Part shown: in pieces, positions 1 to 64,000 of the stretch
Position numbering within the stretch: the first letter of the stretch is position 1
Layout of the letters: every line of letters starts with the position of its first letter
DNA from: Orobanche coerulescens
Taxonomy: Eukaryota > Streptophyta > Magnoliopsida > Lamiales > Orobanchaceae
Direction of reading: 5' to 3'
Length of the DNA stretch: 64,000 nucleotides
Assembly: GCA_033398695.1 (NCBI GenBank)
Contig: CM065804.1
Location: forward strand, 38,765,501-38,829,500
Translations under genes and position numbers: made by a program
Notes under the pieces: model-generated
Seen by the model: the letters and a program-made list of their open reading frames with translations, nothing else
Databases searched by the model: none
Told to the model about the DNA's origin: nothing

Positions 1-13
1 AGCCCCGCCCCCA

Positions 14-23
14 TATATAAAAG
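14..23 (+). promoter_or_regulatory. TATA box of the antisense gene
   Basis: TATATAAAAG lies about 155 bases before the ATG at 169, on the strand opposite to gag-pol. It is followed by a pyrimidine-rich stretch (CTTCTCTTTCACTC) typical of a plant start region. The antisense gene thus seems to have its own promoter between itself and the missing LTR. No LTR sequence is seen here. Confidence 0.6.
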
Positions 24-168
24 GGCTAGGGCATCTTCTCTTTCACTCTTTACGCGTCCTTGCATCCATAGCCGAAACTCTGCAAAAATTTCTGGAGATT
101 CCTGTGCCGATCTTCTTGTTTTCTCTAGGTAAGAAAAATCAATCTTCTCTCTCCCTTTACTTTCTAAT

Positions 169-2884
169 ATGTCGGGAGGATCCAAAACCTTCGAGACCGG
201 AAGTTCTTCTGCCGCCGCAGCGTCGACTGAACGGGAGGAGATTCCCGTTGGAGTGGATATGGAGACGGCCGTTTAAGCTATTCGTGCGGGGATTGCACCC
301 GCAGAACTCGAAGAACTTTTCAACGAGGCCGAAGTGGCGAGGACGGCGGTGACGGCGGAGCAGGGGGGCTCGCCGGTGGAGGATGATGATTTGGTGCGGG
401 TAGCCTGGGAACGAGAGAGTAGATTCGGCCCTGCCTATATGGCTTTCGCTCAGATGATGGAGGTGATCGCCGGACCCTGTCCGGAATTCGACTTCGAAGC
501 CTACTCCGCCGCTCACCCTTACGAACATGTGAAGCGAACGGTTTTTCGGGCCGCCGTCCCGTCTCCGTGGACTCTCAGAAAGATCCGGAGTACGACGACC
601 AAGAAAGACTTGAGCCGCTGGAGGGCGAAATATCACATCCCCTCTGACGTTTCCCTGCACGTGCCCTCGGAGAATAAACGTGCCGATCAACCGCCCGAGG
701 ATATGGTTGCCGTCAGTGAGATGATCATGGAGGCTGGCCTGCGATTCCCTCTGCCGTTTGCCGTCTCCTACTTGTTGATCGCCTGGAATTTGGCGCCACT
801 TGAACTGACGCCGAACGCTTGGCTACAAGTCATCTGTACACTGACACTGTTTGGCGGTCGTCGGTTGTTCCGCCACCTTACTGCGATGGAGATGAATTAT
901 CTGTTTAAATTGGCCGTGCAGAAAGGGTCGATCGACGGCAATCATATCCAAGTCCGTATGGGGAGAGTGGTCCTCGGTGTGCCGAACAAAACCCGAGGCG
1001 ACCTGGCGAAGTGTTGCTGGGTCAGCGGAGCGTGGCGATCGGCATCGAGTGACAGGCCGAATGAGGAGTTGGATATTCCCACCACTTTTCGGGAGAGGAA
1101 TCCGAGTAAGGATTTTAACTCTCCCTTTGATTGAGCTTGTCTTGAACTGATCTAATTTCGTTTTCTTTTTGCAGGACCTCTCGTTCCAGTGATCGTCGAT
1201 ATCCCCTTCGATTTCTTGATCGTTTGGGAGCGGATTCGCGCTTTGCCGGATTCTTTTATTGAGGTTCGCTCGCTTTGTAACGAACTTCACCGGTTGGGGG
1301 CTCGATTGTTTCGCTTCCATCGACACCTGAGAGTTCCAGGTATAAACTCTATTCCTTCTGCCTTATTTGATGATCGTCTTCAGGAGGTCGCTTTGTCTAA
1401 ACAGTTGTATAACTTTGTGCTCTCCATTTGACAGAGATTCATTTTCCTCTTTTTGCCGAGCCACCACCAGAGATAGCCATGTCGAACCCGGGTGTCGTCG
1501 GTCGCCTTCATTTGGGTAAGAAGACTGGTCGCGTTCCTGCGATGACATCTCGCCCTGCTCCGGTGGTGAGGCCTGCTGCGGTGCCGGTCGCCGATCCGGT
1601 AGTTCAAGAAGAGGAACAGCTTCAGCGCCGCAAGAGGCAGAGGTCGGAGCAGTCCCTGCCGATTACTGAGGCGGATGTGTCCATTCTTGAGCCTCCGGTT
1701 GCTGCGGCTCCTATCTCTGCCATCCCGATGACGGAGCGATCGGTCCCTAGGCCCTCGGCGTCCGGCTCCCGGTCATCGGGCGGCCCTACAAGGAAAGTGC
1801 TGATCGCTGAGGCGGAAACCTCTCGGGGCAAACCTTATTTTGGCCGCGACCCCGAGCTGGTCACCAGGTAAGATAGGATCGAAATTTCCGAGTTAAGCAT
1901 TTTGAGTGCGATGTAGACTAACTCCTTGGCCTCTTTGGTTTGTGCTGCAGGGTCCGTCTTGCCGACCCGGATGTCGCTCCTATGGTGCTGGACTTCTTGT
2001 CGAGTAAGGCTCCGCAAAAGTCTCTTGACGTCCCTACTTACGTCCAGCAGGCTATCACTTCTCTGCCCAAGGCTTGGACGACTGATCTTGATGCGATCGC
2101 TCGTCGGCGATCCGGAGATGCCATGCATGCGACCGTTGCCCTGGCTCTCCAGACGGCGATGATGGCCGTCCAAGCTGCTAGGGATTTTGATGGGCGACAC
2201 TCCACTGCTCGTCTCCATAGCGACCTCGAGGCCGCCCGGAATAAAAATATTGAATTTGCCAACCGGATCCAGTCCATGGAGAAGGAGTATGTGGAGACAG
2301 CCAAAAGGGCTAAGCAGGACGCTGACCGATTGAAGCAGGAGCTGAGCCGCTCCAAAGAGGCTACCGACCGGTTCCGTGATCAGGAGAAGGAAACCCGCCA
2401 GAAGCATGCGGCCTCGCAGGAGGAGGCGGCCGGGCTGAAGGCGACGGTGGATCGGCTCAGTGGTGAGCTGGAGGCGGCGAGGAAGGAGATGGAGAGGGCC
2501 AAGGGAGAGAATGCCACCAAGGTGGTCGAGCTGGCGGAGGCTAAGAAGACGACCGAGGAGTTGAAGGGGCAGCTGAAGGCGATCGAGACCGATCCCTATC
2601 AAAATGTGGCACTCGTCGGCGAGTTCGCCTATTATTTGGCCTATGCCGATGCTGTTCGAGCTGCCAAAAAGGCAGGAATCGAGATCGGTCCCTTGATGGA
2701 GAGCTTCAAAGCCTATGTGCTCGAGCACCCTCTGCACCCGGAGTTCTCTTTGCCGATCCTTGACCTTGTCGACTTTGGGATCAACTTGAGTTGGTATACT
2801 GGTAAACTCATTCATCCCGAGGGCGATGGGGGAGCCCAAGCCGATCCGCAACCTGAGGGCGATGACCAGCCGACGGGGCCTTGA
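169..2884 (+). CDS. Antisense four-exon gene of the Tat element (plant gypsy-associated protein with coiled coil)
   Basis: Four reading-frame segments join in frame through canonical GT..AG introns. Exons are 169-1105, 1175-1339, 1435-1867 and 1951-2884, about 822 codons in all. Donors GTAAG (1106), GTATAA (1340) and GTAAGA (1868) and acceptors TTGCAG (1174), ACAG (1434) and CTGCAG (1950) were read directly. Exon 1 has the pattern FPLPF..YLL..W.LAPLELTPNAW, resembling the Pfam 'putative gypsy type transposon' family (Transposase_28). Exon 4 is a long Glu/Lys/Arg-rich coiled coil (about 2215-2610). One TAA at 274-276 interrupts the frame at codon 36; translation could restart at a downstream ATG. 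The role of such antisense ORFs in Tat elements is unknown. A 338-codon minus-strand frame at 1835-2851 is taken as its shadow. Confidence 0.75.
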
Positions 2885-3956
2885 GAGATATTTTTGTTTT
2901 GCTTTGGAACTTGTATTTTTCTACTTTCCTTTTGTAATGCCTTCGGGCCTCATAATGTACGACACTTATGTTATGAATAACATGTTCCTTTTTCGTATTT
3001 CTGTCTTTTTATATACCATCGCCCTTGAATGTTTGTATGCAAATTCTAACAAGTATGTGTATGATTGCAGTCGATGTCTTGTTCATCCGACCGATTATCT
3101 GAGTGTTGAATGTATTGATATGTTTTGAATCGGAATTCTTACTTGCAATTTTTGTCGAACGACTCCGATCGTCCTGCGTGTGTTTGAGCGAAGCCGATCG
3201 TGCGTGGTTCCTTTCTGTCCGATCGTATTTGGGATTAGCTCGACCCATCTCTGTCCCCTTGTTTTTGTTTACTTATTGTAAGTAAGGAAACAAAAACTAG
3301 TTTTTCTGGCGAGCTATCTTCAGTTTTGCCGATTCTGAAGAATCATGCACAGTTGGGGAGTTCGATGGACCGACCTCCCCAATCATGTCTTTGTGTGCGA
3401 GGGATATTGTATATCCCGCGACTTACTTTTTTGTGAGGGTCCTCCGTTAGGCTACGCCTGCCTTGTGTTAAAACGAAAGGCGGGCGATCTTGGTCTGGAG
3501 GAGTCCTTGCACGGGGCGTCGTCGGCTTATTCGACTCCACGTCCGCCGCTTGTTAGCTCTGCTTCCACCTCGGCCCGCCATGAAGATGGGGACCCTCGAC
3601 GGTGTACGTTGAGACGGGGGTAGTGGCACGTCGCATTGTCCAGGTTCACCATGTTAGATGATGTACTTTGAGGATGTGCGATCGTGTCACTGATTATTTT
3701 GGAGGGTCTTTCGGCTACGCCGGCCTCGTATTTAAACGAAGGGCGGGCGATCTCAGCCCAGAGGAACCTTGCATGGGCGAAGCTGTCGGTTCCATCGACC
3801 TCCAGGACCATGGCTGCATTGATTCTACCTCGGATCGTCATGATCAACGATCGTCGGCGGTATGCGATATGCCTGGTGGGGCGATCGCCAGAATAGATGG
3901 GATAGGAAAAATCTCATTATATTCCTTGTACATCATTGAAATTGAATACAAAATTT
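2885..3956. other. Non-coding spacer between antisense gene and integrase
   Basis: This stretch separates the convergent 3' ends of the antisense gene and gag-pol. It has T-rich sequence just after the stop codon that could carry the antisense polyadenylation signal, several CGATCG palindromes, and the duplicated segment listed separately. No coding frame is convincing. Confidence 0.6.
3431..3815. repeat. Two-copy imperfect repeat, period about 263 bp
   Basis: The block around GGCTACGCC..., AAACGAA.GGCGGGCGATCT and the following GGAG/GAGG..CCTTGCA appears at about 3431-3545 and again at about 3700-3815. Anchors GCTACGC at 3451 and 3714 give the period. Tat/Ogre elements often carry tandem repeats in this region after integrase. 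Confidence 0.75.
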
Positions 3957-4661
3957 TCACTGGTAGTATTTTTTCAGATGCACGGCGTTCGAGGGATATT
4001 GATCCGGAGTACCGTCAGGATGTTCAAGTTCGTAGGCTCCCTTAGTCAGCCATCTGGATACCCTGAAGGGGCCTTCCCAGTTCGGACCAAAGACACCTGT
4101 ATGGGTTTGGATCTTCTTGAGGACGAGATCGCCCACTTGAAACCTTCTTTCCTTGACCTTTGAATTGAAGAACTTTTCAGATCTCCTTTTGTGGATAGTG
4201 TTCTTCATTTCTGAGGTCAGTCGTCGTTCTTCGAGCATGTCAAGGTCGATTTGTCGGGCCACATCATTGTCGGTCGTCATCTCTTGTTCGGTTCGATGGC
4301 TGAGGACAGCGATCTCTGAGGGAATCACCGCTTCTGTTCTGAAGGCGAGGGCGAATGGGGTCTTGCTGGTTGAATTGCGGGTCATCGTTCGGTAGGACCA
4401 CAAAACGTCTGGGAGCTCGCTCGCCCATCGTCCTTGCCTGGATTCAAGTCGCGCTTTAATTGTGTGTTTGAGGATCTTATTCACTGCCTCTACCTGCCCG
4501 TTCGTCTGAGGGTGATAGGGCACTGAGAATAACCTTTTGATTCCCCACTTTTCACAGAATTGCATGACTTCTAAACAATCGAATTGTTTCCCATTGTCGG
4601 AGATGATGGCCTGGGGCAGACCGAATTGGCATATGATGTTTTTCCAGATAAACTTGATCAC
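3957..4661 (-). pseudogene. Tat integrase, C-terminal half
   Basis: The frame carries the second catalytic Asp of the core in a SDNGKQF motif, the Glu region VEAVNKILKH, and the GPNWEGPFRV element of the C-terminal domain, ending in HLKKYYQ. It joins the preceding RNase H/integrase frame (4658-5641) through a small frameshift at about 4660, inside the integrase core. The protein would join element cDNA to chromosomal DNA in the nucleus. No chromodomain follows, as expected for Tat. Confidence 0.88.
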
Positions 4662-5641
4662 CTTTCTTGGCCGATCTTGTTAAGTGGCTCGGCCTCAGTC
4701 CATTTGGTGAAATAGTCGACCCCTATGATAGCAAACTTACAGCCCCCTGGAGCCGTCGGCAAGGGACCAATAAGGTCGATGCCCCATTGCGCGAATGGCC
4801 AAGGGCTGTACATGGAGGTGAGCTGTTCGGAGGAGAGTTTGATGTTCGGGCCCATTATCTGACACCTGTGACACGACCTAGCATAGGCGATCGCATCCTT
4901 CTGAAGTGACGGCCAGAAAAAACCTTGTCTGGTTGTTTTATGGATAAGAGCTCGTCCGCCAGCGTGGTTTCCGCAGATCCCATCATGGATTTCGGCTAAA
5001 ACGAGCCGACCTTCCTCCGGTGTAATACACTTGAGGAGGAGAAGGCTGAAAGCTCGCTTGTAAAGCCGGTCGTCCAATAGGGTATATCTGGTCGCCCGGA
5101 GCTGGAGCTGACGAGCTTTGACACGGTCGTCAGGGACCGTTCCGTCCTTTAAGAATTTGATGAACGGAGTCATCCAGTTGTCCTCGGCGACATCAATTGT
5201 AGTAACCAGGCTCCTATCGATCGCCGGCCTTGCCGACTTTGTGATTTGGATATTGGAGAAGTCGGCAGCTCCGTCTGAGGATGCTAGCTTGGACAGGGCG
5301 TCGACCTGGGAATTGTGCTCTCTCGGGACTTGTTCGATTAGCACTTCTTCAAATTTTGTGCACATTTCGGCGACCAGTTCTTGGTATTTGATCATCTGTT
5401 CGCTGCGTGTCTCATATTCTCCCTTGACCTGGTTCACGACCAGGAGGGAGTCCATGAAGATGTGGAGGCGACGAACATCTAGGGCGAGGGCTAAATCGAG
5501 CCCGCCTACCAAGGCTTCGTATTCGGCTTCATTGTTGGTCGCACGAAAACCGAAACGCACAGCGTTTGTGAAACTTTGTCCGTCGGGGCTGATGAAGACA
5601 ATCCCTGCCCCCGCTCGCAAATTGGTCGCCGAGCCATCCAC
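4658..5641 (-). pseudogene. Tat second RNase H (aRH type) plus integrase N-terminus
   Basis: The first 125 residues form an RNase H with the expected acidic set: DGSA near the start, NNEAEYEAL, MDSLLVVNQ and NSQVDALSKLA. This extra RNase H is a Tat-lineage feature, thought to replace the degenerate first one. It is followed by the HHCC zinc-binding region of integrase (H..GNH, 29 residues, CHRC) and the first core Asp in GIDLIGP. It is in a different frame from the RT segment because of a frameshift near 5850. Confidence 0.88.
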
Positions 5642-7004
5642 ATATAATTTCTAGGCAGGTCGGCCGATCTGGGTCGGATTGTGAGTGAAAGTCAATTCCA
5701 CCACAAAGTCCACCAGAGCTTGGCCTTTGATTGCCGTGCGAGGAGCGTATGTGATACCGTATTGGGCGATCTCCAGCGACCACTTGAGGAGTCGCCCGTT
5801 GGTGTCTGGTCGGTGTAGGACTTGCCTTAGAGGTAGAGTTGTTTCGGACTTCCACTTGGTGATCGAAGAAGTAAGCCCTCAGCTTACGAACACTCATGAC
5901 AAGTGCATAGGCGATCTTCTCCAATGGTGTATAGCGTGTCTCAGCATCGTGGAGCGCTTGACTAACATAGTAGATTGGCAAGTGGACTTGTCCCTCTGCT
6001 CGTACCAAGACGGCACTCAGCGCGACCTCCGAGGCCGCTAGGTAAAGGAATAATTTCTCACCTGGGATCGGCTTCGCCAGGATCTGGGGGTTAGATAGAT
6101 ATTCCTTTATCTTGGCGAAAGCTATCCGACTTTCCTTTGTCCATGCGAACTTCTTGTTTTTGATGGTCGCGAAGAAAGGTTTCCCTTTATCGCCGAGCCG
6201 AGATATGAAGCGGTTGAGGACGGCTACACAACCTGTGAGGCGTTGCACCTGCTTGATGTTTCGCGGATCCTGCATGTCAAGGATCGCCTGTATCTTGGTG
6301 GGGTTCGCCTCGATCCCCCTTTGGCTCACAATGTGCCCCAGGAATTTCCCGGAGCCTACCCCGAAGTTGCATTTCTTGGGGTTTAGCTTCATGTTGAATT
6401 TTTTGAGGATGGCGAACGTCTCGGCGAGATCATTGAGATGATCTTCCTTCTTGAGGCTTTTGACCACGATGTCGTCAATGTAGACCTCCATGGTCTTGCC
6501 GATCTGATTGGCGAACATTCTGTTGACTAGCCGCTGGTAGGTCGCCCCTGCGTTCTTCAAGCCGAAAGGCATTCGGACCCAAAAGTATATGTCTTTTTCC
6601 GTGTGGAAAGATGTGTGTTTTATGTCTTTCTCCGCCATTGGGATTTGATGATATCCGGTGAAGGCATCCATAAACGACATCATTTCGCAACGAGCTGTGC
6701 TATCGACCAAGGGATCAATATGAGGCATCGGAAAGTGATCTTTTGGACATGCCGCGTTGAGGTCGGTGAAGTCGATGCATAACCTCCAGGAACCAGTTGG
6801 CTTCTTGACGAGCACCGCGTTGGCGACCCATTGGGGTTCGTCTGTAGCTACTCTGATTAATTTGTTGTTGAGTAACTTTTGGACTTCTACGTTGAGCGCC
6901 GTGTATTTTTCGGGACCGAATTTTCTACGTTTTTGGTGAACAGGCTTCATTGCCGGGTCGATCTTTAGATAGTGGCACGCGTGCTCAGGACTTATGCCGA
7001 CCAT
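5529..7004 (-). pseudogene. Tat reverse transcriptase plus first RNase H
   Basis: RT motifs are in order: RKFGPEK, VLVKKPTGSWRLCIDFTDLN, PHIDPLVD, MDAFTGYHQI, PFGLKNAGATYQRL and the catalytic YIDD (about residues 174-177). The first RNase H follows (LYLAASEVALSAVL) with Ala where an active RNase H has Asp, fitting the known decay of this domain in Tat elements. True similarity ends near 5850; the last roughly 110 residues of the open frame are out of frame. Confidence 0.9.
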
Positions 7005-7040
7005 ATCTTGATGCGACCAGGTGAAGACTCCGATGTTCCT

Positions 7041-7457
7041 TCATAGCAAACTGATCAAGTCCCCTTTAAGTTCGCGGTCGATGCTTGCGCCGATCTGTAC
7101 TTCCCGTTCTGGATGAGCCGGATCCATCGTAATACTTTCCAATTCTTCGATGGGGACGGTCGCCTCTCGTTTGGAATGATCTCCGGACTCGATCCTTGGA
7201 TCGATGTAGAGACTTGGCTCGAAACCGATCCTTGGCTCGATGTCGTCTGTCAATTGATGAGAGATGGCGTCCCTTGAGTCGGGTTGGTATGATGCGCTTG
7301 GCTCGTCGATTTCCATGGGTTGATCGTCGATCATTTCAACGTTATACATATTATGGGAAGTATTGAAAGCAGTAATGACATAGGGGTAATTCAAACATCT
7401 TTTTGCCATTAGCTGATCTCCTTTTACAGTAAAAGAAAGACGAAGCGACCGCCTCAA
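7041..7457 (-). pseudogene. Tat protease-RT linker segment
   Basis: This acidic frame (138 codons) lies between protease and RT. It is in the same frame as the RT segment but in another frame than gag-protease, so a frameshift lies in 7351-7460. It ends at an in-frame TGA (7041-7043) just before the conserved FTWSHQDM lead-in to RT. No catalytic domain is visible. Confidence 0.7.
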
Positions 7458-9708
7458 AGGTTTCTAGAAAGGGGCGACCTAGGAACCCATTATAGATGTT
7501 GGGCCTATCTATGATTACAAAGTTTAGGTTCCTAGTAATCCTAACCTTAGGATCATAAAAGCATATTAGCTCGACAGAGAGTTTGAGCCTTCCGTAGGCT
7601 CGGACCGTGCCGTCGCCAAACCCTTGAAGTACGGTGTCGAATGGCTTGATGAATTTGGTCAAGTTGCCGAGTTGGTCTAGGGCAGTTTTGAATACGATGT
7701 TGCAGAAACTCCCATTGTTGACCAGCACGCGATCGACCGTCTTCCCAAGGATACAAGCGGAGATCACTAGTGCATCCTCTTTGGGGCATTGTACTCCCTC
7801 CCTGTCCTTGTTGGAGAAGGTGATGAGCGCGTCTTTAGAGATGGTCGGATCCGGAGGTACCACGACGTGGACTCCGGCGAACGCCCTTAGCTCGACTTTT
7901 CGCTTCCTGTTTGACATGGTGGAGACCGGGGAAAGACCCCCGAGGTTTCCACCCCCTGCTTGAAGCATGTTGATCCGACCGCCAGGGTTGATCGTAGGGA
8001 TCGACTCATCAGAGTACTCCGGCTCGTGTTCGATTCGGGAAACCGGATTGGGAGGAGTTCTTTCATTTGGTCGGCGCTCGCGCCCTCCGGCCCTCTCCGT
8101 CCTAGGCTCTGGCTTGGTGACCAAGTTGTCCAATTTGCCGTCCTCAAACAGTCGCCAGAGTTGTCTGAGGAGGTCGCGGCATTGGCTGGTGTTGTGGCCA
8201 GGACTCTTGTGGTATGCACAAAATTTGCTTCGGTCTAGATGACCGTGGTCCCTTATCGTCTTTGGCTTGGAAAGCCATTCGCGCCCCTTGATCGCGTTGA
8301 AGATGTGGACCGGAGATAAGTTGAGGTTGTGGAGAAGGTGGACCTCCACATCCTCAAAGGCTTTGAATTCACCAGGCGGCTTGGCGACCGCCTTTCTGGG
8401 CTTAGCGACTGCTTTCTTCTGGACCGGGGATGGTGCCTTTCCTTCCCCGGATGGTCCCTCGCCTAAACGGAGGGAGAGCATCCTTTGCCTGGCCAAGAAG
8501 TCAGCGGCTCTGACGCGGAAGACCGAGTAGGTCGGAGGGATGTCCTTGGTGAGGTGCCTGAACATGGGGGAGTGCCCGCAGAATCCACCCAGTACTGAGT
8601 AGAGGGCGAGCTCATCGCTGATGGGCTCGCCGGTGAGGACTATCTCGTCTACTCGGTCGACGTAATCCTCGTTCGATTCATCCTTCCCCTGCCTGATTTT
8701 CATCATGCGTTGGGGGCCTTCGGGGCGAGCGACTTTGGCGGCGAAGTACGACGTGAAGTCGCCCGCCAGCTTCTCAAAGCAGTTGATTGAGCGCGGCGGT
8801 AGTGAGATGTACCATCTGTGGGCGAGGTCGCCCAGGGTTAACGGGAACATTCGACACTTGGTCGCATCTGATGCTCTGCATCCGGTCATGTAGATCCGAA
8901 ATTTGCTCAAGTGGGTCTCCGGATCTGACCTCCCCTCATATGGAGGCGTTTGTGGGGGAGCGATCTTCAGTTGAACCGGGGCGAGTTCGATCTGAACCAC
9001 GAGTGGTTTATTTAACCCAGCGATCGATTTTCTGGTGCCTGCCCCAGTTTCCAGGAGCGCCTTCATCTCGTCGAGCTGGCGTTGCATGGCGGCCATTGCC
9101 GTCGCCTGACTGCTCGCCGATTGGCTCCCAGAGCGCGAGCCAAGGCGATCGTGTACTGATCCCCTGGCCCCGTGGTGAATGACGAGCTCCCTTCCAGTGG
9201 GTTCATTTCTTGGGCGAGCAGGGGCTCGCTGACCGTCCTGTCTCCTGGGAGTCGGATATGCCGAACTCCTGGTAAAGGATTCGGACTCCGATGTCTCCCG
9301 AATAGGGCCTGAGTGCCCGGGTCGCCATGAGGGATCGCTTCCTAGGCGACTGAAGACAGAATTGTCTCGCCTCACGAGAGCCTTCTCCTGTAGCTCGGGG
9401 CTTTCTGTCGATTTCTCGACATAGATCCCCTTAAGCTTCTGTTTGCCTGCCCGGCGGATGGCTGACGGAGTGATGGTGGGTGAATCGCAGGCCTTCCGTC
9501 GCTCCCGGAGGATGGCTATAGCCTCCTCAATCTGTTCCGCGGTCTGGAACTGATCGAGTGCGAGGCTAGAACCGTCCCTCGGGGGCGGGAGTGAGAGCCT
9601 AGCGTCGCCGCGGTCGCCCTCCGCCGTGGGTTGGGATTCGGTGCGGGCCGGAATGAGATTTCCGGCAGATCGTAGGGCGGCTCTCTTGGAGGTCGTTGCT
9701 GATGTCAT
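7351..9708 (-). pseudogene. Tat Gag plus protease
   Basis: This is the longest open frame (785 residues). The retrotransposon Gag core is centred on HRWYISLPPRSI and FTSYFAAKV. A zinc-knuckle-like CAYHKSPGHNTSQC follows at about residues 497-510. The aspartic protease region is near residue 660. Its active-site motif reads VNNGS, with Asn encoded by AAC at 7717-7719, where active relatives have Asp. The enzyme is therefore predicted dead even though the frame is open. Gag would form the cytoplasmic particle that packages element RNA. Confidence 0.88.
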
Positions 9709-9819
9709 TTTCTGAAGGTTTTTTTCTATTGAAGAACAGTGAGTGTTTCTTCAAGTATATGTCCGGAGAACAGTGAGTGTTCTTCGAGACGGTAGGAATA
9801 AAAAATAAAGGTGTAGATC

Positions 9820-9837
9820 CCCTTCCTCTAGCGCCAA
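9820..9837 (-). other. Primer-binding site of the Tat element
   Basis: On the minus strand TGGCGCTAGAGGAAGGGG begins two bases after the LTR end at 9840. Its TGG start and position fit pairing with the CCA end of a tRNA. The exact tRNA was not checked; tRNA-Arg is plausible for this group. Confidence 0.75.
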
Positions 9838-9839
9838 TT

Positions 9840-10737
9840 GTTGTTACCCAAAATATTATCCGAGGATAGTATTGCTGGAGTGATCGAGTAACAAACAAAT
9901 GCGAGAACACTTCCGTGAGAAAAAGATAACACAAGATTTGCTGGGGTTGTTAATCCCGGGCTTGAATGCTCTCGCGAGATGTTATTAATAAATATACTGT
10001 CGAGTACAAATATTAATGTTAGAGTCTATTACAATGAGTGTAAAGACTTCTAGTTATCTAAGCTGTAGAGCGTGTAGATTGCCGGAAGAACCAGATATAT
10101 GGATCTGTGAGTTCTTGCTTGGGATGTATGATAAGTGTGTATTTTGCACTGTATTTGCGGTAAAATCGCGTCCCTTTGGCCACTGCAGTGAGTTCTCTAT
10201 TTATAGAGGACAGGGTAGTTGGGACCCCTCAGGCGATCGTGGGCGACCGCCGTTTTCTATATTATAATAAGATGGCCGATCGCCCCGTCACGTGGGGCTG
10301 TTCCCTTGAGGTCCGAGGTTGCTGCTGGTGGCCAGCTGGGCGAACCAATGGGAAGCCAGCACGCGTCATGAGTCGCTGTCTGGGGAGGACCCACTTTGTA
10401 CCTTTCGGCGGCCTTGTCGGTAGGTGAGGTAGGTGACAGGCTGTGGTCAAATGTCCTATCTGTCGGCGCCCTCTGTGGATCTGCACGTGGGCCACCGTCC
10501 GAGATTCGGTCTTCGACGACTTTGACGGATGTTGGATCCATACGTGGCACGACACGATCGTCTCTCGTTTGGACATCAAAGACGATCGCCAGTCAACAAA
10601 AGACGATTGCTGGGTACCAAAAGACGATCGCCGTATGTGCCGGTCTCTGGGCCTTTGCCCCGAGTATGTATTCTATGATTGGCTTCTCTGATCGTGATGC
10701 CGATCGCCTATCGAGGCGTATTAATTGCCGCACAACA
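9840..10737 (-). repeat. 5' LTR of the Tat element
   Basis: On the minus strand it begins TGTTGTGCGG at 10737 and ends GGTAACAACA at 9840, giving perfect TGTTGT/ACAACA ends. The length is 898 bp. U3 carries at least six CGATCG palindromes (near 10234, 10277, 10555, 10582, 10625, 10700) upstream of the TATA box. The right border is inferred from the inverted ends, since no second LTR is available to compare. Confidence 0.75.
10198..10205 (-). promoter_or_regulatory. TATA box of the Tat LTR
   Basis: The minus strand reads TATAAATA inside CTCTATAAATAGAG. It is correctly placed between the CGATCG-rich U3 and the R/U5 region that runs to 9840. Confidence 0.7.
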
Positions 10738-10747
10738 CCCGGTTGTA

Positions 10748-10830
10748 ATTCAGTCATTATCATTCAGTAATTATCATTCAGTAATTGTCACTCAGTAATT
10801 TTCACTCATTAATGATCATTCATCGTTCAT
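10748..10830. repeat. Degenerate tandem repeat, about 17-bp unit
   Basis: The unit ATTATCATTCAGTA and variants (ATTGTCACTCAGTA, ATTTTCACTCATTA) repeat four to five times, starting ten bases after the Tat LTR border. It probably belongs to the U3 of the neighbouring long LTR. Confidence 0.7.
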
Positions 10831-10961
10831 ATTCATTCATTGTATTCACCGATCAGAGTAATTATATCGTACATCAGTTATTATCCGTCGTCCTACCTGG
10901 TTGGAGGATCGAACCGTGGTCATCATCATTGTCATCTTCATAATGGGCTGTGTGTGAGGAG

Positions 10962-11526
10962 TAGCGCACACTACGTATTCTCTTTAGCGCGCGCTAATTG
11001 AGTACGGGTAGCGCACGCTACCTCTCAGTATTAGCGCACGCTATTGTAGTTCAGGCCTGCAGTCCAGTAGGCACTGGACTGCAGTCGAGTTGGTGTAGCG
11101 CACGCTACGAATGGTAAGTAGCGCACGCTAGTAAGTTTGGATAGCGCCCGTTATGCGGTCAGTATAGCACGCGCAAAGGCCGATCAGACAGAGTCCAGTA
11201 GGTACTGAACAGATTTTGGAATAATTCCTAGCGCACGCTATGAGTGGATTTTAGCGTACGCTAATGGGGCAGTAGCGCATGCTGATTATTGGATGTAGCG
11301 CGCGCTATCGCGAGCAGGTCAGAGGACAGGAGGTTCTGTACTTCAGTTAATGAGCATCAGATATTCAGTTAGCACGCGCTAACACAAGGTTAACGCACGC
11401 TAAGTATATGGTTGTAGCGCATGCTACAAAAGGTACGTAGCGCACGCTACCGTTTCGGACAGATGGTACTGGACTACCCAGAATTCCCGTTAATGCACGC
11501 TAAATATCAGAACTTAGTGTGCGCTA
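10962..11526. repeat. Array of 18 TAGCGCACGCTA-type palindromes with higher-order spacing
   Basis: Starts read at 10962, 10985, 11009, 11032; 11096, 11119, 11142, 11165; 11229, 11252, 11273, 11296; 11370, 11391, 11415, 11438; 11491, 11515. Spacing inside groups is 21-24 bp and groups repeat about every 133 bp. Seven copies are exactly TAGCGCACGCTA, two are the perfect palindrome TAGCGCGCGCTA, and the rest differ at one to three positions. The first spacer holds a hairpin with arms GCAGTCCAGT/ACTGGACTGC (about 11059-11082). The array ends 12 bp before the TATA box. Confidence 0.92.
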
Positions 11527-11538
11527 AACTGGAATTAC

Positions 11539-11546
11539 TATAAATA
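11539..11546 (+). promoter_or_regulatory. TATA box of the long LTR
   Basis: TATAAATA is followed about 30 bases later by a C/T-rich start region (CATTTTCATTTCTCACTTC). A possible splice donor (AAG/GTAATT) follows at about 11708. The whole palindrome array lies directly upstream. Confidence 0.7.
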
Positions 11547-12549
11547 GGACAGTCCGGCTTAGATTCATCATTTTCATTTCTCACTTCGATTCCGGGCGAT
11601 TTTGGGCGATTCAGAGGGATCTTTTTGTGCTGCACTCATCCATCATAATCTTCAAGATTATCATTTGGATTTATCATCATTTCATCCTCTCCAACACATC
11701 AAATCAAGGTAATTATTTATTGGATCTAGAATTTCGGATTTTGGGTATTTTCCTTCCGATTTCTTCGTGTAAGCTTGAATTGTTTTTGGAATATGTTAGA
11801 TATGGATTATCTACCTTAAACAAATGTATTCCTATGGATTTATTGATATGTTTTTCGGATTTGATGAATATTTGGAGAATTAATCAAGAACCCTTGATGT
11901 TGACTTTGGTTATTTTTGGGGGTTTCCGAGTATAGTTGTCGTAACTTCGAGTTGTGGTTTCCTATGGGAATATTGATATCATTGAAGGTGTTTTGTTGGA
12001 TTGAACTACTCATTTTGGAGTTGGTTTCGATATATTGGGGTTTTGGTTATAATCAAGGGTTGATGTTCGCTAAGTGGTTGTTTGAATGCCTCAATGAGTT
12101 TGGATATTGTTGTATCGACCTTTGAGTTAGTCGTAATTCATGCTTGATACATATATTGAGCGTATTATTAGTAATTGTGTTATTCAAGGTTGTTCGAGCG
12201 ACCGACATCTCTTTTTAGGACGTTGTTCGAGGAAGGACATTTCAGAGGATATTCATTCCTTACGTTGTTGTTCATTCATACATGTAATTCACTCATAATA
12301 TATCGTTCATGTAGAGACTTGTATTTATCAACTCATCATGTAACTCACGAGGAACGATGGTTCCAAAATCATTTCATTGAAGCTATCACTCATTGTATCA
12401 TTATTTCATCTCGGTGAGTCGTTCTTGATCCTTATCGGATTCTATTCATTACTCCTCACCTTGGTCATTTTTGTTCTGGTGATTTTCCGGAATTATATTG
12501 CATGGACGGTTGGCGCATGTGTGGAATTTTAGTCGGGCACACTATGGTC

Positions 12550-12680
12550 ATGTGTATACGCGGGACTCCGTACACATTGGACTGTGCGCATGGTAATGTG
12601 TATACTTGGGACTCCGGACACATTGGACCATGAGACTATTTAGGCCAATAGCGGGTGTATATGCGGGACTCCAGACACTC
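12550..12680 (+). repeat. Three short hairpin repeats in the R/U5 part of the long LTR
   Basis: A unit GTGTATAC.CGGGACTCCG.ACAC occurs at 12550-12577, 12596-12623 and about 12654-12680. The first has perfect 7-bp arms (ATGTGTA/TACACAT) around a GGGACTCC loop, the second 5-bp arms, the third is degraded. They lie in the expected transcribed part of the LTR. The rest of 11547-13160 shows no gene or other clear structure. Confidence 0.75.
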
Positions 12681-13185
12681 GGCTATTTGTGCTCTCACGC
12701 TTTTCATTCGGGCGTACATTGATGCTCATCATTCAACTTAATGCATTAATTCATTTATGTGATTGTTGTATATTGTTCAACTCTTGAGGATTGTTGTTCT
12801 ATGTAACTGACCCCGTTGGGGGATGTTGTTTTCAGGTCATGGAAAGGCTAAGGCATGGGAAGAGAACATTGATGGCGAGAAGTCCCAGTGATACTAGTAG
12901 GGTGCCCCAGTCCTTTTAAGTCATTCGTGTTTCTTCAGTTTATTTCCGCTGCAGACTTCCGTTTGAATACTCATTTTATTCAGTGTTGTATATTTTATCT
13001 TCATATAAAATATGCATGTGTTCTGTATGATCTTAGGTGTGTTGTAATGAAACTCCTCATCGGAGTAATTAACGATATAATGTGGTTCGGTACTACAATT
13101 ATATTACTTAATTCAATAATCCTCATTAGCCTAGTGGGTTCTAGTCGGGTGTCCACGACACTGTAATATTCGCCTAGTTTGGGGA

Positions 13186-13788
13186 CACATGACTGGAAAC
13201 AAAAACATATTGTCATGTTATACCAAGAAAAGTGGCCCAGATGTAACCTTTGGAGATAGCTCTTATGGACAAACCAAAGGACATGGGAAGCTACACGGAG
13301 GAAACATTGTCATAATGAAAGTGCACTATGTCAAAGGACTCAAGTACAATCTCCTAAGCATAAGGCAGTTCTGTGATGAGAAAAACATAGTAGTCTTCCA
13401 CAAATGGAAATGTATGGTGACTCACCCCCAAAATCGATAAGTGAAACTACAAGGCTACAGAAGAAGGATTCTGTGTGATAGACTGTAAAACATGCATACC
13501 CAATACATGCTTCATATCAAATACCCTAGCTGAAAACGGATGGTTATGGCACAAGAGATTAAGTCATCTCAATTTCAAGGCACTCAACAAATTAAGCTCA
13601 CAAAAATTAGTCAGAGGCCTCACAGAAGGATAATTAAGAAGGAGACTCTTTGTGATGCATGCCAGAAAGTAAAACAGACCATAGCTTCATTCTAATCAAT
13701 ACAACGTACCACTCTAACCAATAGAGTGCGGGAACTACTTCACATGGATCTTCTTGGACCCATCAAGCCAAGAACCTTGAGTGGAACA
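13186..13788 (+). pseudogene. SIRE-like copia protease end, pre-integrase domain and start of integrase
   Basis: The segment opens at the HMTG of a copia protease (the upstream DSG catalytic part is missing) and runs through VHYVKGLKYNLLSIRQFCD. After an in-frame stop near 13438 it continues with the pre-integrase region around 13500-13680 (HKRLSHLNF, CDACQ-like) and HMDLLGPIKPRTLSG of the integrase core. It breaks at 13788 where the hAT element begins and continues at 27035. Confidence 0.85.
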
Positions 13789-13935
13789 TAGGGATGTCTA
13801 AATGGTTTTCGGTTCTCGGTTAGAACTGGAACTGAACCAGAACCGCATGGTTCCGGTTAAGCGAGAACCGTACTAATAGTTCTCGAGGCATTTCTCGGGT
13901 AGTATTTTCATGGTTATTCTGTTTTTGGTTTGACC
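13789..13935 (+). repeat. hAT subterminal repeats (GGTTCCGGTT type), left end
   Basis: The first 150 bases are rich in GGTTC, GAACCG and GGTTCCGGTTAA motifs in both orientations. The right end (about 26880-27024) mirrors this with GGTTAACCGAACCGG, CGGTTCCGGTTAA and ACCGAACCG. Such subterminal motifs are expected transposase-binding sites in Ac-like hAT elements. Confidence 0.8.
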
Positions 13936-14971
13936 GATAATCGATCGCTTCCGAACTGAGAATCTCAAATAATTAATAAATATTATTGTATTAATTATTA
14001 TTTATTAAATAATACTTTAATCTTTATTCCATTTTTTTTTTCTTTTACTAGCCTAACCTAAATGAATCATTGACAAGAGAAATGTACCCTACACCCAGCC
14101 TAATGACCCTAATCCTCATTTAGACACCGCGTCTGCTTCTCCCTCAGTCTCTCCACGGCTCCACCATTCCACGCTGCGCTTCCCTCAGTCCCTATCACTC
14201 TCATTTTCTCAGACCCTCACCCACTCATCGCCCGCTCCTGTGGCCATCCACTCCTGTGGACGCCCGCTCCATGTTAGTTGTCCCTTGACCTCGACCCTCA
14301 TAGCAGCACCCATCTCTCGGCAGTTGGCTCTCTCTGATCCCCTATCCTCCCGTCACTCGCCCCGAGCCTACTCACTCTCACTCTCAGGTTAGTTGTTTGC
14401 AGCATTGCAGTTCAATTTTACACGTTTCAGTTGTTCCATGAAGTGGGTTTTGCAGTATTACAGTCAAATCCCCTTTCCTCCCGTAGCTTTGATTTTTTGT
14501 TTTCTGTTATAGTAATTGATTGATTTCTGTTTTTTAGAAAACAAAGTAAATCCCAGATTTTGATTGTCAGTCCCAATTCGCAGTATTGCAGTCCTAATTG
14601 ATTGATTGATCTTTCATCATCTTGCAGTCCATGATTTTGATTAGTTACCTTACCTCTGGAATAAAGTCTATAATTTTTAGGCGAAGCAAATCTCAATTAA
14701 TCATTTAGCATTTAGGATTTGCCGATTTCATATTGTTTGCATCTTTTGGTGTAATTAATTGAATTCATTAATTTGTAAAGTGGACATGATAATTGTTTTA
14801 TGCATTGCTAATCAAATTTATAATGTATATGTATATAGTTGACGGAGGATGAAGCTTCAAATACACCCGAAGGTTCCCAACCCCATAAATACCATTGCTT
14901 GAGGAAGCTGATGAGATTCAGGAAATAAGTGAAGAAGAGGAGCTTGAGGCACAGACAGGTCCGAGTCCACT
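13936..14971 (+). other. hAT 5' non-coding region
   Basis: This is AT-rich, then strongly C/T-rich (about 14100-14400), then AT-rich again, without a convincing frame. It probably holds promoter, 5' leader and perhaps a leader intron of the transposase gene. A Glu-rich coding-like stretch just before 14972 may be N-terminal transposase. Confidence 0.5.
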
Positions 14972-17438
14972 GTGATGGGAAATAAGCGAAAGAACTCTAA
15001 ATTGAGATCTAAATCTTGCAAAGATTATATTGTGATTGAATGGGAAGAAGGGGATCCACCGATTAAGGAGAAGAAAGTGAAATACAAGAGCTGCGGCACC
15101 AAGATTCAAGCTAGTTCTCAGTCAAATGGCACAAGGGCTTTGAGGAAACATACTATAGTTTGCAAAAAAATATTCGAAGTAAAGTCAGGTCAACAAAAGA
15201 TTAGTTTTCAACCTGGTTTAGGCGATGGAAGTGCGACTTTGAGAAGTTTTAGGTTGGCTTTGTGAGATGATCATTCTCGATGAGCTTTTTTTCAGATTCA
15301 TGGAAAAAGAGAGGTTCAAGAAATTGTTGTTGTTGTTTGTCCTAAGTTCAAGATTCCAAGCAGGCAAACTATACGAGAAGACTGTGTGAAGCTGTTTCTA
15401 GAAAAATCTATGTGTTTAAAGTCATTTTTCATGAAGAAGGGCATGGGTAGGGTGTCGATCACCACTGATTGCTGGACTGCAATTAATAACATAAATTTTA
15501 TTAGTGCTACGGCATATTTCATTGTACAAGATTGGATCTTACATAATAATATCATAGCTTTTCGCAAGATTGTCAGTCACAAGGGGAGCAATATCGGTGA
15601 ATCGATTGTTGAAGTTTTAAAGGAGTGGGGTTTGGAGAATATATTATGCTGCACCGTAGACAATGAAAGTGCAAATGATGGGGAAGTTAGATACATTAGT
15701 GACTATCTTGACGATAGAAATACTAATATATTGGGTGGACAATACCTTTATCTTCGTTGTGTGGCTCATATCATTAATTTGATAGTGAGTGATGGTTTTG
15801 AAGAGATAGGTTTGTCAGTGAGACGTATGAGAAAAGCTTTGAAGTGGGTTAAAGCTTCACCAAAGAGGAGCGACGAACTCAGCAAGGTAGTGAAAGCATT
15901 TGTCTCACCTGACTGCGAGAAATCATTATGCTTGGATATGCCAACATGGTGGAAGTCGACCTATTTGATGCTCGAGTCTGCTGAGCCTTTTGAACCAGCA
16001 TTCAAGGCCTATTTGTCCATGCAAATTAGTCTATTTATGAGTGATTTGAATCCGAAAGAGTATAAGGATAAGCCTATTGGAACACCTCAAGATCAAGATT
16101 GGATCAATATGAGGAAGATAATGAAGTATTTGAAGGTGTTTTATGACTTTACCCTTCTCGTCTCTGGTACCAATTATGCCACTGCCCATTTATTTTTCAA
16201 CGAAATGTGTGCCATATTTGAGATTATTTCTGATCTCGAGATGAGTGATGATGATGAAGTTTGTGCTATGGCGAGGAAGATGAAGGATATGGTTGGGAAA
16301 CATTGGCTAGAGGAGAAGGAGCTAAATCCAAAGTTGAACAAGCCTCTTTACATCACTGCATCGTTGAATCCTCGATAGAAGATGAAACACATAGAAATGT
16401 GTTTGGATCAAGTCTATGGAAGTGATTGTGGCAGCAAGTTGATCACACATGTGCAAAGTTCGATGAGTGAGTTGTTCGAGTTGTCTAAGAATCAGTTGAC
16501 GTTCAACTTCCACTGAGACGACTACACCATGATCCACCTTGGCTGCAACTCAATCACACACCCCTTCTACTGCCTCAGCGTTAACGCCTCAAATCCCGAC
16601 GTGCTCCAGGTTCTCTTTCTAACATTCCAAGAAAGAATGTTTTGCGAGAACCCAACAATATTTCATAGTTGACTATCTACTTAAGTGAGAAGCAATATGT
16701 TGATGATATTGGCATAAATAGTTAAGGGGAGGATGATGGAGAGATTGATTCATTTGACATTCTTCAGTGGTGGATGAAGAGCGGTGTACGCTTTCCTGTT
16801 CTATCAGAGATGGCTAGGGATATATTTGCTACTCCGATATCCACCGTAGCTTCTGAGTCAACATTTAGCACAAGAATGCGAGTTCTTGACCAATGTAGAA
16901 GCTCATTGACTCCGAAGATGGTTGAGACTCTGATTTGCTCATCAAATTGGTTGGCATCAAGCACAATTACCGTGACCGATGAAGAAGATGGAGCCGAAGA
17001 AGAAGAAAGTGTTTTTGGATCGGGTAAGCAAGTGCATTTCTAATGATAAATAGTTGTAGCAAAATGAATCATTTGGTAGTTAATATTATATTGAATGCCA
17101 TGTTTCTAAATGTTTTGGAGATTCATTTACCTTTTTTTTAAATTAGGTAAATTGTGAATTTTTCATGTAATTGATGTTCTCCCATGATATTTCTTGTTTG
17201 GTCCTTGCTGTTTCTAATTTTCTTTTGCAGTATTATTTTTAGTACAAGCTGTTTATTTTACATTGGCATTTTCATATCTATTTTATTTCAATAATTTATA
17301 TAATTTAGTTGTAATTGATTCATTGAAGTACTAACATAACATTTATAAATTTATTTTTCAGTTATGACTTCACTTGGTATTCACCCTGTTGTTGGAGACG
17401 TGGGTCATGCCGCGGCCAGTGCGGCTACTATGTACTAG
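14972..17438 (+). pseudogene. hAT transposase (RICESLEEPER-like), broken
   Basis: Three blocks are read in order. At 14972-15262 is a BED zinc finger (KSCGTKI ... LRKHTIVC), whose first Cys position reads Tyr (VKYKSC). At 15386-16378 is the catalytic region with TTDCWTA, TVDNESAND and HIINLIVSDG. At 16774-17023 is the C-terminal dimerisation region (STVASESTFST, WLAS). A donor GTAAG at 17024 and acceptor TTTTTCAG ending 17361 would join it in frame to a short last exon ending at TAG 17436-17438. Stops or frameshifts at about 15263, 15266-15385 and 16376-16773 disable it. It would act in the nucleus on the element ends. Confidence 0.85.
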
Positions 17439-17861
17439 TTTATTTTATATTATCTTTTAGGATTGATGATAGTTGTTTTGATTTGTTGGTGAATCGTGAA
17501 TTGATGTTATGATTTTGTTATCTTTTGAACTTGTGTATTGTTGTGACTTGTGATGATGGGGGCGATTGAGTCGATGAACTTGTGATAAATTTTTGTTTGA
17601 ATTGTTGGGTGTTTGTTTAATGTTTGATATTAGTTAATTATTAGTTATTTAGCTTATTTTGTTTGCACAAGTTAGAATTTGGTGATTGGTTATTTGGTTT
17701 AGCTTAGTTAGTTTGGTTAATTCTTGGTTTTTATTTTTAAAGTATGTTGTTTGCACATGTTTTACAAGATATTATATTTCCTGTTCAAACAGGTAAAAGT
17801 ACTCACTGCAAATACATGCTTGTTCAAACAGCTAAAGTATGTTGTATTGTTCTTAGACAAA
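17439..17861 (+). other. hAT 3' untranslated/flanking sequence
   Basis: AT- and T-rich sequence after the transposase stop with no frame or repeat of note. It ends in ACAAA (17857-17861), the target duplication of Athila-1, which recurs at 26852-26856. Confidence 0.6.
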
Positions 17862-19169
17862 TATTGCGAAATTTGGTGAATGCAAGTGCACGTTATCGTA
17901 AACAAGTAATAAAGTGATAAGTAAGATATCGTTCCCATGAGGACTAACTTACTAACTACCAATTTATGCGTATTCTAATTTTATTTGAACTATCAAAATT
18001 TTGATGCAAGTAATAATTAAAGAAAATTAATAAAAGAATAAACAGTAAAAACGATTGTTTGAAGAAAGAAAATCAAATAAGGAATTAATCTAGGATTGTG
18101 AATCCACCTCGGTTTATCCGAATTTACTCTTGATTATATGAATTTAATGATTTCCCAATTTATTGAAGGCGAATGTTGCTAAAATACTCTACTGCCTCTC
18201 CCGAGGTCAATAGAATTTCCTAAGGCGAATAACACACTCTATTCCTAGGTGAATTAATTCGACAATAGGCAAAAAGCACGAAATCTTCAGAAAGGCCACG
18301 TAATTCATATGAGTATATTCCTATCTCACAAGATAAAACGGTCCTCACCAATTTTTCCTACCAACTCTCCTATTCCGATTCGAGTTGCGTAATCAAAACA
18401 ATTCAATTATAGGCTACACAATTGAAAGCATTAAGAACAATTGGGGAAAACTCAATAGAAAAGGGAATTGATTGATAATGCAAAATCAAAAGTTAATTCA
18501 TCAAAACCTCGGTTTCATCAAAATCCTAGAATAGGGTTCTAGCCTGACATGCTAGAAAATAAAAATACACAAAGAATTAAAGAAAGCATAAAAATCAAAC
18601 GCAGTCGAAGAACTTGGATTCCTCCGTTCTTCTAGCTTCTGCTCTCTTGCTCCTTGGTGTTTTTCTCCTTCTCTTCTATTCCTCGATGATTCCATCCCCT
18701 CCTTCCAGACCTTAACTCCATATTTATAACCATCAGTCGTCTCCAAAATGCGTCCGTGGATTAGATCGAGAACAGGCTCCAAAAACGACCCAGAAACGCA
18801 GCAAATTCCTCAAAACCGCCCCGTGGGCCGCGGCTCCGTAAGTGTGTGCCGCGGCCCTTAACGCTCAGCGCCCTATGCCTGGGCGCAGTTTTTCTTCATG
18901 GGCCGCGGCTCAGCTTCAACGTGCCGCGGCCCCCGGTACAGTGGGTTCGGGGCTTGCTAGTCACCTTCGTGTGCCGCGGCTCAGCGTACGGGTGCCGCGG
19001 CTCGTGACCAGAAATCGTCGTTTTCGCCCGTTTTTCGTCGTTTAGGCTTCTCGACTCCAATTTCCTGCAAAACATATATGAATAGTGCATTAAAAGCTCA
19101 TTTATGCAGATTTAGACTTAAAATGGATATAAAATAATGATAAATAAACGCATAAAAATACGCCTAACA
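17862..19169 (-). repeat. Athila-1 3' LTR
   Basis: On the minus strand it begins TGTTAGGCG at 19169 and ends TTCGCAATA at 17862 (terminal CA mutated to TA). The length is 1308 bp. U3 holds CCGCGG palindromes (about 18820-19010). A TATA box, GGTTATAAATATGG on the minus strand, lies at about 18720-18733. Small frames inside the LTR occur in both copies and are not considered genes. Confidence 0.93.
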
Positions 19170-19182
19170 AATACCCCCAAAC
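19170..19182 (-). other. Polypurine tract of Athila-1
   Basis: The minus strand reads GTTTGGGGGTATT directly before the 3' LTR, the position where plus-strand DNA synthesis is primed. Confidence 0.8.
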
Positions 19183-19759
19183 TTGAGCCTTTTGCTTGTC
19201 CTCAAGCAAAAATCAATTTCAAATAAGAAGTATCGTGAATGATCGTGCAAATCCATAGTGCTCAACTTAATTAATACTACCCTGAAAATCTCAAAGAATA
19301 ATACGAGTATCGTATTAGTGAGTGACATCCAGGACACTGATTCCACAAAGTAACCATTTTTAGTGCTAATCAATCGGTTATGAAGAAAATCAAGCTCAAA
19401 GATTAACAAGCGTAAATTTGACCGACCGCCAATATGAAGGGTTAGAATAAACAAGCCAAGTCGCTCAGTCCCACAGTCTAGTGGCAAAAATATTCAAGAG
19501 TTTCATCGTCAAAAATAATCCTCGGACAGCATTCCCTTATATATGATCAATAAAATGATTCAAGTTAACCACTAGGTTCCGGCTCTCAGGATGTTTCATC
19601 GGAATAATCCTAGGGTGGATTTCCATTCTCATGTATTGGGGAACCGATTGACGTAAAAGACACTCATGGGGCACATGGATGCTTCTAGTTACTAAGTTCC
19701 CCTCTACAGCGGAGAAAAAACTCGAATAGCTATTCCCGCATGTCCGATTCAAGGTCGCT

Positions 19760-19916
19760 GTTTTACGCGAGAGTAAACAACGGGTCACGTGAATACCCCC
19801 GGTTACTAGGCTTCCCATCATCGTCACATGCGATATCTCTAAACCATTAGTCTATTCAGGGTTGTCGTTTTACACGAGAGTAAACAACGGGTCACGTGAA
19901 TACCCCCGGTTACTAG
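19760..19916 (-). repeat. Duplicated conserved box in the Athila-1 3' non-coding region
   Basis: A 50-bp box (plus strand GTTTTACGCGAGAGTAAAC ... GGTCACGTGAATAC ... CGGTTACTAG) occurs at 19760-19810 and 19867-19916. Weaker relatives may lie nearer 19560-19700. The same box is duplicated in Athila-2 (33339-33389, 33439-33489), although the flanking DNA differs. Confidence 0.85.
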
Positions 19917-20420
19917 ACTTCCCATCATAGAACAATTTCTCGACTTTTTGGGAAAGTTGTCCGACTCTAAACTCAATTTAAGTGCCAACAAGACTCATGT
20001 TACTGGATGACTAGTTACGCGAAAAGTGTAACCAAACGTATAGACGGCGATTTGAAAACACGTATGTCTCCTTTCTTATACGCTAAAATTTCTACAATCA
20101 CGAAAAATATCAGACCTAAATGAATACTCAGAGGAAACAAATATCGTAGATTATAAACTCGACTAAAACTCAATCGTTTCTTCCAAGAGAAATCAGTATC
20201 ATAACATCAGTTTTACACAAAGAAGAATGAAAAATCCACGAATGCAAATAAAAACAAGACAAGCAAGGCTAGCATCAAAAATAACGAAAAATGTCAATGA
20301 ATAAGTAAAAAAAACAACAGAAAGTAAAACCCCCCCAAACTTAGGACGTACATTGACCTCAATGGACACAAATAATAATATGCGATAAAAGAAAAGGTCA
20401 AGTACTCCCCTAATGTCAGC
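19917..20420 (-). other. Athila-1 3' non-coding region
   Basis: Together with 19183-19759 this is long non-coding DNA between the extra ORF and the polypurine tract, normal for Athila. A CCCCCC run (20331-20336) next to CAAACTT resembles a second polypurine tract on the minus strand. No coding frame is convincing. Confidence 0.6.
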
Positions 20421-21724
20421 TCATGAACTGGTGTCGGCCTCGTCCGGCGAGGAGGGTGGTGTGGATGGCCTAACTGGTGGAATGAATGGCCCGTCCGGGT
20501 GCAGAATATGGCTCGTCCACGCAGAAAGGTAGTCCCGATGGTAAGCATCCCTCGCCGCCAAGCGCCTCTCCTCACGTCGATTGGCCCGGCGGGCCTGCAC
20601 ACTCATCTCCTCCCGGACAGCTGCAAGTAGACTCTCTCTCTCTGTCCGCATCTCCTCTCTCAAAGCAGCTAGGTGGATCTCTTTCTCTCTCCTCATCTAC
20701 TCTCTTAGGCTGTCGAACATCGCCTGAAGGTGCTCTCTCTCGGGCGGCAGGATGGACTCCGCTCGCTCATGTGTCAGAAGAAGAGGCTCGGGGGACTGCT
20801 CTTGTGCCTCGTCAAAAAGGAATCCTCGTCCCCGAGCATGTGCCGGTGCTCCACCCCACTGGTCAAAGTGAGAAATAATGCGATGATCTATCGGACCCTG
20901 GGGTGCTAGCGTTGGCTCATCATCCGACCAAGTCATGCCCGACTGGCGGCAAAGAGTGCAAATGAGAGAGGGGTGCTTCAGCCCCATCTTTGCCCCTCCT
21001 TGAATGCACTGTAGGATAGATCGGACCAGATGAGGGGCCACATCGAATCTGAGCCCGATAGTGATAGCATATAATAATTGGGCGCGAGAGAGTAAGACAG
21101 AGTGGATCTACGAGGTAGGATCAACTCGTGCGCAGAGGAAGTATAACCAGGCTCGCCCGGGCCGACTGAGGTGCGAGCTCTTAAAATAGAAGGCTGAAGA
21201 ACCCGGGGCACGAGTCTCCCAGACGGAGCCGGGCTGTGTGAGTGTCTCAATCAGAGCCTCCCTCGTGAGGCCACTCATAACTCGCGTATACGCCATCTCG
21301 TCCACCACTGGCACCTCGAATAGTCTCCGAATGACGGCCACTGAAAAATCCACAGTATGGCCTCGGACGACGACCTGAGTCCGAGTATCTGATTGCGCCA
21401 TCATCTGCCCTGTCCGAATATGTCTCAACAGAGCGCTAGCGTAAAACTCCTGGACAATAGAGATCACAACCGGCTCGGGAGGCGCAGTGAAACGAGCCCA
21501 CCCCATCTCGTCAATCATAGTCCGAAGCTCACCATCCTGGGGGCGGGAGTGAATCCCCGCTCCGGGATTAATGGTCGAGGCCGGATTTTTTCATTGAATA
21601 TTTTGTGAATTTCCGGATCGGAGAATTGGTGAGACTCCAACTCGGCTCGGCTTTGTGAAGTCTCCCCTCTTGTGGGGGACGATTGTGTCCTATCCCTTGT
21701 GCTAATCTTCCTTTTTCTAGCCAT
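20421..21724 (-). pseudogene. Athila-1 extra 3' ORF (ORF3, putative plant transposon protein type)
   Basis: The ATG at 21724 sits in a strong context (GCCATGGC) 10 bases after a splice acceptor. The first part (21724-21515) is Lys/Arg-rich. The second frame (21518-20421) carries the main domain (FYASALLRH, VVVRGHTVDFS, FEVPVVDE), which resembles the Pfam 'putative plant transposon protein' domain found in Athila env-like regions. A C-terminal charged coiled coil follows (20697-20421). One frameshift near 21515 and stops near 21106 and 20698 break it. In full it would be about 430 residues. Its function is unknown; no clear signal peptide or membrane segment is seen. Confidence 0.7.
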
Positions 21725-21734
21725 GGCGAGTTTC

Positions 21735-22247
21735 CTGAAAAGATAAACACCGGAAATTACATAACCTATAAGGAAAACAACACCACTTTCGACTTAAGAT
21801 ACACGAAACATGAATATTGAGTTTTGCACCATCGTAAGAGGAAATTAAGGCTAAGCTTTCAAATTTAAACATGACGTAAGGGTTGGGGTACACTGTAATA
21901 CGATAAAATAATTCGTTGCATATAGTTTTAAAAACGTTTGGTTCAAAATTTTTCATTGACGCATTTCATCAAACACATAGCATGCATGGGTTTAAATGAA
22001 GAACAGAAATTATAATGGCTAAATCCAATCCCCAAAAATAACAACATAAATATATAGCCATGACAAACGACAAATAACATCAACAATTCATTCATAATCA
22101 ACAAATACCATCAATAATCAATCAATAATTTCATATCCCAACTCAACCTTGATAAAAAAAAACTAACAACATATTCATCATCGAATGAATAACAATACCT
22201 CAATTTTAAAATCATGTAGCAATTAGAATTAAGAGATTTAGAATTAC
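21735..22247 (-). other. Predicted leader intron of Athila-1 ORF3
   Basis: On the minus strand a donor CAAG/GTAAT starts at 22247 and an acceptor TTATCTTTTCAG ends at 21735, leaving GAAACTCGCC before the ATG. An alternative upstream donor CCAG/GTAAGT is at 22332. The stretch is AT-rich and lacks a frame, as expected for a plant intron. It is unproven without RNA. Confidence 0.5.
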
Positions 22248-22353
22248 CTTGCTTGGATTGAAGAATGCAAGAAGAAGAAGAAGTGACTAGGGTTCGGCCG
22301 AGCGCTGCGCGGAGAAAGGGAAGAAAACTTACCTGGTATGCCGGCCGATCGAT

Positions 22354-22590
22354 GTTATAAAGCAGGCCTGGGCTGTTCATCTTCGCAACAGGGGCCGCGG
22401 CACAGCTTAAGTGAGCCGCGGCCCAGAGTACATCCTGCCTGGGTGTGTTTGGGGCGATTGGCGTGCCGCGGCTCATCGTGTAAGTGTGTCGCGGCTCATT
22501 TTGCCCGTGCTGCGGCATAGGGTACAGGAAGTTTAGCCCCCTTTTTTCGACTTGTGTGTGCCGCGGCTCACTATCCTTGTGCCGCGGCTC
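22354..22590 (-). promoter_or_regulatory. Internal promoter-like region of Athila-1 ORF3
   Basis: CCGCGG-centred palindromes cluster at 22393-22590 (for example GGGCCGCGGC ... GCCGCGGCCC), like the array in the LTR U3. A TATA-like TTTATAAC (minus strand, 22354-22363) follows, then the leader with splice donors. The TATA match is better on the plus strand (TATAAAG), so direction is not settled by the box alone. Confidence 0.5.
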
Positions 22591-22801
22591 AGGGTTAAAT
22601 TTTCCCTTGGGGATATTCCTGCACAGAATTTTCAAAGGAAAACACCAAGAACGTGAGGGATAAGCATATCAAAGCAAAAATGACGAAAAATAAAGACTCT
22701 AAAATGCAAGAAAACACTGAAAAACAAAAATCTACAACTAAAACTTGGGTTGCCTCCCGAGAAGCACTAAGTTTATAGTCTTCAGCCGGACTTATTGAAA
22801 A

Positions 22802-25407
22802 TCAGTGTGCTCTTCGCAAACACCATTTGAACTCCGCCCCGTCCATCGAACCGTTAATATGTGTTTTAAATTTTTGGCCATTGGTCTTTAACAATTCGAT
22901 TTTCGGTTTGGACACACAATGTTCTTTGCGAAAAGATTTGAACAAAAACAACTTTCCGAAACACCCATATTGCACATGACTTGGTACCCGTTTCACTTCC
23001 GGCTTATTCTCCTTTTTCACGAACAAACTTATGACAGCATTAGAATTTTTCGTTGGTGGATGAACGGTTGATGAAGACGACATGTCCAAATGCCTAAGAT
23101 ATGCGACTCGCTCTTCATTTTTATTAGATATTGGAGCAGCTGAAACGGATTCTGAACACTTCGACCGATAATTCTCCCGGTGTGTGTCTTTCTCAAAGAT
23201 ATCAACTTGTGAACACTTCTCGACCTTGCTTGGACATGGGAGAGATCGAAACACTTTGAATGTGACTTGATCATATTCAACCCGAAGTATTAATTTACAC
23301 TCCTGAACATCAATAAGGGTCCTTCCGGTAGCTAAGAACGGTCTACCCAATATAATCGGAATCTCATGGTCTTCTTCCATATCAAGCACAATGAAATCAG
23401 CAGGGAAAATGAATTTATCTACCTTGAGTCCTTGACCAAGACATCTTCTATTACCCCTCTCGGGTATTTGATGGATCTATCGGCTAGTTGTAAAGAAACC
23501 GTAGTGGGTTTTGCTTCCCCAATTCCTAGTTTCTTGAAAATAGACAGAGGCATGGGATTAACGCTAGCGCCGAGATCACATAATGTTTTATCAAAAGACA
23601 AGTTCCAAATAGTGCACGGTATAGTGAAGCTTCCTGGATCCTTCAATTTAGGCGGGAGCTTTCTCCGCAAGATTGCGCTGCACTCTTCAGTCAGTGCTAC
23701 CGTTTCATATTCCTCGAGCTTCCTTTTCTTAGATAAGATTTCTTTCATGAACTTAACATAGCTCGGCATTTGTTCCAAGGCATCAACAAATAGAATGTTG
23801 ATGTGTAGTTTCTTGAAGACGTCGAGAAACTTGGAAAATTGTTTGTCCAATTTTTGCTTTTGCAATCGCTGCGGAAATGGTACGGGTGGCACATATGCTG
23901 TCGGATTATCTGGAAACAATTTTGAGGATCTAGAAATTTGTGATTCCTCGGTCGCCGAATTTTTCTTCTTCTCATCCTCACTTCTCTTTTTGTTCCTCTC
24001 GGTCTGGTCACACACTTCCTTCCCGCTTCTCAAACTAACGACATTAATACTCTCTCTGGGGTTCGTCTCAGTTGTGCTTGGCAAGGTACCCTCAGGGCGG
24101 GCTGTTAACACATTTGCTATTTGGCCCAATTGGACTTCAAAGTTGCAAATAGAGGCGGAATGGTTTTGTAAAGTTGCTTCCGTACGGGTCATGAGCTGAC
24201 TCGTATTTGCTGCTAATTTTGCCATTGCCTCCTCTAGAGAGATTTTTGGAGCGGGAGGAGGTTGCTGTTGGTGTTGAGAAAACTGAAGTTGGTTTGAGTT
24301 TTGTCCGTTCTTCCACGAAAAGTTGGGGTGATTTCGCCACCCCGGATTATATGTGTTGGAGTACGGATTGTTCTGCCGGTTCCCGTTCCCCACAAACTGA
24401 GCTTGTTCCATTGGAGGTTGCTCGAAAGGATTTCTGACTTGGCACTCCACGCTAGGATGAGATCCGTTGCACCAATTACATGATTCCGTGGTGACGGTGG
24501 TAGGAGCATGTGAAAAAGCTTGAAGTTGCTGAGTCAACGCTGCGACTTGTGCTGATAGTGTAGATATTAGATCATTATTGGAGATTTCCATTACTCGTTT
24601 CGGGATCACTCGTTCGGAAGGCCACTGATAAGCATTTGCAGCCATCGCCTCCAATAGAGAATGAGCTTCTGCCATCGTCTTTCCCATTAACGCTCCTCCA
24701 GCGGCTGCATCAACAAGAGTGCGTGTAGAATCACTCAATCCATTATAAAAGGTTTAAATTTGCAGCCAATCCGGTAGACCATGGTGTGGGCATCTCCTTA
24801 GCAAATCTTTGTATCGCTCCCAAGCTTCATGAAGCGACTCCATATCAAATTGCCCGAAGGTAGTTATCTCGTTCCTAAGTCTCGCTATCTTCGATGGTTG
24901 AAAGAACTTAGCCAGAAAGGCTTGCGCTAATTCCGCCCAAGTCGTGATAGAGCCCAGCGGTAAAGAATTCAACCAAAACTTGGCTTTGTCCCTTGAGAAA
25001 GGGAAAATCCGCAGACGAATAGCATCATCGGTAACACCATTATTCTTGAAGGTGTCACAAATCTCAAGAAATGAAGCGACGTGTGCGTTGGGATCATCGT
25101 TTGCCCGTCCACAAAATTAGCTTGCTTGCACCATCTGAATAATAGCTGGCTTAATCTCAAAGTTGTTCGCTTGGATGGTTGGATGCCGAATCCCCGAAAA
25201 GTTTGCATTGATTTGTGGCATTGTATAATCACGGAGTGCTAATGCCGGTTGAGCTTGCTGAATAGGGTTGTCTCCTCCGTAGTTTTCCGTGTTATCGGCC
25301 ATGGTGTCTTTTTCTGGTAGCTCGCGCTTTTCCTTCTTGTTTTTCCGAAGAGTGCGCTCGAGTTCAGTATCCAAAGGTAGTAGGCCTTCGTTACCGAATT
25401 TTCTCAT
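22802..25407 (-). pseudogene. Athila-1 Gag plus protease
   Basis: The segments run 25407-25117, 24972-24754, 24738-23419 and 23389-22802. Gag core motifs (TWAELAQAFLAKFF, FGQFDMESLHEAWERYK), a zinc knuckle CNWCNGSHPSVEC and the protease motif CDLGASVNPMP (the DLG variant usual in Athila) are visible. In-frame TAA codons near 25117 and 24752 and a frameshift near 23415 disable it. After the protease end (ILGRPFLATG region) no RT follows. The TTGGGTTGCCTCCC box at about 22745-22760 marks the post-pol region, as at about 35260-35273 in Athila-2. Confidence 0.9.
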
Positions 25408-25519
25408 GCACTAACCAGAAATTCCTGAAAGGAAAACAAATAAATAAAATTACACAAAAATAAAATAATGTTCAAATTAAGACTAGAAATACTGAAATCG
25501 ATATTAGTAAAATAAACGG

Positions 25520-25537
25520 TCCCTGGCAACGGCGCCA
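25520..25537 (-). other. Primer-binding site of Athila-1 (tRNA-Asp type)
   Basis: The minus strand reads TGGCGCCGTTGCCAGGG six bases inside the 5' LTR border. This is the Athila primer site complementary to tRNA-Asp, with one difference from the Athila-2 copy (CCAGGG for CCGGGG). Confidence 0.85.
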
Positions 25538-25543
25538 AAAACT

Positions 25544-26851
25544 TGTTGCGAAATTTGGTGAACGCAAGTGCACGTTATCGTAAACAAGTAATAAAGTTAT
25601 AAGTAAGATATCGTTCCCACGAGGACTGACTGACTAACTACCAATTTATGCGTATTCTAATTTTATTTGAACTATCGAAATTTTGATGCAAGTAATAATT
25701 AAAGAAAATTAATAGAAGAATAAACAGTAAAAACGATTGTTTGAAGAAAGAAAATCGAATAAGGAATTAATCTAGGAATGTGAATCTACCTCGGTTTATC
25801 CGAATTTACTCTTGATTATATGAATTTAATGATTTCCCAATTTATTGAAGGCGAAGGTTGCTAAAATACTCTACTGCCTCTCCCGAGGTCAATAGAATTT
25901 CCTAAGGCGAATAACACACTCTATTCCTAGGTGAATTAATTCGACAATAGGAAAAAAGCACGAAATCTTCAGAAAGGCCACGTAATTCCTATGAGTATAT
26001 TCCTATCTCACAAGATAAAACGGTTCTCACCAATTTTTCCTACCAACTCTCCTCTCCCGATTCGAGTTGCGTAATCAAAACAATTCAATTATAGGCCACA
26101 CAATTGAAAGCATTAAGAACAATTGGGAAAAACTCAATAAAAAAGGGAATTTATTGATAATGCAAAATCAAAAGTTAATTCATCAAAACCTCGGTTTCAT
26201 CAAAATCCTAGAATAGGGTTCTAGCCTCACATGCTAGAAAATAAAAATACACAAAGAATTAAAGAAAGCATAAAAATCAAACGCAGTCGAAGAACTTGGA
26301 TTCCTCCGTTCTTCTAGCTTCTGCTCTCTTGCTCCTTGGTGTTTTTCTCCTTCTCTTCTATTCCTCGATGATTCCATCCCCTCCTTCCAGACCTTAACTC
26401 CCTATTTATAACCATCAGTCGTCTCCAAAATGCGTCCGTGGATTAGGTCGAGAACAGGCTCCAAAAACGACCCAGAAATGCAGCAAATTCCTCAAAACCG
26501 CCCCATGGGCCACGGCTCAGTAAGTGTGTGCCGCGACCTATAACGCTCAGCGCCCTATGCCTAGGCGCAGTTTTTCTTCATGGGTTGCGGCTCAGCTTCA
26601 ACGTGCCGCGGCCCCCGGTACAGTGGGTTCGGGGCTTACTAGTCACCTTCGTGTGCCGCGGCTCAGCGTACGGGTGCCGCGGCTCGTGACCAAAAATCGT
26701 CGTTTTCGCCCGTTTTTCGTCGTTTAGGCTTCCGGACTTCAATTTCCTGCAAAACATATAAGAATAGTGCATTAAAAGCTCATTTATGCAGATTTAGACT
26801 TAAAATGGATATAAAAGGATGATAAATAAACGCATAAAAATACGCCTAACA
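25544..26851 (-). repeat. Athila-1 5' LTR
   Basis: Same 1308-bp length as the left LTR, running from TGTTGCGAA (25544) to CCTAACA (26851). The TATA box on the minus strand (GGTTATAAATAGGG, about 26402-26415) is intact. Several CCGCGG palindromes have changed here (for example CCGCGACC and GGTTGCGGC), each a C-to-T or G-to-A difference from the left LTR. Confidence 0.93.
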
Positions 26852-27042
26852 ACAAATATAGGTAAAAAAATAGTTTTTGCGGGTTAACCGAACCGGAACC
26901 GAATTAATTTGCGGTTCCGGTTAATCGAAAATGTAAAACGGTTCGGTTTGCGGTTCCAACTTTATGGCTAAAATGGTTCCGGTTAACCGATTTTTCGGTC
27001 CGGTTAATCGGAACCGAACCGTTCGACAGCCCTAGTGGAAGA

Positions 27043-27720
27043 AAACATGTCTTAGTAGTCGTAAATGACTACTCAAGATATACTTGGATAGATTTCCTTT
27101 ACAAATAAATGAAACAGTAACCAAGTTGCCTGAGCTAATGAGGAGAATTGAAAATGAGAAATCTCTAATCATCAAAATCAGATCAGACAATGGATGAGAA
27201 TTTCTCAACAAAGCTATAAATGAATACATTGATCAAAATGGGATCTAACATGAAGTTTAAGCTTCAAGAGCACCATAACAAAGTGGTATAGCTGAAAGAA
27301 GAAACAAAACCCTCAAAGAAGCATCCATGACAATGATTGCAGAAGATGATCCCCAAAAGGTTCTGGGCTGAAACAGTCAACACAACCTGTCATATACAGA
27401 ACAGAAGCACAATTATAGGGAGACACTGTAAAACACCCTATGAGATTTGGAATGGCAGATTACCAATTGTTGCATAGTTTCATATTTTTGGTTGTAAGTG
27501 TTTTATCCACAACAATGTAAAAACCCAACTGAATGCTTTTGATGCTAAAACTGATGATGGTATCTTTATGGGATACTATCAAATAAGCAAAGCATATAGA
27601 GTCTTTAACAAAAGAACACTAGTTGTGGAAAAAACACCTCAAGTTGTCCTTGATGAATCTACTGTTGAGTACAGAAAACAGGTGGATCAAATTGAGAAAA
27701 AGCTCAAAGCCACCACTCTA
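27043..27720 (+). pseudogene. SIRE-like copia integrase (continuation)
   Basis: After the hAT element the integrase core resumes (VVVNDYSRYTWIDFL), then SDNG-like (RSDNG near 27190) and the SGIAERRNKTLKE catalytic Glu region near 27280-27320, and the C-terminal HIFGCKCF-like region. Stop codons and small shifts are frequent. 27721-28139 is the degraded linker to RT, Ser/Gln/Pro-rich, without a domain I can name. Confidence 0.85.
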
Positions 27721-28139
27721 TAAGAAATTATTGTCAAAGACACAAGTTTGATAGACTTGGTTGATGAAAGACCCTATTGCAGATTAGCGAGGTTCACTAG
27801 CGCAGCTGAACAAGTCAGCTGAATCCAATGGAGCTGGCTCAAACCTAGCTGAACTAGACTAATATGATGTTCAACAAAACTTAGCTGAAGCACAGATGGA
27901 TTTATCAATCCTTCCGGGCAATTCTTCAGGGGGAATAAACAATGATAACCCTCAACCACAAGCAGAACCTGAGGATGAAACTACCCAATGGTTAAAAGAT
28001 CATCCCATCTAACAAATCATTGGGAACCTAACAGATGGTGTCAAACCAGAAAATCTAAAGACCCAACAGGAATGGCCATATTCTCATGCTTTATGTCTTA
28101 GATGGAACCAAAAACTACAGAACAATCCCTAGATGACTA

Positions 28140-28760
28140 AACTTGGGTGAATGCCCTAGACAGACCATACCAAGATAAAGTTATTGGCACCAAGTGGGTC
28201 TATAAGAACAAATGTGATTAAGATGGAGATGTTGTTAGGAATAAAGCTAGATTAGTTGCAAAAGGTTATGCTCAATGTGAAGGAATAAATTTTGATGAAA
28301 CTTTTGCACCAGTAGCAAGATTGGAAGCAGTTAGGCTATTTCTTGCCTATGCAGCCTTAAAGAATTTAGAGGTGTATCAAATGGATGTGAAAAGTGCCTT
28401 CCTTAATGGAGTACTTGAGAAGAGGAAGTGTATGTTGAACAACCTCCTGGATTTGTCAAAAAATACAAGGTGTACAAACTGTTGAAAGCTTTATATGGAC
28501 TCAAACAGGCACCAAGAGCCTAGTATGTAACACTATTCATATTTCTTGAGAAAAATAGATTCAGCGAAGGAAAGGTGGACAAGGTACTCTTCAGAATTGA
28601 ACACGAAGACCACATATTGCTTGTTTAGATATATGTGGATGATATTATTTCTGGATCAACTAACCCGGATTATGTGAACATTTCTCAAACCTTATGCAAG
28701 GAGAATTTGAAATGAGTATAATGGGTAACCAAATTTCTATCTTGGTTTACAAGTCAAATA
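28140..28760 (+). pseudogene. SIRE-like copia reverse transcriptase
   Basis: RT motifs are readable across shifts: GTKWVYKNK near 28190, [17 protein letters not shown] near 28390, [14 protein letters not shown] near 28480-28520 and the catalytic YVDDI near 28632-28646. At least two frameshifts (about 28415 and 28730) and several stops are present. Confidence 0.88.
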
Positions 28761-28767
28761 GGTTGAA

Positions 28768-29573
28768 ATGGGTATCTTCATCAACCAAGCCAAATATGCA
28801 AGGGAGCTGATCAAAAGATTTGGCATGGAGTCAGCCAAGCCCCTAAGAGTTCCCACGAGCACATCCCTGCACATTAACACTAATGATGAAGGCATCTCAG
28901 TGGATCCAGCTCACTATAGAGGATTGATCGGTTCACTACTGTACCTATCTACAGGCAGACAAGACATATCATACAGTTAGAGTGTGTGCAAGATTTCAAT
29001 CCAATAGCAAGCTGTCCCACCAGGAAGCAGCCAAAAGCATAATTAGATATCTAAAATCCACAATCAATATTGCATTACTGTATCCTAAAGATAATAATTT
29101 TGAATTATTAGACTACTCTGATGCTGACTTTGCAGGTTGTAAAATCAACATGAAAAGCACAAGTGGAACATGTGAAATTCTTGGAACCAAGCTGATATCA
29201 TGGTTCAGCAGGAAGCTGGCCTCCAATTCAATATCCACAACTGAGTCAGAATACCTAGCTGCGGGCAACTGTTGTGCTCAAATTCTATGGATCAGACAAC
29301 GACTAAGAGACTAAAACATAATAGCAAATGAAGTCCCAATATAGTGTGACAACAATAGAGCAACTGATATTACAAACATCCTAGTACTATACTCAAGAAC
29401 AAAGCACATAGATGTCAAGCATCACTTTATCGGAGACCATGTGATCAACAAAAGAGTTCAGGTGGAAAGAGTCAGCACTGGGTATCAGATAGCTGATACA
29501 TTCACCAAGCCTTTTCCAGAAGAAAGATTTCTTGAACTAAGCAGAGATCTTGAACTTTTAGACTGGGAATGAA
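28768..29573 (+). pseudogene. SIRE-like copia RNase H
   Basis: The frames at 28768-28980 and 28982-29314 join across a stop/shift at about 28978. They include the RT thumb/connection (AKYARELIKRFGME, RPDI-like QDISYS) and RNase H with SDADFAGC, MKSTSGTC, TTESEYLAA and CCAQILW, then the TKHIDVKHHF region and the terminal ADTFTKPF near 29505. CCAQ.LW is a SIRE-type signature. Confidence 0.88.
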
Positions 29574-29595
29574 GAACCTATCTAATGCAGAAAAG

Positions 29596-29725
29596 TCAGC
29601 CAGGATTGAAGAACCTAGCTGATCATAAACTCAGCCAGGATTGAAGAACCTAGCTAATCATAAACTCAGCAAGGATTAAAGCTAATACAAAATCTCAGCC
29701 AGGATGAAAGTACCTAGCTAATCAA
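29596..29725 (+). repeat. Four-copy tandem repeat, about 35-bp unit
   Basis: The unit CAGCCAGGATTGAAGAACC ... AATCATAAACT starts at 29596, 29632, 29667 and 29696. It lies between the end of pol and the extra ORF. The third and fourth copies are degraded. Confidence 0.8.
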
Positions 29726-29809
29726 AATCTCACCTAAAAACTCAGCTGCATCAAACAATCAACCAAAATTGATTCCACAACCTACTTTAAGAATATCAAT
29801 CTGAAGGTC

Positions 29810-30892
29810 GTGAATGAGCATATTATTATCAGCATCGTGGTAGACTTCATCGGTCTTCTGGAGTCCAACAACACTCTCCTAGTGGCGGACTTAATCCTGA
29901 AGATGAAGAAAAATGGTATCTACCATCACCTGTGCATCAACCCTTCGGAACTCTACAAGGAAGCAGTTATCTATTTCTTCAAAGAAGCTAAAGTCGCTGA
30001 ACGAGGAATAGAAAGATCAATATTTGGAGAATGTATCATCGTCAACCAAAATACTGTTTCTAATGCATTTGGATTAAAGAACCGTGGAGTAGCAGTGGAG
30101 GCTCTCAAACAAAGTTATTTAGATTTTTGGCAATGGATCAAATTTCCCGAACAATCGACCAAGTTGAAAAACACCGCGAAGATAGCAGGCATCCAGAAGG
30201 AATTCCGATTCTTAATGGACATGACCAACAAGTTGGTAATGGGCATGTCTGGAAGATTTGATCATATGTCCACATCAAAATACCTAGTGATGGGGGCAAT
30301 GATGCAAAGTCAGAGAATTAACTGGCAGACTATATCTTCAGGCAGATAGTAAAGGACGTGAACAAAGTCAACTGGGACAGTGCTAAGAAGAAATTCAACT
30401 AAAATCTGACTTATGGTACTCAAATCAGCTGGATTATCGATCATCTTGGAATGGTAAAGGCAGATCTGAAAAGTTACACATCAACAAACGCTTTGGGAAT
30501 TTGGACCCAACTGCACTAGAACTTTCTCAACTCAACAACCTCGAGCTGAAGAAATGTTAGCAAAAATGAAGACAGACACATTCTCATATAAATTAGCGAC
30601 TAAATTTGAGGATGAGGCAGAGGTGGAATCAGCAGTCGCCACCTTACTATACTCACATGAGATTCCATCAACTCAACTGACCCCAGTTGAAATCACTGCA
30701 GCCAATATACTAACTGAAAAGTTAGATATTGCTGAGGAACAACCAATGGTTGCACCTGCCCAAGTTGAGGATGATGAAGAAAGCGACAATCTTCCATTGT
30801 TTGCTTATTTCAGGAAAAAGAAGTCTCATGAGAAGGAGGAAGTCATCACTGTAGATTCATCACCAGAATCTACATCAAAAAAATTTAAAGGA
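29810..30892 (+). pseudogene. Extra ORF after RNase H of the SIRE-like element (env-like position)
   Basis: An open frame of 179 codons (29810-30349) is followed, after a degraded stretch, by 30554-30892, which is Glu/Asp-rich (EDDEESDNL) and ends at the Athila-2 insertion. It continues at 42847. The position matches the ORF2/env-like gene of SIRE elements. I see no clear signal peptide, transmembrane helix or known domain, so an envelope role is not supported here. The first part resembles in style the alpha-helical proteins of plant retroelement ORF3 types, but that is only an impression. Confidence 0.55.
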
Positions 30893-31343
30893 CTAGTTGA
30901 TGAGTCGATTCTTGATCGACTCATTCTGTTCTTTCTAGTCGTGTTTTTGTTTGCTTTTTAGTATTTTTGTTCTCTTTTATGCGTGGTATGTGTGTTTTTA
31001 ATTTATAGGTAGCCAAGCGAAGATTGTGGTGAAATATGCGCTTTCATAGCTAATATTGGAGTCTATGACGATCAAAAGCTAAAACGGGGCCTAAAACGAC
31101 GAAAGATTTAAGCAGTATCGGTCAAATCTCCTAAATCCCAGAATCTCCACTCCGAATCGAGATGTATTCTCCTTTGATATAAATTCCTCGAGAAATTAGC
31201 TTCGAAACGGTATATCATATGCTAAAATCCGAGGTGAATTGATACAAGAACGAATGATCTAGCCGAAGAAGACCAAAAACCGGACTTGGCTGCACCAGGC
31301 GACTCAACTAGGCTCCACCAGGCGACTCGAGCCACATCAGGTA

Positions 31344-31579
31344 ACTCGGCCGTGTCACAGGACACGGCCGGGTCTCATTCCAGCAAGAATCTTATTTTCC
31401 GGAAGGGAACGACTCGACCGTGCCTTTTGGGACACGACCGAGTCACTATCGGCCATTTACACTTCCTGGCGCAGCACAACACGGTCGTGTCATGGGACAC
31501 GGCCGAGTCTCAAGACAGTTACCTTTTTCGTTATTCAGCGTAGTGCGACACGGCCGTGTCCCAGGACACGGGCCGTGCC
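31344..31579 (+). repeat. Four GC-rich hairpins at about 68-bp pitch in Athila-2 U3
   Basis: Hairpins start at 31344, 31412, 31479 and 31548. Each has 12-13-bp arms of the type ACTCGGCCGTGTC/GACACGGCCGAGT and a 4-5-base loop. The right LTR has the same four at about 42366, 42296, 42231 and 42160. They lie about 70-300 bp upstream of the LTR TATA box. Confidence 0.9.
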
Positions 31580-31648
31580 ACTTTTTGGTTCATGTCACTT
31601 TCCTTGACATTTTTGCATACTTTTAAGCCTTTGTCTTGATTTTTTGGC

Positions 31649-31655
31649 TATAAAA
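31649..31655 (+). promoter_or_regulatory. TATA box of the inverted left LTR
   Basis: TATAAAA in GGCTATAAAACAAAG. Because this LTR is flipped, transcription from it would run rightward, antisense to the element's own genes. The partner box in the right LTR is at 42084-42090 on the minus strand. Confidence 0.7.
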
Positions 31656-32720
31656 CAAAGTGGAGTGACCCCTTGAGAGGTGTGCTTGTCTTGTGAAGAA
31701 GATATTTTGTGGAAAAACACAAGATTAGGGAGGAAAAACACCAAAAGAGTGGGAAAGAGAGAGATTTTCATCATCTTCCTTGTGTGTTCTTGGAGTGAGA
31801 AAAATACTTTTGTGAGATATAATAATTCCTTGTATAAATTTGTTGTGAGTTCTTGTAAGAAGATCATCAAACCTTCATCGGGAATTCAATTTCGGCATTT
31901 ACAAGGGAAGTTTTTACCATGTTTTGTTCTTCAATTTCCATTATTGTTGTTGAATTAATCATGTGTGGCTAAACACTTCATATGGGTTTTTAGATATATC
32001 CACACACATGTTTTTGATTGTTAGTTCCTTTTGATTTTCCGGATAAAAGTTTGGGATTGTTCCTCTTGTTCGTTCTTCGTTTAAGAACTTTTGAATTAGA
32101 TCATCAAACCTTTTTCATTGTTGTTATTATTATTCGAATCGAGGTTTTTATCGGTGTTCGCCATCAAAGCGACCGAAAAAGCGATTGTGAATGTTCTCGA
32201 GCTTTTTCGCGCGATCTTTTAACGATTTAGCTCATCAAAAGTAGTCGGTTAATTGATTGTTAGCTAGGGTTTCGTCCCCATCAAAAGAGTATCCCTTAAT
32301 TTTTGTTGAGAACAATCGTGATTTTTAGAATCTCCGCCATCAAACGGATTTCTTTTAATCGTGAGCAATCGATAATTCCTAACCTTATTTATTTGAGTAT
32401 CGGAACTAATAATTGATTACGTGTGTGTCGGTGACTCTAAATTCCCATATTAATCTCATTATTGTTATCTCTCATTTATCCGACTATCAAATTGGTGTTG
32501 TTATCACTTAGTTCAATTTAAATTTTGTGCATTAGTAATTGTAATCATAATCAACCAATGATGTATTTTAATTTAATTTACTTTTGTTCATTCGACTATT
32601 TGCCGAACATTATCGAATTTTAAACCGTTTCCAATTCCTCGAGAGATCGACCTCAGAGTTACTTGCCGCTTACTACAAGAGCGATTCGTACACTTGCGAT
32701 TATTTAATTTGAATCCATCA

Positions 32721-32733
32721 AGACCCCCCAAAC
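32721..32733 (-). other. Polypurine tract of Athila-2
   Basis: The minus strand reads GTTTGGGGGGTCT directly before the left LTR. The tract is in its normal place; only the LTR beyond it is flipped. Confidence 0.8.
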
Positions 32734-34298
32734 TTGAACTTTGATCGTCCCGAGCAAATCACTTTAAAATAACCATTCTGAAAAGGGGAACTCAACTGTT
32801 AAAATACCTCAAAGGATCTCTTCGAAAATTTCATCAATTCTCACAAGTAAAATGAGTCGAGTTTTACAAAGTTTTCAAACCTCCGGGGTGCTTCCTTAAA
32901 ATCATAGTCCATACTTGGCAATATAAACCTCACTGGTCAAGTGTATTCGCTCACTCTCAAAGTGATATGGATAAGTATACGCTCGGAACTTATTCAATGA
33001 AATAAGGAACCTCATAGGCTTGCCAATCGTCTTAATCTCTACCACTGTTTTGTGTATGCAAAAAATTTTGTGAATCAAAATGGGCATTACTCGGCTTGAA
33101 ATGTAGGCTTTGGTCCGGCCGGGATATATATGGCTAAAGTAACTTGACTCGAGCAATTTTTAGAATTTAAATCACCATAGTCGCTTTAGAAGCTCAAGCT
33201 TTGAGATTTGCTTCTTTCATCCCCTTAATTATGAACCACTTGTAACAAGCACTATCGGAAGTGAAAAATGCAGCGTCATACCCTCCTTATTGCTCCGATT
33301 TTTTTTTTTTTTTTTTGGCTTGGGTTGTTTTAGGATCCGTTTTACGCGAATGTAAACGATGGGTCACATGAATACACCCGGTTACTAGGATCAAAATATA
33401 CGCAACTACTTCCAAGCATACTCATATCTAAGGGATCCGTTTTACGCGAATGTAAACGATGGGTCACATGAATACACCCGGTTACTAGGTTCCCAAAAAT
33501 AGCGGAGTAATTATTTTCACCAATTCAACACTCCCGACAATATATATGGCACCCAATGTCACCACAATCTTTGCATCCTCGTCAAAAATATTTCTAATTG
33601 TTCAAGTAGGGATCAAAGGATTATAGTAAATGAAAGCTCGATATGTGGTTTAACAATGAAATAGACAATGACCTCAATTGGGTTTATTTAAGAAATGATC
33701 AAATGTCGGGTTGGCCAAAATCGAAGGGTAAAGATCAAAGGCGCCAAAAATCATTTTCACTTAATTTGCACACACACACCAGTGGTTTTAAACAAGATAC
33801 CAAGGCAAGTTCTAGAGTTTTAAATCAAGAATGAAACACTCGACAATGAAACTTGCATTTAAGAAAATGCACGAAGGCTCAATAGCTCACAAGTAGGTTT
33901 GCTCATACTTCCAAGATATTAAAACCACTTATTCAATTTCACACCCGTTTCGATTATCAACAATTTTTTTCCTCAACAAATTATTCTCGATTTGTATATC
34001 AGAACAACGAAATAAATCCCGAGGCATTCCAAAAAAATACACACTTCAAAGTTTTCTTCAAGTTTGCGAAATAAACACACCAAGTAAAAACACACCAAGT
34101 AAAAACACACCACAAATAAGTGCAAAATGTTCAAAACACACGAAAAATAATCAAACAAGCAAAATAAAAAAAAAAATCGAGAGTAATGAAGTATTTCTTG
34201 ACCGACCCCCCCAAACTTGAATTAAAGAATATACGAACGAAGGGGGTATAGTATTTAAAGAAAAGAATTTCATTGGTCAAGAAATACTTACGACCGGT
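32734..34298 (-). other. Athila-2 3' non-coding region
   Basis: Long non-coding DNA after ORF3. It holds the duplicated conserved box, a T run at about 33300-33316, a short AAACACACCAAGTA tandem repeat (about 34074-34112), and a second C6 run (34206-34211) that reads as a polypurine tract on the minus strand. No coding frame is convincing. Confidence 0.6.
33339..33489 (-). repeat. Duplicated conserved box of Athila-2
   Basis: Two near-identical copies at 33339-33389 and 33439-33489 (period 100). The plus strand reads GTTTTACGCGAATGTAAAC, then GGGTCACATGAATACA, then CCGGTTACTAGG. They match the duplicated box of Athila-1 at 19760-19916 at most positions. Confidence 0.88.
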
Positions 34299-34618
34299 TT
34301 ACTGCTCGGGCGGAGGGAAGTGGCCTTGCTGGACATGCCAATCGACCATTCGTCTCACAAGAGACAATATCTGGCGTCGCTCCTCTCTAGACTCCTCTCG
34401 GTCCCGTCTAGCCTCCTCTCGGTAGGCTTCGAATTCCTCCCTCAATGATGGGCGCGATGGGGCACGTCCAATTTCGGCCCGCCTTGACGTCTCGGGCCAA
34501 TCTCTCGTGATTTCTTCCTCTTCTTCTTCACTCTCTTCTTCTTCCTCGTCATCCGGGCCTCTTTCATAAGCCTCCTCCTCCTCCATCCTCTCGGCACTAT
34601 CCTCATCATCCGTAATGC
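34299..34618 (-). pseudogene. Athila-2 ORF3 remnant (acidic, coiled-coil C-terminus)
   Basis: The open frame is very rich in Glu/Asp (DDEEEEESEEEEEE), followed by an Arg/Glu-rich helix (YREEARRDREESREERRQ). The helix resembles the C-terminal coiled coil of Athila-1 ORF3. The N-terminal domain seen in Athila-1 is missing, so this is probably an internal deletion. The internal TATA-like site lies about 250 bases upstream. Confidence 0.55.
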
Positions 34619-34856
34619 GCCTAGGTCAAACGTTTCAAATTAAACCCTGGTCCAAATTCGTCCGAGTTGCTCCTTAGATGAGTGAAATTGGTTGAAAGAT
34701 GATGATTATATAGTTGATTCTTGTATCTCTTCTTGATTTTGCATAAAATTTCTTTAAAAACGAAGAGAAAAATCGATACTGCAACAGCTAGTGTTCGCAG
34801 GTTTCGCAGGGAGGAAGAAAGATAAAAGTTGGAGAAGATAAAATTGGGGAAACGGC

Positions 34857-35110
34857 CGTGTTTCCGTTTTATACTGACCGACTGACACGACCGTGTTGAA
34901 TATGACACGGTCGTGTCGTGCTGTGCAGAATAACTCAAAACCTTCTGTCGGCCGACTCGGCCGTGTCCTACGACACGGTCGTGTCGTACTATCGCGGAAA
35001 TCCAACTCTTGCTGTATTGAGGCCCGACCGTGTCGTCCTGTTCGAAATAATCAAATTCTCACTGTTTTGAGGCCCGGCCGTGTCCTGTGGCAACTCGGCC
35101 GTGTCCTTCC
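34857..35110 (-). promoter_or_regulatory. Internal promoter-like region of Athila-2
   Basis: The LTR-type GGCCGTGTC/GACACGG motif recurs here at least eight times, with two full hairpins (about 34893-34919 and 34967-34995). A TATA-like GTATAAAAC on the minus strand (34866-34874) lies at the downstream edge, ahead of the ORF3 remnant. The layout matches the LTR: palindromes first, then TATA. Confidence 0.55.
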
Positions 35111-35316
35111 TCTCCAGATTATTAGTTTCTGAAAACGTACTGGTTTCCTGCAATTTTAATACCCACAGTTGAACCGGTCAGTTTTGAATCGAATAAAAAC
35201 AAACAAGGAAAATAAATGCGAAAAACAAAAGACAAAAAAAAAAATCTAACTAAAACGTTGGGTTGCCTCCCAAGTAGCGCTTTTTTATAGTCATTAGCTC
35301 GACTTCTTCCCACTGC

Positions 35317-36650
35317 TCAAGCTTCAACGTCGTGCACCTCTATGCACTCGAACGCATTGATTTCTTCGGTTCGTCCGAAATACGGCTTCACTCTATGCCC
35401 ATTTACTTTAAAATGCTCGTTCTTCCGAGGATCAAGAAGTTCAACCGCTCCGTGCGGCCATACTTTAACGACTTTGAACGGTCCGCCCCATCGCGATACC
35501 AATTTTCCGGGCATAAGTTTGAGACGGGAGTTATGTAGCAAAACATCCATACCGGGTTCGAGAGATTTACGAACGATACGCTTATCATGATACCGTTTCG
35601 TCCGTTCTTTGTAGAGTTTAGCGTTTTCGTACGCCTCATATCGCATCTCATCAAGCTCGTTTAAATGCAAAAGTCGTTCCTCGCCCGCCTTTTCTTGATC
35701 TAAATTGAGCGCTTTGATTGCCCAATACGCCTTGTGTTCTAGCTCAACGGGTAGATGACATGCTTTCCCAAATACTAGGCGATACGGACTCATTCCGATT
35801 GGAGTTTTGTAGGCCATGCGGTATGCCCATAAAGCGTCATTCAACTTTAATGCCCAGTCTTTTCTTGTTGGTTTCACCGTCTTTTCGAGCACTGCCTTTA
35901 TTTGTCGATTGCTTACTTCTACTTGCCCGGAAGTTTGTGGATGATACTGTTGCGACCTTATGCATCACATTGTACTTCTTAAGCAAGCCTGCAAGTTGTT
36001 TATTGCAAAAATGCGTGCCTCTGTCGTGATTACGGCCCTAGGCGTCCCGAACCTGCAAAAATCACATCCCTAAAAAATTGCAAACCACGTTAGCATCGTT
36101 AGTTCGGGTTGGAATTGCTTCCACCCATTTAGAGACGTAGTCTCTGAACTAGAATATACTCAAAACCATGGGAAATTGGAAAAGGACCCATAAAATCCAC
36201 TCCCAAACATCGAAAAGTTCCACAACGAGGTTGTTTGTCAACGGCATCTCATTCCTTTTGCTTATATTCCCGTTCGTTGACAACGATCGCAACTCTTGCA
36301 ATGGAAATAGGCATCCTTAAACAATGTTGGCGGTAGAATCCCGATTGAAGGACCTTGTGAGCCGTTTTCTTTACGCTAAAATGTCCCCCACGGTGCAACT
36401 CATGGCAAAATAACAATATGCTCGTGCTCTTCCTCCGGACACAACGTCGGAATATCTAATCGGGCCCACTGAATAAATAGGGCTCGTCCCAAAAGTAATG
36501 CTGCACATGGAAGCGAACCTCTTCTTCCCTTGATAGGTTAAGTCGGGCCGCAAAACACCACTAACAATGTAATTGACAATATCGGCATACCAAGGTGTCC
36601 TTGTTACATCGAATAATTGCTCATCGGGAAAGTTTCAACAATTGGCAAAT
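35317..36650 (-). pseudogene. Athila-2 integrase
   Basis: The C-terminal half is open (35892-35317): [41 protein letters not shown] and the [18 protein letters not shown] region typical of Athila integrases. Upstream the core and zinc-binding parts (about 35900-36650) are split by shifts; catalytic motifs are only partly readable. No chromodomain follows. 36651-36870 is degraded sequence linking to RNase H. Confidence 0.85.
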
Positions 36651-36870
36651 GATTATCAAGCTTAAAATTATCACCCTCGGTTAGCCTAGATAGATGGTCA
36701 CCACTACGTTTTCCGACCCCTTTTTATCTTTGAATTCCAAATCAAATTCTTGCGAAAAGAACCCACCGAATCAATCTTGGTTTTGCATCGGATTTTTAGT
36801 AAATATTTCAATGCGGCGTGATCCGTATGCACAATCACCTTTGAGCCAACCAAGTAGGATCGAAATTTGT

Positions 36871-38130
36871 CTAAAGAAAATACAACGGATAAAAATTCTT
36901 TTCGGTGGTGGTGTAATTGCTTTGAGCTTCATCGAGCGTTTTACTCGCATAGTAAATCACGTGGAAGAATTTATTCACTCTTTGCCCCAAAACGGCACCT
37001 ATAGCAAAGTCGGATGCATCACACATAATTTCAAAAGGAGAGACCAATCGGGAGCGACAACAATCGGTGTTGAAGTTAACTTTTCTTTCAAAGCGTTGAA
37101 ACCGACTAAACATTCCTCGGTAAAATCAAATTTAGCATCTTTGCACAAAGGTTACTCAAAGGGCGGGCAATTTTCGAAAAATCTTTAATAAAACGCCTAT
37201 AAAACCCGGCATGCCCTAAAAGCTTGAACCTCTTTGACACAAGAAGGTGGAGGTAATTTAACAATCAAATCGACTTTAGCCTTATCAACCTCCATTCCTT
37301 TATTGGAAACCATATGACCTAGAACAAGACCTTGTTTTACCATAAAATGACTCTTTTCCCAACTAAGTGTAAGATTACACTCAATACATCGTTCTAGCAC
37401 AATAGTCAAATTATTTAAACAATCATCGAAAGTGGTTCCAAATACGGAGAAGTCGTCCATGAATACCTCGATGGATCTTTCTAACAAGTCGGAGAATATA
37501 GATAGCATGCACCTTTGAAAAGTAGCGGGGCATTGCAAAGACCAAACGGCATCCTCCTAAAGGCAAAAGTGCCAAAAGGGCAAGTGAAAGTGGTCTTCTC
37601 TTGATCTTCCGAGCAATAGGAATTTGATAGAAACACGAAAGACCATCTAGAAAAGCATTAATAATCATGCCCATAAACGTTCCAACATTTGATCAATGAA
37701 AGGTAGAGGAAAATGATCCTTTTTTGTTACGGCATTTAATTTCCGGTAATCAATGCACATCCTCCAACCGGTTACCGTTCTAGTGGGCACCAATTCATTT
37801 TTATCGTTACGAACCACCGTTATTCTAGATTTCTTAGGCACTACATGCACAGGACTCACCCACTTCGTCTGATATCGGGTAGATGACTCCGACATCTAGC
37901 AATTTTAAAACTTCCTTTTTCACAACTTCCTGCATGTTCGGATTCAAACGCCTTTGAGGTTGCCTAACCGGTTTAACATTTTCCTCAAGAATTATTTTAT
38001 GCATGCACCTAACCGGACTTATTCCCTTGATATCGGAAATACTCCACCCAATCGCTTCTTTTAACTTAGTTAGAACTTCTACTAATTTGTTTTCTTGCAA
38101 AGGAGTTAATTCGGAAGAGACAATTACTGG
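36871..38130 (-). pseudogene. Athila-2 reverse transcriptase and RNase H
   Basis: Segments read on the minus strand: the IGWSISDIKGISP lead-in and RRLNPNMQEVVKKEV (38100-37834), [12 protein letters not shown] and [13 protein letters not shown] (37895-37665), the catalytic FMDDFSVFG (a YVDD variant used by Athila) within 37538-37197, then RNase H CDASDFAIGAVLGQR (37113-36871). Shifts near 37850, 37670, 37550, 37200 and others break it. Confidence 0.9.
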
Positions 38131-38148
38131 GTATGTGTCACTTTTGCC

Positions 38149-40590
38149 TCAGAAAACATATTTAAGATGTGTCGGAAGTTCTTTCAATTCGAGTTGGGGT
38201 GGGGTGATTTCAACGGGCTCCTCAAATTTTAATTCCAACGGTATCTTAAAACCGTCAACTTCATCAATTATTTCGGAATTATCTAATAACGCAACATATC
38301 TTTCAATTTCTAGATTATTAAGCCCCATATCATGCTCAACGGTTAGAGCATCATGCAACGTGTCACCTACATCATCATGAAAATATATATCATCAACCAA
38401 AGAATCAATGCAATCAACAAAATTCACATCATGGGAAGCATAAATATGAGAAGGGATAGGAGATGAACCGAACACGTTGATTTCCACGGTTTCGCCCAAG
38501 ACGGTCATGGTGACCTTTCCTTCATAAACATCGACGATTGTTTTTGTTGTACGCATGAACGGCCGTCCTAGAAGTATTGTCCCTTCATTTTCGCTTGTCC
38601 CGAAATCGCTCATCTCCAAGATAACAAAATCGGCCGGAATCACCAACTTGTCCACTTGCACTAATAGGTCTTCAATGACTCCTTTGGGGTATTTCACTGA
38701 CCTATCCGCCATTTGAAGAGTCATTCTTGTTGGTTTGATTCCCCCGAGTCCAAGCCTCAAATAGGTCGAGTATGGCATGAGATTCACACTTGCCCCCAAA
38801 TCTAGCATCCCACGAGCAACTCTCTTGTCTCCCATAGTAATGTCGATCATAAAACTTCCGGGATCACCTTTCTTTTGACCCCTTGCCTCTACCTCGTAGA
38901 ACACCACTTTCTCGTTCCCATTGTATCTTCTTTTGTTGGAGGTCAACTCTTTGAAAAATTTTGTATAAGCGGGAATGTTCTTCACAACATCCAAAAGAGG
39001 TAAGTTGACATGAACCTTCGAAAGCATGTCGTAGATTTTGGAAAATTGCTCATCTTGCTTTGCTTTTCTCAGACGGCTCGGGAAAGGAATTGGTGGCTTA
39101 TATGGTTGAGCGGATTTGTGAAGCTTGGAAGTTGAAGTTGCTTCGTCTATTTTCTCTTCTTGATTTCCCAACTCGTCTTCTTTGTCATCGCCTCTTTCTT
39201 TTACTTCGGAATTAACTTCTTTATTAATCACTTTACCACTTCGGAGAGTGGTAATGGCTTGAGCTTGCTCGGGTTGACTCGGTAGTTTACCCCTTTCTTG
39301 TCTATGTGCCTCGGTAGCAAGTTGCCCAATTTGGACCTCCATTTTCTTCATCGAAGCTTCTAAAGATTCGAACCTTTTATTGTTCTCCTCTCGGTTTTCC
39401 TTGCTCTCCTTAATGAATGCCGCTATACTCTCCTCGAGAGAGTTCCTTTGTTGTGGAGGTGGTTCACTTCGCGTTGGTTGTTGGGCTCGGTTTCCTCCGT
39501 TGTATTGAGCTTGGGCGTTTGTGTCATATGGAACCGGGTTGTTGTTTCTCCATGAGAAATTCGGATGGTTTCTTAGCCCAGGATGATAAGTATTTGGGAG
39601 AGGTACATTTCTTGCGTTTCCGCCATAATTATTTCTCCTCTCTTCCCATTCGGGCCTTCCCGTGCTTTGCCCCATAGCCCAATTAACTTGTTCGGTTTGT
39701 TCTCCCGGAAAAGTATGAGGGCATGCATTGGCATCATGTCCGGGTGCTCCGCAAATCTCGCAAATTCGTGAGCTAGAAGGTTTATTTTTAGTCTTGAGTT
39801 GTCTTATTTCATTTGTCAATTCATCGATTTTAGATTGCATCTCGTCCTTCTCGCTCACTTGGTGCACGGCTCCCCTACGAACACGTACACTTTTTTGTTG
39901 AGAATTTGCTCCCAATGTTTCATACACGTCATATGCTTGTCTCTCCGTCAAACCCCAAAACGAACCACCGGCTGCATTATCTACCGCTCCTTGGCAATAT
40001 TGAGTCAATCCGTCATAGAAGAATTGATTGAGTAGCTGAAGCGGATAGTGATGGTGTGGGCATTGAATGAGTAGCATTTTGAATCGGTCCCATGCTTCGT
40101 GAAATGCCTCTCCGTCTTGTTGTCCGAAAGTTGAGATTTGAGTTCTCAATTGCGTCTTCTTTGAATGGGAGAAGTACTTGGTAATGAATTTATCGTAAAC
40201 TTCATCCCATGTTCTTAGCGATCCGGGCGCCAAAGTCATCAACCATTGTTTCGCCCCGTCCTTGAGTGTATAAGGGAAACACTTCATTCGTAGTTGATCC
40301 TCGCTCAACCCATTCAATGGGAAGTTGTCAATCGCCACATAGAAATCTCGGATGAATGATAACGGATCCTCTCGTGCTAATCCGTGAAATGAGGGCAATT
40401 GCTCGATGTGAAATCCGCTTATGTGGTAGTTCCTTGCGGCTGGTGCTAATCGGATGCATGAAATGGCGGTGTTCACTACGGGCTTTGCATAGTCCCTCAT
40501 AAGATGTTCGACCGGAGGTTGTTGCGGCATGTTATAGTTCGCCTCCATCCCATATTGAGGTCCGGGATAATAATTCGCTCCATATTGCAT
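38149..40590 (-). CDS. Athila-2 Gag-protease (long open frame)
   Basis: An 813-residue open frame, the best preserved in the window. The Gag core includes CFPYTLKDGAKQWL and FHEAWDRFKMLL. A zinc knuckle CEICGAPGHDANAC follows near residues 275-288, then a Glu/Lys-rich linker and the protease with MLDLGASVNLMPYS (DLG for the usual DSG/DTG, normal in Athila) and GTILLGRPFMRT. The true Gag start is probably the frame at 40903-40706, separated by a stop/shift. The frame ends just before RT, and the junction is damaged near 38140. Confidence 0.85.
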   Translation of the reverse strand: MQYGANYYPGPQYGMEANYNMPQQPPVEHLMRDYAKPVVNTAISCIRLAPAARNYHISGFHIEQLPSFHGLAREDPLSFIRDFYVAIDNFPLNGLSEDQLRMKCFPYTLKDGAKQWLMTLAPGSLRTWDEVYDKFITKYFSHSKKTQLRTQISTFGQQDGEAFHEAWDRFKMLLIQCPHHHYPLQLLNQFFYDGLTQYCQGAVDNAAGGSFWGLTERQAYDVYETLGANSQQKSVRVRRGAVHQVSEKDEMQSKIDELTNEIRQLKTKNKPSSSRICEICGAPGHDANACPHTFPGEQTEQVNWAMGQSTGRPEWEERRNNYGGNARNVPLPNTYHPGLRNHPNFSWRNNNPVPYDTNAQAQYNGGNRAQQPTRSEPPPQQRNSLEESIAAFIKESKENREENNKRFESLEASMKKMEVQIGQLATEAHRQERGKLPSQPEQAQAITTLRSGKVINKEVNSEVKERGDDKEDELGNQEEKIDEATSTSKLHKSAQPYKPPIPFPSRLRKAKQDEQFSKIYDMLSKVHVNLPLLDVVKNIPAYTKFFKELTSNKRRYNGNEKVVFYEVEARGQKKGDPGSFMIDITMGDKRVARGMLDLGASVNLMPYSTYLRLGLGGIKPTRMTLQMADRSVKYPKGVIEDLLVQVDKLVIPADFVILEMSDFGTSENEGTILLGRPFMRTTKTIVDVYEGKVTMTVLGETVEINVFGSSPIPSHIYASHDVNFVDCIDSLVDDIYFHDDVGDTLHDALTVEHDMGLNNLEIERYVALLDNSEIIDEVDGFKIPLELKFEEPVEITPPQLELKELPTHLKYVF

Positions 40591-40705
40591 TCCGACGGGT
40601 GGTTGTCTCGGATAAAAGTACCTCCCTTGTTGAGCTTCCGGTATCCCTTGATTGCGCCCAACATTATCATATCTCGGAAACCTTGGTTGTGAATTTCTTC
40701 CTCAT

Positions 40706-40903
40706 CTATATTTTGTGCAACATTCTCAACCCTTGGTTGTGAGTGTTTTCTTCTTGGATCAAAAGTCGCTCTTCAAGGTCCGGATTCACCTCATCGTTTG
40801 CCATTGATGTTGTGGCCATTATTTTTGGTGCTCTAATTCTTTGAACTTCGTCTATCGGTGGAAGAATCGGGTTACCCAACGATCTCCTACCAAGCATAAA
40901 CAA
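40706..40903 (-). pseudogene. Athila-2 Gag N-terminus
   Basis: A 65-codon frame beginning MFMLGRRSLGNP, upstream of and in a different frame from the main Gag-protease ORF. Athila Gags commonly start with a similar short region. A frameshift or stop between 40590 and 40706 separates them. The leader from here to 41017 contains the primer-binding site. Confidence 0.6.
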
Positions 40904-40993
40904 AGGAAGTAAGAGCGAATTTTATCGAAATAGTATTGATCAAGAATAGCAATTCAACTATCATTAAAACAAGATTAAAAATTAAACGCCAAT

Positions 40994-41011
40994 TCCCCGG
41001 CAACGGCGCCA
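40994..41011 (-). other. Primer-binding site of Athila-2 (tRNA-Asp type)
   Basis: The minus strand reads TGGCGCCGTTGCCGGGGA six bases inside the right LTR. This exact Athila primer site shows that the right LTR is a normally oriented 5' LTR. Confidence 0.88.
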
Positions 41012-41017
41012 AAAACT

Positions 41018-42841
41018 TGATGGATTCAAATTAAATACTCGCAAGTGTACAAATCGCTCTTGTAGTAAGCGGCAAGTAACTCAGAGTCGATCTCTCGAGG
41101 AATTGGAAACGGTTTAAAATTCGATAATGTTCGGCAAATAGTCGAATGAACAAAAGTAAATTAAATTAAAATACATCATTGGTTGATTATGATTACAATT
41201 ACTAATGCACAAAATTTAAATTGAACTAAGTGATAACAACACCAATTTGATAGTCGGATAAATGAGAGATAACAATAATGAGATTAATATGGGAATTTAG
41301 AGTCACCGACACACACGTAATCAATTATTAGTTCCGATACTCAAATAAATAAGGTTAGGAATTATCGATTGCTCACGATTAAAAGAAATCCGTTTGATGG
41401 CGGAGATTCTAAAAATCACGATTGTTCTCAACGAAAATTAAGGGATACTCTTTTGATGGGGACGAAACCCTAGCTAACAATCAATTAACCGACTACTTTT
41501 GATGAGGTAAATCGTTAAAAGATCGCGCGAAAAATCTCGAGAACATTCACAATCGTTTCTTTCGGGTCGTTTGATGGCGAACACCGATAAAAACCCTCGA
41601 TTCGAATAATAATAACAACAATGAAAAAGGTTTGATGATCTAATTCAAAAGTTCTTAAACGAAGAACGAACAAGAGGAACAATCCCAAACTTTTATCCGG
41701 AAAATCAAAAGGAACTAACAATAAAAAACATGTGTGTGGATATATCTAAAAACCCATATGAAGTGTTTAGCCACACATGATTAATTCAACAACAATAATG
41801 GAAATTAAAGAACAAAACATGGTAAAAACTTCCCTTGTAAATGCCGAAATCGAATTCCCGATGAAGGTTTGATGATCTTCTTACAAGAACTCACAACAAA
41901 TTTATACAAGGAATTATTATATCTCACAAAAGTATTTTTCTCACTCCAAGAACACACAAGGAAGATGATGAAAATCTCTCTCTTTCCCACTCTTTTGGTG
42001 TTTTTCCTCCCTAATCTTGTGTTTTTCCACAAAATATCTTCTTCACAAGACAAGCACACCTCTCAAGGGGTCACTCCACTTTGTTTTATAGCCAAAAAAT
42101 CAAGACAAAGGCTTAAAAGTATGCAAAAATGTCAAGGAAAGTGACATGAACCAAAAAGTGGCACGGCCCGTGTCCTGGGACACGGCCGTGTCGCACTACG
42201 CTGAATAACGAAAAAGGTAACTGTCTTGAGACTCAGCCGTGTCCCATGACACGTCCGTGTTGTGCTGCACCAGGAAGTGTAAATGGCCGATAGTGACTCG
42301 GCCGTGTCCCAAAAGGCACGGTCGAGTCGTTCCCTTTCGGAAAATAAGATTCTTGCTGGAATGAGACCCGGTCGTGTCCTGTGACACGGCTGAGTTACCT
42401 GATGTGGCTCGAGTCGCCTGGTGGAGCCTAGTTGAGTCGCCTGGTGCAGCCAAGTCCGGTTTTTGGTCTTCTTCAGCTAGATCCTTCGTTCTTGTATCAA
42501 TTCACCTCGGATTTTAGCATATGATATACCGTTTCGAAGCTAATTTCACGAGGAATTTATATCAAAGGAGGATACATCTCGATTCGGAGTGGAGATTCTG
42601 GGATTTAGGAGATTTGACCGATACTACTTAAATCTTTCGTCGTTTTAGGCCCCGTTTTAGCTTTTGATCGTCATAGACTCCAATATTAGCTATGAAAGCG
42701 CATATTTCACCACAATCTTCGCTTGGCTACCTATAAATTAAAAACACACATACCACGCATAAAAGAGAACAAAAATACTAAAAAGCAAACAAAAACACGA
42801 CTAGAAAGAACAGAATGAGTCGATCAAGAATCGACTCATCA
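41018..42841 (-). repeat. Athila-2 right (5') LTR, normal orientation
   Basis: 1824 bp, plus strand TGATGGATTC to CGACTCATCA. On the minus strand it carries the four U3 hairpins, then the TATA box (42084-42090), then R/U5 to the primer-binding site. Translated comparison with the left copy shows very few differences, so the insertion is comparatively young. Confidence 0.93.
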
Positions 42842-43125
42842 CTAGTTGATTACTCAACTAAGTCCTCAGGGGAAGAGAGATTCCAACAGCTGAGATACCT
42901 GTTGTGATCTCCAACCCAGCTGAAACTCCCACTAACGAACCAGCAGCTTAGTCTACCAAGTTGGCCTTGGTAGAAGAATAGGAAGAAGACAATCTCATCC
43001 CTGCAACACCACTCCTTGAGCTCCCCAGCATTCCTGAGGAAGTTAATGTTGCAGAAGAACAAGTCATTGAGGAAGCTGACATACATTACAGATTCAATCT
43101 CAAGGACAAGAACCTAAAGGAAATA
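42842..43125 (+). pseudogene. SIRE-like extra ORF, continuation
   Basis: After the CTAGT duplication the reading frame left at 30892 resumes without a stop for a short way, then continues as acidic, Pro/Glu-rich coding-like sequence (EEDNLIPATPLLELPS) to the Tork insertion at 43126. Scattered stops are present. Confidence 0.55.
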
Positions 43126-44058
43126 TGCTCCAATATGTTGATTTAGCTCGTATTTTGTTCGTATTCGTGGTATAAAAAGAAATGCATAAGACTCCCTTTT
43201 ATAGGGTCTAAAAGCACTCCATCTAGTGGGGAGTTAATGCAGATTAAAGTGTCAATAATTCTCCTTAACTCTTCAGCTGAAAGGTTACCTCCATAAATAG
43301 TCTTCTCTAATTCGCACGTCACACTATGGAGTGTGAAGAGTCACATTGAAGCTGGTATAGACCATGTTAGATCAGCTCAGTATCTCAGGCAGCTAGGTCA
43401 AATCACAGCTTAGTATTCAGCCAGCTGGGTTAGTCAGCGCAATACAACTAGTTGGGTAAGTCAACTCGGAGCTCAACTTAGTAGGTGAGGCAGCTGGGTT
43501 CTCAGACCTGGCCAATTTCGTTGGACTTGGCTGCAAAAATTAATATAGTCACAACCCAAGCTCCTAAGGTCCAAGTAACACAAGTCCAGCCCAAAACCCA
43601 ATTGTCAAGAACCAAGAACCAAGATTCAAGGTCCAAGACCCAAAGTCACGCCAATGCCTGTGCCCATGTCCGAGACCGAGCGGAGCCAAGCCGGCCTGTT
43701 GGTGAGCGACGGCGGCGCGCGTGCATGTGTGGGCTTCACAGCACTGGCCCACTAGTGTATACTACTAGCTTGTTGAACTACCCATACACCTTCGTACTAA
43801 TAAGCTAGTCAGGAAAGCTTTAAGTTTCCAATGTGGGATGACCCTTCATATCCCACTTTAACTCTTGTCCATTTTAACTAAATGGCCAACTTTGATCATT
43901 TACTCATCAAAAATTGGTTTTGACAAAAATAAAATCTTACATTTACCTCGAAATGTAGATTCACAATTTATTGTTTAATTTTCAAGAATTTAATATTTAT
44001 TATCATTAAATGGATCAAATTGAGTCAAAAATCATTTTCCTTAAACCAATTTCTATTA
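43126..44058 (-). repeat. Tork 3' LTR
   Basis: 933 bp. On the minus strand it should begin TGTTGGAAATTGG; this copy reads TAATAGAAATTGG. A tract CTCATGTGGGGGAT (44059-44072, minus strand) directly precedes it, as a polypurine tract should. U3 is rich in CAGCTG and AGCTGGGTT motifs (about 43330-43510). 44073-44510 is degraded pol end and 3' flank. Confidence 0.85.
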
Positions 44059-44509
44059 ATCCCCCACATGAGTGGAAGTAAATGCATGCATGAATGCAGA
44101 CTCACATACCCACTTTCCACAAAATACTCCTGCATGGGGAAAGGGTAGTTCGTAGCTTTAAACCTTCCTTAATAAAATATCATCAGATATACCAGCGGCT
44201 TAATGGACACATTGTCGTGAACTAATCCTCCTTGTTGTATATCGAGTCAACGACACTTACATAACAATGTCTCCACACCTTCTATTCTCATAGTTGTGTC
44301 CGTTTTGGCCATGGATAACATTCTTAGTTTCCTAATTGTTTATTCAAGATGGACCATCCTCAAAATTAGATAGGAGGTCTCTTTTAATAAAATACCCTTC
44401 AATACTTTTTCTTTTCAAGGACAGAGAACCATTAAAAGTCCAGATAATTGACCTCACCACATTAATAAGACTCAGCACTTATACTGCTCTATAGGGATGG
44501 ATTTGTAAT

Positions 44510-45060
44510 AAGTGCTTTCAAACTTTCGCAACTTTTGAACCAGGTCTCTGGGATATCCAGTCTTCAAGGTTGGGTACCACTATGATCGTTCTTTTAAGAT
44601 GTGGATTTTAATATTTCCTGTAGTAGTTTATAAAATTGATCTCTATTCAAACCTTTTGATCCGCCAAATTATCATTGACCTCATGTAGTCAATGGATATA
44701 GATCCATTTTTGATCAATTACCGCACAATATTATGTCTCCGATGAATGTGGTGAGCTTTATCATTATACATGAGGCTCTGTGCTGTTCCAATTGTAGCTT
44801 GGCTATCGCAATAGATCATAACACTGGGCACGGGCTTCTTCCAGCATGGAATATCATTAAAAAAGTTACAAAGATATTCATTATTCTCTGGGTTTATTTG
44901 AGCTATAAACTCTGATTCCATGGTAGATCGGGATATACAAGACTGCTTGCTTGATTTCCACGACATGGCTCCACCCCCAATACGAAACACATACCCACTT
45001 GCAGAATAAGAGTCTTTCATGTATGAAATACAATTCACATCATATATCCTTCCAACAATG
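44510..45060 (-). pseudogene. Tork RNase H
   Basis: The frame 45038-44718 carries [29 protein letters not shown], the CDSQA motif with catalytic Asp, and the K.HHIHRRH box. Similarity continues past a stop to about 44510 (GYPRDL-like end). Confidence 0.87.
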
Positions 45061-45129
45061 CAGGATAATTACTATGAAATAGTCCATAACTTAGGGTGTA
45101 CTTTAAGTATCTTAGAACCCTAGTAAATG

Positions 45130-46184
45130 CAATCCCATGATCTTTACTCGGATTACTCGTGAACCTATTCAACCTGTTCCCACAAATGCCAAATATGGCC
45201 TTGTACAAGTCGTAATCTACATTAGGCTTCTGATTACTCTTAAATATTCGACTTGAGCCATTGGATCACTTATATTCTTACTCACGTGCACACTGGTATC
45301 AACGAGTGTTTTTACAGGTGGGCTGTTAAAAGCGTTGAACTTCTTGAGCACTTTCTCAATAAAATGAGATTGTAAAAAGAAGATACCTTCTGATGTTCTG
45401 CTAATTACAATTCCAAGAATTAAATCAGCTAAACCCAAATCCTTCATATCAAAGTTTCGACTCAATATCCTTTTTTTATTCTCAATTATTTCATTGCTAC
45501 TTTCCATGATCAACATATCGTCTACATATAGAAAGACTATGAAAAATGATTCAGGTGCGCCTTTAATATATATATACAGTTATCACATTCGTTAATTTTG
45601 AATCCATTTGCCAACATAGTTGTGTCAAACTTCACATGCCATTGTTGAGGAGCTTGTTTTAGTCCATACAATAACTTCAAAGGTCTACAGACTTTCTTTT
45701 CCTGACTAGGTGCAATGAAACCTGCAGGGTGTTCCATATAAATTTCTTCTTCTAATTCACCATTCAAGAACACAGTTCTCACATCCATTTGATGAATCTC
45801 GAGGTTGTGCCTTGCATCCATAACAATAAGCATTCAAACGAAAGTTATTCTGGTTACTGGTGAATATGTATTGAAGAAATCATATCCTTCTTTCTGTTTA
45901 AACCCTTTGGAAACAAGTCGGGCCTTAAACTTTTCTATTGACCCATCATCTCTATATTTCCTCTTTAGGATCCATTTACATCCTAAAGACTTGCATCCTG
46001 ATAGGAGATCAACCAGTTTCCAAGTATAACTTGACATATAAATCGCTTCTTTCCAAAAAAGAGCGTCAAGACTAGCATTAGCTTCCTGTATAATCTTTGG
46101 ATCATCATCAATTGCATAAGTCACAAAATCAAGACCAAGTGACTTAGCTATTTGAGCTATCATAATCTTGTCTTGGCTCTTCAT
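45130..46184 (-). pseudogene. Tork reverse transcriptase
   Basis: Frames 46184-45834, 45833-45537 and 45516-45217 follow in order: WKLVDL and [56 protein letters not shown], and the region after the catalytic motif (DLGLADLILGIVI). The YVDD box near 45517-45530 reads YVDDM-like on the minus strand. One or two shifts separate the frames. Confidence 0.88.
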
Positions 46185-46239
46185 TCATAAGATTTGAACT
46201 ACTTGCAGTTTCAAGAGTTATTTTGTTTGAGCTTGTCAC

Positions 46240-47314
46240 ACTCCTCTCTTTGTAAGGATAAATATTTTCAAAGAAAATAGCGTTTCTAAACTCAATGACA
46301 GTTCCCTCATGCATATAGAGAATTTTAGATTTAAGAATTAGAAATCAATATGCACTACTGATGCATAACCTATGAATATGCAGTCAACTGTCTTTGGGCC
46401 AATTCTTACTTGTTTTGTTTCAGGCACTTCAACCTTTGCCAAACACCCCCACACTTTAAGATATTTGAAAGAAGGCTTGCGCCCTTTCCGTAACTAATAC
46501 GGAGTTTTATCTTTTCCTTTATGTGGCACTTTATTCAGAATGTGGTTAGCTACAAGAATAGCTTCCCCCCACATGTTCTGCAGTAATCTTGAACTTATTA
46601 ATAAGGCATTCATCATTTCTTTCAGTGTTCCATTTTTTTGTTCAGAAACTCCATTTGACTGAGGAGCATAAGCAGCAGCCGTTTGATGAATTCTGCTTGA
46701 ATCAGCACATAATTGTTCAAATATTTCTACATACTCACCACCTCGGTCACTTTGAGCTGCTTTTATTTTATAATTCAGTTGTTTTTCAGCCTCATTTTAT
46801 TACATGTTAAAGGCCTCGATCGTTTCATCTTTGGCTCTCAAAAGAAACACATAGCAATATCTTGTGCAAGCATTTATAAAAGTGACAAAGTACTTTTACC
46901 TCCTCTAGTTTGTACAAATTTTAAGTCACATGAGCGTGAATTAATTCTAGAGGAGTAGTATTCCTTTCCACCAAATGAAAAGGTAATTTAGCCATTTTTG
47001 CTTCAACACATACTTTGCATTTCTTGTTAAGTTTAACATGGGCTTTAGGAATCAATTCTAGATTAATTAGTCTTCTAATCGATTTTAGACCAACATATCC
47101 CAATCTAGAAATATGAACACTCGAGTAAGTAAAAGAAAGAAGGAGCATTTATAATATTATTATTTTTATTCTTGCCTTCACGGCTTAAAGGCATTACATT
47201 CATTTTGAATAATCCCTTGTCAAGATAACCTCGACCAAGGAACATTCCAGAATTGCTCATAATAAATGTTTCGGACTCAAAACTAGTCTAAACCCATGAC
47301 CATGTAGTAGAGAC
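46240..47314 (-). pseudogene. Tork integrase and pre-integrase domain
   Basis: On the minus strand the pre-integrase part (47148-46921) has [19 protein letters not shown] and [11 protein letters not shown]. The core has SDRGGEY (about 46740-46760) and the Glu region PQSNGVSEQKNGTLKEM (about 46620-46670). The segment stops at the insertion at 47315; the remaining N-terminal part lies beyond 53757. Confidence 0.87.
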
Positions 47315-47986
47315 GGTTGGGAAAACAATGTTGTTTTGATAATTACCAAACAACAAAGCTTCATACAGCAAGCTAGCATACATCAAGATGATAAATGTCC
47401 AGCATACAACAAGCAGCTGTATCGAAAAGTCGATCAAAGTTGTCGGTTCTGTATCAAAGACATTTTCATAGCGCCAGCATACAGCGAGCTCTCGCGTTGC
47501 CAAAATACAGCAACAAAGTCTAAGTAAATGCCAAGTATGGAAGCTATCCGAATACAACATCTTTCCATACAGCATCGAACTACTCCAATATGCCTACAAC
47601 ATAATTGGATACAGAATTCATATCGGAACAGGACTGAAGATCGTTTGGAAAGGAATCTTTGGTATTCACTAGAAGTCAAGTCCCGTTTGATAAAGAAGTA
47701 TTTAAATACTGAAAGGATAAAGTATTTAAATACTCTAAGCCGACAGAGATCTTCAAATCCCGCAATATCCGGATCTCAGTCTATTCAAGTTAACTATCGA
47801 GTTGTCACGGAATCTTGCTCAACGGATCTATTACGACGGATATATTTCAGAAGGTTATATATATCTCCAGAGCTTGAAGATCAAAAACGGCTGCTGTAAA
47901 ACAAGTGCTTACACGAATATTCAGAGCAAACATATCTCCCAAAAGCATACTACTATTCTGAAAGAAGAGATATACAAGTGCTCAAA

Positions 47987-49446
47987 CACTACTACAAAAA
48001 AGACATTCAACATCGCTCGTTTAACATCGGTTTTGTAAAAACCGATGTTAAAACAGACGTGGTGGCATAATTGAAAATTTTAAAACAAATTAACATCGGT
48101 TCTTCTAAAAACCGATGTTAAATTAATCCATTTCACATCGGTTTAGAAAAACCGATGTTAATTTTTAATTCAACATCGGTTTTTAGAAAAACCGATGTTA
48201 ATTTTTAAATAAAGTTTCCATTTTTTTAAAAAAAGTTTCAGATTTTTTAAAAAATTTAACATCGGTTATACTAAAACCGATGTTAAATTACAAATTAACA
48301 TCGGTTTTTAAAAAAACCGATGTTAAACAATGTTAATTTTTAATTTAACATCTGTTTTTAGAAAAATCGATGTTAATTTGTAATTTAACATCGGTTTTAG
48401 TATAACCGATGTTAAATTTTTTAAAAAATCTGGAACTTTTTTTAAAAAAATCGAAACTTTATTTTTTTTAAAAAATCCGGAATATTAATATTAAAAATTC
48501 GTTGTTTATATTTATTGTTCAAAAATAAAAGGTAAAAATTAGAAGTTTTTATTTAAATTTCGAAAATAAAAAATAAACATTAGTTCGAGAATAAAAAATA
48601 AAAATCGGATGTTTTTATTTAAAGTTCGAAAATAGAAAATAAAAATCAGATGTTTTTATTTAAAGTTTTGAAAAAAAAAGTGGAATATTATTTTTTTATA
48701 AATAAATAAAAATTGAATTATTATATATATTTTTAAAAACCTGCTAGTTTTTGTTTTTGTAATTTTTTACTCTTCATAAAAAACTATTTTATATTATTAC
48801 AAAAAATCTAAAAATAAAAAAAAACAGATTAAATATTAATTATAAATCAGATCCATATTTTTTAATTTTTTATTTTTTATTTTCGATCTTTAAATAAAAA
48901 CATCCGACTTTTAATGTTAATATTCTAGATTTTTTAAAAAAAATAAATTTTCGATTTGTTAATATATATATATATTTATATTAAATTATCTATATTTATA
49001 TAAATTTATAAATATATATAGTATATAAATATATCACATAGCAAAAAATATACAAGAAGTTCATCTGGCGGAGTGGTAATATCACACTTCCACAAGCAAG
49101 AGGTGGTGAGTTCGAAACCCAGCAACAACGAAATTTAATGGTATTTGTTGTAGGTGGGGAAGGGGGTCAAAAGTGCGGGTGGTTGGGGAGAGTGTCTGGG
49201 TTAGGGTTGGGTTGGGCTATTTGGGTTAGCCATGATCCGATAAAATTTTAAAATCGCGAAATTTAACATCGGTTGTCCCAGAACCGATGTTAAATATCGC
49301 GATATTAAAATTAACATCGGTTTTTATAACAACCGATGTTAAAATCGAAGTTTAACATCGGTTATTAGAAACCGATGTTAATTTTAACATCGCGACATTT
49401 AACATCGGTTCCAAAACCGATGTTAAATGTCTGTTTTGTAGTAGTG
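47987..49446 (+). mobile_element. Small non-autonomous CACTA element
   Basis: Ends CACTACTACAAAA and TTTTGTAGTAGTG are perfect inverted repeats. A 3-bp duplication AAA flanks both sides, and the empty site exists in the right LTR near 53216. Twelve palindromic units of ACATCGGTT...AACCGATGT line the ends: eight at about 48020-48420 and four at 49262-49426. The middle is AT-rich with no transposase frame, plus a tRNA-like stretch and a G-rich stretch (about 49155-49230). Confidence 0.93.
49060..49130 (+). ncRNA. tRNA-like / SINE-like segment inside the CACTA derivative
   Basis: An A-box-like TGGCGGAGTGG (49066-49076) and a B box GAGTTCGAAACCC (49108-49120) are spaced as in a tRNA gene, with AAGCAAGAGG before the B box. 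This resembles the tRNA-derived head of plant SINEs. A complete cloverleaf and anticodon were not confirmed, so it is probably a tRNA pseudogene or SINE remnant. Confidence 0.45.
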
Positions 49447-50046
49447 AAAATGGTGAACAACACATCATCAGCTAAAAGCTTAGAAAGTTAAAGCTATTGT
49501 TCAAACCATCGTTCTATCCATGAACAAACCCATCAGCCCTGTGTGGACTGAGAAAGCCTTGCTTTTCTTGAACTGTGTGTGACGGATCAACATTGAAGAG
49601 ATGAAGCTTCGGAACTGTGCGTGAAGAAGCCAGTTAAGTGGAAGCTTTAACCATTCTGTGTGAATGGTTGAAAGCGACAGTCTTTGTATCTGTGTAAACG
49701 ATACAAGGATAGGTTTGATTATAAATACATAATTGTGTATGCAGTATTTAAAATAAACGTTTTCCTCATGTGTGGAGGACCAATGGACGTAGAGGGGTTT
49801 ACCTCAAACCTTTTAATACTATGTTATTTACCTTTTGTCGTTACTGTTTTCATAAATTGTGATTTATATAAGTATACACTACAAAACCCTGTACGCACCA
49901 AGCTAACAGGAGATTAGACCGAGTTGTTGTATCGACAGCAACTTACTGTTTTAAGACTTCCGCTACGCACTCTAATTTAGAAAATCGTACAGCTTGTTGC
50001 TTAAATACTTTCAGGGCTGTATTCTGTATACTTTGGGACCAAAAAG

Positions 50047-50058
50047 TGGTATTGGAGC
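50047..50058 (+). other. Possible primer-binding site of the GAG-only copia element
   Basis: TGGTATTGGAGC matches the copia initiator-Met primer site TGGTATCAGAGC at 10 of 12 positions. It is 57 bases past the end of LTR homology rather than adjacent. Either the right LTR has lost its last part, or the site is displaced. Confidence 0.5.
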
Positions 50059-50154
50059 GGTTGATTCTAAAAAGAATTAGTCGTATTTTTAACCGAATCA
50101 GATCCTAAATCACTTATTTTTCGAAAACAATTCATCTTTCTTATTTCCTCACAT

Positions 50155-51003
50155 ATGGATATCTCATTAATAAGCAAGGTACCTATGTTTTCAATTAATG
50201 AGTTTGATGACTGGAGAAACAGGATGAAGAACAAACTCAAGGCCTTCATTGGAAAATCAAAAGCTACACCCGCATCAACAAAGACTGAGTGTCTTCAGGT
50301 GGTCACTGACAGTGACTCGTCTGATGATGAGCTAGAATATAGAGCCTACATGTGCTCTATGGCCAAAGTTAATGAAGAAAATGAAGACGGCGATGATGAT
50401 GAGGTAAGCTCTACCTCAACTATTCCTGTAAATACATCTCATACATTTGAAAATATGTTGAATGAATTTAATAACATTCAAAAGGCCCATGAGATATTGA
50501 AAAGAGAAAACATACAGCTTGAAGTTTTGAACCTAGAACTGAAGGAAGAAAACGACTTGCTGAAGGATAATTACGAAAATATGTCAATCGATTGCGAAAA
50601 CAGCAAAGTCAATTTAGAAAAACTCATGGAGAGCAATCATCAACTTGCTCACGATCTAAATGAGACTAAGTCTCATCTTGAAAGTAAGACAAATGATTTG
50701 GCTCTACTCAAAGCCAAAGTAAAATCTCTCGAGAAACACGAAGGAGAATTAGAGACAATCTTGAATTCTTTCGAGAAATCCACTCATAGAATGGAAGAGA
50801 TCCTAAGCACTGGGCAATATCCTCATGATAAACGTGGCTTAGGGTACAACTCGTTCTCCAACAAAGGAAAATCTAGTACGGTATTCGTCAGAAGTGTGGA
50901 ACCCATTCCTATATCGGAAGAAATTCCAAGCCCTGTGAAGGAACCCGTTGCACCGCGAACTGCAAAAGCCGCCATTCCGCCACCACAGTCATATTCCAAA
51001 TAG
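50155..51003 (+). CDS. Gag-like protein of the GAG-only copia element
   Basis: A 282-codon open frame. The N-terminus VPMFSINEFDDWRNRMKNKLKAF resembles the start of a copia Gag (the FDG.NF..WK.RM region). The middle (about residues 95-225) is a strong coiled coil typical of Gag C-terminal regions in SIRE-like elements. No zinc knuckle is present in the open part. Degraded Gag-like sequence, Gln/Arg/Tyr-rich and then VWQIWLPKG, continues to about 51475. No protease, integrase or RT follows. Confidence 0.7.
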   Translation: MDISLISKVPMFSINEFDDWRNRMKNKLKAFIGKSKATPASTKTECLQVVTDSDSSDDELEYRAYMCSMAKVNEENEDGDDDEVSSTSTIPVNTSHTFENMLNEFNNIQKAHEILKRENIQLEVLNLELKEENDLLKDNYENMSIDCENSKVNLEKLMESNHQLAHDLNETKSHLESKTNDLALLKAKVKSLEKHEGELETILNSFEKSTHRMEEILSTGQYPHDKRGLGYNSFSNKGKSSTVFVRSVEPIPISEEIPSPVKEPVAPRTAKAAIPPPQSYSK

Positions 51004-51475
51004 CGAAATCACCAGTCATTCAGACCTGTAAGGCGTACCCAACAGCATGCTCCCCGAGCATATCAGCAGCGCCAACAGCCGTTCAGAAAGAAGGCTGTAT
51101 CTAAATATCAAAGGCCCGCACGGCAGTACTTTCAGTACAACGCACCTAGATATCAGATACAGGAGCCCCGTTATCCATCAAGAAAATAGGTCGCAACACA
51201 GTATCAACAATGGCTTTGGGAATCCAACTGGAGACCCAAGAGGCAATCTGTAAGACCTATGAAAATGGCTCCACCTCCTAGATGACAATCGTACTAGAAT
51301 AATAACAATAACTCTCGATTTTACATGCGTAATGATCATGATTATTGCAGCTACGTGCATGCTCCACGTAGACATCGCAATAACGGACCAAAAGTAACCT
51401 ACATCAAACCAGTTGCTGTCTGGCAAATTTGGTTACCGAAAGGCACTATCACACCAGGACCCAAATTTACTTGAT

Positions 51476-52545
51476 TTCTATGCTTCGACAAGAATTGGGA
51501 ACGCTACAGCTAGACTCCCTGTAAGGTTTATACTTTTACTCATTAATTGAGGGGGAATGCTGTAAGACCCAAGAATGCAGTATCCACCGTTAGTTATCTG
51601 TACACTCAGTCCATCAAGACAACACTGTAGAACAGAGAAGGCATGAAACCTTCCTACAGCTGATGTGTACACTAATTAAGGGGGAATACAGTACGACCCA
51701 TGAATACAGTATTAATCCGAACATTAATGTAAGAATCGAATCTTGTATGTACCTTTTAAGGGGGAACGCTGTATTATTCGCGGATGCAGTATTTACACTA
51801 CAGGACATCAATTATGCTTGATAGTTTTATTTTATTATGCATTGCAAACAGTTTTAAGTCCGCATGCCCTGTTTTAATATTCAAACATTTTTTATTTAAA
51901 CGCTTTGCATGACATCTGGACTTCACTATCTCAAACAACGTGAATTTAAACTCAACTCAATTTTTATTGCTGCAATCAAACAATTTAAGTATTAAGCTGT
52001 AAGAACGTGTCTGCGAACAGTTCATAGGTTCAGTTGTACTCAACTAGATCACACTGTAAGATTTTGCCTGCGTGCCAATCATAAGTTTAAGATGTAATAC
52101 ACTTCCCTGTTAGATGTTATTACTTTAGAACTTGCCTGCTAGCAGTTCACATTTCTTTTAGACTAAGTACTGAAGACCATATCATTCGCCAGAAGATCAA
52201 GAAGTCTGCTCAAGATATTATCAAAAAGAGGAAAACCATTGGGAAAAACAATTCCTGTATCGAACTCTTCTCAAATTATCAAACATACAGCAAGACTTCG
52301 TATAAGTCATCATACAGCAAGTAGCTGTCCCGAAGATGATCGTAGAGTTGGATAAACTTCCTGTATCTTGCGTTGTCAAACATACAGCAAGATGACAAGT
52401 GCCTCTATCATACATCAGAAGGTTAATTGAACATTCGACAGAAGACCAAGAAGAAAGTCCTCCTATAAAGACGTTTCAAAGAGGTTTTGGCATCAAAGCT
52501 TTGGCATCATCAAGAAGTTTTGAAAATTATCAAAAAGGGGGAAAT
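51476..52545 (+). other. 3' non-coding region with serial polypurine-like tracts
   Basis: AAGGGGGAA-type tracts occur near 51551, 51678, 51758 and 52535. The first three are each followed by GCTGTA/ACAGTA... and GCAGTAT, forming a loose tandem repeat. At about 52200-52400 a diverged copy of the tract plus LTR start (CATTGGGAAAAACAATTCC, then ATACAGCAAG motifs) precedes the real one at 52535-52546. No coding frame. Confidence 0.7.
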
Positions 52546-53757
52546 TGTTGGGAAAACAATATTGTTTTGATAATTACCAAACAACAAAGCTTCATACAGC
52601 AAGCTAGCATACAGCAAGATGATAAATGTCCAGCATACATCAAGCAGCTGTATCAAAAAGTAAATCAAAGTTGTTGGCTCTGTATCAAAGACCTTTTCAT
52701 AGCGCCACCATACAGTGAGCTCTCGCGTTGCCAAAATACAGCAACAAAGTCCAAGTAAATGCCAAGTATGGAAGCTATCCGAATACAGCATCTTTCCATA
52801 CACCATCGAACTACTCCAATATGCCTACAACATAATTGGATACAACATTCATATCGGAACAGGACTGAAGGCCGTTTGGAAAGGAATCTTTGGTATTCAC
52901 TATAAGTCAAGTCCCGTTTGATAAAGAAGTATTTAAATACTGAAAGGATAAAGTATTTAAATATTGTAAGCCAGCAGAGATCTTCAAATCCCGCAATATC
53001 CGGATCTCAGTCTATTCAAGTTAACTATCGAGTTGTCACGGAATCTTGCTCAACGGATCTATTACAACGGATATATTTCAGAAGGCTATATATATCTCCA
53101 GAGCTTAAAGATCAAAAACGGCTGCTGTAAAACAAGTGCTTACACGAATATTCAGAGCAAACATATCTCCAAAAAGTATACTGCTATTCTGAAAGAAGAG
53201 ATATACAAGTGCTCAAAATCGTGAACAGCACATCATCAGCTAAAAGCTCAGAAAGTTAAAGTTGTTGTTCAAACCATCGTTCTATCCTTGAACAAACCCA
53301 TTAGCCCTGTGTGGACTGAGAAAGCCTTGCTTTTCCTGAACTGTGTGTGATGGATCAGCATTGAAGAGACGAAGCTTCGGAATTGTGTGTGAAGAAGCCA
53401 GTCAAGTGGAAGCTTTAACCGATCTGTGTGAGTGGTTGAAAGCGACAGTATTTGTATCTGTGTGAACGATACAAGGATATGTTTGATTATAAATACATAG
53501 TTATATACGCACTATTTATAATAAACGTTTTACTCCTGTGTGTAGGACCAGTGGACGTAGAGGGGTTTACCTGGAACCACTTTAATACTGTCTTATTTAC
53601 CTTTTGTCGTTACTGTTTTCATAAACTGTGATTTATATAAACATACACTGCAAAACCCTGTACGCACCAAGCTAACAGGAGATTAGACCGAGTTGCTGTA
53701 TCGACAGCAACTTACTGTTTTAAGACTTCCTCTACGCACTCCAATTTAGAAAATCGT
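52546..53757 (+). repeat. Right LTR of the GAG-only copia element
   Basis: 1212 bp starting TGTTGGGAAAAC and ending in AAATCGTA, where Tork sequence resumes. It lacks the CACTA insertion and so provides the empty site. It ends short of the CA expected for an LTR. Confidence 0.85.
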
Positions 53758-53764
53758 AAAGCTC

Positions 53765-54912
53765 CTTTCCAGAGGTCAGCTTTAAGACCACGTTCCCCAC
53801 ACCTGCAATCATAGAAGAAGTAGAGTTTTCCATATGCAATTTTCTGGCATCAGTAATAGTGTAGGAAGAGAGCATGTCCTTATCAGAATAAACATGACGA
53901 GTAGCCCCAGTATCAACATACTAGGTGTGGTGATTCTCCACCATATTAGCTGTAATCACCATAGATGAGACCTCCTCGTCCAGCTCCTCAACCATTGCTA
54001 ACGGCTCTAGTTTTGTCATGTCAACATCGCCATATTCAACCACATTAGCAAATCACTTGCCTTTGTTTTGCTAACTATTTAACTTAAGTGGCAAGCTCCA
54101 GTCCTTAGCCTTATGGTTCGGCTTACCACATTTGTGGCAATTTCTATTAAATTTCTTTGTCTTAGAAGGATTTTTTTTTATCTTGAACATGGTTCAGTTT
54201 TCTCTTTCTGCTAGAGGATCCATGTTCGAGCAAGTTATCTTTGGCCTCCATAGGACCTCTCTTGGATTTAGAATCAGACTTTCGATTGTCTTCCTCAATT
54301 TTGAGTCGAAGAACCGAGCTTAACTCATTTCCTTTCTTTTGTGTTTCCGGTCATTATTAAAGTCCTTCCAACTTGGAGGCAACTTCTCAATTACCATCCC
54401 CACAACAAACGGTTCAGAAAAAACCATTCATTCATCACTTATTTCATGCACAATCATTACTATCGGACTTGTTCAATAACCATTTTGAAGTACGTCATCT
54501 GAAAGTCCAGGTAGCATTCGATCACGAACTTTTTGGCTCCAGCATTATCGGTTTTGTACCTTTTCTCCAAAGAATTCAAGAGCTCTTTGGAGGTATTGAT
54601 TTAATTATACACATTGTACAGAGAATCAACCAGTCTGTTCAAGATCGTATTACGGCACATGAAGTCGCCGTTACACCACGTATCGTAAGCAATGTGCTTC
54701 GTACGATCAGTTTTCGTCTCACTGACCACAGGATGGTCATTCTTTAGGTAAATAGCAAGCCCAAAGTTAGTAAGGTGAAACAACATCTTTTGCTGCCATC
54801 TCTTAATATAAAGACCTGATAATTTCTCGAGTTTCTCACCCTGCAATGCAATAGTAGGTGCAGCATAAATGTTGGCAGTAGCAGCAGTGGCAGCCTCAGT
54901 ATCGATCATCAT
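53765..54912 (-). pseudogene. Tork Gag and protease
   Basis: The Gag N-terminus (54912-54601) has LQGEKLEKLSG and WQQKMLFHLTN, typical of Tork Gag. A zinc knuckle near 54080-54130 reads CHKCGKPNHKAKDW, with Trp where the last Cys should be. The copia protease motif YVDTGATRHVY lies near 53900-53940. Several stops and shifts are present. The segment ends at the nested element; the frame continues at 47314. Confidence 0.85.
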
Positions 54913-55230
54913 TAGAAATTACAGAAAATAAATATTGTCTTATGATTGTTGGTTCTGTGAATTTTCAACAACGTAATTACAGTAAAATTATGAATAAAGA
55001 TAACTTATTACAATTATAGTAAATAAAAAAACTCGAATAAAGTACAACTTAGCAGAGCCGAGTAAAACTCTTTCCGTAAGATAATTTTGCCCCCATATCA
55101 GGGCACACAACTCAGGAAAGATTTCCCCAGGATACAACTGCCATGTTCTGAGTTAGGTTCTTTCTAAAATTCATAACTCCGACAAACGTTCAAGTGGCGA
55201 AAATTGGGAATGAAAAGCAAGAAGAAAATA
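54913..55230 (-). other. Tork 5' leader without recognisable primer-binding site
   Basis: 318 bases between the 5' LTR and Gag. A TGGTATCAGAGC-type site expected next to the LTR is absent. Instead AAATA (55226-55230), identical to the outer target duplication, abuts the LTR. Confidence 0.6.
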
Positions 55231-56109
55231 TACTGCAATATGTTGATGTATGCTCGTATCTCATTCGTATTCGTGGTATGAAATAAAATGCATAAGCCCC
55301 CCTTTTATAGGGTCCAAAACCACTCCATCGTGTGAGAATTACTGCAGATTAAAGTACCATTAATTCTCTTTAACTCTTCAACTGAAAGGTTACCTCCATA
55401 AATAGTCTCCTTTAATTCGGGTGTTTTACTATGGAGTGTGAAGTGTCTTGTTCCGGAAGCTGGGTTAGACCATTTCTGGATCAGCTCAGTATCTCAAGAA
55501 GCTAGGTCAAATCATAGCTCAATATTCACCAGCTATGGTAGTCAGCTCAGTATTCGGCCAGCTGGATTAGTCAGCTCAGTATAACCAGTTGGGTTGGTCA
55601 GCTGGGTTCTCAAATTAGTAGGTGAGACAGCTGGGTTCTCAGCTAAATAGTTGAGGCCAGTCCGATTTTCAAGAACCAAGAACCAAGATCCAAGGTCCAA
55701 GGCCCACGCCCGTGCCCGTGCCGTGCCGAGACCAGCCCAGCCGAGCCGGCTGGTGGGCTGGTAGCATGCGCGTCTGTGTGCTTCACAGTGTTGGCCCACT
55801 TACTACTAACTTGTTGAACTACCCATATACCTTCTTACTAATAAGCTAGTAAAAAAGGCTCTAATTTTCCAATGTGGGATGACCTTTCATATCTCACTTT
55901 AACTGCTCACCATTTCAATTAAATGACCAACTTCAATCATTTATTCCTCACTCACCCGAAATCAGTTTTGAGAAAATAAAATCCTACGTTTAACTCCTCG
56001 AAACGTCGATTCATAATTTATTATTTAATTCTCAAGAATTAAAGATATTATTATCATTAAATTGATTCAAATTGAGTCAAAATTCATTTTCGTGAACCAA
56101 TTTCCAACA
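55231..56109 (-). repeat. Tork 5' LTR
   Basis: 879 bp matching 43126-44058. On the minus strand it begins TGTTGGAAATTGG and ends GCAGTA (CA to TA). CAGCTG motifs in U3 (about 55440-55650) match those of the left copy. It is flanked by AAATA on both sides. Confidence 0.85.
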
Positions 56110-56114
56110 AAATA

Positions 56115-56691
56115 TCATCGTACATAACCAAATTCAAAATATCACCAAGTTATAGGTTATGATAGTTTGAAATATGATTTTTTCAATCTCTTGACGTTAT
56201 CTCTATTAAATCTTATCTTACCATAACATAAAATATGGATAGAATAATATTCAAGCATTAATATTGAATAAAATCTAAGATATCAGAATAATAAACATAA
56301 ATTTGCTTAGCATATTTCTAATACATAATACGAGAACTAGAAAGCGAATATTGAAGAGACATGAAACAATTACTGTACTCAAACAATCTAAAAAAATAAA
56401 AGAAGATGAGTAACATTTATAATCATATGCAATTCTTCGAACAAACAAAACGGGATTTCAGAACAACTCTACAAGGTCTGATTTCTTTGAAAATTCTTAT
56501 GTACTAAGAATCCATAATCTAGAGAGAAAAAATATGTAAGAAATTGTTATTGACTAGTTAAAGTTTAAATTTTAATTTACTTTTTAAGGAGAAAATTTAG
56601 TAAAGTTACACATTACAATTTTTGGGACTCGTAAAGTTGAAGAGAAGACAGTTTAGGAGATCAAAAGAACATGCAACAGCATTCCACCACC

Positions 56692-56748
<57 letters not shown>

Positions 56749-57211
56749 AGCATCAGCACTTTGATCCCAATTATATTGGGGGTGGCATATATGCTACTAT
56801 ACAAAGCAAATTTTGTCGAACATGATGAATAGATGGGATAAATGGATATATATATATATATCACTGCTTAAATAAAAGTTAAAGCTTTATGATTACACAA
56901 ACAAACTTCAGATCATTACCAAGAAGAATGTAAATCTCAGACGTCTGTTTCTAACTCCCAGGAAACCAAATCTAGATGGTGTCAGTCGTCCGGTATTCGT
57001 TCAGCACCAGCCGTCTGCCCCAGAACCTCCACTGAGTAGTTTTTATACTTTTTCTTAGTGGGAGTTGCTCTTAATTTGTTGATGTATTAGACGAACTAGT
57101 GATATTATGTGCATCGCATACAATATATTGATCGTCTTTTTAATATTCATTTTTTTGTAATAATGTTAATCATGGTAGGTGTTTCCCACTTTACATCCCA
57201 TTCTCGTGTTT
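56115..57211. other. AT-rich stretch between Tork and CACTA elements
   Basis: The first 60 bases could continue the SIRE-like extra ORF on the plus strand. The rest is AT-rich, without a gene I recognise. It contains a trinucleotide microsatellite (56684-56757) inside a small frame (56622-56825) that would encode a His/Gln run, and a TA run at about 56848-56861. Confidence 0.5.
56684..56757 (+). repeat. Compound (CAC)n(CAT)n(CAG)n microsatellite
   Basis: Successive runs of CAC, CAT and CAG triplets. The surrounding 67-codon frame encodes a His/Gln run with no other recognisable feature; whether it is part of a host gene cannot be told. Confidence 0.85.
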
Positions 57212-57550
57212 CACTAGTACAAAAACTGGCTTTTGCATCGCCTCTCTGGCAACGCACTGACAAGAAACGTGACGCGTAAGCATATTTGGGGTCAATTTTA
57301 TATTTTTAAGAAACATTATGCATCATATACTAAAATATAACTGATACCTAATGTGTTTGAAAATTTACTAAAAATCTTTTGCATCGAATTGTTTTGAGTA
57401 GTCGATACATAATGTCTCAACTTTTAACTTTTTAATATTATATGTATCAAACAATTATATGTGTGATGTGTAATGTGCTAATTTTTTTAATATTTTCATG
57501 ATTGCTGAGTATCACGTATTAATAATGTTTGATGTTGAAATATTGTACAT

Positions 57551-57715
57551 CACAGTTTTACTAATGTGTGATGCAAATGTACACTACCATTAATTATATA
57601 CGATTATATAGTGTATAATCAAACCCTTATACACTACACAGTTTTACTAATGTGTGATGCAAATGTACACTACCATTAATTGTATACGATTATATATCAA
57701 ACCCTTATACACTAC
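57551..57715 (+). repeat. Two-copy tandem repeat in the CACTA subterminal region, period 86 bp
   Basis: CACAGTTTTACTAATGTGTG begins copies at 57551 and 57637; they share TGATGCAAATGTACACTACC and CAAACCCTTATACACTAC. A short deletion distinguishes the second copy. 57716-58699 is AT-rich with a C-rich patch and no clear frame; it probably contains the transposase promoter and leader. Confidence 0.85.
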
Positions 57716-58699
57716 CACTAATAGCGGACCACGATCGACTCTCCTCAATATTTTCATCATCAATCGCCCACGGCCGCGAATCAAACCCTTTACCAACCCT
57801 AGTTTTTGCTTTCTTGATTCGGCTATTAGCAATCAACTCCCGTGCTTTGGAATTTTATTTCGAACCGGAGATTTGGCTTCATGATGATTATCTTTCTAAC
57901 GATCGAGTGGGAATTCGTAAGAACGTTTATCCTTTACGCAAGTTTCATTTGTTTACTTGTATATAACCTATTTTTGGGAATTGTATAAATTATTTTCAAC
58001 TCATCCCTTGTGCGGTGAGTTGTGTTAATTTGATGTTTGTTTGAAGATGATATATTGAATAGCGTGGTGGGTATTGGTGGTTGACATTATTTTCATTTCT
58101 TTCAAATTTTGTGTATGTTTGCAAGATTCCTCCACGAGTTCATTTAACTTCGCACGAGTATTGATGTTTGCCTTATTTCTTTGTCTTACATTGCCTTTTG
58201 CACGAGTTGATTTAGCTTTTTTAGTTTAATTCTCAATCTTGTTAAAGTGAAACGCACAATTGAGCAGATAATCCCCAAATTCCTAGTTCACTCTCAACTT
58301 CAACTTCTTCCCACTTCAATTAAAAAAATCTCCCCAAAATTGACTCTTGAAGACTATTCAATAAAATAATTCGCTCTTCAATTGCGTCGCACGTCCAATA
58401 TTTCCTCGTTCTCGAAGAAAATCTCGAGGCTCTGTTTTCTTCATGAGGATTTGCTCAATCTCTTTCTTTCAAGGTATGTTGATTTTTCTCCATTCGTTCC
58501 CCCAGAATTTCTCTCAATTTTTTCACCTAATTGTTAAAGTCTGCCAAAACTTGTCTAAACAAAAAATTTAGGTTTATTTTTAAGGATTAAAATGGTTGTC
58601 TTTATGGTGAATAACATTCTTATATTTATGTTTAATGCGGATAATAATACGGTGATTATTTAATACTTATCGATCGAAATTGGATTTACGGTAGCGTGA

Positions 58700-61600
58700 T
58701 TCGAGGGATTTAAAGAAGGGGTTGAGGAGTTTATTAAATGGGCGGGCGCATAAAAATCAGAAGAGAAGAAATTCTATTGTCCTTGTAGAATTTGTGGTAA
58801 TAAGAGGAAAGTGTGCACCGTAGATCAATTAAGGGAGCATATATGGTGTAATGGTATGACAAAAAGTTATACGGAATGGATTTGGCATGGTGAAAGGGCA
58901 ACAAGTGGTAGTACCAGTACTACCAATCATGTTCCCATAGAAGAAACCGAGTATGATTTAGAGTATGAAGATCAAAATGAGGTAAATTTATTCGATGATG
59001 ATCGAATAAATGAGATGTTACGTGACGTGAACGGGAACTTATCTTTCAAGAGTGATGTCGAGAAACCATTATATACGGGTTGTACTAAATTTACTCGTTT
59101 ATCTGGTATAATGAAGCTATTCAATTTAAAAGCCGCAAATGGTTGGAGTGATAAGGGTTTCACAGCTTTGTTGGAAGTGTTGACGGAGATGCTTCCAGAA
59201 GGTAATTTACTTCCAAGTTCCACCTATGAAGCAAAGAAAATCATGTGTCCATTGGGCTTGAATGTTGATAAAATACATGCATGTCCTAATGACTGTTTGT
59301 TATACCGGAAGGAGTACAAAGACTTGGAAAAATGCCCAAGGTGTGGAGTTTCGCGGTATAAGGTATATGATGATGATTGTGGCAAGAAAGGGTCCCCTGC
59401 TAAGGTATTGTGGTATTTACCAATAGTTAGAGATTTAAACGACTTTTTGCCGGTGCCAAAGATTCAAAAATCTTGTTTGGCATGAAGAAGAGAGAAATAA
59501 AGATGGTATGCTTCGACATCCGGTGATTCACCGCAATGGATGAAGATTGATTCGATATTTCGAATTTGGGGGTGACGCGAGAAATTTGAGGCTTGGGCTT
59601 TGCACGGATGGCGTAAATCCATTTGGTTCTTTGAGCACCAATACGATGTTTGGCCGTTCTATTGGTCATTTACAATTTACCTCCATGGCTTTGTATGAAA
59701 AGAAAGTATATGATGTTGTCACTTCTTATTTACGGTCCCAAACAACCGGGAAATGACATAGATGTGTACTTGGAGCCACTCATTGAAGACTTGAAAAATT
59801 ATGGGATGAAGGGGTGCCTGTTTATGATGCATATTCGACGAGTCTTTCACATTAAAGGCCATGGTTTTTTGTACAATTAATGATTTTCCGGCATATGGAA
59901 ATTTATCTGGATATAGTGTCAAGGGTTGTAAAGCATGCCCAATATGTGAAAATGACATGATTCCGTATCATTGAGTAGAGTTGAAGGAAGTGGGAAGCGG
60001 GTGTATCTAGGCCATCGTAGATTTCTCCTCGTAACCACCCTTATCGTAGGTTGAGAAAGTCATTTAATGGGGATCCCGACCATAGATCAGCTCCTCGTGT
60101 GTTAACAGCAAGCAAGTTCATGAACGGGTTAGTGGAATTAATACCGTGTTTGGTAAACCTTACAAGCCTTCGAAAGAAAAAAATCCTTGGAAAAAAAGTC
60201 TATCTTGGAGCCTCCCTTATTGGGAGCACTTACATGTTAGACATTGTATTGATCTTATGCATGTGGAAAAAAATGTGTGTGATAGTCTTATTGGGACTTT
60301 ACTTAACATACCAGGAAAGACAAAGGATGGTGTCAAATCAAGGTATGACTTGGTTTCAATGGGCATACGACCTGAGTTAGCTCCACAAAATAAGGGGAAA
60401 CGGACATATCCGCTTTGACTTGTTATACATTATCAAAAAAGGAGAAAACAATCCTTTGTGAGTGTTTAAATGGCATCAAGGTTCCTCATGGATATTCATC
60501 AAATGTTCGAAGTATTGTTTCAATGAAAGATTTAAAATTAATTGGGATGAAATCTCATGACTGCCATGTCTTAATACAACAATTCTTGCCTGTGGCAATT
60601 CGGTCAATTTTGCCAAAAAATGTGAGGTATGCTATCATCAAACTTTGTATGTTCTTCAAAAAAATTTGTTCAAAAGTACTTGATCCCGGGGTCTTGGATG
60701 CAATGCAAGACGACATTGTTGTTACTTTATGCCAGTTCGAAATATATTTTCCACCATCTTTTTTTGATATTATGGTTCACTTGGTTGTTCACTTAGTGAG
60801 AGAGGCCAAGCGTGTGGGCCGAGTTTTCTTAAGGTACATGTACCCACAGAGCGGAATATGGGTGTCTTTGAAGCGACATGTCGAAATCCTTATCGTCCCG
60901 AAGGTAGTATGGTTGAGGGTTACTTGAATGAGGAGGTCATCGACTCTGCACTGAATACTTATCGCGGCTTACAAGTATTGGAATTCCTAAGTCTCGTCAT
61001 GAGGGAAGAATTGAAGGTAAGGGAACATTGGGTCGCAAGGTTCTTGAGGTTGGTCGTGAACTCCAAAATCAAGCGCACTTGTATGTTTTACAACAAAGTA
61101 CAGCAGTGAATTCTTACATAGTGCAACATTTGGCTTTTTTAAAGCATTGGAATCCGTGCAAAAGTGAAAGATGGTTACGAAATGAACATAACAATTCTTT
61201 CATCAAATGGTTTAAGGATCAAGTCAATGTTCAGTTGAAGAACAAGTCGAATGAAGTTAGTGATGATATAAGGTGGTTGGCGCACGGGCCCTCTATTAAT
61301 GTTATATCTTATGAAGGATATGACATAAATGGGTATTGTTTTTACACCAAATGTCGGGATGACAAAAGCACCATGCAAAACAGTGGGGTTAGTTTGGTAG
61401 CATCTGCGTTACATTTTGCAGTCTTAAGGACAATAGACCACAAAAATCTAGAATGTCATATTATGGGGTAATCGAGGACATTTTGTAACTTGACTCCACT
61501 GAATTTAAGTTGCCAGTGTTGGTATGTTAGTGGTTTGAGATTTATTGAGGAGTTCGAGTGGATGAGTTGGGTTTTACTTTGGTGGTTTTTTCCAAATTAG

Positions 61601-61812
61601 GCCACGACGAGCCATTCATAATGGCGTCGCAACCAAAACAAATTTTTACATTCGATCCTATGGATGCAAGGTGGTCTCGTAGTTCTACCCGGAAAAGACA
61701 ATTTGTTACATCGGTTGGTATTGAGGTAGATGAAGATGAATATGATGACATTGATGATAGCTCGACTTTCCAAATGCGGCTCACTCTTTACCACGGAATG
61801 AAGATGAGTTGA
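58700..61812 (+). pseudogene. CACTA tnp2 transposase, broken
   Basis: Order of domains: an N-terminal transposase-associated zinc region (GVEEFIKWA, YCPCRICGNK, LREHIWCNG, YTEWIWHGE) with an in-frame TAA at 58751; the tnp2 core (CPNDC..Y, CPRCG, NLRLGLCTDGVNPFG near 59580-59630, NLPPWLCMK, GPKQPGNDIDVYLEPLIEDL, HCIDLMHVEKNVCDSLIGTLLN near 60240-60310); a DUF4218-like region (PPSFFDIMVHLVVHLV near 60750-60800); and a DUF4216-like region (WLAHGPSINVISYEGYDINGY near 61270-61330, ASQPKQIFTFDP near 61625). Frameshifts near 59470, 59530, 59700, 60400, 60890 and 61470 break it. It would bind and cut element ends in the nucleus. Confidence 0.9.
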
Positions 61813-63209
61813 GTGGGTATTACTGCGTAACGATCATCTTTGAAGGAGTCAGGTTGAAGACGAGAGTCTACCAAAGAGTAAAAAGCTCGAAAAGATTGAA
61901 ATACTAGATGGTTGTTGGAATTTAGTAGTATAGGGCTCGAATGGTTCATTAGCAATGTATACTATATTTCAATAAGTCAAGTTAATTTTGTTATTTGATC
62001 ATTTGTCACTTGATTTTTGGAAGTTTTTACAAAACATTAATGAGATATCTTATTTCTTATTTCTTATTTCTTCATAAAAATGAACCGTCTTCATCGGATC
62101 TTGTAACATTCCTAGGCATGTATGATACATTTCCCAAGTACTTTTATCTGCTTCTTTGTCTTCAAGAGAGAGTTTATTTCCATTGAAGGTGAAGTTTATT
62201 TCGATCAAGGCGAAGATTGTCTACAGCCCTAGACATCTGATCATGCAATATATGTTTGTCGAGCCTCTTAGAGTTAAAAATTCGGATGTCTTTAGGTATG
62301 AGAATATGAGTTGGTTGCCCTTCCAAGGACTTCTATCGCTTTGCATGCGGCAATAATTTGTTCACATGGTCTTTGTGAGCTACTTTGGGCTAAGAGCATA
62401 ATTTCGTAGAAGCATCAAGCAACATTTGAATTAAATGCAGCATATCTTCCATTGTTCTTTTTTCTAAGAAAAAGAAAAAGCTTTTCTTAAGATTATATAT
62501 TTAAGGTTCACCAATACGGTTTGGCTTAAGAAACTCATGCGGTAATAAAAAGTAAAGCTTCGATTACCGCCACTAAAAGAAAATAAACGAGACAATGTAT
62601 CATCAATTATATAATGCTTTCATCACATTGTTAAAGTGCAATAGATGGAGTTTAGGCACATGTGTTCACTTAATATGTATTTCTTCAAATCTTATGAACT
62701 TGGAATTGGAACAGAATTATTTAAGGATACAAACTATATGAAGATGCAAATAAGGTCATTAATACCGATAACTTGGTGTCGCTATATGTTACGGTTCAAA
62801 GTTATCTGCTGCGCCCTAGCGAGAAAAGGACAAAGTATTCAAGGTTTTATCATTGAAGTCCTATTGAAAATACTTGTTTGCTAAATGGGGGTAGAAAAAT
62901 GAAGGCGGGTAGAAAATCAAATTAGAGACCGTAGGATAGTTTTTCTTATTTCTTTTGTTTTCTTTCTTGTCATCGAGTAGATCATGCAAGCACCGTGGTT
63001 TTTGATGAATATTGGTGACCACGAGAATGATGAATCATGATACATCCGTCAATATATTGTGACATCTAATATTAAATTGTACTAGTATGAAAATAATCAT
63101 GTGTATGGTGCTTTTCATGTGCGGGATAATATACAACTATGACTTTTGAAAATCACGAATCTCTTGATGATGAACACGAAATGATGAGAATGAAAAGAAG
63201 AAAATTTTG
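61813..63209 (+). other. CACTA spacer between transposase and TNPA-like fragment
   Basis: AT-rich sequence with only short frames (for example 62156-62356 and 62645-62884) that I cannot assign. It may hold introns or decayed exons of the second CACTA gene. Confidence 0.45.
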
Positions 63210-63430
63210 AAGAAAAGAGGCCCAACAACGAGAAAGTACATGGCACAAGAAGACAAATGGCGATTCAATTGGAGTGGGATGTCGGCATTGCCCAATTGGA
63301 GAATTTGCCGATAGGTTCAAGACATATGTTGGAGTATGTGCACGTACTCATATTCCTATTAGCATCGATGACGGGAACATGTAGATGAATCTCTAAAGGA
63401 AACTATTTGGTTAGACATTCTGTATGATGA
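63210..63430 (+). pseudogene. TNPA-like second CACTA gene fragment
   Basis: Starts with KRGPTTRKYM, then, after a shift near 63290, RFKTYVGVCARTHIPISIDD, resembling the RGPT...VPI..W pattern of plant CACTA accessory proteins. A stop at about 63386 and frame changes show decay. Assignment rests on pattern only. Confidence 0.5.
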
Positions 63431-63681
63431 TTTGTGGCTCTTGTGAGTTCTTTACATCTTCAAATGAATTCATCATTAACTTCATCCACTTTCTATGGTG
63501 TGAATGATTTGAAGTTGTATAAATTGCATGCATCGAGATATATAAATATTTTGTTACGCAAAGGCTTTCTTATTATGGTCTCTTGTTTAATGTAATTTCC
63601 GCTTATGCTTCCTGATGGTGAGGCGAATTTGCGACCTTTGGATTTAAGATATATGTTACTCATAATTTGACTATCTATAAA

Positions 63682-64000
63682 AAGACCTGTGTCTCCATAT
63701 ACATTTGTTTTACGTATGGAGTATTTAAGTAGGATGCTAAAGCCTCTAAAGGATCATGGAAACTTCGGACAAAATCCTAATCGTGTTTCATTGAACATCA
63801 CACATCTCATCTTTGCGAGATGATTTGTTCTTTGTTGCAAAGGGTAATATGTCTTGATGAAAATACTCCTTGATAAGTTTGATCTGTTAGCCGCATACGG
63901 GCTTATTCCCAATAAGAGTAAAAGTGCCATATACTTTGGTGTCTCGACTAGAAAATAAGGAAAATCTGTGAACAAGTCCGATTGCGGGAAGGTGATCTCG
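63682..64000 (+). pseudogene. LINE (L1-type) reverse-transcriptase fragment
   Basis: The frame reads SPYTFVLRMEYLSRMLKPL, then NITHLIFA at the site of the FADD catalytic box, then FDLLAAYGLIPNKSKSAIYF. This is the order of a plant LINE RT (QGDPLSPYLFVL, ITHLMFADDL, SGL..N..KS). The FADD codons are disrupted by one extra base (TTTGCGAGATGATTTG at 63822-63837). It is probably 5'-truncated and runs off the window. Confidence 0.75.

Follow-up and report, generated by a model that had tools for sequence, protein, structure and literature searches.

An Athila-clade retrotransposon in Orobanche coerulescens with full-length LTRs in inverted orientation inside an exact target site duplication

Introduction

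Retrotransposons of the DIRS type are not known to produce a target site duplication (TSD). One of them, DIRS-1, has two LTRs in inverted orientation, a tyrosine recombinase and an internal complementary region, and a passage through circles is assumed for it, according to the account of the element given in PMC5633606. LTR inversion has a further precedent in the human endogenous retrovirus family HERV-K, where the HERV-K124 locus is described with three LTRs and with truncated inverted LTRs; the same text describes LTR inversion as rare and, for a mechanism, refers to Hughes and Coffin 2002 (Genomics 80:453) (PMC3625200). No plant case with a full-length inverted LTR pair was found in the open-licence literature searched, and a word search of the PMC3228705 text returned no mention of inversion. 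Plant LTR elements have been surveyed by prediction with LTR-FINDER from the structure of normal elements, as the methods described in PMC6317226 indicate, and tools of this type would probably miss an inverted pair.

In this work, we describe an LTR-retrotransposon of Orobanche coerulescens (assembly GCA_033398695.1, contig CM065804.1), located in a stretch of 64,000 nt that is referred to here as the window and whose positions serve as coordinates throughout. The element resembles DIRS-1, as characterized in PMC5633606, in its inverted LTR pair, but differs from it in having a primer binding site (PBS), a polypurine tract (PPT), an exact CTAGT TSD and a family with direct LTRs. Additionally, no Pfam match to a tyrosine recombinase was obtained in the four frames scanned; the list of inverted repeats comprises those of at least 60 nt, so a short complementary region could escape it. 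With HERV-K124, it shares LTR inversion in an integrated LTR element, but both LTRs are full length here and the TSD is exact, in place of the truncated inverted copies and three-LTR arrangement reported for the human locus (PMC3625200).

Among plant elements, the closest systems belong to the Athila clade (Athila, Calypso and Diaspora), with which the element has in common a related gag-protease frame, a PPT against an LTR and a 5-bp TSD. The difference lies in the 3' LTR, which is inverted in this copy, whereas all 22 further pairs traced in the family have direct LTRs. The type of PBS and its spacing are also similar to those of Diaspora and Calypso: the description of Diaspora in PMC1142308 places a tRNA-Asp-type PBS 5 bp beyond the LTR, compared with 6 bp here.

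Results

The element occupies positions 30898-42841 and lies on the minus strand. Its left LTR (30898-32720, plus strand, 1823 bp) and right LTR (41018-42841, minus strand, 1824 bp) are reverse complements of each other at full length, as an earlier sequence-only reading of this DNA had stated. Inverted repeat arms at these positions cover both LTRs entirely in three collinear arm pairs of 1252, 476 and 71 nt, and the two copies show 98.5% identity across 1826 columns (blastn). The termini (TGATGAG..CCATCA) are identical in the left and right copies, and the LTR ends form short inverted repeats of five bases, TGATG/CATCA.

The right copy is the 5' LTR and occupies the normal position, with its U3 end outward and its U5 end against the PBS (minus strand, CATCA|AGTTTTTGGCGCCGTTGCCGGGGA). 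The PBS, TGGCGCCGTTGCCGGGGA (40994-41011, minus strand), is separated from this LTR by six bases; it presumably matches tRNA-Asp, a type assigned by analogy with Diaspora. The left copy is the 3' LTR of the element, also with its U3 end outward, and the PPT (AAGTTTGGGGGGTCT) adjoins its U5 end. The PPT region, AAGTTTGGGGGG, spans 32724-32735 (minus strand), with the G run at 32729-32724. The sequence bears out the earlier claim of a normal PBS at the right LTR and a PPT at the wrong end of the left one. Both host junctions, left and right, are U3 ends.

On the outer flanks, the pentamer CTAGT is present at 30893-30897 and 42842-42846, and the duplication proposed earlier is thus exact, with a chance of about 0.0011 for a five-base match at the local base composition. 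The outer left border, CTAGT|TGATGAG, is clean. The hexamer ACTAGT is palindromic, and an inverted flank could be read into part of it, but the direct pentamers are the sole reading that lies flush with both LTR ends. A solo LTR inserted independently was considered for the left copy, which is preceded by CTAGT and followed by AGACC and has no TSD of its own. This candidate was rejected because the inner pentamers, AGACC and AAACT, differ from one another and from CTAGT, and a second TSD was not found at these positions.

The internal region (32721-41017, minus strand, 8297 bp) contains a gag-protease open frame of 813 residues (40590-38149, minus strand) with matches to Retrotrans_gag (PF03732, E 2.2e-16) and to aspartyl protease domains (PF13650). 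The pol region is interrupted and present in pieces, including a reverse transcriptase piece (PF00078) at 37197-37538 (minus strand). The gag frame returned 228 similar proteins at E <= 0.001. Among the best 120 of these 228, the closest shows 53% identity, proteins of Ipomoea and Cuscuta show 46%, and the named relatives come from plants such as Ipomoea, Cuscuta and Prunus, with one labelled Pseudomonas. The viral and prokaryote collections yielded no relative. On the basis of gag, PBS, PPT and TSD, the element is classified as an Athila-clade Ty3/gypsy LTR-retrotransposon. The TG..CA ends and 5-bp TSD of the clade are present, whereas direct LTR orientation is absent in the 30898-42841 copy. 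As a control, an Athila-type element of another family in the same window (17862-26851, minus strand) has direct LTRs, the TSD ACAAA, a PPT against U3 and a PBS against U5.

The 3.65-Gb genome was searched with the left LTR as query. The first pass gave 3239 candidates, from which the family looks large; 40 of these were scored and yielded 42 matches, two of them being the LTRs of the window itself. A partial match at C9:107.9 Mb was left out, and 36 LTR-bearing stretches were analysed. Half of the 36 LTRs form nine same-orientation pairs, eight of which have identical 5-base flanks. Of the remaining 18 LTRs, 13 have a direct partner, in some cases truncated or broken, and a common 5-base flank was recognized by eye in 10 of these 13, including L038/L061 when a changed U5 end is allowed and L035/L060 in a TA repeat. 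Within the stretches examined, no partner was found for L014, L018, L029, L040 and L042. All 22 other traced pairs are therefore direct and the window pair is the sole inverted one, in a sample of 40 scored candidates out of 3239 rather than a census. Since 22 of 22 pairs are direct, the family layout is normal and the 30898-42841 copy is an aberrant member. The further family members with inverted LTRs that the sequence-only reading had suggested looking for did not appear in this sample.

In a tree of 38 family LTRs, the window copies group as sisters, with an SH-aLRT of 94 and a bootstrap of 99 that was still unsettled; their branches measure 0.0075 and 0.0077. Three bases are common to both window LTRs and occur in none of the 36 others, and two more are found only in them and in an element on C14. 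By raw score, the left LTR comes a little closer to a C14 LTR than to its own partner (3169 vs 3154 bits), but the tree and the shared bases disagree with this ranking. Each window LTR has its own private mutations: among 29 difference columns, 15 represent changes in the right LTR, 13 changes in the left LTR (several in one complex block) and one is unclear. Of the 13 transitions outside the complex block, 11 fall at CG or CHG sites, as decay of methylated DNA would give.

The K2P distance of the window pair is 0.0144, compared with 0.0050-0.0200 for the nine direct pairs, and corresponds to an age of about 0.55 million years at a rate of 1.3e-8 per site per year. Because the window LTRs are sisters and their divergence falls inside the range of the direct pairs, they point to a single old insertion, and the inverted pair behaves, as judged from its substitutions, as an ordinary LTR pair born together. 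The single Athila insertion proposed earlier thus holds, with sister LTRs, one TSD and the gag and PBS features.

A cluster of differences between the two LTRs lies at LTR positions 1272-1284, and only 1 of 20000 random placements was equally dense. A foreign template or two parents were considered as the source of this cluster and rejected, as the AAAGCGACCG form is also present in L026 and L040 and the pair stays together on the tree.

The abnormal joint at the PPT was compared with the corresponding junctions of the family. The normal PPT|U3 junction reads TT|TGATGAG in 23 of 23 copies, and the base before TT is G or A in 22 of them and T in one (L046, GGGGGGTTT|TGATGAG). The U5-PBS spacer is usually AGTTTTTGGCGCC, with AG as its first two bases in 25 of 26 copies and AA in the exception, L039. 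In the inverted-LTR element, the joint (32721-32723, minus strand) reads GGGGGGT-CT|TGATGG, a form absent from the 23 PPT junctions of the other copies. Its CT (32722-32721) would fit the reverse complement of the spacer AG, and its T (32723) the first T of the normal TT. In the favoured reading, the joint would thus leave one base after the PPT and two after U5, and no microhomology would be involved. The 3' LTR had been proposed to be flipped exactly from TG to CA; the inversion at the LTR borders stands, but two bases beyond CA, the AG, seem to be included.

This argument from AG is carried by three bases, and an L046-type GGGGGGTTT parent with one transition would give GGGGGGTCT. From a GGGGGGTTT parent, a flip running exactly from TG to CA may be possible, as may a simple switch at the microhomology TTGATG. 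A six-base microhomology would return solely with this parent, represented by 1 of 23 copies. An initial assumption that the normal junction is GGGGGGTCT|TGATGAG, with a seven-base microhomology CTTGATG, was withdrawn, as the genome copies read TT|TGATGAG; the heptamer CTTGATG occurs 21 times in the window, compared with 11.2 expected. When the 1500 nt on the PPT side were compared with other copies, the matches ended at 1495-1498 in 10 of the 10 that reached that end. These stops are not separate evidence, because a local alignment halts at the first mismatch and the same three bases are involved.

A TATA-like box was identified at LTR position 752 (31649-31654, plus strand, in the inverted LTR), picked by context from three TATA[A/T]A matches there, and it has a mirror in the right LTR. 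The two LTR promoters would be predicted to point towards one another, and a sense transcript would finish with a reverse-complement copy of its beginning. At the empty site obtained by joining the flanks, one of three frames is open for 19 codons past the join, which is a weak signal, and a protein search with this joined-flank frame gave seven candidates, none at E <= 10.

Discussion

In an integrated element, AG follows U5 at the 5' LTR only, while in a linear cDNA it may follow U5 at the 3' LTR too. Because the CT of the joint fits the spacer AG, which is absent beside an integrated 3' LTR, the inverted LTR most likely derives from the cDNA stage. We therefore consider it probable that, in this one old Athila-clade insertion, the DNA copy carried an inverted 3' LTR before it was integrated. 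An aberrant cDNA intermediate was the first cause listed by the sequence-only reading, and it is favoured here by the U3 host junctions and the AG-like bases.

In the course of reverse transcription or shortly afterwards, the U5 end of an LTR, with the spacer AG, would have become attached one base beyond the PPT. This attachment point is at or beside the start of plus-strand synthesis, where the plus strand would be nicked. In one route, the reverse transcriptase would jump from the PPT/U3 nick onto plus-strand strong-stop DNA, starting at its 3' end and copying it to the other end; in the other, a released double-stranded 3' LTR would be ligated back in the wrong direction. The two routes are indistinguishable here. 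In both, the cDNA's own U3 terminus would become the new outer end, which makes a second coincidence unnecessary, and the product would be a linear molecule with U3 ends on both sides. Integrase would join these two U3 ends to a staggered cut and generate the usual 5-bp duplication. Since integrase would act as usual, the TSD and the two U3 host junctions would be explained without further events. The break points would also fall at or beside natural ends of reverse transcription, namely the plus-strand start at the PPT and the U5 end of the strong-stop DNA or of the cDNA; on the cDNA, the U5 break point would be four bases short of the tRNA-defined end. Template switching by reverse transcriptase during DNA-dependent synthesis is documented for retroviruses in the account given in PMC3187697.

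The nearest rival to inversion at the cDNA stage is a paired integration, in which two cDNAs of the same parent co-integrate by their U3 ends into both strands of one target and their far ends are trimmed and repaired by the host. One cDNA would keep its LTR and AG only, and the other everything up to the PPT and T. We regard this course of events as unlikely. It would account for the TSD, for U3 ends at both host junctions and for the blunt joint with no need of an inverted cDNA, and the sister LTRs fit if one parent supplied both molecules, but chance would have to place both repair break points no more than three bases from the LTR/body borders.

Still less probable is an inversion of the 3' LTR in place after integration, with breaks at both LTR ends caused by integrase-like cutting or by repair at TGATG/CATCA. 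Two exact breaks are needed in this case, and a flipped integrated 3' LTR should leave TT, whereas the joint has CT, with the AG-like bases of the U5-PBS side. Furthermore, 0 of the 22 other traced pairs show an inversion. The short inverted repeats at the LTR ends and the clean outer border would suit such an event, as would the GGGGGGTTT variant (1 of 23 copies), from which one transition leads to the observed joint. The cutting at LTR ends after insertion that had been listed among the causes is less well supported, given the U3 ends at both host junctions and the spacer AG-like bases on the inverted LTR.

Assembly graphs tend to break at repeat ends, which here are the LTR ends, and an LTR-sized piece could in principle have been placed backwards. 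This explanation, also raised previously, is unlikely: there is no N anywhere in the 64-kb window, each LTR has private mutations, the abnormal joint is absent among the 23 PPT junctions of other copies, and pairs in direct orientation came through assembly normally, both in this window and elsewhere in the genome. Ectopic homologous recombination or gene conversion between family members in opposite orientation is hardly credible even in a family that looks large (3239 candidates, 40 scored), because an exchange inside the LTRs preserves U3|PPT and U5|PBS and makes U5|PPT impossible, and the nearest tree relative of the left LTR is its own partner.

Conclusions

With its inverted LTR, the element represents an old and rare error and not a novel type of retrotransposon. 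An element of this structure is not expected to be able to rebuild normal LTRs when it is reverse-transcribed, and thus should be a dead end. A broader reading, which we consider improbable, is that Athila-type reverse transcription regularly yields cDNAs with a wrong-way 3' LTR at the plus-strand start and that integrase accepts their two U3 ends. The resulting insertions would then be a class overlooked by LTR finders, because these seek direct repeats. If this were true, transcription from the right LTR would yield an RNA that begins with R-U5 and closes with the reverse complement of R-U5, over about 1.04 kb (a TATA-based estimate); such a naturally formed long hairpin could initiate silencing across the family.

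A simple census of PPT|reversed-U5 junctions (TGATGGATTC shortly after a PPT) is possible in plant genomes. Since normal reverse transcription gives direct LTRs, the inverted pair inside an exact TSD is a fossil of a failed step, and the presence of a full-length inverted pair with an exact TSD suggests that molecules with U3 at both ends are acceptable substrates for integrase.

Repeats and predicted structure within the element

In the minus-strand Athila-clade element with mutually inverted LTRs (window 30898-42841), the heptamer CAAGTTT occurs in the same orientation at both ends of the internal region, at 32730-32736 and 41013-41019 on the minus strand. The first copy precedes the G run of the polypurine tract (PPT), while the second spans the end of U5, just ahead of the primer-binding site (PBS). 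CAAGTTT was also observed at both internal-region ends of the control element, an Athila-type element of another family (window 17862-26851) characterized by direct LTRs of 1.3 kb, an ACAAA target-site duplication and an internal region of ~6.4 kb. Additionally, two identical copies of a 57-bp repeat (33333-33389 and 33433-33489) are located near the PPT end of the inverted-LTR element, and the control element contains units similar to this repeat at 19747-19928.

A 10-bp hairpin is predicted to form in single-stranded DNA at the very start of U3 (30900-30924); the right LTR carries the mirror site. The predicted structure has a z-score of -4.6, and an equally good one was found in 1 of 200 shuffles.

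Surroundings of the insertion

The right flank of the element (43117-43438) is 83% identical to a second site in the window (55222-55546), indicating that the element inserted in or beside an older repeat. This older repeat is perhaps Copia-like, as suggested by an RVT_2 piece at 45834-46184. Short palindromic and inverted repeats are clustered outside the element at 48078-48464 and 49258-49431.

Related LTRs elsewhere in the genome

One LTR of the same family, L029 (G000:C13:37714412-37716232), has a PPT immediately upstream and a PBS immediately downstream. This arrangement resembles a tandem, as in two bodies with one common LTR; no outer LTR was found within the two stretches examined. Two further family LTRs, L030 (G000:C3:163589297) and L031 (G000:C3:163660864), are separated by 71.6 kb and have the flank ATCCC in common. 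Neighbouring sequence marks them as 5' and 3' LTR, respectively. Judged from these flanks and neighbours, the two LTRs perhaps belong to a single element, with ~60 kb of later insertions between them.
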